64,000 nt of DNA, from assembly GCA_002245135.1 (NCBI GenBank), contig NGBS01001174.1:62001-126000 (forward strand). Reading direction: 5' to 3'. Made by a program: the position numbers and the translations under genes. Origin of the DNA: Proteromonas lacertae (Eukaryota; Sar; Bigyra; Opalinata; Proteromonadidae). Below are positions 1-64,000 of this stretch, in pieces (the stretch's first letter is position 1; each line of letters starts with the position of its first letter). The notes beneath the pieces were generated by a model. It worked only from the letters and a program-made list of their open reading frames with translations, made no database searches and was not told where the DNA came from.

Positions 1-1
1 T

Positions 2-676
2 TATTGTAAATTCTCACTTACTCCAAATAACAACTTAATCCAGATTAATGAAGAGAATGGTGAAATTTATAGTGTAATTAAAGATCATGATAAGATAGAA
101 GAAAGAAAGGAATATAGTAACTATACATTAAAATGCTCCAATATGATTAACAGTAAATCGTATAGCTTGGATATGAAATATAAAGCAATATCATTTTCAA
201 ATGAAGATTGCAATGAAAACGTTACTATTAGTGATAATGGAATGACTATTACTTCAACAGAATTTAAACTTGATAAATCATATAGCTGCTATTTAAATAA
301 GAAAATACACAAAAATAAATATTATATAAGATTTAAATGCAATAGAAAAGGGTGTTTTGTGTTTGGATTGTCAACAGAAAGGAATGATGAAGGAAAAAAG
401 TTTAAATACATAGTTGACAAGAATATAAATGGTAGAATTGATAGTGACATAGGTAAAGTTGTTAATATCAGTCCGAACTTCTCATTTAATAACGAAAGTG
501 ATTGTTATGAAGCTATCATTGATATGAAGAATATGCAATTGTTGATGAGTCAAAATGATTCAGATCCTGTGCTTCTTGTGAAAGAATTACCTCCATTATT
601 GCATTTATTCTTTGATTTACGTGAAAATGGAATTTCAGTTGAATTATTGTCTGTAGCTATATTCAAGGAAAATTAA
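2..676 (+). CDS. 3' end of a protein with a SPRY/B30.2-like C-terminal region (5' partial)
   Basis: The frame is open from base 2 to the TAA at 676, so the gene enters from the left edge and only its last ~224 residues are seen. There is an internal Met at 143, but the open frame upstream argues against it being the start. The C-terminal ~170 residues look like a SPRY-type beta sandwich: a strand like YYIRFKCNRKGCFVFGLS, then ISPNFSFNNESD, a strand rich in DMKNMQLLMSQND, then LPPLLHLFFDL and ISVELLSVAIF at the end, which is the usual order of SPRY strands. Such domains bind protein partners, often behind a B-box or zinc finger, but nothing upstream is visible. The SPRY call is by pattern only and is moderate; no introns are evident in the visible part. 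Confidence 0.45.
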   Translation, partial: YCKFSLTPNNNLIQINEENGEIYSVIKDHDKIEERKEYSNYTLKCSNMINSKSYSLDMKYKAISFSNEDCNENVTISDNGMTITSTEFKLDKSYSCYLNKKIHKNKYYIRFKCNRKGCFVFGLSTERNDEGKKFKYIVDKNINGRIDSDIGKVVNISPNFSFNNESDCYEAIIDMKNMQLLMSQNDSDPVLLVKELPPLLHLFFDLRENGISVELLSVAIFKEN

Positions 677-866
677 AGTGCTATAAGAACAGCCAATGAA
701 CTGAATTATTTTGTTATTTTATTAATGTAGGCTTGATTCTTTTTATCAAGCTATCACTTTTAATACAATAACTAATCACTAAATGATTATTTTTAAATCA
801 TTTTACTATTGTTGTTTATTTTGTTTTTAGCTATTAAGCCATTTACTAAAAAAAAACTAAACCAAG

Positions 867-1265
867 ATGAGAATGTGGAGTTTTGATCCAAAATACTTGG
901 ATACGAAAGGATTTGTTGCAGAATGGAGAGAATCGTTGTTAGCTAGAGCAGTGTTGGAAGGTAAAACAAAAGGATATACAAAACATCCTCAGTTAAACAG
1001 ATTCAGGCAAGCTAAAGATCCAGTAAGCTTTATTAACAATTATCTCAAATATGTTTATTTGGAAAGTAAAAAAAGAAACTTTAATTTTGATGAATCTAAA
1101 CTAGTGGAAGCCACCACCATAGAGACTGTAAAAATAGATAAAAATGATCTTAAAGAAGAATGGAAAGTGTATTTAAACAAAATTCGTATAAGAGCTCCTG
1201 AATTATATAAAAAGTACAAAAATATAAAGAATCCAAAGTTACATCCATGTTTTAGAACAAATTAA
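867..1265 (+). CDS. Pyrimidine-dimer DNA glycosylase family protein (PF03013-like), intronless
   Basis: A 132-residue protein. The N-terminal half reads RMWSFDPKYLDTKGFVAEWR, then GKTKGYTKHPQLNRFR, and the C-terminus ends PKLHPCFR. This matches the short bacterial proteins annotated as pyrimidine-dimer glycosylase/endonuclease V-like (PF03013), usually ~130-150 residues, so the gene looks full length. The Arg-Glu pair in VAEWRE corresponds to the Arg22-Glu23 catalytic region of phage T4 endonuclease V. Residue 2 is Arg rather than the catalytic Thr2 of T4, as is common in the short bacterial homologues, so true glycosylase activity is not certain. The family acts on UV-damaged DNA. There is no targeting peptide and no intron. 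The stop is only 16 bp from the stop of the convergent telomerase gene. Horizontal origin from bacteria is an inference. Confidence 0.8.
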   Translation: MRMWSFDPKYLDTKGFVAEWRESLLARAVLEGKTKGYTKHPQLNRFRQAKDPVSFINNYLKYVYLESKKRNFNFDESKLVEATTIETVKIDKNDLKEEWKVYLNKIRIRAPELYKKYKNIKNPKLHPCFRTN

Positions 1266-1281
1266 TATACTAATTATCAAG

Positions 1282-4200
1282 TTATAATCTAATATCATCC
1301 AATGAACTTAGATTAAAGTCATTAATTATATTAAGACAGTAAAAGATGTTGGTGTACGAATTAGCATTGATTACTTTATCCAAATATGATTTAATCTAAA
1401 ATAGTAATATATGTAATTTAATAAATACTTCTTTGAAATGTGGTTTATATTTCTTAATACACTTCAAAAAAGACATAGCAAACAATAAATGAACATGTAT
1501 ATACTCAATACCGCAATTTGGATGATGATGAATATGTGAATGAGATTTATAAATACTCTATAAAATCAGTATATATGTTTGAGTAATTATATACGACAAT
1601 GTATTTATAACATTTCAATACTATCTTCTGTATTAATTCATGGATATGTTTTGACTTTATTTTCTGTTTCTTATCAATCAAACACAAAAACTTACAATTT
1701 CCTATAATAAACAATTCGCATATATTTCTCTAAAGAATATAATAAAAGAGTATAACAAAAATTAATAAATATACTAATATAATTCTTGTATCATTTATTT
1801 CTTCATCAATCAATAATACATTACACTTTGGTTTAAAGTACAAGAAATATCGATGTATTAACTTTTCTAATGTATAATTAGTATAATCTTTAGAGATTGT
1901 ATTTGAAATTGGAACTGAAAAATATCTCTCATGATTATTGTTTATAGACAAATCATCAATATTTACTATCAAACCACACCATGCTAAATATTTATTAATA
2001 CTTCCTTCAACTAAATTAGTCTTTGTTTTACTATCATTAATGATACATCCATATTCTTCTAAACATTTTGCAGAATTATAAAAGTTTTCAGTGAATTCAA
2101 TTGATGAAGATATACACAAATAATCATCAACTAATCTTAAAATCAAATACAGACTATATACAGTTATATATAAAAAGTATTGAATAATACTCATTATTAT
2201 TCTGTGTGGGTAATTTTGGTATTATATACTCTTTCTCTATTGTTGCATAGTAAATATTACACAATAAACTAGAAAGAATTGATCCTTGTGGAATTCCCTT
2301 CTTTTGTATGTAGTATTTATTACCATATATGATCAAATTATAATTTAAGTGTTTATTTAACATATTCATTATACTATTTCTGTTGTACATCATCTCATTA
2401 CCATTATACTAATCATTTTAAAATCAATTATATACTAAAATGATGGAATGATGGTATTTCTTGTTAATTTTCTTCATTAGATGAGATAAAATTTGTTTCT
2501 TTGAAGAGATAACTGGATATTTCTATTAATAATATACATTATTTACTATACTATGTTCTTTATCTTCTTGTTTGTGTTACTGTATTGGATTATATTGAAT
2601 TTATATATATAATATTCTGGTTTATTAATTATTGCACATAAATATTCCATCAACACTTTCTATTTACATTATTATCAATAAATGAGTATATTATTATACA
2701 GCATCAATATTATCATAACAGCAAGTCATATCTAACACAACATAATACAAGTCTTTTGAGTTATTTTTGAATTTTTTTACAAATTCATAATATGGTTTAT
2801 AAATCTCACTCATTCCTAATAAACTAGTATCAAATATATCATCGTGTTTTTCATATTCATATTTGATAATGATAAAAATATTCTTCAATTGTTGATTTAT
2901 TGATATTTTATTATATTTATGAGATGATAGATTAATAATTGGTCTAATTTTAGTTGATTTTGGAACAAATCTCAATGGAGATACTCCTAAACTATTTTTA
3001 TGATTTAAAAACATATTTACATAATCCTTACTAACACCAATAACATATTCACTATCTATCAACTTCTTTATTTCATTTCGTTCTATATATTTCCACATTG
3101 GCTTTCTATAGTAGAATAGCTTTCCAAAACTACCTTCTCTTTCAGTAATATAGAAGTGATTCTTTAACAACCTTAATACTATATCATCGTAAAACCATTT
3201 CAAAAAATCATGTACTAATTGATATTGTTTCTTGTAATCTTCAGGAGGACGAGAATGACCTTCTATTTCATATATTAATAAAAGAAAAAATACTCAATTT
3301 TGGATTAGTGAGATACTTAAAATCATATATCTTTATTCCATTCATAAGCTATTTTTCAGTATCATATGATTGTATATATATACATATTTCATCTCAAATG
3401 TATCATTTTTACCACTTATTACAAGCAAATAAACTGTTTTCATGATTATATTATAGTTATGCTGACTTCCCCAGAACTGATATACAAATAAAAAATTGAT
3501 TACTGTTTTAACAAAAGAATACACTTTGTCATATTCAATTGTATTATTATACAAAGATATATTATCTACAATTCTATATAAAATGTAATATAAACATATC
3601 TAAAATACACTAAAGGACAATTACAATTCAAAATATAGCCATATGGACAATCATTATGCCTAATTCCAACTTTATATAACAAATATGTCAGTTTCTTTAT
3701 TCTTTTTGGTATTTTCTTTTTATTGTAATGAAATATTGATTGAAGAATGGAATTCTTTTTGTCTTTATCAGTATAATCTTTACTAAGTAAATGAAAATAT
3801 GATATAATATGTCTACTACTAAAACCAGCTCTTCTATTATAACTATTATTATACAAAATAAATCTTCTACTCACTATGAAAGAATATAAAAAATGATATT
3901 TATACAATAATCCTTATTATCACATTTAATTTTTGTCGATTGAGATAATATATAAAAATCTTTTCCTGTAAGTTGAATAACATTATCATTCTCGAGTTTC
4001 ATATACAATGAAGTGTGTAGAAGTAAATGACAAAACAATTTACTGCCAATTCTGTCATAAAGAGTTTCAAAGTTGATTTCACGAATGATTGATGTATTCA
4101 TATTATAGAATGATATAAATAAGTTTGATGGATCTACTTTTTGAGTAACATTATAACAATACTGAAGAGTATTTATCTATTCATTATATTTAAGACTTTA

Positions 4201-4540
4201 TATACGTATAATGATGTAGGTTGATTAAAATCATAATCATCTGATATACAACAACTACAGCATTCACATATATTTCTATTTTTACTTTGATTATAACAAA
4301 CAATGACTATTTAATATAATCATTCTATTATTACTGTTTGAGAGTAGCGATAAATATTCGCTATTATCACCATATCTCACCATGTCTATTTTTTTATTCA
4401 AATCATTCGATAAACTATAATTTATATGGTGATGTTTATTTATACCATATAATAAACTCTTCTAAACTTAAACATCTTGAATATATCTGCTTTAAGATTG
4501 GTAAAATCATTTTGAAATTTTCATCATTGCAAACAAGCAT
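1282..4540 (-). CDS. TERT: Telomerase reverse transcriptase, 15 exons
   Basis: Catalytic subunit of telomerase, copying the telomerase RNA onto chromosome ends in the nucleus. Joining 15 exons gives 932 codons (931 residues). Introns (high to low): 4445-4415, 4297-4276 (uncertain, 22 nt, GTTATA), 4205-4177, 3905-3874, 3608-3574, 3383-3349, 3293-3263, 2699-2660, 2551-2523, 2435-2409, 2190-2154, 1774-1730, 1594-1558, 1428-1396. TERT hallmarks in order: TEN-like start (LPILKQIYSRCLSLEEF); TRBD with the CP motif CPYGYILNCNCPL (~residue 260) and QFP-type FWGSQHN; motif 1 FYITE and LFYYRKPMW; motif 2 RFVPKSTKIRPI; motif A LDMTCCYDNI (catalytic Asp); motif B GIPQGSILS; motif C LRLVDDYL (the VDD typical of TERT); motif E WCG; then a C-terminal extension. 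The ATG at 4540 is chosen because it begins the TEN-like segment. It is somewhat short, as in several protist TERTs. It is divergent from the kinesin gene (189 bp between starts). Confidence 0.93.
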
Positions 4541-4729
4541 TCAAGCCTAATTTTAATCACTTTTAAATCTACCACTCATTTCATTTAAAGTGAATTTAAT
4601 GAGGATAAAAAAATTATACTATACACAAATACACCTAGTTTAAGTGGTGTAAATTAGATAATTTCTTATCAGTTGAAACGACTATATTTTGAATTATTTT
4701 TTGGTATTTACTGTTAAGAATAACATAAA

Positions 4730-7700
4730 ATGGATAACCAAAAAACAATCAAAGTATGACCATATATTATTAAGTGATAGGTATGTGTCAGATTCAGAAT
4801 ATTGAACGAGAAAGAACAAAAAATGAGAAGTGCGAATCTTACGAGTCTTACAGATGTATTATCTCTTATATAACATTTATTAATAGCAACAAGTTATTAT
4901 CAAAAATGATCCACGTCAGAAATCAGTAATTAGTAAAAATAAGAATAAAGCTTACAATTTTGATCATGTGTTTGATATTACAAAACAACAAATAGATATG
5001 TATACAAATGTATATAATTTATAGATTCAACGAGATTGCTGTCCCTCACATTTCTCAATTTTTCAATGCTTACAACTCAACAATATTTGCGTATAAAATA
5101 TCGTATAAAAATACTATATAGATATGGTCAAACCGCTTCTGGTAAGACTTACACAATGCAAGGGAATGATGTATTGTCTTATAGAGGAGATAATCCATTT
5201 TATGATGATCCTACAAAGAATGGTTTGATTCCTCGAATAGCTGAAGCAGTATTTGAAAGAGCACATGATAGTGAAAATCAATATAAGTTTAGTATTTCAA
5301 TGTTGGAAGTTTATAACGAAGAAATATATGATTTATTAGAAAAGAATAAAACAAAAAGAACAATACAAAATGATGGATCAAATTTCATAGTGAAGGATTT
5401 AAGAAAAATTGAAGTGAGAAGTGCTGAAGAGTTACTTGAATTGTATGAAATGGGATGTAAAAGAAGAACTACTGATTCAACCTGTAGAAACTCGTCTTCA
5501 TCTAGATCTCATTCAGTATTTAGATTGTATATGAAAAAGAATGATTCATTAACTGGAATGTGTTCATATTCAGTTTTTGATATGGTTGATTTGGCAGGTA
5601 GTGAAAAATATGATGTTGTAGATCATGATAGTTCAAAGAAAGATCAAATGATCAACATTAACCAATCATTATCAACATTGAATAAAGTAATTAGTCAAAT
5701 AGTAAAGAAAGAAAAACCATCCTTTCGAGAATCAAAACTGACAATGATATTAATGCAAAGTTTAGGTGGAAACTGTTTAACAACGTTAATATTATGTGCT
5801 AGTCCAGCATCTATTAACATTAAAGAAACATTATCCACATTAGATTTTGGCAAAAGAGCTAAGCTAATTAAACTTAATGCTAAACAGAATAAGCAGCTTA
5901 CGACTAAAGAATTACTTGCTGAGAATAGAAAGTTGAAACTAGAAATAGAAAGACTCAAATCACAAGCACCATTGAATAATAAAAGAAATGTGTCAAATAA
6001 CAAAGAAACTGAAAAAGAGATTGAATGTTTAAAAGATACAATTGAACAGTATAAGACAAAGCTAACACAACAAGATGAAGATTATAAAGTAAATGTGAGA
6101 AGGTTGAATTTAAAAATCAAAAGCTATGAAGAAGGATTTACTGATCGTGAGAAATTTATAGTATAATATACAATTATTTCATTTTAATTAACATATAGAA
6201 TGAGAATAAGAGATTAAAGAATGAAATTAAAAGATTAAGAGATAAATTACAAAGAACAATAAGTGAAAAGAATGAGTTACAAAATGAATATGATGAATTA
6301 CTAATAAGATATCAACATTTAGAAATTGAATATGAAAATCTAAAGCAAAACAATGAAGAACTTAATGAGATAAGAAATAAGGAAAGACAAGAATATGAAG
6401 AATCATTGAATAACAAATCAGATATAGAAGAATTAATAAAGAAAGTATTAGAAAATGAAGATTCAAAAGGAAATAAAGATATAGCAAAATGTTTGAAAGA
6501 TATTATTGATAGCTCTGTATATTTATATTATTAGAATGATATTATTGTAATAGAGACAAAACAAAAGAGTAATTGAAAGATATGAACTTAGAATGAAGGA
6601 AATTAAACAACAGCATGAAAATGAAATGAAAAAACAAATGGATATGAATAAACAAAAGACAGATATACTAGAGAATAAAATAACAGATCTTACCATTGAC
6701 ATTAGTAATCTAAATGATAAATTAAACTTTAAAGATAGTCAGATTGATACTCAGAAGGAAGAATTTACGAAAGAAATCAATAGGCTTCAGATGTATATAC
6801 AGAATAGAGGAGGAAGTGATAAATCATTTCAAATTCAATTAAAAATTGATGTTATAGAGAATGATATTAAAAATTTAGAGGGGAAAAGAGATGAAAAGAA
6901 ACAGTTGCTTGAAGATATTAAAATAAGATTGCCAAGTGTATCAAGTGATGAGGAAAAAGTCAAATTAAATGAGAAAAAGAATAATTTAGAAAAAGAAATG
7001 AAAGAGTTAAAGAATGAGATTCATCATAAGAAAAAACAGATTAATAAACTGATCAAACAAAAGAAACTCTTTGCGGTATAATTAATATCGTCTTATAGTA
7101 ATATAGAATATTGAAAAAGGAAAAGATGGAGGAGAATCATATGGAAATGAAGATATATTATCAAAGATAAATAGAAGAAAGCTAATAAATGACAAAAAGA
7201 AAGGAATTAATGATTATTTGAATAATATGGAGAATAAAATCAATAATATTGAAAGAGGATTAGATGGTGGATTTGATGAGATATTTCAAAAGCGACAGAA
7301 TGTAATGTATATTGATAGAAAACAAAAGCTTCAAAAAATTGTATATAACATGTATATTTATATATTATTATTAGATGGAAGAAACATTCAATATGGTTCA
7401 AAACCTTACAAAGGATATTGAAAAGAAGATGGAAACTCCATCAGAAGTAGAGACAAAAGGAAAAATGAATAAAATTATAGATGAATTCATAAGTGAAATG
7501 GAAAAGATTAATAAAATGATGTGTGGAGAATTAGAAGATATGCTAAAACCACAATACGTAACTTATTACAAAGATGATCCAAGAACTCCTGCCTACATAG
7601 AAAGAAAAGAAAGACTTATTCATTTATTTGAGCAATCATTAAAAGAGTGGGATGAAAAGAAATGTAAAATAGAAGCCGTGAATCAAAATAATGAATTAGG

Positions 7701-9038
7701 AAGTTTATTAAATGATATAATGAATGACTATAAAAAGATGAAAGAAATATTGGAGAATAAGATGGATGATATATTTAAAACTCCTCCAATTTATAAATAC
7801 CTAGATGATGAAAGAACACCAAAGTATTTAGACGAAAAACAAAGGATTTTACAATTTGTATATTTAATGTGTATTATATTTTGAATAGTTGAAAAGTACA
7901 ATGGAAGAGTTAAAAAAGGTAAATGAACAAGCTAAAGCTGATTTAATTGAATATCAAAAAGAGATAGATTTATTGAAACTTGAATCGAGTTTAAGATATA
8001 AAGAAGATCCAGACATGTTTCAGAAAATGCATTTATTAGATATAAAGAAGAGAGATATTTCAAAGAATTTCAATGATTTTCAACCTGGAATGGAAAAGAT
8101 AGTAGCTAAACATCATCTTCTTCATGATTATTGCGAAAGAAAAAGAAAAGGATTAGTAAATGATGATGATTTTGATAATTGCATAAAAGAAACAAGAATT
8201 AACTACAGTGAAATTAGTAACCTTTACCTAAAGTTGTATGATAATTCAAAATTAGTGAATTTTGCTGTATATTATTTTATTATTACAATAATTCACATAG
8301 ATTATTGATTATTTGGAAGGAAAGATTCCATCATATAAAACAAATCACACAATTAATGATATTTTCAACAATGAAGATATGATAGTTGAAGATATGATTT
8401 ATGACGCAGAGTTTTACTTTCCATCATTTTACAATCATACAGCATGCATAACCGATGAAGATTTAACAAAAGTACAAAAAATGAATAAAGAAAACCAAAT
8501 AAAGAATAATATTTTCAAAATGATACAAATCTTTTTAAGAAGAATTGGAATGAATTTGGCAAAGAAAAACAAAAGAATAAGCCAAGCTAATGAAGAAGAA
8601 GATGATGATGAAGATGATGATAATGTTTATGAATGTGTTCCAATTGATAAAGATATGAATGTTATAAAAGACAAACTGTTGTTAGTAACAAATTTTGAAT
8701 ATGAATATGTTCTTACAGAAATATTCTACTATGTAAAAGAAAGTAATGAAAATGATTTGCATTTGTCAATTATGAATTGTATAATTGATATTAAGAATGG
8801 TGAGAATAGTGTTTTTAACAATCAAATATTTAATGGAGTGTTTTTAGAGATATGGTATCCGTTGATATATGATATTACAGTAGAAGATGAAAATGATTTT
8901 GAGAATGATTTTATTCCAGTAAAAGAAAAACCTAAAATATATGATGAAGATACAGACAGCGATGATGATGATGAAGATTCTGATGATGATGATGATGATG
9001 AGGGTTTTGTAAGTTTAAATCAAACTATTGTAGAATAA
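4730..9038 (+). CDS. Kinesin with N-terminal motor and long coiled-coil tail, 11 exons
   Basis: Microtubule motor ATPase. The spliced CDS is 1,330 codons. Introns: 4754-4780, 4856-4886, 5000-5024, 5091-5121, 6161-6198, 6517-6553, 7076-7106, 7341-7374, 7858-7888, 8267-8300. The motor starts near residue 8 (VCVRFRILNEKEQK). It has the P-loop FAYGQTASGKTYTMQG (split by the 31-nt intron at 5091), switch I NSSSSRSHSVF, switch II DLAGSE, and the motor end SKLTMILMQSLGGN. After the motor come ~700 residues rich in Lys/Glu/Gln with heptad-like spacing, so dimerising coiled coil is likely. The last ~240 residues are partly ordered, with two acidic Asp/Glu tracts near 8590 and 8960. In the tail two related segments (near 7570 and 7800) share D-x-R-TP-x-Y, suggesting a short internal repeat. 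An N-terminal motor normally means plus-end movement; I cannot assign a kinesin subfamily. Confidence 0.92.
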
Positions 9039-9123
9039 TAAAATATACTTCACTATTTTGATTGTTAATTATTTAGAGTAAAAAATAATTAATAATGAAA
9101 GAAGTATTTATATATAAAATCAT

Positions 9124-12100
9124 TTATTTCAATAACATCCATACTGGTGGTGGATAATCTCTTCCATCTTTTGATAAAACCCAATCAAATATCCATTTTT
9201 CAACCTTCTTATTTGTACAACATAAAAATCCTGTATTATTTGTTAAACATTTCACATCAATTATTTTATCATCCACTGAACTTAATACTTCAGGTAAACC
9301 AGTTCTATTAACATATATATATATATATTAATAAATATACTTCAAATTCCATAGTATGATATTTGAGTTAGAATCAGTTGTAATTCCCCATTTTACATCG
9401 TTGCTTAAAGATACACTCAGAATCTTTCCATTTGAATCAAATGCTTTATCATCTAATTCATCAGTCGACAATTCTTTAATCTTCTTCAATTGTTTTAAAT
9501 CCCATAATATAGATTTCTTATCATCTCCTCCTGTTAACATTTGATCATCAAAATTGATTGAAATTGTATTTATACTTCCATTATGACCCTATTTGTCATA
9601 CATATAGATTAGATGATTATACATTTAAAACTTCTACTGTGTTTAGAGTAGATTCATCAATTACAAATAATTCACTGTTTTCACCTGCAGTTACTATATA
9701 CTTTGAAGAGTAATTGTATGCAATTGAAAGAATTGAACCTGAATTACATTTTCTTTCTTTCAATAAGGAGAAATCACCTATATCATATTCTTTCACTATT
9801 CCATCTATTGTTCCAATTACAGCGATATTTCTACTACGAGATATATCACAGCATGATATAGGACAAGTATGAGCATCTTTATTACACAACAATTTCTTGC
9901 TATTGAAAGACCAAAATTGTATTTTACCATTTGAACAAGTTGATAGTAATGTGTTTGTACAATGTTGAATAGAAAGTGATGTAACATTCGTATTTTCACC
10001 AACTGACAATTGTCCACAAGTTATTCCATCTTTGTTTAATATTTGGATAATTCCATTTGAAGATCCAAGTAATATATAATATGCATTTTCATGTTTAGCT
10101 ATTGCCATACTGTAGATTGTAAGCGTTGCTGAACCAACGAAAGTATTCAAGTTAAATACAGCAGCACAATTGTTCTTTTCACATTTCAAACTAATTTCAC
10201 TCCACAGATTCAATAATTGTGTGTTTAATAACATTCCATCACATCTTCTTGCTTCAGAAATCATTTCAATAGCGTCATCTATTTTTTCTTCAGTTAATGC
10301 CATTGTTGCTCTTTCAATTAATAGCCAACATCTTCGAGCAAATAATAAACTGCTTTTCCAAATATTCTTTTCTTTTTCATCATTTGCTTGAATTTCATAT
10401 GATTTACCTGATTTAGTTTCAATTATGAAATTGGATGGTTTACTTGAATCTTTTATTATTGTTATATCCGATAATTCAATTGTTCCTTTTGGTACAGAAG
10501 ATGTTTCATCAGGATAATAGGATAAACTATCAACTGTTAAAACAAAACTTCTCTTTTTCCAATTCTTTATAAAATGACCTTGTTTCATTAAATATCCTTG
10601 TCTTAACACATGCTTTCTCCTAACATCCATAAAGGCTCTCAATCCTTCTTGTGCATTACATAAATGTGTTTTTGAACTAATCTATATAATAATTATTATT
10701 GAAAATAGAATATATAATTATATACTTCTGTTGAAGTTAACCATTTATGTTTTAATACCTGTTTTGCATCATATCTTGATCTTGGATCTACTACCAATAA
10801 ATGCTGAATTAAATCTTTCGCATCATCACTAATATCATCGAAATAAGGAGATACAAATGTATATCTGCAAGTTCTTATCTTACAGAATAGTTTGGCTTGA
10901 TTATTATCATGAAATGGTGGAAAACCTCCTAAAATAATATAAATTATAACACCTAAACTCCACATATCAACTTCAGTACCATAAGCTTTATTTTCTAATA
11001 TTTCTGGAGCAACATACCAAGGGAGTTCCACAATCAGTTTGTAATCTATTCTTCAAATCCATACTTTTAGCAAAACCAAAATCTGCGATTTTAATGTCTC
11101 CATTTGATGATAATAATATATTTTCTGGTTTTAAATCTCTATGAACGATATTATGTTCGTGACAATATGAAACAGCTTCAACTATTGTTCTAATGACATC
11201 TCTTGCTTCAGATTCTGTGTAACATTTCTTTTCTACTATTTTATCAAATAAATCACCACCATCTGCTATCTCTGTTACAATATAATACATGCTTTCTTCA
11301 TCATAACACTCTATTAGTTTTAATATATTTGGATGGTCTAATTTTGCCATTATTTCTACTTCGTTCTTTATTTGATCCAAATCATAATCACTTAACTTAC
11401 TCTTGCTTATACATTTAATAGCAACATATTCTTTAGTTTTCTATTTAATGACATTTTATAATCTATACTATATTTTGCGCTTTTTGAACTACTGAATATG
11501 CACCAGAACCCATCTTTTCGATCATTGTCTATAATAATAAATACTAATAACATTATATTATACATATTTTTTGAATAAACCATTCTTTGGCATAGATTTA
11601 TGTTTATCATTTGGTAATGATGAATGAGGTGAGTTTCCTGCTTCTGATATTCCCAAAGCAATCGCTTTTTCAACTACTATAATATCATTACTATTAATAA
11701 AAAAAATAATCATCAAATTCTTATATACAGAGCAGTTTGTAAGTTTTCTACAACATTCACAAAATCAACAAATATATTTTCTAGTGTACTATTCCATCTA
11801 TTATATCTGTGAGCTTTTTCTTTTTCTTTCATAACAGTATTCATTATATTGTTACATTTTATTAATAAAGCTTCATTATCTATATCATTATTTGAGTTTC
11901 CTGGATGCATTCTTGCAAAATACGCAGTTAAACATAATAAACTATCTATATAAGAAAATGAAGACTTTGACTCACAGAATTTAGTAAGTAATCTGTTGAA
12001 ATAAGAATTATCATCTTCGATTGTTTCAATATGGTTATATCTAGTATACACCATTTTTGATGTTGTTTCCATTGGATCATTTGCTTTAGCAGCTTGTATT

Positions 12101-12479
12101 GCATTTATCCAAGAATCTCTATCGCTATTCGATTCACAAGAAAATATAAATTCACCATTCTTTGTTGCAACCAGTATTATATTCTCTAATATTGATAATT
12201 AGCAAATAATATACCATGACCTTCTTCATCATCAGATATATCAACACTTTTTATAATATCCAAAAGAATGGATTTCTGTTTAGATTTCATTGATTCATCC
12301 TATTATAAATAAAGTAATTATTGGATAAACATACTTTAAAGTAAGATATTTCATTATTAGTCAAAATGAAATACCTTTTCTTCCAATTTTTCACAATATG
12401 ACCCTATAAATAGAAAAATACATCATACTCTCTTCTCCATATATCCACATTTTAAGAATTCTCTTTTATTTTCAATCAT
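9124..12479 (-). CDS. PH-CaMK-type protein kinase-PH-WD40 fusion protein (one apparent frameshift)
   Basis: Predicted membrane-associated Ser/Thr kinase with a scaffold tail, 1,017 codons after splicing and skipping one extra base. Introns: 12428-12404, 12334-12300, 12214-12186, 11728-11691, 11563-11529, 11468-11441, 10725-10682, 9622-9589, 9340-9305. Order: first PH domain ([19 protein letters not shown], closing [14 protein letters not shown]); a linker; the kinase with Gly loop [16 protein letters not shown] lysine, [21 protein letters not shown], then YVAPEIL and [19 protein letters not shown]; a second PH ([20 protein letters not shown]); and C-terminal WD40-type repeats ending WNLK and VEKWIFDW. 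Kinase motifs resemble calcium/calmodulin-dependent kinases, but no calmodulin site is evident. At 11021-11023 a run of three G (CCC on the coding strand) where two fit shifts the frame between CGTP and WYVAPEIL. Removing one base restores the whole gene, so this is probably a sequencing error. The two PH domains suggest phosphoinositide binding. Confidence 0.88.
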
Positions 12480-12529
12480 AAAAATCTAACCAAATGAAAT
12501 AGAGTCGTTTCAAAATATTGTTTTTAGGG

Positions 12530-12560
12530 TTGGTTAAATGTTTAGATAAAATTTAACCAA
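12530..12560. repeat. Short inverted repeat between two same-strand genes
   Basis: TTGGTTAAAT (12530-12539) and ATTTAACCAA (12551-12560) are perfect reverse complements with an 11-base loop. They lie in the 193-bp gap between the start of the PH-kinase gene (12479) and the stop of the upstream gene (12673). This could be a protein-binding dyad or chance in AT-rich DNA. Confidence 0.5.
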
Positions 12561-12672
12561 TAGATCTTAGTGTTTAGATATCGCACAACTGATGGGTTGG
12601 TTTTTTGTTTAATTGGATATAAATAAAAGTACTTAATAAACTCATGAAACTACAGAAAAGTTTATAAATTAT

Positions 12673-13990
12673 TTATTGTGACTGATAAATATCAACATAA
12701 TGATTTAATGCTTGTGTTAATGACTTTATTTGTGAATCATTCTCGTATTCTTTTGCCTATTCATATAAATATCAAATATTATAAAATCATACTTCATTTA
12801 GTAATTCTAATACATCACTTATTTTTAAATCATTATTACTATTATTATTTTTAATCTCATTATTTGTATTTTCTACTTTACTTGAAGAAGGAGATATTGG
12901 TTGTTGTTTTATATTATTAACACCATCAGATGTTTCTTCTTCTGACGTTGGAGGTTGAGGTGTATTTATAATTGATTGAATTGGATTTGTAATTATTGAT
13001 AATTTACTATCATCTTGTTTTGTTGATTCATCTTTTATTTCAACAGACTTTTTATCATTATCTTCCTCAATATCTTCTTTCCCTTTTACCAGATTTAAAT
13101 CAGATAAATCTGAAGTAAAAGAACTTGTTGACATTCTAACAGAAGATAAAGGAGAAACATAATAATAATTACTTCTATTCCTCATCTTTTCACTTTCATT
13201 TATACTCTCACCATCACTATAATCACTCATTTCACTAATTTCATTACTACTATCTAATATTGTTGAAGATAGTAATGATAAACCTTCAATTCTATCACTA
13301 TTTCTAGTTGTATCATTAAAACTATCTTTGTTTGGTGATTTTAATTTTTGATCGTTATTTTGTAATTGTTCTAAGAATTTTTGTGCTCTTTCTTGTACAT
13401 CGTTAGCTATTTGGTTTAAATTAATTTCATTTATATCCACTGAGTTATCTAATTGTTTATCATAATTATTCATAGTCTCAAGATCTTCTATTGGTATTTC
13501 ATTCCTTATTGATTCTGGTATTTCTGGAATTGTTTTTTCTATTCTATCAACTGTTTTCATTTCTGATAATTGTGTAGGAGGAGATGATGTAGGTGGTAGA
13601 GGTTCAGATGGTGAAAATGGCTGATACTTTATCTGATTATTTGATTTATCATTACTAAGAATATCATTATCATTTTTCATTTGTTCATAAATAGTCATTA
13701 GCTTTTTATCAAATGAATGGAGAAAGGATGTATCATCTACTTCTTCTTCATCTGGTAAAGAAGAAAGTGGAGGAGGAGGAGGTGGTGGTGGTGGTATAAG
13801 ATTTTCATTTTCTATTTCATTATTTTCTATATTTTTAGTATTATCATCATCAGATATCTTTAAATCGTCTATTTTTGGTAAATCGTCATTTACATCTTCC
13901 TCTACTTTAATAGCTCTAAATTTCTTGATTCTCTATAGAATAAAAAAGTAGAAATAATACATCAGCAATTGAATGTCCTGTGAAATTCAT
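12673..13990 (-). CDS. Intrinsically disordered, proline- and serine-rich protein, 3 exons
   Basis: I do not recognise this 417-residue protein. The start at 13990 precedes a short exon (MNFTGHSIAD), an intron at 13960-13933, a long exon, a second intron at 12792-12757, and a last exon ending YQSQ before TAA; the spliced length is exactly 418 codons. Features: a basic start (RIKKFRAIKVEE), an acidic stretch, a run of eight prolines followed by LSSLPDEEEVDD, a second Pro-rich patch (PFSPSEPLPPTSSPP), a short coiled-coil-like segment (VQERAQKFLEQLQNND), long Ser/Asn/Asp-rich low-complexity regions, and a helical C-terminus (AKEYENDSQIKSLTQALNHY) faintly like an MIT-type helix. It starts 99 bp downstream of the BAR-SH3 gene on the same strand. 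The Pro-rich runs are candidate SH3 ligands, so a link with that neighbour is possible but is inference. Confidence 0.75.
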
Positions 13991-14088
13991 TTTTAAAAAA
14001 TAAATGCTTGATAAAGCTTGGTATTAAATTTAAAAAAAAGTAGTAAAAATCTTTTTAAAAATATATAATATAAACAATAAAAATAAAT

Positions 14089-15691
14089 CTATGCTTTCTC
14101 TACATAATTACCAGGAAATAGACCTGATTCGCCTTTTGCATTTGTTCCTTCCCACCAGCCTGATTCATCTTTATTTGTAACAGTTACTATAGTAGACATA
14201 TAAATATTTATAAATATACTTAGTTCTCCTTCTTTCAAAGAAAGTTCATCATCTCCTGCAGCTTCATAATCAAATATGACTTTATATTGATTAGCTTTAG
14301 CACCACTACCACCAGCAGCAACTAAATTACCTCTAAACGCAACATTATCATAAGAATCATCTCTAAATTGTGCAGCAGCTCCATAACCACCAGCTGCAGC
14401 ACCACCAACAGTAGCAGCACCAACACCCATAGTTGCTGCATTACCATAACTGCCAGTTCTACCTTGAGCACCACCTACAGTAGCTCCACCAGCAGTTGCA
14501 TAATATTGTGTTGAATATCCAGTTCCTCCCATTGAAGCTCCCATCGTTCTACCTCCAGGCATTGAACCGCCACTCATATAACCACCACTACCACCTGTAC
14601 TACCCATTGAATTACCATATCCACCACCCATTGAATTACCATATCACCACCATTGAATTACCATATCCACCACCACCCATAGTACCATCTGCGAAACTAG
14701 GACCTCTTGATCTGATTTCTGGTACTACGAATTCTTCTCTGTATCCTGGTTCTACAATTTGGAAGTCTTGGAATAGTTGACTACCGTTTTCGAAAAATTC
14801 TTTTTGAATACTTCTCATCTATTGATATAAAATATTTAATTAAAAGAAAATAATTTATACATGTGCAAATTCTGCTTTTAATAATCTATCTCTATTTTGA
14901 TTGTAGAATTCTAATTGTTCTTTACATATATCGTTCATTCGTTGTAATTTCATATTTGCATCATTCAATTTTTCTTCATTCTATTACGAAAATAGAAAAA
15001 TTAAAAAAATACTCTCATTAATTTAACAGGATCTGAAGTTCCTTTTGATCGAATATCATCTACTTTCTGTTTATAATGTTCATAATCTAATCTTAATTTA
15101 TATCTATCTTCTAATGTTTTCTTCAAATTTGACATTTCCATGAATTTTTGATCTAATGGAGTTAATACATCTTGTAAAAATCTGTCACTCTATATAATAT
15201 AGTATAGTTAAAAATAAACATACACAATCATGACATAAAGATTCATTAAACTCAGTCATTTTGTTCATATAAGCTTCAGTTTGTATTCTGTTTTCTGGAT
15301 CTTCATCTTCTTTTTCAAAATTCATTAAAGGCATTGATACTGAAGAAAAAGAAACTCCAAGTGCTAAATACTAGAAATTAGACTCAATACTTAAAATTGA
15401 TGCTGAAATTGATTTCATATATTTTATCTATATTATATACACCTATATCCATACAATTTCTTTTAGTTGGGCGTACATTTCCTTAAAATGCTGTATGGGA
15501 ATATCAAATCTACAAAATGAATATATGGGTGGATACTCTGGATCGGATCCAGTTTGAACATTCAAAGTTTTATGTTTAATAGCACATTGGATTTTAGCAA
15601 TCATCGAATCGATTTTATATCTTTCTTTTTGTTTCTTGTTATTTTCACTTGTGTTTTTTGTATAAATAAATAGATAACATTGTCTGAACAT
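14089..15691 (-). CDS. BAR domain-glycine-rich linker-SH3 protein (amphiphysin-like)
   Basis: Membrane-curvature adaptor of the kind used in endocytosis. Introns: 15454-15428, 15390-15364, 15223-15190, 15012-14981, 14860-14819, 14219-14187. After splicing and adding two missing bases the length is 470 codons. Residues ~1-250 form a BAR domain: IAKIQCAIKHKT, YMKSISASIL, FEKEDEDP, NLKKTLEDRYKLRLDYEHYK, QEQLEFYNQNRDRLLKAE-type helices. Then comes a Gly/Ala/Ser-rich linker with repeats of GGGYGNSM and GAATVGGA, and a C-terminal SH3 domain: VIFDYEAAGDDELSLKEGE, ITVTNKDESGWWEG, GLFPGNYVEKA. In the linker near 14639-14655 one repeat copy lacks two G bases compared with its neighbours, which breaks the frame between MGGGGYGNSM and the rest. 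This looks like homopolymer error. The first ~20 residues are less BAR-like, so the start or a short upstream exon is uncertain. Confidence 0.87.
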
Positions 15692-16014
15692 AGCATAATC
15701 GCATATTGACTGATTCTTATTTTTATTTTATATGTATAAAGAAAATATGACAGATATTAATCATCTTTTCTCTTGAATATCGAGAATAAAATATAGAATA
15801 CTCTCTACTCGAATAGCATTTAACAATCAGCTACGTTTAGATTCGAAGAAGAACAAAGAACAAATTTAAATATCAATTATGGATGAAATAAATTAATATT
15901 CTATTACAATATAACTAAAAGCTATTAGTGAAATAGTCATAAACACACTTATTATCTTAGTTATGGAATTATAAAAAACCTCCAAAAATCGCGCCAAAAC
16001 TATTTTTAAAGAAA
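15692..16014. promoter_or_regulatory. Divergent intergenic region of the BAR-SH3 and RPA70N-RecQ genes
   Basis: 323 bp between two start codons pointing outward. It is AT-rich and I see no RNA gene. The only GC-rich island is the E2F-like site listed separately at 15989-15999, close to the helicase start. Confidence 0.6.
15989..15999 (-). promoter_or_regulatory. E2F/DP-type site upstream of the RPA70N-RecQ gene
   Basis: The plus strand reads TCGCGCCAAAA; its complement TTTTGGCGCGA is the textbook E2F/DP site. It lies 16-26 bases before the ATG at 16015 in otherwise AT-rich DNA. E2F commonly drives replication and repair genes at G1/S, which fits an RPA-like/RecQ product. Binding is not shown. 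Confidence 0.5.
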
Positions 16015-18353
16015 ATGGCTGAAATATTAACTCCAAATTCTATAGAAGTACTCAGAAAGACTGCACCTATAGAAGGACAGTCTATGAAGGTAGTTGTTCA
16101 GGTATAGAATTCTTTTAATCATATTATAGATAATAAAGATAGGTGAAATAGCGGAAGAATCGAATAATCAAACTAAATACAGGTATAGATATTAATGTTG
16201 TAATTTTAATTAGATTTACTCTATCAGATGGTAATACTTACTCTTCTGCATTTATTGTCGCTTCTTGTAATAATGAAATGATAGAAAAACAAATAATACA
16301 GGAGCAATGTTTAATAGAAATCGAGGATTGGCAACCAGTCAGGAATTGCAAATTCACTATTGTAAAGAGATTTTCATTATTTGGTACACTCACTACAACA
16401 GTAGGTAATCCTCAACCATACCAAATTGCTACTATCAATTCTCAAAATAACACATCCCCTTCATTGTCAACTCAACCTACCAATCAGAATCCAACAACTC
16501 CAGTGAAATTTAGTACTCCAACTACTACTGCAGCTAATTCAAACCGTTCGACACCTTCAACATCATCCTCTGGTAAAAGTAAATTTAGATCCTCTTTAAT
16601 TAAACCATTAACATTGAAGCCAGTAACAACATCATCAAAATCATCTAGTTTTTTTATAAATTCGATGCAGCCTAAACAGACAATTATCAATTTCAATAAT
16701 AAATCAACAAAAACAACAAATGATGTTAATCTTTTCAATAATACTACTAACAATGATGATGATATAATAGAATTAACATCTCCATCTCAATCACCAATTA
16801 TTACACCACTAATTATATCACCACCTTCTCCACCACTTCAAACATCATTATCACCATTACATACTCAAACCTTACCTCAAACATCTCCACCAACAACACA
16901 ATTTAAATCATATAGAGAAATATTAGAAGAATCAAAACAATTATCATCATCATCATCAAATAAAACAAGTGATAATAAAAAAAGAAAAATAGATGAAGTA
17001 TCAAATATAGAATTACCTTCTCCAAAACGATTAGATTTCAATAATGATGATAGTAATGGATATGATAAATGTACAGATATAACCTATTTAAAAACCCTCG
17101 CTCCAATTTACTTTGCATTGCATTATGTCTTTCATATTACTAGTTTCAGAGGAAATCAAGAGAATATAGTAAAAGAATCTTTAAATAATAAAGATATATT
17201 CGTATTAATGCCTACAGGTGGTGGTAAATCATTATGTTATCAATTACCATCATTATTATACGATGGATTAACAGTTGTTATTTCACCATTATTGTCACTA
17301 TTACAAGATCAAATATTTCAATTATTATCTTACAACATTCCAGTGTTATACTTAGGCAGTGGACAATCTAAGAATGAAGTAATCTCTATAATGAGAGAAA
17401 TATCAAATCCAAATACGAGTTGTAAACTATTATATCTAACTCCAGAAAAAATTAATAAAAGTCCAGCAATTCAAGATATATTATTAAAGCTATATAATAA
17501 TCACAAGTTAATTAGGTTTGTTATAGATGAAGCTCATTGTGTAAGTCAATGGGGACATGATTTTAGACCAGCCTATAAGAAGTTATATATATTAAGGCAA
17601 AAGTATAAAACTGTTCCAATAATGGCATTGACTGCTACAGCTACTAAACAAGTATATGATGATAGTTTGAAAATATTAAGAATGCATAATCCTTTGAAAT
17701 TTCAAGAAAGTTTTAATAGAGCTAATTTGAAGTATTATGTGAAAATTAAAGATAACAATAATCAGAAGACATTGAAAGAAATAATAGATTATGTAAAGGA
17801 TAGAATAAATGATACTGGAATAATCTATGTATTAAGTCATGATGAAGCTGAAAGTGTGTGTAACGAATTACAAAATAAAAATATAAAATGTGAATACTAT
17901 CATGCAGCAATGACATCTAATCAAAGATATACAGTGCAAAAGAAATGGCATGATGGAATAATCAAAGTAGTTTGTGCAACTATTGCATATGGAATGGGTA
18001 TAGATCATAGTCACGTTAGATATGTTATACATTATACCTTAGCCAAATCAATAGAAGGTTATTATCAAGAGAGTGGTAGAGCAGGAAGAGATGGTAATGA
18101 TGCTGATTGCATATTGTATTATAATCGAAAAGATGTTGGTAGATTAAAGAGAATGATAAAAATGGGACCTAAGAAGTTTAAAAGTGAGAAAAGGATTCAA
18201 CATAATGAAGAGTTGTTGGAGAAAATGGTGGAATATTGTGAAGATGATATTAATTGTAGAAGGAAGATATTGTTGAAGTATTTTGGGGAAGATTTTGATG
18301 AGAAGAAATGTCATGGTGGTTGTGATAATTGTAGGAGAAATGGTAAGAAATAG
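16015..18353 (+). CDS. RPA70 N-terminal OB fold fused to a RecQ-family DNA helicase
   Basis: A predicted 3'-5' DNA helicase for replication-fork and recombination repair in the nucleus, 759 residues, 3 exons (introns 16102-16129 and 16183-16213). Residues 1-~120 resemble the N-terminal OB fold of the large RPA subunit (IIKIGEIAEESNNQTKYRFT, LSDGNTYSSAFIVAS, GNPQPYQ). A ~200-residue Ser/Thr/Pro-rich linker follows. The helicase starts near residue 340: FRGNQENIVKESL (motif 0), MPTGGGKSLCYQLP (Walker A), VIDEAHCVSQWGHDFRP (DEAH), ALTATAT, YHAAMT, GMGIDHSHVRYVIH, QESGRAGRDG (motif VI). It ends with a Zn-binding region, Cys at CRRKILLKYFG and CHGGCDNC, and stops there with no winged-helix RQC tail or HRDC domain. 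The order OB fold-linker-RecQ in one uninterrupted frame is unusual. TAG stop. Confidence 0.92.
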
Positions 18354-18857
18354 TTTTGAATAATTTAAATGTATTTGTATTGAATTAAAGTGATGTTTGT
18401 TAATAACTGAAGGGATTTAATAGATAAGCTTCTAATTACTAACTATAGGTAATATACGTATGTTCAATACATCTATAAAACTGATTAAAATACTATATAA
18501 TACTTACCAATTTTATAGAAATAAATGCATGTTACTTTGTTTCATAGTTTTCTGTATATAAATATTATTTATAATCTAGAAAATCAGCATTTTAGTAATT
18601 TTTGGTATTTTGATCAAACCACTTAAATCTTCATAATAATTTCATAAATTAAACACAAACATTACATAAAATAATGTTTTTATAGTTTCTGAGTACTTTG
18701 ACAATTTTGTTTACTTATAGTGTTCCCACCTAATACTGTATTATAAACTACTTTACAATTACAGATAAACAATCTAATAACATAAAAACAAAATAAATTA
18801 ACATTTTACTACCGTTAATTATTGTTGAAACAAATTATAAATCGAAAATTGTCAAAC
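18354..18857. other. Intergenic, AT-rich, no gene recognised
   Basis: 504 bp between the RecQ stop and the start of the first papain-like gene. Frames on both strands are short and broken, and no tRNA-like cloverleaf or repeat was seen. It must hold the 3' end of the helicase transcript and the promoter of the papain-like gene. Confidence 0.6.
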
Positions 18858-20207
18858 ATGAAAACTCTTATTTATGCTTGTTTCTTATCATTTTGTGTGT
18901 GTAACTTAGGTTCAAATTTACGCAATCGCTATAAGAATGGTTATCATGACAGTGATAACTGGGATTGGAGAGATCATAATCCAATATCACCAGTTGATAA
19001 TGAATTGAATACTAATTGCTCTAGCTCATATATATTTGCTGCACTTGGTGCAATAGAAGGAGTGAGAACAATAAAAGGTGACAATTTGAAAAAGATTAGT
19101 TCACAAGAATATATTGATTGTTCAGGAAGTAATACATGTAAACTTGGATCTATAATAGATGTTTTAAATTATTATTCAGATAGAGAAGTATGTGAAGATA
19201 GTAAATATTCTTATAGTGGAGTAAAAGAGGAATGTCAAAATAGCAAGTGTAATAGTAATATAAAAATAAAGCAATTATCATATAAAAAGCTTAGAGGTGA
19301 ATTTATGATAAAAACTATGCATATTGTTCCAGTTCCAACTAAAATATATATTGACAGTCTTAGAAATTATACAGGAGGTATTTATCAAGATTATGATGCT
19401 TGTAATCATGAACCAAATCATTGGGTTCTTGTAGTTGGCTATGGTATTGAAGGAGGCGTTGAATATTGGGTAATAAAGAATGATTTTGGTGAAGAATGGG
19501 GTGAAAAAGGATATTTAAGATTAGAAAGAGGAAAAGGAATGTGTGGAATAGGTACAGAGAGCTATGCAGTCTATTAGTATAATAATATTATTGTTTTATA
19601 CTTTTTCTATAGTTCAGAATGGAAGACTTGGATTATAGTCATCGCTGTAGTTGCAGTTGCTCTAGTTCTGATTTGTTGTATATGTTGTTGTTGCTGTTGT
19701 TGTGCAGCTGCAACTGGATCTACTGCTGCAATGACTCATTGCTGTTGTTTTTGCTGCTATAGTGGAAAAGAAAGCTGTATTCATCCAGAAAGGATTGAAG
19801 TAAAAAGAAGCAAACAATATAGTTATAATAATCCATTATATGATGAAACAGGAGTAGATGCTGAAGTTGTTAAACCAGTACAAGGACAAAAAGTAATTAC
19901 ACAACCTGTAGAAGCACAATATATACCTCAACCAGTTCAACAACAGTATTATCAACCACAACCTGTTGAGCAACAATATTATCAACAGCCACTTCAACCT
20001 CAACAATATAATCAACCAATTCAACCAAATCATATAAATGTTCAACAGCAATATATACAACAACCAAGTCCAACAAACAACTATACTCCAGCTTTACAGT
20101 ATGATAAACTGAATAACTCAAATCCTCATAATGAAGAATTCTACAGTCAACACTCAGAAGATAAAGAACCAATTCTTCTACCTGGATCTAATCCTTATAA
20201 AAAGTAA
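18858..20207 (+). CDS. Membrane-anchored papain-like protein with Ser in place of the catalytic Cys (copy A, long Gln-rich tail)
   Basis: 437 residues from two exons (intron 19577-19612). A signal peptide (MKTLIYACFLSFCVCNLG) is followed by a compact C1A fold: WDWRDHNPIS (start of the mature domain), NCSSSYIFAALGAIEG aligned with the papain CGSCWAF helix, SSQEYIDCSG, CKLGSIIDVLNYY, GGIYQDYDAC, EPNHWVLVVGYG with the active-site His, and WVIKNDFGEEWG with the Asn. The nucleophile Cys is Ser and the following Trp is Tyr, and a long prodomain is missing, so ordinary cysteine-protease activity is unlikely. Exon 2 adds a transmembrane helix (TWIIVIAVVAVALVLI), a Cys cluster (CCICCCC and CCCFCC, possible palmitoylation), then ~140 cytoplasmic residues rich in Gln, Pro and Tyr. 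The ATG at 18858 is chosen because it begins the signal peptide shared with the other copies. Confidence 0.86.
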
Positions 20208-20548
20208 AATGTTTATATAAATAGTATTTTATAGTATAAATTAAAATGTTTAATATGGAATTTAACACATAATAACAATTATCTATTCTTCAACTACTAT
20301 TTTTATAATTCTTATAAAATATATTCAGCATTCTTTTCACATTTATACATTCTACAACTTTCATCACCTCAATTAATAATGACTATAGATTTCTTTTCAT
20401 TTTGCAAATATATAGTGTATATGATAAAATTCACAATTTGATCAACGTACCGAATTATTCATTTTTGCAACTAATATAACATTATTTAATTCTTATATAA
20501 ACAAAATAATCAAGAAAATAATAATAATAACAAATTATCCGTTTCATA
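20208..20548. other. Convergent intergenic region between copies A and B
   Basis: 341 bp of AT-rich sequence between two stop codons facing each other. I see no open frame, RNA gene or repeat of note. Confidence 0.55.
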
Positions 20549-21805
20549 TTATTTTTTATGTGGATTAGATCCAGGAAGAAGAATTGGTTCTTTATCTTGT
20601 GATGTTTGAGTGTAAGATTCTTCATTATGAGGATTTGGGTTATTCAGTTTATCATATTGTAAAGCTGGAGTATAATTATTTGTTGGACTTGGTTGTTGTA
20701 TATATTGTTGCTCAACAGGTTGTGGATATTGTTGTAAAGATTGTTGAATATATGGCTGTTGAAATACTGGCTGAGTGATTACTTTTTGTCCTTGTACTGG
20801 TTGAACAACTTCAGCATCTACTCTTGTTTCATCATATAATGGATTATTATAATTATATTGTTTGCTTCTTTTTACTTCTTTCTTTTCTGGATGAATACAG
20901 CTTTCTTTTCCACTATAACAACAACAACAACAACAATGAGTTATGAAAGCAGCTGATCCTACATAACAGCAGCAACAACAACAAATGAAAATGATTAAAA
21001 CAAGAGAGAGTGATACTGCAAGTGCTACAATAATCCAAGTCTTCCATTCTGAACTATAGAAAAAGTATAAAACAATAATATTATTATACTAATAGACTGC
21101 ATAGCTCTCTGTACCTATTCCACACATTCCTTTTCCTCTTTCTAATCTTAAATATCCTTTTTCACCCCATTCTTCACCAAAATCATTCTTTATTACCCAA
21201 TATTTCACTCCATTTTCAATACCATAAGCAACTACAAGAACCCAATGATTTGGTTCATGATTACAAGCATCATAATCTTGATAAATACCTCCTGTATAAT
21301 TTCTAAGACTGTCAATATATATTTTAGTTGGAACTGGAAGATGAGCTACTTTTATCTCTTCTTCATCTTTAAGTGTTTTGTATGATAGTTTCTTTATTTT
21401 TATATTACTATTACACCTGCTATTTTGACATTCATCTATTGTTCCAGTGTATTGATAATTACTGTCTTGACATACTTCTCTATCTGAATAATAATTTAAA
21501 ACATCTGTAATAGATCCAAGTTTACATGTATCACTTCCTGAACAATCAATATATTCTTGTGAACTGATCTTTCTTAAAGAATGAGTATGTAATGTTCTAG
21601 CACCTTCTATTGCACCAAGTGCAGCAAATATATATGAACTAGAGCAATTAGTATTCAATTCATTATCAAAAGATGAGATTGGGTAATCATCTCTCCAATC
21701 CCACTTTTCATCATTATCATCATCTTCACTATAACCATCACGTAAATTTGAGTGAAATTTACCCACACAAAAGAGAAGCAAATAAGCAAAAATGAGAGTT
21801 TTCAT
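20549..21805 (-). CDS. Membrane-anchored papain-like protein, Ser for Cys (copy B, left palindrome arm, long Gln-rich tail)
   Basis: 406 residues; exons 21805-21090 and 21053-20549 with a 36-nt intron whose sequence equals that of copies A and C. The luminal domain has an acidic insert after the signal peptide (SEDDDNDEKWDWRDDYPIS), the substituted active site NCSSSYIFAALGAIEG, the His region NHWVLVVAYG and the Asn region KNDFGEEWG. A transmembrane helix follows (WIIVALAVSLSLVLIIFI), then CCCCCCYVG and a second Cys cluster. The cytoplasmic tail after HPEKKEV resembles copy A (YNYNNPLYDETRVDAEVV, Gln/Pro-rich, ending LLPGSNPHKK). The luminal domain, TM and 5' flank are the same as copy C base for base as far as I compared; the tail is not. 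Family function is unknown; a surface binding or regulatory role is inference. Confidence 0.86.
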
Positions 21806-22105
21806 GTTTAACAAATTGTATTCTTAAAAGTGTTTAAACATTAATAAACGGAAGTATTACTTATGCATTTTTGTTTAAATATTATTAAAAACATTTAATT
21901 GTCAATTTTAAAGTAATATGTAGTGTATATATACACATGAGTGACTGACTAACTAAAATTGTCAAATTTATTAATTCCTTAAATAACTATCTACTACATC
22001 GTATTCATGATTATTTTATCTTCTTATGATTTTCATAAATGAATTAAGTTATTCTATTAGAAAATATATAAATTCAATATTTCTTCTATTTAATTGACAA
22101 TTGGC
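20874..22105 (+). repeat. Left arm of a 1,232-bp inverted repeat
   Basis: Position x pairs with 44395 minus x in the right arm over the whole length without indels: gene starts 21805/22590, introns and outer limits 20874/23521 all obey this sum. Stretches compared by eye were identical; I found one mismatch (22100/22295) near the inner end. It contains most of copy B and ~300 bp of 5' flank. Confidence 0.93.
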
Positions 22106-22289
22106 AAATATAAAGCAATTATTTTAAGTTATCAACCGTCTAATTATATTCATTATTTTTTCTTTACATCTTTACATAGATTTACTCTAGTTATATAGCT
22201 ATATCGAATCAAAGTTAACTGTTGGAAGAACAAATTCGCACAATTCTTATACTTGATGGCAAAATCCATATAATACTATTTCTTTATCA
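22106..22289. other. Spacer of the inverted repeat
   Basis: 184 bp of unique AT-rich sequence at the centre of the palindrome, midway between the divergent starts of copies B and C (784 bp apart). No gene seen. It may hold a shared promoter. Confidence 0.7.
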
Positions 22290-23521
22290 GCCAACTGTCA
22301 ATTAAATAGAAGAAATATTGAATTTATATATTTTCTAATAGAATAACTTAATTCATTTATGAAAATCATAAGAAGATAAAATAATCATGAATACGATGTA
22401 GTAGATAGTTATTTAAGGAATTAATAAATTTGACAATTTTAGTTAGTCAGTCACTCATGTGTATATATACACTACATATTACTTTAAAATTGACAATTAA
22501 ATGTTTTTAATAATATTTAAACAAAAATGCATAAGTAATACTTCCGTTTATTAATGTTTAAACACTTTTAAGAATACAATTTGTTAAACATGAAAACTCT
22601 CATTTTTGCTTATTTGCTTCTCTTTTGTGTGGGTAAATTTCACTCAAATTTACGTGATGGTTATAGTGAAGATGATGATAATGATGAAAAGTGGGATTGG
22701 AGAGATGATTACCCAATCTCATCTTTTGATAATGAATTGAATACTAATTGCTCTAGTTCATATATATTTGCTGCACTTGGTGCAATAGAAGGTGCTAGAA
22801 CATTACATACTCATTCTTTAAGAAAGATCAGTTCACAAGAATATATTGATTGTTCAGGAAGTGATACATGTAAACTTGGATCTATTACAGATGTTTTAAA
22901 TTATTATTCAGATAGAGAAGTATGTCAAGACAGTAATTATCAATACACTGGAACAATAGATGAATGTCAAAATAGCAGGTGTAATAGTAATATAAAAATA
23001 AAGAAACTATCATACAAAACACTTAAAGATGAAGAAGAGATAAAAGTAGCTCATCTTCCAGTTCCAACTAAAATATATATTGACAGTCTTAGAAATTATA
23101 CAGGAGGTATTTATCAAGATTATGATGCTTGTAATCATGAACCAAATCATTGGGTTCTTGTAGTTGCTTATGGTATTGAAAATGGAGTGAAATATTGGGT
23201 AATAAAGAATGATTTTGGTGAAGAATGGGGTGAAAAAGGATATTTAAGATTAGAAAGAGGAAAAGGAATGTGTGGAATAGGTACAGAGAGCTATGCAGTC
23301 TATTAGTATAATAATATTATTGTTTTATACTTTTTCTATAGTTCAGAATGGAAGACTTGGATTATTGTAGCACTTGCAGTATCACTCTCTCTTGTTTTAA
23401 TCATTTTCATTTGTTGTTGTTGCTGCTGTTATGTAGGATCAGCTGCTTTCATAACTCATTGTTGTTGTTGTTGTTGTTATAGTGGAAAAGAAAGCTGTAT
23501 TCATCCAGAAAAGAAAGAAGT
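22290..23521 (-). repeat. Right arm of a 1,232-bp inverted repeat
   Basis: Reverse complement of 20874-22105. Its outer end falls inside the coding sequence, just after the second Cys cluster of copy C; beyond it the two genes have unrelated tails. Confidence 0.93.
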
Positions 23522-23558
23522 TGTTCTTATTCCTTCATCTCTACCATATAAATCATAA
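22590..23558 (+). CDS. Membrane-anchored papain-like protein, Ser for Cys (copy C, right palindrome arm, short tail)
   Basis: 310 residues; exons 22590-23305 and 23342-23558. Signal peptide, papain-like luminal domain, TM helix and Cys clusters are identical to copy B. The cytoplasmic tail is cut to about ten residues after HPEKKEV (VLIPSSLPYKS) and lacks the whole Gln/Pro/Tyr-rich region of copies A and B. The change falls exactly at the edge of the inverted repeat (23521), so the duplication or conversion event itself created the new tail. The Ser-for-Cys and Tyr-for-Trp substitutions are shared by all three copies, so they predate the duplication and argue that the inactive or altered site is maintained. 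Confidence 0.87.
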
Positions 23559-23652
23559 TATATTTATATATATTGTTGAATTAATATTTAAAAATAAAAT
23601 AATCACATAAAAATAATAATTAAAGATTAAAAAAACATTAAAAATGAATAAA

Positions 23653-24708
23653 TTATTCATCTTGATCATAAGATTCATCTTCTTCCATTTCTTTTTCATC
23701 TTCTTCATTAAGTTTATTAATTAAATCATCAAATTCTTGATCATCTTTTTCATTTACCATTTTTGCTTCAGACTTAACACTACAATGACCACCAACTTCA
23801 TTCAACTTCTGTTTAATTACTTCAATTGCTTTATTTACTACTTCAATTCCTTGATTCTTATCTGCAACATTTGTTTGAATAATATAATGTGGAGATGATA
23901 TTAATTTAATCTATTTTTATTATTAATAATAATAACAATTATTATTATACAGAAAGTGGTACTTGGGGAGTGCTTAATTTCAATCCTTCAGTTAATGCAT
24001 TCTTTATACCAATTATACCTTCTTGACTAAAACAGGTTATATCCATTTCAGCTCTTATTCTTACATCTTGTTTAGCCATCTTTGCTTTTATCTTATCTTT
24101 TAAAGATTCTAATATTTCTGGATTTACATCTAATCCTTTGAATACTGAATCATCTCCGTTTAATATATAAGCTCTGAAAGCATTGTAACAGTGTTTGTAT
24201 TTGTGTGTTAATGGCCATACGATTTTTTCATATAATGAAAGAATTGGAGTTGAATTCTTTATAGCTACATAACGTATGATTGTTTGGACTAATTTAGACA
24301 TATTGTATTTTTGTAATGCTTTTGGTATATCTTCTGGTTGCACTCTTCTTTTACTTAAATCAATATATCCTTTTTCTTTATCCACTCTCAATACCATCAC
24401 TACTTCATCTTTACCTTTTCTTAATATTTTTGAGGCTGATCTAATACGACGGGCAGAAAGCTCTGACTTTAGAATCATACCACTAATATTGTTGTATTCC
24501 AATAATTGAACGTATGCACATACTTCTTCATATCTTGCAAAATTATAAAATGCAATAAAATATACTCCATAACTTTAACAACAACAAGATCTTCGATTTC
24601 TGGATACTCGTTTTCGTAATATCTACAACTGTATTCTTTCAAGGTCTCTAAATCGAAATCTTGTCTTTCTTCTACAGCATCACTCGACGTTGGCTCTTCT
24701 GAACTCAT
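23653..24708 (-). CDS. EIF2S1: Translation initiation factor eIF2, alpha subunit
   Basis: 327 residues from three exons (introns 24565-24534 and 23950-23911). It delivers initiator tRNA to the ribosome as part of the eIF2 heterotrimer. The N-terminal S1 domain reads CRYYENEYPEIEDLVVVKVM, then after the intron YEEVCAYVQLLEYNNISGMI and SELSARRIRSASK, where the Ser of SELS is the regulated Ser51 of other eukaryotes, followed by DKEKGYIDLSKRRV. The helical domain and C-terminal alpha-beta domain follow (GGHCSVKSEA), with an acidic end (EEDEKEMEEDESYDQDE) as in other family members. Length is close to the usual ~310-330. Its start codon is only 40 bp from that of the divergent BCD1 gene. Conservation of the Ser51 site implies control by an eIF2 kinase. 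Confidence 0.96.
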
Positions 24709-24748
24709 GCTAAATTCTTTGGTAATTTACTGTCAATTTACACTTAAT
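24709..24748. promoter_or_regulatory. 40-bp bidirectional promoter of eIF2-alpha and BCD1
   Basis: Only 40 bases separate the two divergent ATGs. The region has TTTACTGTCAATTTACACTT and no TATA box clear enough to name. Both products serve ribosome function (translation initiation and snoRNP assembly), so co-expression is plausible. Confidence 0.55.
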
Positions 24749-25761
24749 ATGTCAGAAGTATTAATCTCATTTTATTCTATTTATAGAAAATTGTTGAAGA
24801 TAAAAATATCATCAGTCAGATATCAAATATACTTGAAACTGATTTAGCTAATTTAAAAGATTCCACAGTTAATACAAATGAAGAAGTAACAAAAAAACAG
24901 ACTAATAATGTGAATATAAAAGAAAAAAGATTAATTAAATGTGAAATATGTAATGAAAACCAATCAAAATATACATGTCCAAAATGTTTATTAAGAACTT
25001 GTAGTTTAGAGTGTGTTAAAAAACACAAAGAATTAGTATTTATATATTCTATAATAATATCATGTTGCTTATAGTATAATTGTAATGGTGAAAAAGATCC
25101 AGCAGTTTATATAGATTTAAAAGACATGTCATATGATACATTGCTGGATGGTATATATTTCTAATCTGTTTATTTTATTTTATTAGATTATCATTTTCTA
25201 CAGAATGTTGAAAGACAAACTGATAAAATGAAAAGAACTGAATCTACTATAACTCAAAACCAAAATCCACATGGTTCTAAAAGAAATAAAACTGAACGTC
25301 CTATTAAAACTATTCTACAAAAGCAATTGAAGAAATATGATATAACATATGAATATTTACCAGAAATATTTTCAAAAAGTAAAATTAATAGAAGTTACTA
25401 TCATAAGAAAGAAAATGTCATTTATTGGACTTTAGAGTTTACTATTTGTAATGATTTAGTTTTATATTTGAATAAAGTGGATGATAATTTATTATTAAAA
25501 GATGTATATAGTAATTTATTAACAGAAAACAAAAAATTGGATGTTTTAAATTCTCAATACAAAAAATTTGTTGATACTGATTGTTCTCTACTGTTGTTTT
25601 TATTATATAAAGAACATAGCCAAGCTAACAAGCCTATGCATTATATTTTGGATATTAATAAGAGTTTAAGAGAGAATCTAATAAACAAAACAATACTAGA
25701 ATTTCCTAGAGTTAAGATAATACTTCCATCAGATTTAAACAAATATAATATTACTAACTAA
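24749..25761 (+). CDS. BCD1: Box C/D snoRNA protein 1 (zf-HIT family)
   Basis: 302 residues, four exons (introns 24758-24786, 25036-25074, 25151-25186); the first exon codes only MSE. BCD1/ZNHIT6 is an assembly factor for box C/D snoRNPs, which methylate rRNA. The zf-HIT domain at residues ~50-90 has the expected Cys/His pattern: CEICNENQSKYTCPKC, CSLECVKKHKEL, YNCNG. The family segment follows the finger: DPAVYIDLKDMSYDTLLDDY and HFLQNVERQTDKMKR, then KYDITYEYLPEIFSKSKINR, where other BCD1 proteins have a similar block, and a C-terminal region with WTLEF. Spliced length is exactly 303 codons. The Nopp140-like gene 2 kb downstream also concerns snoRNPs, though no operon is implied. Confidence 0.93.
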
Positions 25762-25871
25762 AGAAATCGTGTGTGTATTTTTATGTTTTTTATTGAAATG
25801 GGTTTTTCAAAATTTTCGTTCATACACCAAAAGAGTGACGAGCTAGGGTTGAACTGTGTTTATTTTCAATT

Positions 25872-27664
25872 ATGAATAAAACTCTTTGTGGTATATTTTA
25901 TTCAATTATTATCTAGTTTTCTTGACCTTCATTGCTGTCTGTTATTCTTCAGAATTTCAAAAGTGTTATGTGAAGAATAGAAATATCAAACCACTCATTA
26001 AATCAAGACTTCCCCACGAATATTTAAAGAAGAGTGAAGTTTCAGAATCATATGATATTAGAAATATCAATGGAAGAAATATGGCTTCAATCACAAGAAA
26101 TCAACATATACCCAACTATTGTGGAGCTTGTTGGTCTTTTTCTGCAACAGCGACAATAAATGATCGTTTAAAATTAGCAACCAATGCCAGTTGGCCAGAA
26201 GCTGATTTATCCATGCAAGTAATACTTAATTGTGATAAGAATGATAATGGTTGTCATGGTGGTGATATGATGAGTGCATTTGAATTTATTCATAGCCAAG
26301 GAGGTATTCCAGATGAGACTTGTCAAATTTATACTGCTACAGGACATGACACAGGTGAGAAGTGTGAAGACACGAACATATGTAGAGATTGTAACAGACA
26401 AGTAGGTTGTTTTGCTGTAAAAAATTATACAAAATACGATATTGAAGAATATGGAGAAGTAAGTGGTGAAGATAATATGAAAGCTGAAATATATGCAAGA
26501 GGACCAATATCCTGTGGTATAGCAGTAACAGAAGACTTAGTGTACAATTATACAGGTGGAATCTATGAAGATAAAACAGGATATAAGGATATTAACCATG
26601 GTATAACTATAGAAGGATGGGGAGTAGAGAATGGTAAGAAATATTGGATAGTAAGAAACAGTTGGGGAAAACACTGGGGTGAAGAAGGATGGTTTAGAAT
26701 TATACGTGGTGTTGATAACTTAGGTATTGAAGAAGATTGTAGTTGGGCTGTACCAAAAATACCAAAAGAGAAAATGACTGAAGAATATAAACGAAAGAAT
26801 TTAAGAAGTCAAACATCAAATATCAAGAGTAATAATGAAAATAAATTCCAAGCTTGTCGATTAGGAAAGAATCAATGGAAAAAGACTGTTATTAGATCAC
26901 CATTACCACATACTTATATCAAGAAATCTGAACTTCCAGAAATATTAGATTATAGAAACTTCAAGGGAATGAATTTATTAACATGGAATAAGAATCAACA
27001 TATCCCTCAATATTGTGGAAGTTGTTGGGCACAAGCTGTAACTTCCATGTTAAGTGATCGTTTGACAATAATGAGAAATGGATCATGGCCTTCTATTGAT
27101 TTATCACCTCAAGTATTAATCAATTGTGGTGATGCTGGTGATTGTAATGGTGGAATGCCAAGTGAAGCATTAAAATGGATTTACAGCAATGGTATAACAG
27201 ATCAAACCTGTGAACCATATACTGCAAAGAATGATGAATGTAAACCACTTGGACAATGTTATGATTGTTTACCTTCAAATACTTCATTTACACCAGGTGA
27301 ATGTAATGCAGTTAAAAAATATAGATCTTATGGAGTTAAAGAGTTTGGTGAAATACAAGGAGCTGATAAAATGAAAGCTGAAATATATGCTAGAGGTCCA
27401 ATATCCTGTGGTATTATGGCTACTGGTAGTTTTGTAGATTATAAAGGAGGAATATATAGTGAAGAAAGTACATTTGTTTGGCCAAATCATGAAATTGAAG
27501 TTGTTGGTTGGGGAAAAGAAGGAAATACTGAGTATTGGATTGGTAGAAATAGTTGGGGTAGTTATTGGGGAATTAATGGATTCTTTTATATTGAGATGTA
27601 CAATAATAATTTGGGAATTGAAGATGATTGTAGTTGGGGTGTTCCTACTTATGATAATCATTAA
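25872..27664 (+). CDS. Double-headed cathepsin X/Z (two tandem C1A peptidase domains)
   Basis: 588 residues. A signal peptide (MNKTLCVFLTFIAVCYSS) is made only after removing a 26-nt intron at 25891-25916. Cathepsin X/Z is a lysosomal carboxypeptidase. Domain 1 (~residues 30-300) has the HIP loop and active Cys in NQHIPNYCGACWSF, the His in DINHGITIEGWG and the Asn in VRNSWGKHWGE. Domain 2 (~320-588) repeats this: NQHIPQYCGSCWAQ, WPNHEIEVVGWG, GRNSWGSYWG. Both keep the HIP insertion that defines the X/Z group, and both triads look intact. The domains share blocks such as KAEIYARGPISCGI. A basic linker (EEYKRKNLRSQTSNIKSN) joins them and might be a cleavage site. This contrasts with the upstream papain-like trio, whose nucleophile is lost. 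Confidence 0.94.
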
Positions 27665-27876
27665 GTACTATAATATGGTTTGTTTAATTACTTTTTTGTT
27701 TCGGAAATATTTAAAACTATAAACTAAACTAGTGTTTTAAATATCTCACATTATTCTAGCTAAGATCATAATTAATTATAATAATAGAAAATGTAAAAGA
27801 TGTAAATATTTTTGACATGATTGTCATAATTACTTGCATTTTGACATAATTTTATTTTAGTTTTGTGAAGGTAATT

Positions 27877-29578
27877 ATGGCTACTAAAAGAAAAATTCAA
27901 GAAATTTTATATAATTCTTTAGAGAGCGAAGGATTTCATGAGTTAGCTAAGAAATTAAAGAAAGAGATTAATGTATTTATTTAGATACTAATATATAGCT
28001 TGATAATGTTGAAGAAAAATTAACAATAACTGATTTATTAAAACAAAATAATAAAATGGAAACATCAAATGACTCTACTTCAGAATCATCTGATTCTGAA
28101 GATGAAAAACCAAAGACAACAATATCAAAGAAAGAAGAAAGTTCCTCTGATTCTTCTGATTCCTCTGATTCTTCAGATAGTGAAGATGAAAAACCCAAGA
28201 CAACCACAGCTGCCAAGAAAGAAGAAAGTTCCTCTGATTCTTCAGACTCTTCAGATGATGAAGATGAAAAACCCAAGACAACAACAGCAGCCAAGAAAGA
28301 TAGTTCATCTGATTCTTCTGATTCTTCAGATAGTGAAGATGAAAAACCCAAGACAACCACAGTTGCCAAGAAAGAAGAAAGTTCCTCTGATTCTTCAGAC
28401 TCTTCAGATGATGAAGATGAAAAACCCAAGACAACCACAGTTGCCAAGAAAGATAGTTCTTCTGATTCTTCTGATTCCTCTGATGATGAAGATGAAAAAC
28501 CAACCACAACAACAGCAGCCAAGAAAGATAGTTCATCTGATTCTTCTGATTCTTCAGATAGTGAAGATGAAAAACCCAAGACAACCACAGTTGCCAAGAA
28601 AGAAGAAAGTTCCTCTGATTCTTCAGACTCTTCAGATGATGAAGATGAAAAACCAACCACAACAACAACTGCCAAGAAAGATAGTTCTTCTGATTCTTCT
28701 GATTCCTCTGATGATGAAGATGAAAAACCAACCACAACAACAGCAGCCAAGAAAGATAGTTCATCTGATTCTTCTGATTCTTCAGATAGTGAAGATGAAA
28801 AACCAACCACAACAACAGCAGCCAAGAAAGATAGTTCATCTGATTCTTCTGATTCTTCAGATAGTGAAGATGAAAAACCCAAGACAACAACAGCCAAGAA
28901 AGAAAGTTCCTCTGATTCTTCTGATTCCTCTGATGATGAAGATGAAAAACCAACCACAACAACAACTGCCAAGAAAGATAGTTCTTCTGATTCTTCTGAT
29001 TCCTCTGATGATGAAGATGAAAAACCCAAGACAACCACAGCTGCCAAGAAAGAAAGTTCTTCAGATTCTTCTGATTCTTCAGACTCTTCAGATGATGAAG
29101 ATGAAAAACCAAAATCCACAACAGCTGCCAAGAAAGATAGTTCATCTGATTCTTCAGACTCTTCAGATGATGAAGATGAAAAACCAACCACAACAACAAC
29201 TGCCAAGAAAGATAGTTCTTCTGATTCTTCTGATTCCTCTGATGATGAAGATGAAAAACCCAAGACAACCACAGCTGCCAAAGAAAGTTCTTCAGATTCT
29301 TCTGATTCTTCAGACTCTTCAGATGATGAAGATGAAAAACCAAAATCCACAACAGCTGCCAAGAAAGATAGTTCATCTGATTCTTCAGACTCTTCAGATG
29401 ATGAAGATGAAAAACCAACCACAACCAACAACTGCCAAGAAAGATAGTTCTTATTCTTCTGATTCCTCTGAAATGATGATATGAAAAGCTTCAGAAGAGG
29501 AGATTTCAGATTTATAGAGGAGGACAAATAGATCCACATCAAAATAATGCCATCAAATTTGACAGTGATGATGAATAA
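27877..29578 (+). CDS. Nopp140/SRP40-like nucleolar phosphoprotein with broken 3' end
   Basis: A short first exon (MATKRKIQEILYNSLESEGF, LisH-like) is joined by removing a 26-nt intron (27973-27998) to LDNVEEKLTITDLL and then about 18 Ser/Asp/Glu plus Lys/Pro/Thr repeats. This is the plan of Nopp140/SRP40, a CK2-phosphorylated chaperone of snoRNPs between nucleolus and Cajal bodies. The family C-terminus is recognisable at 29518-29578 (RGGQIDPHQNNAIKFDSDDE then TAA), but is not in frame with the repeats. One extra C near 29425 (ACAACC for ACAAC of sister repeats) shifts the frame and gives a stop at 29447; further indels lie near 29475 and 29510, and most of the SRP40 C-terminal domain is absent. 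Either this is assembly error in a repeat or the gene has a damaged end. Confidence 0.72.
28080..29427 (+). repeat. Tandem repeat array, ~18 units of about 70-85 bp, coding for SSSDSSDSSDDEDEKPKTTT-type units
   Basis: Each unit has a Ser/Asp block, EDEKP, then a Thr-rich and Ala-Lys-Lys block. Units vary in Ser block length and in TTTAAKK versus TTTVAKKEE endings, with higher-order patterns: neighbouring pairs and triplets recur, as expected from unequal crossing over. Long open frames in other frames and on the minus strand are by-products of the repeat. Confidence 0.92.
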
Positions 29579-29701
29579 ATTTTAGAAAATATGTAATTAA
29601 CCGCTTTTGTTTTGTTTTTTTCTAATTATTAATATTTTTATAGTATTGTTAATCTTTTCAATTCTTAATACAATAGAAATGATATAAATAAATAAGATAA
29701 A

Positions 29702-30375
29702 TTAATCTTCATCACTAAAATACCCATCTTTTTCTACTATCTTTTTTGTTCTACCCTTTTCTTCTTGAACAATGTTTGTTACTTCTTCAACTCTCTCAGG
29801 AGATGAACACCAAGCGTCATTTTCTTCACCAAGATATTCATCCTCATTTTCGTTTATTTTCCTCTTCTTATTCTTCTTTTGAGGTTTTTCAGGTGCTTCT
29901 CTTGAACCTAACATGTTCTTCGGACAATCATATGAATAATGACCAACTTCTCCACATTCAAAACAGATTTTCTTTGCTGTATATTTTCTTTTTCTAATAA
30001 ATTCACCACTACGTCCATTATCTTTAGCCATATCGACTTTTAGTTTAAATTTCTAAATAATTAATGAACAAATTCATACATCCAATTCAAATCCATCCAT
30101 AGTTGATGCAGCCTTTACAGCATCTTCAATACTAATATATATTTATCTCCAAATTGATATACTTTGAAAATTGAACCCAAGCCACTCCTTTACTTTCTCT
30201 TGTTGTTTTATCTCTCATTATAGTAACTCTATTATATTTATATAGTTTAGAAAGAATACCTAGCTATTTTACCAAATCTCTCAAACAATTGAGCTACATC
30301 ATTATTAGTGTATGAATATGGTAACATTTTTATGTGTATAGTAGATTTTATTGGAGCAAAACCCTCATTTGGCAT
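29702..30375 (-). CDS. ZCRB1: U11/U12 snRNP 31K-like protein (RRM plus CCHC zinc knuckle)
   Basis: A component of the minor (U12-type) spliceosome. Four exons; introns 30259-30229, 30162-30132 and 30079-30053. The start [20 protein letters not shown] is followed by an RRM ([52 protein letters not shown]), then [15 protein letters not shown], the zinc knuckle [31 protein letters not shown], a Lys/Glu-rich segment and the end GYFSDED. The order and wording, including KNMLG after the knuckle and the terminal YFSDE, match animal and plant ZCRB1 closely, which separates it from general RRM/CCHC proteins. Its length (~195 residues) is near the family's. It implies that U12-type introns exist or existed in this genome. 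Confidence 0.94.
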
Positions 30376-30535
30376 TATTCGATGAGATAATCGATAATTA
30401 AAAATAAAAATGATCAAACAAGAATCAAACATTTACATTCTTTTTTTAATGTTTTTCTATTCAATTTCTTCAATCAGCACAACATGTAGAAATAAATTTA
30501 AAACTTTCAATTATTTATATACCCTTTTTTTAATT

Positions 30536-32434
30536 TTATAACACATTCCATAAAATAATACTTCCATCATCACCAACAGAACAAATTTGTTTATCATCTG
30601 GAGAAAATTTCAACGACATTACAGTTCCTGAATGTCCAACACCATCAAAAATAGGTCTAAATGTTCTATAATCCCACAATCTCACCACTTGTCCAGTTCC
30701 TCCTGTAGCAAATAATGTTCCACTGTGATTACAATCAACAGTCATTCCTTCTGAACCATGAGGTAATGTTTGAATTGGTTGAGGGGTTCTTAAATCCCAT
30801 AAATGAACCAATTGATCTTGTCCAACACTAACAATTCTATTTTGATCTGCACTTAATGAACAACAATTTATAGAACCCATCTTTGTTACTAAAGCAGAAA
30901 TTCTTTTTTCATTTCTTAAATCCCAACATAATATTGATCTATCTCTACCAGATGTTATACAATGTGTATCATCACTAAATATATCAATAGAAGTAATGGG
31001 CAATGTATGTTCTCTTAAGCTACACATCATTTCTCTTGTTCTAAGTTCCCATATTCTCAATTCACCACTTTCACCAGCAGAAACTAAAAATCTTTGATTA
31101 TTAGACATTCTTAATGCAGAACATCCTTCTCTATGACATTCTTTTAATGTCCATAACATTTCACCAGTATCACTGGAATGAGATGTAATAAAACCTCTAC
31201 TCCAACATGTATATAAACAATCTAATGAATAAGCAATACTCATTGGATGACCAAATTCAGTTGTAAATACTTTAGTCACTACTCTATAATCAGATGCATT
31301 CCATAATCGTATTGTATCATCATAACTTACAGTTGCGAAATAATCAGAAGATTCTGGAGCATATGATATATATTTCACTAAAGCAGTATGACTTTCAGAA
31401 TGTTGAATATAATTTAATATTTCATTAGAAGGAGTAATATTGGTTAATTGTTCAGGCAATTTTATTTTATACATAAATCCATCTGATGTTCCAGCTAATG
31501 CCATCGTTCCAGAAGTTGTACAGGTAATAGATGTAACAGCTCCATGTAATCCTCTACACATTGCTCTATCAAGAAATGTGATTTTTGAACCTCTATGTCC
31601 TCCTATCATATCAAAATACAATACTTCACCATAACCACCACCTATTAATATTCCATTTGGCAATGAACATACACTTTGTACTCCACTTTGACAATTACCA
31701 ATATTAGCATAAAAACTACGATGTCTTACTGATATAATAATAACATCTCCTGTAGTAGTACCTGCATATAAGAATTGTCTATCTTTACTAAATACAAGAC
31801 ACGTATAATCTCTTACTATTGCTGAACCTGTTGCTATTTTATCATGTCCTGTTGTTCCCATAAATGGATCTAAGTTCCAAAATTCGATGGTTTGCCTTCC
31901 TGCTGTTGCAAATAAATAACATTGTGTATCGTGCATTTTTATATCTTTCACCATTCCTCCAAATGCTACAAAACTACAGGGATTTGGACTGACTGGAACT
32001 GCTGTTACTATATTACCTGTGTATAAATCCCATACAATTAATTTACCATCTTTTACATCTCCTATACTACACAACAATCTTTCATCATCTGAAAATGATA
32101 GAGCTGAAACACCCCAATCATGTTCACAGAATCTGTAAACTATTTGATTTGTTTGTTTATCCCATACTAGTACATCGGAATTTGGACCATATTGTCCAGT
32201 CGCAAATATGTTACCTGAATTAGAATATGCTATACATGATATTAAATCATCATGACCTCTAAAAAAAACTTGGTCATGATAATCATCCATATCTGCCAAT
32301 ATTGAACTCGAACCAGCAACATAAATCATCTTGTTTGGTATTTGAGGATGACAATATATGCTATTACGCACACATCCACTATAAGCAATACAATGTTCCA
32401 TCTCAATTTCTGGTAAACTATGTGGTTGTGCCAT
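30536..32434 (-). CDS. CFAP52: Cilia- and flagella-associated protein 52 (WDR16), WD40 repeat protein
   Basis: 632 residues, one exon, full length for the family (~620). CFAP52 is a microtubule inner protein of ciliary doublets. The start PEIEMEHCIAYSGCVRNSIY and GHDDLISCIAYSNSGNIFAT, GQYGPNSDVLVWDK, HDWGVSALSFSDDERLL are typical of it. WD40 repeats run through to the end (WDLRNEKRISAL, WDLRTPQPIQTL, WDYRTFRPIF, SVGDDGSIILWNVL), forming two beta-propellers. Its presence says the organism builds motile cilia or flagella at some stage. Unlike nearly all neighbours it has no intron. It shares a 63-bp divergent promoter region with the mitochondrial RNA polymerase gene. Confidence 0.96.
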   Translation of the reverse strand: MAQPHSLPEIEMEHCIAYSGCVRNSIYCHPQIPNKMIYVAGSSSILADMDDYHDQVFFRGHDDLISCIAYSNSGNIFATGQYGPNSDVLVWDKQTNQIVYRFCEHDWGVSALSFSDDERLLCSIGDVKDGKLIVWDLYTGNIVTAVPVSPNPCSFVAFGGMVKDIKMHDTQCYLFATAGRQTIEFWNLDPFMGTTGHDKIATGSAIVRDYTCLVFSKDRQFLYAGTTTGDVIIISVRHRSFYANIGNCQSGVQSVCSLPNGILIGGGYGEVLYFDMIGGHRGSKITFLDRAMCRGLHGAVTSITCTTSGTMALAGTSDGFMYKIKLPEQLTNITPSNEILNYIQHSESHTALVKYISYAPESSDYFATVSYDDTIRLWNASDYRVVTKVFTTEFGHPMSIAYSLDCLYTCWSRGFITSHSSDTGEMLWTLKECHREGCSALRMSNNQRFLVSAGESGELRIWELRTREMMCSLREHTLPITSIDIFSDDTHCITSGRDRSILCWDLRNEKRISALVTKMGSINCCSLSADQNRIVSVGQDQLVHLWDLRTPQPIQTLPHGSEGMTVDCNHSGTLFATGGTGQVVRLWDYRTFRPIFDGVGHSGTVMSLKFSPDDKQICSVGDDGSIILWNVL

Positions 32435-32497
32435 TTCGATTTAAAAATCAAATTAAAAACGGATTTTTTCTAAAAATATATCCGTTTCCATTTCGAA
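32435..32497. promoter_or_regulatory. 63-bp divergent promoter region with dyad symmetry (CFAP52/POLRMT)
   Basis: The ends are mirror images: CATTTCG (32432-32438) and CGAAATG (32494-32500) include both start codons. Inside, AAACGGAT (32457-32464) and ATCCGTTT (32480-32487) form a perfect dyad with a 15-base spacer. This could be one or two binding sites serving both genes. Confidence 0.5.
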
Positions 32498-35365
32498 ATG
32501 AATTTAATTTCTCGTTTTTCTCGTCCAATTAAATGTATATCAAATAGATACAGTTTTCATATGACTAAATACACATGTTTTTCTGTATTAAGAAGATATT
32601 TATCTATTATACAACCAAATCAAAAGAAATACATCTCAGATAGTCTTTATCCACCGCCAATGGAAGGTATTGTGTTGTAGTTATTGTAAATATAGATAAA
32701 GATATTGTCAATGATGGACCTTTATTTGATTTGAAAAGAAATGAGCAAGTAAAACAATCAGAAAGAGTATTATTAAAAATGATAATAAGCTATTAATAGT
32801 TGTATTTAAGAGAGTTAGAATTAGAAAATTTAGCAATTGAAAAACAAGCTGAAAAATACCGAAAGACTAGAGAAAGTTTAGAGAAGATAGGTAAAGCTCA
32901 GAACATGGGAGCTACGCGTGATATATTAGCATACTGGTTTCCCGTATTAACAAAGTCATTTGAAGAAGAACAAGAAAAAATGAGAAAAGCTGGACCTTAT
33001 AAATCACATAATTATGAAACAGTATTTTTGTCATTACCAGCTGATAAAATTGCTATAATTACAATGCATGAAGCATTGAGAGAATTATCAAAAGCCGAGT
33101 CAATGTTGTATGTTAAATTATCAATAGCATTAGGTGATTCAATACAGAAAGAATATATAAAAATGTTAAAAGTTAAAAAATATACTCAAATCAAAAAAGA
33201 AAGGAAATTAATGTTTAAAGAAGCTAAGAATAATGGAATTCAGGAAATAGATTACACTGTTTTGAATAAGAATGCATTAACTACCTTTCCAAAACTACCT
33301 CATGAAGAATTAGGTAAAATAGGAGGAATTTTGTTATATCATTTGATTGAAAATTGTAAATTTATTCATCAGAAGAAAGAAATACCCGCTTTCTTACATG
33401 AATTACAAGTCAAAAAGAAGAATCAATTAGCAGGAATGGTGAGATGTCATCCAGCAATTCTACAGCAAATAGAAGAACAACATGATTTAAGAGAATCTTT
33501 ACATACTCGATTTATGCCAATGGTTATTAAACCAAAACCTTGGACTGATTATAATGTAGGTGGATTTTTAACACAAGAATTACATGTATTAAGATCAAAA
33601 GGTTCAAATATGCAAGTATATATATATATATTTCTATTTTTTATTTATTAGTTGGATGTATTGAAAAGAGCCAATTTAGACACAATCTACAAAGCATTAA
33701 ATATCTTAGGATCAGTTCCTTGGGTTATCAATAAACCAATATATAAAGTAGTGAAAGAAATATGGGATAATGGAGGTGGTTTAGGTGAATTACCATCCAG
33801 AGAGAATTTACCATTACCTAAAGAAAAAGATTATGAAGATATGAGAGAATTTAGAAAAGCTGAAAAAATAATAAAAATTGAAAATGCCAATAGACATTCT
33901 TTAAGAAGTGATATGATGTTGAAGTTAGAACAATGTGAAGAATTGTATGATGATGTTATTTACTATCCATATAATATGGATTTCAGAGGAAGAGTATATC
34001 CTATTCCACCTCATTTGAATCATATTGGTTCAGATTTGTGTAGAGGATTATTGACTTATGCTTATCCAAAGAAATTAGGTGAGAGAGGATTATTTTGGTT
34101 GAAATTACAAATTGCTAATTTATTTGGTAAAGATAAAGTATAAATTATATTATTATTTTACATTTTATTATAGTTACCTCAAAGTGAAAGATTTGCTTTT
34201 GTTGATGAGAATATTAAGAATATAATAGATAGTGCTGAAAAACCTTTAGCAGGAGATAGATGGTGGTTAGAAGGAGATGATCCTTGGCAGTTATTAGCAA
34301 CATGTATTGAATATAGAAATGCAATAAAACTCAAAGATCCAACACAATATGAATCATCATTACCAATACATCAAGATGGAAGTTGTAATGGTTTACAACA
34401 TTATGCTGCTTTAGGAAGAGATGAATATGGTGCAAGCCAAGTTAATTTAATCGCTGGAGATAGACCTGCTGATGTATATACTGGTGTATTGAAACATGTA
34501 ATAGTTAAAGTAAAAGATGATTTAAAGTCAGAAGATCCAAAGAAAAAGAAATTTGCCAAATTATTAGAGGGTGGTAAATTATTAACTAGAAAAGTGATTA
34601 AACAAACAGTAATGACTTCAGTGTATGGTGTAACATTTGTAGGAGCAAGACAACAGATTCAAAATCAATTAAAAGCGTTGAATATCCCATTAGAGACATT
34701 GAAACAATATGATTTAGAGGATTTATATGGTTTGAGTTTATATGTTGCACAAAAGACAATGGATAGTTTAGGAGAAGTGAATAAAGGAGCTCATGATATT
34801 ATGTTGTGGTTAAATAACTGTGCTTCACTAGTCTCCAAGACTGGATTTCCTATGATGTGGATTACTCCACTTGGTTTGCCAATTGTTCAACCTTATAGAA
34901 AAATGAAGAAAATTCAAATTTTGACCATGTTACAGAACGTTACATTTGCAGGACATGAGTATATAATAATAATTCTATTTATGTAATTGTAGTGATACTT
35001 CACCAGTTTTGCCTCAGAAACAAAGAAGTGCTTTTCCTCCCAATTTTGTTCATTCTTTGGATTCTACTCACATGATGATGACAGCTATTGAATGTCACAA
35101 CTATGGATTGCAATTTGCATCTGTTCATGATTCTTATTGGACTTATGCTTGTGATGTTGATATTTTGAACAGATTATTGAGAGAACAGTTTATTAAGTTG
35201 TATACTCAACCAATTCTTGAGAATTTCTTAGAATCACAGAAATTGATGCATCCAGATGTATTGTTTATATATTTTTATTGTTAATAGATTCAATTCCCTC
35301 CTTTACCTCAATTAGGAAGCTTAGATCTCAATTGTGTGAAATCAAGTATTTATTTCTTTAATTAA
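32498..35365 (+). CDS. POLRMT: Mitochondrial DNA-directed RNA polymerase (T7-type, single subunit)
   Basis: 889 residues, seven exons; introns 32667-32695, 32767-32799, 33616-33651, 34138-34173, 34959-34992, 35258-35287. It transcribes the mitochondrial genome. The start [20 protein letters not shown] is Arg-rich and free of acidic residues, as in a mitochondrial presequence. Then come a helical N-terminal domain ([36 protein letters not shown]) and the polymerase: [20 protein letters not shown], the first catalytic Asp in [20 protein letters not shown], the O-helix [17 protein letters not shown] with its Lys and Tyr, [14 protein letters not shown], and the second catalytic Asp in [12 protein letters not shown]. 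The last exon encodes the FPPLP tail. All key residues are present, so the organism retains a transcribed organelle genome. Confidence 0.96.
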
Positions 35366-35618
35366 TTGTTGTTATGATGTTTAATTTTTATTTTGAAACT
35401 GAAAATAATATATTCGTTTCATTACATTTTCAAGCCAAGCATCAACGTCTTTAATACTTTTTTAATTGTATGTTATATATTCATCCTATAAACTTTATTA
35501 TAATTGCATCTTATTATATATTCTATATTCTTTACTTTTTAAATTTTTATAATTCTATTGTGCATTTACTTCTTTTAAACTATTCTCTATTCGCTTATAA
35601 TTTTATAGAAAGGTAAAG
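35366..35618. other. Intergenic, AT-rich
   Basis: 253 bp between the POLRMT stop and the start of the giant gene. It has several T-rich runs but no gene or structured RNA that I can see. Confidence 0.6.
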
Positions 35619-38600
35619 ATGACTTACTGCATTTCAATGATATGCTTGCTTATGATATCATCATTAGTTGTGGGTTATGATGATCCTGTGTTTTATTCCC
35701 AGAATCTTGGTAATAAAATCCAAACTACATTGATTGTAGATGATCGTGATCCAAGAAAGATTAAGTCTAGCACAGTAGAAATAGATTCTACACCACCAGC
35801 TAAGACTCAAGTAGTGAAAATATCAACATCACTTTCATCATTAAAGCGTGGATTTATTGAAGTAAGATCTACTCCAGAGAAGTTATACAGTCAAGTTCAT
35901 TCAATCATCTTACACACTGACCATGTTCCACGTATTGAAGGTTTAAATATTACATCTTCTAAGAATGAGACTATTTTATTAAGACTATTACCAACCACCA
36001 AAACATTAGAATTACAATTCCCTCTCACAATGACTCAATTAATAGGTAAGATTCAAGAAGGATTTGGTAATAACATTTTTGAGAAGGTAACCAAGGTGAA
36101 TGACTATGAATATATATTTACCTATAAAGCCAGTAACTGTAATTCTTACAAATTACAGATTATTAATTCTACTACTAGTTATATTTATGTCAAACAACAA
36201 GCTACTGATTTAGAAGGTACTTTTCACTTAAAGAGTAATAATGCAGTTTCTGCACCAATATCTGTTAATTTAAATGAGACATATGTTAGAGATATATTAG
36301 CCTCACTTAATATTAACGATGTAAAAATAAAAATTTTACCATTATCAACCAGTAAATACTATGGCAAGATAATTAGAATTGAATTTTATCCTAAAGAGAA
36401 TGATATAGGTAATAATGCGTATAGAAGAGTATTAGGTATTGTAAACAATATGAATAATGGATCATTTATTCAATATTGCAGAAATCAAAAATCAGATTCT
36501 CTCTGTAACTTGACTGATTCAAGAGATGCAACTAAAATAATTGGAACTTATCAAATACACTCAAAAAATGATCAATTTACACTCAAAGCTGATAGTAGTA
36601 AAAATGAAATTGAAAATGCATTTATCAGTTTAGGTTTTGAGAATGTAAAAGTTGAGATGTATAACACTACATATGCAGGTCCAAATTATAAAGTTTGTTA
36701 TGATAATGCATTATTAATGTGTAAAATAATAACAGACAAGTTAAAATCAACCAATGAAAATGAAGATAATAAAGTAAATATAAAAGTCAATAGTAATAAT
36801 CCAAAGAATAAAAATAGTAATAGACTCAGTGGTAGTTTTGAATTACGTTATAAAGATACATCTTCCCCTCCATTACCTTGTAATATCGATATGGAAGGAT
36901 TAACCATATCATTAAACCAAATATCACAATTAGGAGCAGTTGAAGTAATGAATAGAGATTGTAATAGCAATTCTAATACATGTGACTTTACATTACATTT
37001 CATTGATGCTGTTAATGTTACTGAATTGAGTGTTGATGGTAGTTTATTGAGAGTAATAAATAATAGACATAATGATTATCCAATGATTGATTTGAAGATT
37101 ATATCTGGAGAATATTCTAAACCACCATTTAATTCATATAATAATGGACCTGAATATGTTTCAACTAAATATAATGACGATTATACTCATATTATCAGTG
37201 AATTAGCATTAGATCATCGATTTTATATAAGAGGAATAATCACTTATACTGATAATACAAAGTCAGAATATATTACATCAATACCTCCATCCATATTGAC
37301 TAAAAAAATTCCACCAGCTTCACCTACTAATATTACAGTAGAATATGTTGATTTGAACAATATAATCTTACACTGGAATAGACCAGTTTATAATGGAGGT
37401 CAATTCTTAGATGGATTTGAGATGGAATATAGTGAGAAAGACTTCGTTTCAAATATCCAAAGAGTGACAATTAAATATACAGCAAAACAAAGTAATGATA
37501 AATTCCATTTGGTTTATGGTGAAGAAATGACTAATGCTATTCCAATATCAGCTAGTGCATATGAAGTAGAGAATAGAATAAAGAAATTGAATAATATTGG
37601 TGATATTAGTGTGATTAGAAAAGATAAAGTTGAAAATGGTAAATTTGTAGTATATTTTGATATAAAGTTTGGTTTTTGTCGTTTGAATAATGAAGATGTT
37701 TATGTATGTAATAGTCAAGACAGTATTTCAACATTTAAATCATATTCAAGTAATGAATTAGATATAACAATTAAGACAATCTCATCTTTAAATCAGAATA
37801 TACAATCAATAACTAAACAATCAATACCAATAAAGAGTAATCAAAGATTATTGATTGATTTACAACAAAATACATTCTCGTACAAAATCCCAATCAAATT
37901 AGGTGTTAATAACAATTATAATGTGAGATTCTATACAAGAACATCCTGTAATGGAGGTAGATCTGATTGTTCTGTTTATAGTACTCCATTTGAGTTTACT
38001 ATTCCAAAAGTAGCAATTCCTACAGCTCCTTCTCATTTATATTTAGACTCAAAATCCGAAGAAGAAATATCATTTCATTGGTTAGCTCCAGTTGAAAATT
38101 ATGGCACAAATATAACAGGATATGAAATACAAATGAGTGAAATATTAAACACTGATAATTGGATTACTGTGTATGAAGGAAATGGTTTATCAAACATCAC
38201 TCAAGCTACAATAAGAAGTAATGAAACTGAATGGATAAAAGGAAGAAAATATTATTTCAGAATTCGAGCAATTACTCATTTATTAAGAGGTAATTTCAGT
38301 CAACCACAATCATTTGTTATTTCAGAATCAACAATACCAAATGCAATGAATCAACCACCAATTATATGTGATACAAACTCAACTGATGGAATTATCACTA
38401 TTAAATGGTATTCTCCTGAAAATGGTGGTAGTGAAATTACTAGTTATCATTTACATATTAATAATGAAGTTGAAAAATATGAAGTTAATAAAACTGAATA
38501 TAATCCTGAAGGAATATATTATTATTCGTTTGAAGATAGAGATTCAGATAAGAAATATACAATATCAATTGCTGCTGAGAATATAAATGGAATTGGTGAA

Positions 38601-41600
38601 TTAAGTCCTTCAGTTGATGTATATGTAAGTGATATACCACAACCACCAACTGATATTACATATTTAACCGTTTCAAATGACAGTATTAGTATTAAATGGC
38701 TTGATCCTGTGTTTGAAGAAGCAAATCCAATCATTGGTCATAATGTTTATATGGTTACTAATCCAGTATCCAATTATATTAAAGATGAGACAGTTAAAAA
38801 TACGATTTATGAATTAACTATTAATAATGCTGAAGATGGTTATTTTGTTGTTAGTTTTGGTGATTATTATAGTGATAATATTCCATATGATGTAGATGAA
38901 GAAGTATTAGCGACTAAAATATCTGAAGTATCTAGTGAAATAGCTGTAAAAGTAGAAGAAAGAGATAATGATGAGAAAGATGAAGAAAATAATGTTACTG
39001 AATATAGAAATCTAAATAATACAAATGATGATAATGATAGTGGTAATAGAACATTTATTATTACATTTATTCAACCACTTGGAGTTGTTAAAAACTTCAG
39101 ATGTTTTTCTGGAAGATTATTACCATTACCAACAGCTACAGTAAATTGTAAAATCATTCAAATGGGAAGTAATGTTACTTTAATCCATCATAATGTAGAA
39201 GATCCACACTTATCATCTTATACAATTAACAATATCAAATCATCCAAACCATATTCATTTATTGTAACAACTATTAATAGAAGAGGAGAAAGTTTACCAT
39301 CATTTCCATCTACCACTGTTTGGAGCGATAATAGAATCAGTAATAAATATACTTATGCAATTGGTAATGGTATAAAGAATGGAATTAGTGGAATTATTCA
39401 TGAAGAACAGTATATTTATTTACCAAAGAAGTGTAATGTTTCAATTAATGCAGGAAAAGATGAAAGTGAAATAATTGATATGAATACAACTGAAGTTAGT
39501 GATATTGAAAGAATTATTAGTGAATTGTATATGGTGAATAATGAGGGAATTGGAAGTGTTAAAGTATCAATTCAAACTATCTATTTGAATGACACTAATA
39601 GTGAAATGACAATGATGAAAATGAAGATATTATTTAACAATGGTAATGACTATCCTGAATTAAGGTTTACTATTTACAATAATAACAACGAAGAAAATGA
39701 GGAAGAAGAAGAAGGAGATGATAGTAATAAAGTGAAATACACAACAGAATTAGTGAAAGGTAAATATAATGAGTTTACTAATTGTTCCAAGAACTTCAAC
39801 TAATGATTATATAGGTAATGAATTATATCCTAATAGTTTACAAGGTAAAGAAATCTTTTATACTGAAATTCATGATGTAAATACTGAAGAATGGGTTGAA
39901 GATGGATATATAAGTAAATATAACCCAATGATTTATAAAACGTTGCAATATGATTTGAATAATTCTACTGAAAATGTATTTGATGAAATAACAGTTGAAT
40001 TTAATAATAAACATTACAAATTCAATATTTTAGATGATTTGAATGTGATTATGAATAAATTAGATGGTTTTATTAAAGATAGTCAAACAATAATCAATTA
40101 TAGTAATTTCATATTAACTATAAGTATAACATATTCTCCATTTAATAAAGAAATAATTGTACAAAATAAAGATGATATTATTGAACCAATAGTATTAGAA
40201 TCTCATCAAACTGTTCAACAAATCATTACTGGATTTGGTAATGATGAAGGAAGAAACGGATCTTTTATTATTAAGATGGAAGATCAAATCTTGTTTGATC
40301 CATTACAATGGGATATTTCAGCTGAAGATTTATTGAATCAAATAATGAAGTTTGATTTAGTTAAAGATATGAATATAACAGTAAATAGAACTGAATTAGG
40401 ATATGGTTATAAGTATAATATTGTGTTTAATAATATATATGGATTTGTATCTCCAATTGAAGTAATGGATTATAATTATACACATTTTATATATTCATCC
40501 AATGGAAATGATTCAATTAGTATTAGAGGTTTATTACAATTCAGATATAAGAATGAAACTACTAAATTAATACCATCTTGGTATTCTGCTAGTGAAATAA
40601 AGAAAGGAATTGAAGAATTACCATCTATTAATAGAGTAGAAGTATTTATAGAATCAAGTAATGTTAGTCAAGTAATCTATCATATTCATATTATTGATCC
40701 ATATTTAGTTGATGAAAGTGAATTTAAATTAGATCAATTTAGAATAACTGGTAATAAAATAAACAATGAACAATTGTTTAATGTTGAATTAATTCCAAGA
40801 CATGTTAAATCTTTGTATGCAATTGATGGATATGTAAAATCAAATATATTGGTTGAAGGATTACCTAGTTATACTGGAAAATATACCGTTTCAAAACCAG
40901 GAGAATATAAATTGTATGTCACTCAACCAAAGAGTGGATTAAAAGCTGAATATTATGATAATTTATGGTTTAAAAATACACCAAAATTAATACGAATTGA
41001 GAGAAGAGTTGATTTTGATTGGAATAATAAAAGAATCACTGAATTAGGAAGTAAATTAATATCCATAAAATATACTGGAAAAATAAGACCAAAAGTCAGT
41101 GGAAAATATAAGATTTACTTAAATTCAATAGATGGTGCTAGATTATATATAAACCATACATTATTTATTGATAATTGGAATAACAATAACAATGAAGTAG
41201 AAAAATGGAATGAAATTGATTTAATTAATGGAATTTATTATGATATTTCTATTGAATATCATAATGTTAGAAATAGTCAACCAAAACTACAGTTATCATG
41301 GAGTAATCATTTGATTCATAAAGAAATCATTCCTTCCACTATTTTTTATCACTTAGAACATATTAAAGGATCACCATACATTATTAATGTCAAACCTGGA
41401 TTTGGTCAATACAAACATTCAACAATTGTTAGTGGTAATACTACTAATTGTCAAGTTGGAATAGAATCACATATTATTGTTTTAGTGAAAGATGAAAATG
41501 GAAATAGTATTTTTGATAACAAACCAACTCAAAATACAGTTAAAGCTATTTTAACCAGTGTAATTGATCCTGATAGATATACATATTATCCCGAAGTTTT

Positions 41601-44600
41601 ATATTTAGGAGAAGGTAGATATGATATTAAATATTTAGTTGAAAAATCAGGTGAATATAAAATGTCATTATTAGTGAATGATTATGATATAGAATGTGAT
41701 TTAATCAACAAATGCAGTCCATTCATAATAATAGCATCAGCTGGATCAGTATCTGTTTATAATACAATAATAAATGGACCAAAATGTGGTACAGTTGGAA
41801 AACCAATCTATTATACAATCAATCCAAGAGATAGTTTTAATAATACAATAGTAAGAGAGAATGAGATGTTTACAACCTATTTGGAGTATTTAGATGAAGA
41901 TGTTGACAATTTATACAGTCAAATATCACATTCTTATTATTATAAAGATGATTTATACTCATTCCAATTTATACCATTTAAAACCGGAAGATATCATGTT
42001 TATACAAAGAATAACAACACAAAAGTACATTCATTTAGTAATGGAATTGTTACAATTAATGCAGGTATTATCGACCAATCAAAATCTGAGATTGCTTTGA
42101 ATTTTACACGTAATGTAGTAAAGGCACATGATGTGAATATAGTTACTTTATTATTAAGAGATGAATTTGGTAATATTCGAAATAATTTCAATTATACATG
42201 TAGTAGTTATGATAATAATGATTTATTTATTAATAGAATATTCATGAATATATCTAAGAATAATAATAAACAGGTTGTGTTTGAAACATCTACAATACAA
42301 TATAATGTAATAATAAATGAAAATTATGATGAAGAATATTCGTTAATATTTTATGGTAAAGCAATTGTAGGATTGTATAGAAATGTATCAATCTATTATA
42401 TTCAACATAAATTGAATAACATTCATCCAGTAAGAGTAGATGAAATAGAGAATGGATATAGAGTGACAATATTAAGAGATTTATCTGATTGGTATATTAA
42501 TGTCTTTGAAAGTAGGAATGATAATGTAAAAGTTACATTTATAAATGATAAATCAGGAGTTATTCAATTACCATATGTTCTTCATGAAACTGGTAATTAT
42601 ATTGTTGATGTTAGTTACAATGGAGTTGAATTTTCTAATTCTCCATTCCATTTGATTGTTATATCAAATGATTACGATGCTAAATCAACAGTGTTTTATG
42701 GAAATGATGGAAAGACTGATGAAAGTATTCAATTTTATATTCAGACAGTTGATACACCAGTAAATGAGATTGATTTGTTATATATTGATACTACCAAAGA
42801 TATATCAAATAATATCAATAACAATAAAACAGTAAGACAATTAGAAACAAGTAATAGAAACACCAAAATAACTTATAGTTGTAATTTTGTAACAGAAAGT
42901 GAAGAAATAACCTTCTCATTATTTGATGAAAATATCACTGTATATTCGTATATGAATGTTGATGAAATCTCTTCATTATTATCACAATATTTTGGTTTAG
43001 TTAAAGTCACATCATCCAATGAAACTCGTTTATGTCCATTTTATGAGAATATTGAAACTGATGTTGATGATGATTCTACAGCTGGTACAATAACTGAATT
43101 AGATCCAAGATTACTATTAGAAGATGAAGATGATATTGGTTATTTTACAATAGAATTCTTCAATTTAACAGGTAAAATTCCATTGAGAATCTATCCAGAA
43201 TCTTTGTATTTATTACCAAATAGAACATTTTATGAAAATACTGAAACTCCGTACTGTGGATATTATTATTTCTCATTGAATGAAGTATCAACTATTCGAT
43301 TATTCATAACATCATCACTTGAAGTGATTAAAGAAGCATTTAATAATGCATTTAAACATTCAAAGATATTAGGAAAGTATGAAATAAGAAAACCAATAGA
43401 GAATTTAACCTTATATGAATATGAGTTTATACAGAATATACCTCATCAACCAGATAATGTTTATTCATTATTAAAATTACATTATAAATTCGTTAATAAT
43501 AATGATGAAAGTATTATTAAACCACAAGTATTATACACTCAAATCCAAACTCCAATAAGAGAAAATAACTTGACAACTGATATTGGAATTAAACCATTCA
43601 ATGTTTCATTTAGTAATAACAATACAGATTTTGTGATAGGTGAATGTCAAAGACAAGAATTTATATGCAATACTGATGATTTTAATGAAGATGAAAGAAT
43701 AATAAATCAATTTGTATTGGCTAGTTCAATTGGTAGACCAATAATAATTGATTCAGATAATGTTACAGTTTCTGATTTTATAAAGATAATTAATGATAAT
43801 TATAATACAAGCTATGTAGTAGAAACAGCAGTAGGTGAAAATACAAAAATATGTAATAATGTCAGTATTATATTGAAAGATTGTAATGGTAAGAATAAAG
43901 ATCCAACATTCTATGTAAACCCAACAAATACTTTCTTTGGAATAATTAATACAAGAGTATTGGAACAAAAAACAGTTAGTATTAAATACATTGACAATGG
44001 ATTATATGAAGTAGATTATTCATCAATGAATAGTGGTATTTACACTCCTCATGTAATTGAAAATAATAATAATAATACTGAAGAAATGAATATGTATGAG
44101 TATTTAAAGATTGATATAACATCATCTGATTCAATTGATATTATCCATTCTATTCATTCATTACCTCCTTATGGATTTAGTAATGTTCCAGTAATAGAAG
44201 AAATACAATTGAATGATAAGTATTATAATAAAGTAAATAGATATTTAAATGAGAATGAAGAATTGGAGATTAAGATAAAGAATGAATTAGATGGAAGTAT
44301 AATACCATATGAATTAAGTCCAAAAGAAAATGGAATATACAATTTGACATTTATACCAACTCTAAGTAACAAGTTAAATGTTGAAATATCAATGAGAATC
44401 AAAGGTGGATTAAAAGCTTTGTATTATACAAGTGAAGATTTCAATGAATTATATTATGGAAATATATTCCATTGTCCAATCAAAGAGAGTGATTGTGATA
44501 GTACGAGAATTGATAAAGTGATTGATTTTGATTGGGGTTTATCTAGTGAATTTATTAATTATCCATTTGATTATATCAGTATGAAATGGGTTGGTTATAT

Positions 44601-47600
44601 ATTAATACCTTATAATAATGATAAATATACATTTTACTTAACAAATGATTATTATGTAAGTTTAATTATAGATGGAAATGAAATAATGAAGACTAATATT
44701 AATGATAGAATAGATAATGAATTATCGACCAGTATTGAATTATCTGAAGGTTTGCATTCAATTGAAATTACTTATATTTCATTAACAGGTGAATCTTTCA
44801 TTAAATTTGAATGGGAAAGTGAAAACATTGAAAGAAGTGTTATAGATTCTGAGTATTTCTATTATGAAAGAAATATAAGTCAAAGTCCATTTGTAATGGA
44901 TATTTATCCAGGTGAAATGTCTTCATTATCATCCACAATAGAATCATTAGAAAATTCTACAAGTAATTTGACATTAATATTGACAACAAGAGATATTAAT
45001 AGAAATGTATTGCTAAATAATGGTAATAGTCAATTTGAATTAGAAATGATTGGAATTGAAGATTGGGCTGGAAATGGTAAAGTTGGTCCATTCTACACAA
45101 ATGTTTCACATAAAGTAACAAACTGTAAAGTTGAGCCAATTCATTGGAATTTAATTTGTGAAAGTTGTGGTGAATATAATGAAATATCACGAAGATTATA
45201 TTTGAATAATTCTGGTTATTTACTACACAAAGGTGAAAGATTATTAATTGAAGATGAATTAGTTACAATTTCATTAATAAATGAATTGAGAAGTAATAAA
45301 AAAGGATTTGTAATTGAAAATTTAAAGAATAATAAGCATAGTGGATTAAAGGTATATCATGTAGGAGATGATACTGGCAAGTATTATGTAAGATGTGAAC
45401 CAGAAATACGAGGTAAATATAACTTCTATATTATACATAAGAATATAACTAATGAAATTCCTGTAATGATTTATCCAGTGACTGATGTTGATTATTGTAG
45501 TGTAATATTTAATAGTGAAATAATATCTGGTAGAAATAGTGAATTTTATATTCAAAGTAGAGATAAGTATTATAATAATCAAATGAGAGATATTGATGAA
45601 TATGATGTTAAATTGATTAATAACCATAATGATAGTATTACAATCAATTGTACAGTTAATTATATGTTTGATGGATTATATAATATAAGCTTTATACCAG
45701 TAGTAAAAGGTAATTATAGAATAAATGCTATCATTAATGGAAAGTTAGTTAGTCTTGGTAATAAGACTGTTGATGTTGTTTCAAAAGATGGAGTTGATGG
45801 TTCAAAATGTGTAGCAATTGAAGATAAAGTAACTCATGGCTTGACAGGTTCAAACTATTCAACAATTGGTGAATATACGATAGAATTGAGAGATGTGAAT
45901 AGTAATAGAATAGAACCTCAATATAGACATGAAATCCAAACAATAAAAGTTCCAATAAAATCAGGTAGTGAATGTAGATACAAATTGATATATAAAAACA
46001 CAGAAACAAAGGAAATATCGTGTTATTTAAATGGAGAGGAATTAAAGAAAGAATTATTTAAATATATTGAATTTGGAACAGTTGAAGTGACACTTACAGA
46101 AGAAGGAGATTATAAATATTATCAATTAATATTCATTACTGAAGAAGGACCATTGACAAATGTTAGAAGTACTAGCATTTATCAAGATATTCATATATTA
46201 ACATGTGATGAAAATGAATATCAAAGGATTAATTATACTGTAAATTCTGATAAACCATACTATTTATATTACAATAATTATCATACTGAAGCAATATATC
46301 CAAATAATAATACTGCTGAAGAAATAATGCAAAATATACTGAAGAATATACCAACAATATTGAATTTAACAATTGAAATGATTGAAAACAATTCATATAT
46401 TATTAGGTTAATATCTGTAGATGATGAAAGTGATAAGAAGTATATGAAATTCTATCCAAATACTTATGATAAAGATGATATTATATCAAATGAGATTATT
46501 TGTCCAATATATACACAATATGGAGTATATCCAGAGAAATTCTATGGTGAATTGACACGTTATAATAGTCAATATATTACATGCCATCAAGAAGTGGATA
46601 GTAATGTAAAATGTGTTTATAAAACACCAAGAGTTGATAACTATACACTTTCAAACTATTATTTGACTCGAGGAGGTTTGAATGGAACTTATCATGCTAG
46701 TAGATGGTTATCTGGTACAGTGTTAGGAAATAGAATTGATAAAGAGATAAACTTCAACTGGCCTGGTTTAATATTTGATAAAGAATCTGATGTTTTATCA
46801 ATTAGATGGAATGGTTTTATTGAAATAGTTTTTGCTGAAGAATATACAATAACAGCCAAGTTTAATGGAGGTGTTAAAGTAATTATTAATAATAAAGAAA
46901 TAATGAATGCAAATCATCTTGGCAATGAAGAAGAAGTTAGTGGAAAATTCAATGTAACTGTTGCTACAGTTTATCCGATAGAAATACAATATAATGATCA
47001 AATAGGTAATTCAGTGATTGAATTGTATTGGGAATCTGAACATCAAATCAAATCAATCATTCCATCCAATAGATTATTCTATAAGAAAGAATTAATAGAA
47101 AATTCACCATCATTTAATATTCCCAAACCAATATTACCAGGAATTGCAAGTGATGTTACAGTTGGTGTAGTAAATGCAACCGCTTTGAAATTGCAATGGA
47201 ATTCACCAGCTGATAGTGAAATGAGTGATGGAGATGGTGGAATAGCAATTGATCATTATTTAATCACATACAAACAAGAAGATTATGATGAAGAGATAAA
47301 TTATTTATACAATATAACAACAGCTCCAATTACACATTTTGAGTTTATTATATCTAACTTAAAACCAATGAATGAAACATGTATTAGTATTACATCTCAT
47401 AATGAAGCTGGCTATGGAGAAAGATATAATTATACTGAATGTATTAGACCAGAATCTACTCCATCAGATATTACTTATTTGAAAGTCTATCATATAGAAG
47501 ATAATGATAATTCATTGAGATTATATTATGTTGAACCATATGAATGGAATAGTATTAATAAAACAGGATACTTAATTGAATGGTCATTATCACAATTTAA

Positions 47601-50600
47601 TGAAAATAGTAATGAAAATATACAATCCTATTTATTAGAGAATTATACACAATTAACCTATGATATACCAAATCTAATAACAGGAGAAGAGTATTATATT
47701 CGAATAGCTGCAGTTAATGGTAGAGGAAAAGGACCATATGAAACTCTAACAAATCCAATGAAAGTAATGGCAAAACCTCATCCAATACATTATATATCAA
47801 TAGCAGTAGAAGATGTTAAATCCAACTTAGATTTAGATACTTGTAACATATCTACATCATTATTAATTACATTTGATGAATCACCTGATGAAAGAGGTAG
47901 TGAAATTGATTACTATTTAGTAGAATATGTTCCAGCTGGTGAAGAAGTAGAAACAAAAAAGCCAAACGATTATATTATTCAAAAGAATTATACATTAACA
48001 GTTTGTAATGATGAAAGTAGAATATCATATCAATTTATAGTTGTTGATAATGATAATAATGAATATAGATCTACATTTATTAATAGTAAACTACCTGAGT
48101 ATGAACTTAAATCGTTATTGGAAGGAATTACTGGTATTAATAAAGTAAAAGTTGAATTAAATGGTAATAATTACACTATTAATATATATAATAATATTAC
48201 TCTCAGTATATTCTCATATAATGGATGTGATGAATTAAAGCCTATAAGTAGTGAATATTTAGAGAATGAGTATTATAAATATGGAATTGTTAAAACATAT
48301 CCAAAACAAACCAATTTCAATATCACAATAATGAATTTAAACACTTCAATACATTATGCATTCTATATTTCATCACATAATGAAATGGGTTTGAGTAAAC
48401 CTCAAATTGGAGTTCCACAAAGGTTTTCACCACCAACAATTCAACCAGATCCACCAAGAAATGTAACTGTTAGAAATATAATAGAAAATGGAACAGTTGA
48501 AGTTAGTTGGATTACTCCAGTATGTGATGGTGGTTCTGTGATTGATAAATATCACATTTTATTTACCTCATCATCTAATTCTACCCATTTTAATGCAATA
48601 GCAAGTGATAGTTGTAGTGATAATAATTGTTCAATAATAATTGATAAGGAAATAGTATTAGGCGTTGAATATGAAGTAAGTGTTTATTCAAGAAATAAAG
48701 AATCATTGTCAAAAGTTGGTTGTTATAGTGACAAAACTATTATTCCACATGTAATTCCAGATAGAGTCAAATCATTAACAAGTCATAAATTAGAGAATGG
48801 ATCTGTTTTATTAGAATATATACCTGGTTTTAATGGCGGATTGAATATTACATATTATGAAATACAATATGATATTATGGATAATTTTATTCATTTAATT
48901 GAAGCACAAAAATTTATTCATCAATCATTTAATTCATATTCGTTTACAAGAAATAGAAATAGTGCACCAATAACTTTTAAATGTGATGGACATTCTACAG
49001 ACTATATTGAAGTTGATAATAGATTTGATATGATAAAAGAATTGGAAAGTTATGATTTTATTGGTCATGTTGATTTATATTATTATGTTTTACCAACATC
49101 AACTAATAGTATTACTTATGTTGTGAAATTCTTATCAGGAACATGTGAAGATTTTAGTGCAGAAAAAAATGGAAATAATTATAATGACCAACCTAATTCA
49201 TTAACTACAAAATATGAAGGTTTGAGCTATCAAGTTATAAATATGAGTAATAATAATAGTTTTAGTTTGAAAGTTGGAGATAAACAGACAATAACTATGA
49301 GTGATAAAGTTACCGTTAGTGAAATGAAAAGAATTATTGAGAATTCATTACCATCATTAGGAAGTGTAGAAATTGTAAAGAATAGAAATGAATTTAACTC
49401 TCAATTTACTATATATTATTTATCTTATGTAAATATTACTGGAATGACTATATTAGAAGCAAATGGTGAAAATAATGTAAATATAACAGAAGTTAATGTA
49501 GGAGAATATGAAAACATATCAACAATATTCAGTCGTACAATATATGTTCCAGCAAATCCTAATGCAGAAATACAGCAGTTTGTATTGAATGACTTAATTC
49601 CTGGTGTTTCATATTCAATAAACATAAAAGCCACAAATCAAGATGATAAGAATAGAAAAGAGTATTATAGTTTAGAACAATACTGTAATCCATTATTGAC
49701 TAAGTCTATTGAATTAATAAGTTCACCAGAGTCAATTAAAGTGAAAGTCATTGATTCAAGGCAAATAGAAGTATCTTGGTTACCACCATTTGACTATGAA
49801 AAACAAGAAATAGATAGTTATAAAGTAGAATATGATACAAGTAAAGACTTTCTGGTTAATCCAAAATCTAAAATATTACCATATCAAAGTGAAATACAAA
49901 GAATTATTGTTTCAAGTTCATATCCAGATTTACATGGTTATTTTAGAGTTTATTATTTGAATAAATATCATACTGTTAATATTCCATTTAATACTACAGC
50001 TGAAAAGATGAAAGAAGCATTGGAGGATATTTCTGTTCCAGTCAAAATTGTGAATAGAATAGAAATGACATATTCTGCAATACCACCTATATCACCATAT
50101 GGTTATATTTATGATATTGAATTTTTTGAATCAAGATTTCAGTATTCAATGTTACAAGTGTCAAGCCAAATAGGCATATTTAATAATATATCATACAATC
50201 AGAATTTGGGTGGAAATTTAGCAAATGTGAGAGTGGAAAGAATTCAAAAAGGTGGTTTACCGTCCTCGTTAGTAATAAACAACTTAAATTCTGATTTCAC
50301 ATATTATGTGAGAATATCCAGCCATAGTTCATTATCTGATATTTACAGTACTCCAACTATATATACAAGCAAGATTAATCTTGAAAAGAAAGTTCCATCT
50401 GAACCACAGAATGTGACTATTTATTCATATAATGATAATGAAGTTACTGTTTATTGGAATAAACCTTTATATAATGGTGGTTCTGAAATAACTCATTATG
50501 ATATCCAAATATCTGACACATTTGATTTTGAAACAATAAGAACAAATGAATATAAATTATTAATAGATAAATATAATAGTAATAATGATGTTTATGATTT

Positions 50601-53600
50601 TACTATTACAAATGTAACTAATGATGTTAATTATGTTAGAGTGTTGGCTTATAGCTCAATTGGATATAGTAGTCCAAGTAATGCATATGTTTATACAAAT
50701 GGATTGAATTGTGTTGCTAATTCACCTAACAACGCCAATTATACTATTTATAATGTTACTGTGTATTATTTAAATCCTGCCAATCTATCAGAAGAATTGA
50801 AATATATATATTATTCACCTAATGAAATTTGTGATTCTCAGCTTAGTGATAAAATAGTAGCAAGCTACAATAGAATTGGTGATAAATTCATAAAGCCATA
50901 TTCCATGTATCCTGATCCACCAAGTAATATCAGTTATTACTTTGTGAATAGTACAAGTTTAGGTTTGAAATGGAATGATCCTTTATACAGTAAAAACATA
51001 ACCGATTATTATTTAGAATATGATTCTGTTTATTCGTTCAATAGTAAAGATTATCATAGAGAAATAATTAAAGGTAAAGTCAATAACTATCAAATATTTA
51101 GTTTGAATGGAAGTATTACATATTACATTAGGATTAGATCAGTATCAATGACTGTTCAAGGTGAATATATATTTGGATTACCTATATATATTCATACAGA
51201 ACCAATACAACCAATTGATCAATTACCATATAAAATAAGAGATTCAATAGAATTATCTAATGAAACTGATCCGCATGTAATAATAATCACATGGTCAAGT
51301 CAAATATACAATCAAGACAATTTCATTACAGTAAATGGAGGAAGAAAATTATTATCATATAAAATAGATTGGTGTGAAAAAAGAGATGAAAATAATGGAA
51401 AATGCGAGAATATCAATGGAACTTATTATTATATATTAAAAGATGAAGATAATGAGTGTATTGATAATTGTACAATTTATCTTGGAAAAGATGTTGTAAG
51501 AATTGAATTAGATGAAAAACAACCATTTATGATTGGTTATAATAACACAAATACACCTATAATATATGAAAATACTACTCAGAGTAAAATAAAGACCGAA
51601 TTAGATATAATATTATCAAGTGAATGTAATGAAGATGATTATGAAATTAGATTAATCAGTCATGAAGATATATCAAAATATTACTTAGAAATATTAAACT
51701 GTAGTATTGATATCTCACTTCTAACAATAGAAACAAATACAACATATTTAATATCATCAAAAATGGATTATACTTCAGTTAAACCAGGTATTCCATTCTT
51801 TGTTCAAATTACACCAATCAATATACTTGGATATGGTGAAGCATTAATATCGAACAAATCAATTCAAGCTCAATATGATAAGTCATCAATACCATTGAAT
51901 GTAATGATTTATCCAAACGTTACAGATAAGACATGTATGAGTATAATATGGGGAAAACCATTAATTGATGATGGAACTCAAATATTAAATTATACAATTT
52001 ATATTACTACAGAAGAAAAAGGAGTAGATTTAGAGAAAAGATCTTATCTAGTAGAAGATTTATTCTATGAGAATGAAGTATATAACTTATCATTATGTGA
52101 ATTAATACCTGGCAAAGAGTATAATTTCACAATAACTGCATATAATGGCAAAGAATCAGATAATTCAGAAAATGCAATTCCTAAATGTTATGAAGAATAT
52201 CCATATTGTAGAGAATTATTAATTCCGAGACAATTCCCTCAAAATGTTGATGATTATACAGTTGGTAGTATTAACAATACAATGGTTTATTTCCATGAAT
52301 CTGATTTTGTTGTTAGTTTCAATTATTTACATAATGAAAGTGGTGTTGACTTTGATATTATTCAATTTGAATATTCAATTTCTCCCTATTTTAATGATAG
52401 TTTAACAACAGTGAATTTAACAATAGCTAATATGACTGATAATAATGTATATTTAATGTATCAAAGTGGATTTATCACTGGTCAATTTGTTTATACAAGA
52501 ATACGTGTACAAAATAGTATAGGTGTAACTGATTGGATAAATACAACCGTTAGTAATAATACAATAACACAATTGTTAGGTTATCCTGATGAAGATACAT
52601 TTGTATTAAATAATGTTTATGATTGTAATTATAAATGTCAAAGTAGTTCATTGGATGTAACAATATATCCATCATATGAGACAAGATATAGTACAATTAA
52701 AGGACATTTATTAGAATATTCAGATAAAGAATTTGATAATTATGGCAATCGTGAAGATACTGTTAAAGTTAATGAAAATTGTCAATATAGATTTAAAGTT
52801 GTTGATAAGAATGATGATGATGAGAATAGTAATGTTGAGATGTTAAGTGCAATGTTGAATGAATCATCACCAATTAGTTTTATAGATGTTTCATTAATGA
52901 ATTTAGAGATTATTGGATATGTTACTATTACAGGAAATAGTGATGATTATACAATCGAATATCATAGCAATATGTCCAATATAGAAGTAATGATAGATTC
53001 AACAAGTAATTGTTCGATACTAACAAAATCAGATCAAAATGTAAAAAATTATCATTCAGTAGTAATTCCATCAAAGCAGTCTGATGCAACAGTGACTTAC
53101 AGAATCACAGAATTAGAAACATATAAACCATATTATGTGAGATCTGCTCCAATCACAGAATTTGGAGTTGGTAAATTTACACAATCACAAAATCTATCAA
53201 CAACTCATCAACCACCAGATCAAGTAATAAATCCATTATTATACTATGTAAATCAAACATCCATATTAATAATATATGAATTACCTGAGTATATTGGTGC
53301 TGATAATGAAACATTGTTATATTTCATTGAGTATAGTCATTTGGCTGATTTTAATGATCCAGAAGGAACAATGTCTATCAATACAACTGATACATATATT
53401 TATATAAGTGATTTAGAACCAAATACAGAATATTATGTTAGAATTGCTGCTCAGAATAGTATTGGTGTTGGCTTGTATAACCAAACATATCCCAAATCAG
53501 TATTTTTATATAATTACACAACTCAACCAGTTATTTATTATCAAGATTCTCCAGATGCTTATTCAGTAACACTGAATTGGACAAAACCAGTTTATATTGA

Positions 53601-56600
53601 AGATTTAGAATATTATAGTGTAGAATATTATCCAGTAATGAGAAATTTACCATTACCATATGGAACAATGAGAACTGTGATAATGGAAATAAGTGGAGAA
53701 AATTATACAGTTACAATTAGTAATATATTTGGTGATTATACAACTTATATTTTATTGAAAGATGCAACATCCAATCAATTACAAGATGCATTAAAATCAT
53801 TACCAAATACAATGGTTGAAATTAAAGTAGAATATTTTAATAATAGTAAGAATATGTTTAAGATTGATTTAATGGATTATAATAGTGAATTAAATGGTAT
53901 AAATTGTACTGGATGTAAATTAGAAATATTAATAAATGGAGTACAACCACCTCAATATAAAATAGAATTAACTTATTCAACATATTTAAATTATACAATA
54001 GAGGATTTAATACCTGGTCAAGATTATGTAGTATATGTAAGAGGTTATAATAGATATGGATTTGGTGTAAGAAGTGATGATTTTATAATGACTCCTTTAG
54101 TTGTACCATATCAACCATCATTCAATTTAACTGTCTATGATAGTAAAACATTATCAGTTGATTTTAATACAAGTTCGTTTGATGGTGGTGCTCCAATATC
54201 TTATTACAATTTAACATATGATGATACAAACAGAACTGTAGTTATTAATAAAACAATGACTAATAATCATTGGATATTATTATTAGATTCAGATTATTCA
54301 TCAATTTCTGGAAATTTCTTTGTATATTTTGGTGATAATAATAAAGGTATTTATAATATAACACATCCAGTATGTGAAGCTTGTATTAATGGTGAAGAAG
54401 GTAAGAATTATTTCAATATAAAGAATAGTGATAGTAATATCAGTTTATATGCAACTGAGTTTATCCAAATTAGTGGTAAAGAGTATAGAATATGTGATTA
54501 TTTAGCACATAATACCAATCCAGTTAGTAATGATAAGATTTATGTTTGTGATTTAATAAATACAACATTAGAATATAATCTAACATCTGATGATGTAATA
54601 GATGGAGGTTATTTATTACGAGTTACTACATTTATCGGATTAGTAACAATAAGTGATGATAATAATACATTTACTCCAGTTGGTGATTTAAGAGAAGAAT
54701 TATTTGTTGGTGATTATATTAGTATTGGAGACCCAATAGAATCAACTGCAACATTCTCAATATCAAATATTACAGATAATAATAGGAATTATTCATTAGC
54801 AGTTCCAGAGAATATAACTATTCCATCTTATAATATATTGAATAGTAAAAGATTTAATAGTACTTATCCAATATATTTAAAACCAAGATCACCACCGTTG
54901 AAATATTCAGATGTTAATGCCAATTTATTGAGAGATGTATTTGAAGATTTTGCTGAATTGACATATGTAGAAGTGAAAGAATCACAATATAGAAAGTGGT
55001 AGAAGATGGGATATTGAAATAATACGTAGTACAAATGGCATGTATGGACCAATATTAATAAACACACATCAGTTATTATCAATGAGAAGATTTGAAGTTA
55101 TAAGTAGCTCAATTCAAGCTGAGAATGTAATATTGACAGATTTATTACCATATTCAAATACAACAGTCTCATTATCAGTATGTAATCGTAAAGGTTGTGG
55201 TATTCCATATGTTGATAGTATTGAATTAACTGATAAAGTTCCTATATTATCAGTTCCATTGATAATTTCACATATTGGTGATAGAATCGCTAGAGCTGAA
55301 TGGAATAAAGTGAAGTATGAAGGTGGTGTTGATTTTGGTGGATATTATATTGAATGTTCTAATAACATGGCATTCCAGAATAATCAAAGTAAAATTATCT
55401 ATGCGAATGAATCAAATCCTGAATATCATGTTGATACATTGACAATTAGTACTTCATATTATGATCAATTGAATGGAACATTCTTACTTGAATTTGACAA
55501 ACATTATTCAAATCCAATTCCATTTAATGCAAGAGCTGATGTGTTGAAACAGAAACTAGAGGAATTATCAACAATTGAAAAAGTAGAAGTTGAGAGAATT
55601 ACATTGAAGAAAGGTTATACATGGTTTATTACGATATGTAAGTATATTATATGGAAGTGATGTAAGTGGAAAATTGATAGTACATCAATTAGGATTGGTA
55701 TTAAATGGCTCAAAAGTAGATGATACAATATTAGAAGTGAAGAATATGCCAAGAAATAAAGGAAAATTAGAATATAATTTCGATTTTACCATTAATAGCA
55801 TCAATACACAATTATACTGTAATTTATATGCATTTAATGAAATTGGTTATAGTATTAAAGAATATACAACATTTATACCAGATCCAAATGAATTTGTTCA
55901 TTCATCAGTTCCAAGATTATTCTATAATAATAGTAATTATAAGAATGAAATATATATTGAATGGAATGAACCATTATATCCAAGACATACAATAATTGGA
56001 TATATGTTTGAAGTTGATTATTTAACATCATTTAATAGTAAATGTAATAATGGAAGTAAGTGTTTACCAACAGATTTAAAACCATATCGTTATTATTATT
56101 TTGATGATTATGTTATTGATAAGACACCAACATTCCAGAAGTATGTTTATATCAAGAATCTTATACCTGGTTATACTTATTATATTCAATTCTATTCAGT
56201 TTCTGATGATAAATCCACTAGTTATCCATATATATTTGATATTCAAATACCTAAGACAATACCTAAATATATATCAAATGCTAGAATATACCCATATTCA
56301 AACACTGAATTTGTTGTTGATATTGATATTCCTGATTTAAATAGACATTATGGTAGTAATGGAAATCCAATAAATAATATTGTATTTGAATATGAAACAA
56401 GAGTTACAGAAATACAACAATTTGAAATTCCTACAGAACATATAGGTAAATATTATCAATTTAAATATGATGATTTATATACACAATGTATTAAAGTAGA
56501 ATTGAATAATCCAATCAATATTCAGAATGAATTATCATTATTACCAAATATTGATGGAACAAATGTTCAACCTATAGAAAATGGTTATTCAATCGAATTT

Positions 56601-59600
56601 AATGGAGATATATTATGTAATGGAAATATGAATGAAGTAATCATAACAGGTGAAAATTGTGTAAATGGAATTGATAACAATATTGAAGTAAAGGCAATTC
56701 GTGAAGGAAAACATGGACCATCTCCACCTGTTGTTACATTTACATCAAATGTGAATGTTACTGAAGTTGATAGACTATTACAAGAAGAAGAAGAAAAATA
56801 TTTCCAAATTGGTGTTAATTATATAGGTAATTTTAATGAAAGTGATATAAAAGTATGTGGTGAAATTGAAGATAATGTTTTACATATGATTGATAATGAA
56901 AGTGATAATAAAGTGTATATAAATGAAACAATAATGATCAATAATGAAATATATCATATTATTGATATAAATGGTAGTGATATTTACATAGATGATTATC
57001 TATATGAAAGTATAGAAGATTATAGTATTTACAGAAGAACTAATTTGTTAGGTTATGTAAGTGGATGTGTTGAAGATTCTGATGAATTAAATATTGAATT
57101 TGTTTCAGAACCACCAGAATATGATGAAAAAGACTCATTCTTAATCAATAATAAGATATATTATCAAATAAGAAAGAATGTTACAGGTAATTGCCCAACT
57201 GGTTTAATATATATCAAACAGTTCACAAATCCAATTAGTTTATCAGCAACAGCCAATGAGATGAAAGAACAATTAGAGGAATTGGAAGGAATAAATACAG
57301 TTGATGTTAAGAGATATGGACCTGATCAAGAAGGACATTATATTTGGTATGTAACATTCGTATCATTCCTTGGTCCAATTAGTGAAAATAATATAGAAGT
57401 AAGATCAAATATAGTTAAATATACAATCATCAATGATGGTTCTAGGCCAACAGAATATTCAAATTCAACTGAATTAACCTCAAAAGTTGAAGAAATACAA
57501 GAGATTGTATTGATTAGTAAATCGATTGATGAATATAAAGGTGAGATACATTTTACATATGGTAATGATAGTGGTAAATATGATGTATTAACACCAACAA
57601 CTGAATTATATGATGCTTTGAGATATTTAGATTCAATAGGAAATATTGAAATAAGTGATCCAGTTGTAATAGATGATCCTGAATTAGGTTATGGTAAAAT
57701 ATACACTGTTCAATTTACTAGTCAAATTGGTGATATTAAGAATATAAAATGTGAGAATACAACATATGTGAAATGTTATATTTATGAAAGAGTAGCTGGT
57801 GCATTACCAATGAATAATACTGTTATAAAGAATGATGAATTTTATGAAGGACAAAGAATATCAGTCACTTCATCAATCAGAAGTATATATAACAATAGAA
57901 GTATTGATTCAAATATATTACAGAATTATGGTATTGGATTTTCAAGAGTAAATAGTATTATTGGATCAAAACCACCAACACCATTATTAAATGAAGCTGT
58001 AATAAGAGGGGATGAAGAAATAGAATTATATTTCAATCCAAACAATCAAAATGGTTTATCTGTTGATGATTATTTAGTTGAATGGTATTTACAACCATCT
58101 AAAGAGTTTATTCATCCAGTTTTTACAATACAAATATATTCAACATCTGATGAACATAAAGATGAATATCCAAGAGGATATGTACGATTATCATATAATA
58201 ATAATAATGAAGTTACCTACCCATTATTAGTAGAGAGTAATTCAAGTGAAATAACAAATAGTTTAGTTAATTTACCATCAATAAGAGATGTTTTAGTGAA
58301 TGTAGAAAAGAAAGATTATAGTTTATACATGGATTATTACATTTATTCATGAAGATAATAGCAGTATAAAAGACTTGAATGTTATTGTTCCAATTATTTA
58401 TGAAATTGGTTATAATATATCAGTCAATAAAAGGAGATAAATATGAATTATTTACTTCTCAGTCAATAGCTGTTTCAACAGATGATTGTGATGTTTATTC
58501 TGATAATGTAAAAGAACAAAGAATTTGTCAAAACACAGCCAGAAATTCAAAGTTTAATAATAGAAAATTATAAGGGAAATAATGATCAAAGTGAAACATT
58601 TAATTTGTATATGAATAACAGTATGATTGAAAGGAATATCAATAGATGTTACTGCTTTTGAACTAGAGAATTTATTAAAAGAACAATTCAATTTAGATTG
58701 TCATGTAATGAGAGAAGAATATAATGATAATTTGCTATTCAATATTATCTTTGAAAAAGGATTAAGATTAGATCCATTAACAACAACATCTCAACATTTG
58801 TCAACATATATTAATGTTTATAGACCAATAATTATTGATATAAAAGCAATGACTGAAATAAGTGGAATGGTAAATATAAGCATATATGATGATGTTATTA
58901 GTATTCCATATGATGAATTAAGTGATGAATTATTAGAAGAAGAATTAACTAAATTTAAATATATAGGTAAAGTAAAAGCATTTATATCAAAACCACAAGT
59001 TGAATTGAAAGGATTATTCAGAATGACAAAGAATGAAGATGAAGAGAGTTATATTTTGAAGTATAATACTTTAAAGATTAATTTATATAATGATATGATA
59101 TTACATATCTATGATTTGGAGTATAGAATAGTTAATATAAATGAAACTTACAAGACAAATTTTATTAGAACCAACAGAATATACAACACTTAACCAATTC
59201 ACAATACCAAAAGAAGGATTGATTGTTAAACCATATATGAATTCAAGATATGGAACAAGAATACAATTGTTGTTAATTTCATATGATTTTAGTTATACTT
59301 ATTTCAGTATTAATCCTCAATTGACTAGCCTTAGGATTAGAAGTAGAAATACACAAACCTCAAGCCATTCCTACTAATTCATATTTGTTAGGTAATAAAT
59401 TGAGAAGAGAAATATTAGTAGCAAGAAGAGGAAGTGATGATAATATTGGAGATTACTACTTCTTCTTGCATTATGCTGACAAAGATAATATAACAGGAGA
59501 ATATATGTGTGTAAGCGTATCAAATTTTGAAGAAATGAAAGAAAGATTTAGTAATAAGACAAATGTAAGAATATTTAGAAAAGAATATATTGTTGGAGAG

Positions 59601-62600
59601 TATTATCAATATATGTTTATGTATATTGATTCAAATAAACAACATTTGATAGTAGATAAACAATTATATAAAAATGATATATGTAATTATATTAATACAT
59701 CATCATATGCTTATTCTTACGTAGAGAATAATGGTTATATCAACAATATGTATAACACAAAATATCAAGGCATATTCCCAGAAGAAGATTATACCATCAG
59801 AATCTCATCAATTAGTAATATGTATGGAATTAGTAAACCATTAGTCTTAGAGAATATACAATCAACAACCTATAAGCCAACACCACCAAGATCATTAACA
59901 CTAATCAATCAGTATGATAATAACTCATTCTTAGTGTATTATAATCCACCAGTTTATACAGGTGATACTGAGATTATTAGATATGAAATACAATGTGATA
60001 CAAATAGTGATTTTGCTTCATTAGATAAATTGACAAGATACAGTGTAAAAACATCAGAAATTCAAGTAATAAGAACAAATATACAAGATTATATCAATTT
60101 GACTATATCATGGGGTGGATTAAGTTTTGAATATAAAATTGGTGATTATATATCCAAGTTAGAATATGGTTTAAGATATATAACAAATACATCAAGTGTA
60201 TTGGGTAATCCAATCAAAGTAGATTATTATCAATACAGTAATATAAGAGAATATCATATTAAATTCACTGGATTATGTGGACATTTAGGTTTAATAGAGG
60301 TAAAGTCTGAGATTACTAATATAAATAACTATATTGATGTATATTATAAACAAATTGGTGTGTGTGAAATTGTTCCAGGACAATATACAAAGGAAGTTCA
60401 AGCATTAACAATTAAAGGAAGTGGAACAATACAATTGGTATTTGAAGGAGAAGTAACTGAAGAAATTGATATTAAAGAGAATGATGATGAAGGAAATATG
60501 AGACAATTAGAAGAAAACTTAAAGAATTTAACTACAATTCATTCATTGTATATAGAATTAAGAGACAGGAATGTTTATGAAGTTCATTTTACACATTTAT
60601 CTCATGAATTAATAGCAAGGATATGGATCATTAACTCCAATATTATTATATGAGACTGTAGATGGAATAACATATAGAAATGACAAAATGATTTATGGTT
60701 CATTACCATTAACAATTACAATAGAGAATTTAGAGAATAATTATTATTATTGTCATGCAAGAGCCTATAATTCAGTAGGTAAAATCAGTGATTGGAGTAA
60801 TACAGCTTCAATTGTATTATATCAAAAACCATCAAGTCCTTCTTATGTTAATGTTAATTATGGATTGAATTACAGTTTATTAGTTGTTATTGGTATTAGT
60901 GAAGATAATGGTGGTTCTGAAATATTATATTATGATTTGGTATATTACAATGAAAAAGGTAATTTCTGCAAACAGAATTTAACAATTACAAGTGGTTCAA
61001 TATTAGATGATTTTAGTTTATACACAGAGAAACAAATGATTCAAATAAAGTCATTAGAAATGAGAGAATTAATAGTGTTGAGATTTAGAGGTGAAGATAC
61101 AACATCAATTAGATTGTCAAATGATGTAGAAGAATTAAGTGAAAATATATACTTAGGTTTATCATATTTAACTACAATTGATGGAATAAAAGTAGAATGT
61201 GAAAAAGATACTAATGATACTCTGTTATATAATTGTTATATTGAGTTTTTATCACAATTAGAAGATTTACCTTTAATAGAATGTGAACAATCATCATTTG
61301 TTCATATATTCCCAATAAGAGATGGTATTAGTCCAATTGGTGGAGTATTTAGTATTTGTCATTATCATAAAGACAAAGAAGGAGGTGAATACGATTGTAC
61401 AAGAGAATTACCATATGATGTTACAGCTGAAAAGATGAAATATGAAATGGAATTATTAAATACAATTGATGAAGTTGATATTGTCAGAGTAAGAAATGGA
61501 AATGGTTATACTTGGTATATTACATTTGTGAATGATTATACAACAAAAGATGCTATTTATATTAAAGCATCACAGTTAACTGGACCAAATCTTCATATTA
61601 ATGTTGATATAATGGAAATGAATACATGGGTTGATAGTGTTAATAGAATTCAAATACAACCACCAAATAATGAAAATAATTTACATCATTTTATTAGAGA
61701 ATTTAGAAGTAAAACCTTATACAATATTAGTTCAAAGTGTTAATAAGTTTGGAAGAAGTAAAGCAACTTTAGGAATTGAAGATGGATTAATACCAAGAAA
61801 TGTTCCAGAAATAGCCAACAATTGTTGAAGTTTTAACATTATCATCAAAGAAGATAAAAGTAACATTTAAAGCTCCAATTAGCGATAATGGATCACCAAT
61901 AATTAAGTATTATATTGAATGGAGTACTGAGAATTTAGAAACATTAAAAACTGAACCAAATAGAGAAACCTTTACACAATTTGATCAAATAGAAGATGAT
62001 GTTTATTTCTTCAATTTCCTTGTCAGTACAAATAATACGTATTATGTAAGAGTAATAGCTGTGAATGATGCAGGAAATAGTTTACCATCAAAGACATTAT
62101 CAACATATACAACTGATTTAGTACCAGGAAAACCAATTGTTGATTCTGTAGAAATATTATCTTATTATAAGATAATTATCAATTGGCATGAATCTGATGA
62201 TAATACATCGATTAGATATGGTGGAAATGGTGGAATTCCATTAACCAAATTCATAGTAGATTGGGATGATAATTTAGATTACAGTAATCCACATACTTAT
62301 GTAGTTGATTATAATCAAACATCCATATTAATAGGTAATACAGAATATGTTGCTGGTTCAGAAAGACCAAAACCATTTAGTAATCCAATTTATATTAGAG
62401 TATATTCAACTAATTCATTAGGTACAAGTAAACCATCTGATAGTTATATTGTTCCATTTAATGATACAGCTTTAATACCAAGTGGACCTTTGAATTTGAC
62501 TGCTTCACCATCATCTACATACAGTTCATTGGATATTTCATGGGAAAAACCATTAGCGGATGGTGGATTTACAATATCTGAGTTTGATATAGAATATTCA

Positions 62601-64000
62601 CAATCACCAAGTTTTGAAAGAAGTGAATATGTTACTGTTTATTCATCCTATGAAACTCACTTAATGGAAATTGAAAAACCAGTTGAATTAGAAACATTGT
62701 ATTATGATGTACAAGTTCCAGTTTATACTCAATTGACTACAATTAGTACAGATTTGCCAGTAAACCAATCAGGATATTCAACAGTAAGTGTAGATTTACA
62801 AGGATTCCAACCCGATGAAACAATTCTAAGTATTGGTATAGGAAATAACGCATATAAGAATGATAGACAAACAACAGCAATCCATTTTGATATTGAAGGA
62901 AATCCAACTAAAGAGAAGATAATAGTAAATACACAATATAAACCAACAATACAAAATATATCAATATATCCATCAACAAATAATAAAAATAGGACAATCA
63001 ATGCTCATACATTATTTACATTATCATTTGATTATACAAATATAATTTCAAACGTATTTTATAAGAGAGATGTTAAATTAGCATTTTATTATGGAAGTGA
63101 TGAAAAGGTATTATCGTCATTGTGGAATCACGTTTTTAGATATGAAGATAATATAGTTGTAAATGTAAATGAAAATGAAAAAGGAGGTAAAGACTTTATT
63201 ATTCATTATAATTTCGAAGGTTCTATTCCAATACCAACAATATCATTATCTGAAAAGAATAAAGATGTTGAATTTGAATCAAGTATAGAAAATATTGAAG
63301 AAGGATATTTTGTTGATTCTTTCAATATGACAGTTATGTATGATAATGGAAAAGTAGTATCAGTTGAAATACCAAATTATAGAAAAAGAAGTGAATGGAA
63401 TAACAACAATAATAATAATTTACCAATTGATTTATTCACACCATTGTGTTTACAACAATCTGATTGTGATATTACATTGACATACAATAAAGAAAATAAT
63501 GACAAATATTATTTAGGTGGATTTGTAATAATGATAGAATATACTGGTTATTATGGCAAACATCCTTCCATTGCAACTATTACTAGTGATAAGAAAGAAA
63601 TGATTACTATAAAACAGGAATTATTAGAAGAAGGACCAGATTCAAATGGTGATTTTAAATTGAAATATCAAGAATTTGAAACAGATAGTATTTCATTTTT
63701 ACCAGTATTTAATGATACAGAAGGTCAATTAGGATTAAAAGAAAGAGTGCAAGAACAATTAGATAAGTTATTTGGTGAAGGAAATATAGATGTAAAAATA
63801 ACACCTCCCAATAGACAATTATCATTATCAATAATAGTTACATATATTGGAGAATCTTTAACAGGAAAACAAGATGAAATAACATTATCAAGTAGTAATT
63901 TCAAGCCAATAGTTAATATAACAGTAGATACAATATATGGAGGACATTTATCTGGTTCGTTTATCTTATCTTTACCAGAATTCCCAACAAAACAAATTGA
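35619..64000 (+). CDS. Giant secreted/surface protein with FN3, PA14 and filamin-like domains (3' partial)
   Basis: At least ~9,400 codons, continuing past the right edge. A signal peptide (MTYCISMICLLMISSLVVGY) starts it. One intron of 55 nt is inferred at 39760-39814, joining two frames with a branch-like ACTAAT near its 3' end. The coding frame then runs unbroken to 55002. More than 20 FN3-like domains are marked by openings such as PTAPSHLYLD, PQPPTDITYL, QPDPPRNVTV, PSEPQNVTIY, PTPPRSLTLI. Between them lies another repeat, G-x-F-x-L/V then IP-x-(ten)-LE-x-L-x-x-I-x-x-V, often ending in YTW-x-TF (for example YIWYVTFVSFLGPI). Three PA14-type domains are each followed by a filamin-like segment. 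N-glycosylation sites are abundant. Eleven apparent single-base shifts interrupt 54.99-61.82 kb, after which the frame is open to the edge. No membrane anchor is visible. An adhesive or surface-coat role is inference. Confidence 0.85.
40933..41370 (+). other. PA14-like domain 1 of the giant protein
   Basis: GLKAEYYDNLWF opens the module; VDFDWNN, ISIKYTGKIRP, GKYKIYLNSIDGARLYIN and LQLSWSN follow in the order of PA14 domains, which often bind glycans. A filamin-like segment (SPYIINVKPG) comes right after. Confidence 0.8.
44407..44880 (+). other. PA14-like domain 2 of the giant protein
   Basis: GLKALYYTSEDF, VIDFDWG, ISMKWVGYILIP, DKYTFYLTNDYYVSLIIDG, IEITYISLTGE, FEWESENI: the same order as domain 1, ~3.5 kb further on, again followed by a filamin-like segment (SPFVMDIYPG). 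Confidence 0.8.
46675..47095 (+). other. PA14-like domain 3 of the giant protein
   Basis: GLNGTYHASRWLSG, EINFNWPGL, LSIRWNGFIEIV, YTITAKFNGGVKVIIN, VIELYWESEHQ. It is followed by SPSFNIPKPILPG and then an FN3 domain, so the PA14 block ends here and FN3 units take over. Confidence 0.78.
54990..61817 (+). other. Cluster of eleven apparent frameshifts in the giant gene
   Basis: Homology-like motifs jump frame near 54993-54999, 55637, 58321-58324, 58428-58432, 58530-58533, 58622-58627, 59156-59160, 59320-59334, 60618, 61687-61694 and 61814. Examples: ATA-T-GTA at 55637 and GCA-A-GGA at 60618. About nine look like one extra base and two (54993, 58321) like one missing base; several are in A or T runs. 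None shows a good GTAT...AG intron. The 15 kb before and 2.2 kb after are intact. Confidence 0.8.

What the first reader, a model, noticed from the sequence alone, without database searches (positions are those of the whole stretch)
18858..23558. Family of membrane-anchored papain-fold proteins with serine replacing the catalytic cysteine
All three copies have NCSSSYIF where papains have CGSCWAF: nucleophile Cys to Ser and Trp to Tyr, while the His (NHWVLVV) and Asn (KNDFG) regions remain. They lack a visible prodomain, carry a signal peptide, a single TM helix and juxtamembrane Cys clusters. Serine-type papain relatives are known in Plasmodium SERA proteins; a type I membrane form with a Cys/Gln-rich tail is new to me. 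It may be a surface receptor, inhibitor-type pseudoenzyme or adhesin. This is my best candidate for an undescribed system here.
Basis: partly seen in the sequence, partly recalled or inferred. Interest (0 to 1): 0.75.

Follow-up and report, generated by a model that had tools for sequence, protein, structure and literature searches.

The report
Membrane-anchored dead papain-like surface proteins
In an unidentified single-celled eukaryote, a small gene family seems to have turned a protein-cutting enzyme into a membrane-tethered binding protein: the cutting residue is replaced and the built-in safety lock is gone.

Summary
Three genes at exactly 18858-23558 encode a signal-peptide-like start, a papain-fold (C1A) domain with Ser at the catalytic Cys25 position, one transmembrane helix, a Cys cluster and a variable tail. 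Copies 2 and 3 are arms of a 99% palindrome with identical ectodomains. The assembly holds four more open copies (C737 twice, C168, C266) and four relatives come from unnamed sources; Ser25 is kept in all 11. Nine rows tested form one clade (100/98), the ectodomain is under purifying selection, and no family locus has the I29 prodomain that Cys-type paralogues keep. In 9 of 9 aligned rows the cleft is remodelled: Gln19 to Glu with a two-residue insertion, Gly23 to Ser/Asp, Gly65 lost, residue 160 to Trp, Ser176 to Asp, Trp177 to Phe/Tyr. His159 and Asn175 remain. Best reading: a non-peptidase ligand-binding membrane protein. A serine-type hydrolase is not excluded. Each ingredient is known elsewhere: SERA5 for Ser25, a beetle homologue for the E-S-H-N tetrad, Entamoeba EhCP-B for anchoring. 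The combination is a new variant of a known kind. Trp26 to Tyr is not special; Cys-type relatives have it too. Organism, expression and function remain unknown.

The parts
18858..19576 (+). copy 1, exon 1: signal-peptide-like start and papain-fold ectodomain
   Evidence: ORF 18822-19577; PF00112 E 5.6e-44; gene model
19026..19028 (+). copy 1, codon TCA for Ser at papain position 25
   Evidence: codons, alignment
19577..19612 (+). copy 1, inferred 36-nt GT..AG phase-2 intron; unspliced it gives an in-frame TAG just before the TM exon
   Evidence: intron-less C737/C168 copies read straight through here; C115 has a 37-nt intron at the same place (by eye)
19613..20207 (+). copy 1, exon 2: TM helix, Cys cluster, NPLY motif, Gln/Pro-rich tail, stop
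21090..21805 (-). copy 2, exon 1: signal-peptide-like start and papain-fold ectodomain
21054..21089 (-). copy 2, inferred 36-nt intron, same sequence as copy 1
20549..21053 (-). copy 2, exon 2: TM helix, Cys cluster, NPLY motif, Gln/Pro-rich tail, stop
22590..23305 (+). copy 3, exon 1: ectodomain identical in DNA to copy 2
23306..23341 (+). copy 3, inferred 36-nt intron, same sequence
23342..23558 (+). copy 3, exon 2: TM helix, Cys cluster, short different tail without NPxY, stop
20874..22126 (.). left arm of inverted repeat (1253 nt, 99% complementary)
22269..23521 (.). right arm of inverted repeat, 142 nt from the left arm

Best explanation
A lineage-restricted family of type I membrane proteins whose outer domain is a C1A papain fold that no longer cuts peptides and instead serves as a ligand-binding (receptor, adhesin or scaffold) module. 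Shown from sequence: Ser25; no I29 prodomain; a rebuilt cleft; one TM; juxtamembrane Cys; tails that differ between copies with identical or near-identical ectodomains. Inferred: delivery to the cell surface or an endosomal membrane by the signal-peptide-like start; S-acylation of the Cys cluster; binding of a peptide or protein to the changed cleft, where His159, Asn175, Ser25 and the invariant Glu19, Trp160 and Asp176 form a fixed site; coupling to endocytosis or signalling through the tail (NPLY in copies 1 and 2). Retention of the 36-nt intron would give a soluble form that stops before the TM.
For: Ser25 in all 7 open copies of the assembly and in the 4 external relatives. Nine of these 11 rows were put in trees (copy 3 and C737b, near-duplicates, were left out): one clade, 100/98 and 100/100, on a long stem of 1.2-1.4 changes per column, so one loss of Cys25, then retention. 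Ectodomain dN/dS 0.29-0.50 between the different members, against 0.19-0.36 for 4 Cys-type pairs: the genes are kept. The tail of copies 1 and 2 is also held (dN/dS 0.22 over 168 codons). Nine of 9 aligned rows lose Gln19 (Glu, with a two-residue longer loop), Gly23, Gly65, Ser176 and Trp177 and have Trp160; of 18 Cys-type rows, 18 keep Gln19, Gly23, Gly65 and Ser176, 17 keep Trp177, and none has Trp160. PMC4336737 (passages) concludes from docking that the Gly23/Gly65 pair is crucial for substrate binding. No I29 prodomain at any family locus, while the Cys-type, membrane-anchored C115 and C997 have one. For SERA5, also Ser25, one study found no protease activity and an indispensable non-enzymatic role (PMC4671257, abstract and passages).
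Against: The Ser-His-Asn set is intact in 9 of 9 rows, which a dead site does not need. This is weak evidence for catalysis: 64 of 204 domain positions are invariant, so three named sites are all invariant by chance with p 0.03. Another report ascribes chymotrypsin-like activity to the SERA5 central domain (PMC3265493, abstract in the listing), so Ser25 need not mean dead. Ectodomain dN/dS is slightly higher than in the Cys-type pairs, so some relaxation is possible. No ligand, localisation or expression data. NPxY is absent in copy 3, C737, C168, C266 and P0004, so that motif is not general. Cleft mapping at position 65 is uncertain for C266 and P0004.
Confidence: 0.55

Rival explanations
1. 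A true serine-type hydrolase: Ser25, His159 and Asn175 work as a triad on an unusual substrate (ester, glycan-linked or inorganic), at the cell surface.
For: Ser25, His159 and Asn175 kept in 9 of 9 rows down to 45% identity. Ser25 codons differ synonymously (TCA six times, TCT once), so Ser itself is kept. An abstract ascribes chymotrypsin-like activity to the Ser25-type SERA5 domain (PMC3265493, listing). Silicateins are a Ser25 precedent (recalled; abstracts in the listing describe catalysis of silica formation).
Against: The oxyanion Gln is replaced by Glu and its loop is longer, the S1 glycines are lost, and Trp sits next to His. The zymogen prodomain is absent. PMC4671257 could detect no SERA5 activity with the same Ser.
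Confidence: 0.2
2. A decoy or regulator of the organism's own cysteine peptidases: it binds their propeptides, inhibitors or substrates in the papain-like cleft, holding them at the membrane.
For: Papain fold kept. 45 PF00112 matches in the genome, most of them outside this family, one gene next door (25886-27664). SERA5 regulates egress as a pseudoprotease (PMC5500368, title and start of abstract in the listing).
Against: The cleft is so changed that canonical propeptide or inhibitor binding is doubtful. A neighbour on the chromosome is not evidence of interaction.
Confidence: 0.17
3. Decaying duplicates without function, or assembly artefacts.
For: The palindrome, allelic-looking contigs C737/C168 (98.0-99.5% alike) and C266/C785 (99.2% with 14 gaps) show a messy, partly redundant assembly. 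C785 is broken. Tail dN/dS is near or above 1 for C737a against C737b/C168 and for copy 2 against copy 3.
Against: Seven open copies, ectodomain dN/dS well below 1, and four relatives elsewhere with the same ectodomain features.
Confidence: 0.05

Closest known systems
Plasmodium serine-type SERA proteins (SERA5)
   Same: Papain-fold with Ser at the catalytic Cys; monophyletic Ser subfamily beside Cys-type relatives; non-enzymatic role in one study (PMC4671257, PMC2878606; abstracts and passages).
   Different: SERA5 is a parasitophorous-vacuole protein; no membrane anchor appears in the passages seen. P. berghei SERAser has His to Met with Gln kept; here Gln is lost and His kept. The P. berghei genes were dispensable, and PMC3265493 (abstract) claims activity for SERA5. 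No specific kinship shown.
Inactive cathepsin L homologue TmL30 of the beetle Tenebrio
   Same: Same catalytic tetrad E-S-H-N (PMC4336737, passages).
   Different: It keeps Gly23 and Gly65. A membrane anchor or the further cleft changes were not reported in the passages seen.
Entamoeba EhCP-B cysteine peptidases
   Same: C1A enzymes of a protist, several with a C-terminal TM or GPI (PMC1913524, passages: EhCP-B3 has TM 444-466).
   Different: Catalytic Cys and a pro region are listed for EhCP-B3; here Ser replaces the Cys and no I29 is found.
Silicateins and TINAG-like proteins
   Same: C1A fold with Ser25 (recalled; silicatein alpha 6zq3 matches with E 6e-25 to 5e-25).
   Different: Soluble or matrix proteins (recalled), not TM-anchored; no specific kinship tested.
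C115 and C997 genes of the same genome
   Same: C1A domain followed by a C-terminal TM; C115 has a 37-nt phase-2 intron in the same place before the TM (by eye); C997 shares the two-residue longer loop before Cys22 and Tyr26.
   Different: Cys25, Gln19, Gly23, Gly65 and I29 prodomain kept. The tree does not group them with the Ser family; grouping is not rejected (p-AU 0.084 for C997, 0.138 for C115). C997 has a frame break.

Membership tests
Peptidase family C1A (papain) fold | PF00112 match over the curated cut-off | tested here: met
Peptidase family C1A, active peptidase | catalytic Cys25 | tested here: not met
   Ser in all 7 open copies and 4 relatives (rows)
Peptidase family C1A, active peptidase | oxyanion Gln19 | tested here: not met
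   Glu, 9 of 9 rows, with a two-residue longer loop
Peptidase family C1A, active peptidase | His159 and Asn175 | tested here: met
   9 of 9 rows
Peptidase family C1A, active peptidase | I29 inhibitory prodomain (cathepsin L-like zymogens) | tested here: not met
   0 of 19 genome matches at C308, C737, C168, C266; no I29 in scans of C266, P0004, P0001 at E up to 10
Plasmodium SERA, Ser type | Ser25 in a papain-fold domain | tested here: met
Plasmodium SERA, Ser type | specific sequence kinship to SERA proteins | tested here: inconclusive
   no SERA entry among the 60 of 168 PDB sequences shown, and no hit so named among the 28, most of which carry no name; no SERA profile was run
Silicatein | Ser25 with His and Asn | tested here: met
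   the definition is recalled
Silicatein | silica condensation | not testable with these tools
   needs an assay
EhCP-B-like membrane-anchored C1A | C-terminal membrane anchor | tested here: met
   hydropathy
EhCP-B-like membrane-anchored C1A | Q-C-H-N tetrad | tested here: not met
   E-S-H-N

The most novel reading that the evidence does not exclude
A class of surface recognition receptors made from a papain fold: the former catalytic cleft has become a fixed Glu-Ser-His-Trp-Asn-Asp binding site. The ectodomain is held nearly constant within a locus while recombination swaps the inner tails and copy number between haplotypes. Retention of a 36-nt intron chooses between membrane and soluble forms.
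Probability: 0.12. Interest if true: 0.7.

Novelty: new variant of a known kind. Interest (0 to 1): 0.42.

Why it matters
If right, it is a clear case of a secreted protease becoming a membrane protein with binding rather than cutting as its job. It shows coordinated loss of nucleophile, oxyanion Gln, S1 glycines and prodomain, in a eukaryote whose RNA polymerase II subunit has only one close relative among the 120 proteins listed (98%, unnamed source), all others being at most 61%. Cys-type, membrane-anchored relatives in the same genome give a natural comparison for testing the order of these steps.

Tried and rejected
Tyr26 as a family signature: rejected, since C997, C115 and two C1140 genes with Cys25 have Tyr26.

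C115 or C997 as the direct sister of the Ser family: the trees do not show it (0% of 200 bootstrap trees for the C997 grouping); the one-clade tests do not reject it (p-AU 0.084 and 0.138). The shared intron place (C115) and the shared loop length (C997) remain unexplained clues. A grouping with the C1140 pair is rejected (p-AU 0.005).

The tail fused to other ectodomains: 6 matches in the genome with the copy-1 tail, all at family loci. Conserved domain in the tail or in the N-terminal extension of C266/P0004: none over its cut-off; the P0004 model is of low confidence there (pLDDT mostly below 60 in residues 21-190).

Naming the organism: RPB2 gave only one close, unnamed hit among the 120 listed. 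The 18S search (RF01960) did not complete. COX1 was not found in the assembly.

Literature: searches listed no title on a membrane-anchored Ser25 papain family (one search found no paper at all). This covers only the open-licence library, and I judged by titles and abstract openings.

A count of other hits was also corrected (27, not 26).
Full report
What is there. The window lies in a 50.2-Mb eukaryotic assembly (contig C308). Between 18858 and 23558 are three related genes. Copy 1 (+, 18858-20207) and copy 2 (-, 21805-20549) encode 437 and 406 aa; copy 3 (+, 22590-23558) encodes 310 aa with a shorter, different tail. Copies 2 and 3 lie in a 1253-nt inverted repeat, 99% complementary with 142 nt between the arms, and their ectodomains do not differ in any of 203 codons. 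Each protein has a papain-fold domain (PF00112; E 5.6e-44 for copy 1 and 4.3e-42 for copy 3), one strong TM segment and 13-15 Cys in the 40 residues counted after it. The N-terminus carries a short hydrophobic core from residue 4 (11-residue mean 2.42-3.45 in the 11 members, above any 11-mer of the ectodomain), but its best 19-mer is only 1.18-1.76, so a signal peptide is likely, not proven; no predictor was run.

The intron. The papain domain and the TM are on separate exons joined by a 36-nt GT..AG intron, identical in the three copies. Splicing is inferred, not shown. It is supported by copies in C737 and C168 that have no intron and read on in frame through the matching Glu-Trp-Lys-Thr-Trp and TM sequence, and by C115, whose papain and TM exons are separated by a 37-nt GTATGT..TAG intron at the same place and phase (read by eye). 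Because the intron is phase 2 after TA, the unspliced message has TAG just before the TM and would give a soluble protein. P0001-P0003 also end at this point, as unspliced genomic reading would.

Family size. A genome search with copy 1 gave 43 matches. The seven best are Ser25 genes: three here, two in C737, one in C168 and one in C266, the last with a longer N-terminus (510 aa). C785 is a broken near-copy of C266 (99.2%, 14 gaps, 12 mismatches). C737 and C168 share flanks at 98.0-99.5% and look like two versions of one locus; the C168 gene fits a crossover between the two C737 genes (with tails compared). So there are at least three loci. In the search of 5.8 billion proteins only four further members were found, all from the source labelled lgn, with a single sequence (666 candidates) and with a profile (7999 candidates scored, a cap). 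Sensitivity is limited to relatives sharing short words.

Position 25. In a joint alignment with all 31 hits, copy 1 and P0001-P0004 have Ser at 25. Of the 27 other hits, one (P0151) has no letters there; of the remaining 26, 24 have Cys, one has Ser (P0018, a cathepsin M-like rodent protein) and one has Ala (P0021). In the assembly Ser25 is TCA in six copies and TCT in one.

The cleft. The 30 domain rows were my choice: 9 of the 11 family members (copy 3 and C737b left out), 15 other genes of this genome and 6 outside proteins; the two-domain, cathepsin B-like and fragmentary matches were not included. For the table I dropped two long-branched decayed rows (C1111, C188) and one duplicate (C139d), leaving 27. 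All 9 Ser rows have Glu at 19, Ser or Asp at 23, Tyr26, no Gly at 65, His159, Trp160, Asn175, Asp176, and Phe or Tyr at 177. All 18 Cys rows have Gln19, Gly23, Cys25, Gly65, His159, Asn175 and Ser176; 17 have Trp177; none has Trp160; 4 have Tyr26. The loop before Cys22 is two residues longer in the family. The alignment at 65 is uncertain for C266 and P0004. That residue 160 lines the S2 pocket is recalled; the S2 list in PMC4336737 does not name it. That paper's docking led its authors to call the Gly23/Gly65 pair crucial for substrate binding (passages).

Prodomain. A whole-genome I29 search gave 19 matches, at C139, C1140, C624, C997, C115, C188, C81, C604 and C633, and none at C308, C737, C168 or C266. 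So the two Cys-type, TM-anchored genes keep the zymogen lock and the Ser family lacks it. This fits a loss of peptidase activity, though it does not prove it.

History and selection. The 9 Ser rows are one clade (100/98; 100/100) on a long stem. Ectodomain dN/dS is 0.29-0.50 between the different members (copy 1 against copy 2 is the 0.50) and 0.24-0.40 among the nearly identical C737/C168 genes, where few changes exist. Four Cys-type pairs give 0.19-0.36. The tails are uneven: 0.22 for copy 1 against copy 2 over 168 codons, so that tail is held; 1.15 and 1.09 for C737a against C737b and C168; 1.70 for copy 2 against copy 3 on 11 differences; and 0.79-1.50 against C266, where the alignment is poor. 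In the ectodomain 64 of 204 positions are invariant, so keeping all three of Ser25, His159 and Asn175 has a chance probability of 0.03: suggestive, not decisive.

Mechanism. Shown: fold, Ser25, cleft changes, absence of I29, TM segment. Inferred: no peptidase activity (about 0.75), surface or endosomal binding role (about 0.55 overall), S-acylation of the Cys cluster, tail coupling. The NPLY motif is only in copies 1 and 2. The main rival is a serine-type hydrolase using the intact Ser-His-Asn set.

Comparison. SERA5 of Plasmodium also has Ser at this position; one study found no protease activity and an indispensable non-enzymatic role (PMC4671257, abstract and passages), while an abstract ascribes chymotrypsin-like activity to its central domain (PMC3265493, listing). 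In P. berghei SERAser the His is Met and the Gln is conserved, the reverse of what is seen here, and the genes were dispensable (PMC2878606, passages). The beetle homologue TmL30 has the same E-S-H-N tetrad but keeps both S1 glycines (PMC4336737, passages). Several Entamoeba EhCP-B members carry C-terminal anchors, with the Q-C-H-N tetrad mostly intact in the table rows seen (PMC1913524, passages). PMC10318531, a classification of papain-like proteinases, has no occurrence of silicatein or SERA in its main text (term search). So the parts are known and the combination is new to the searches made here.

Limits. There are no expression data. The palindrome was not checked with reads.

Noticed in passing
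window 25886-27664 (+): A gene with two papain domains in tandem (592 aa, PF00112 twice), Cys intact; C26 and three tandem copies in C604 look alike. The cathepsin Z label is my recall.
   Followed up: no
L046 (C1111) and L047 (C188): Two more papain-like genes without catalytic Cys: C1111 also lacks the usual His and Asn contexts (by eye); C188 has Ala at 25 (by eye), has an I29 match and is cut by a stop.
   Followed up: partly
L039/L040 (C737/C168): Two versions of one locus: C168 fits an unequal crossover between the two Ser-papain genes of C737 that removes the stretch between them.
   Followed up: partly
L024 (C115) around 1275-1305 and 2150-2190: Very short introns: one of 37 nt and one of about 28 nt, by eye.
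   Followed up: no
window 28151-29465: Tandem array, period 75 nt (17 copies) or 228 nt, open in several frames on both strands.
   Followed up: no
window 35619-55002 (+): Two adjoining very long ORFs (1394 and 5077 aa) with fibronectin III, PA14 and filamin repeats; likely giant surface proteins.
   Followed up: no
P0018: A cathepsin M-like protein of the rodent Acomys has Ser at position 25 and Ser for the catalytic Asn.
   Followed up: no
G000 C102, C146, C573, C1155: Tubulin genes in adjacent opposite-strand pairs, repeated on several contigs.
   Followed up: no
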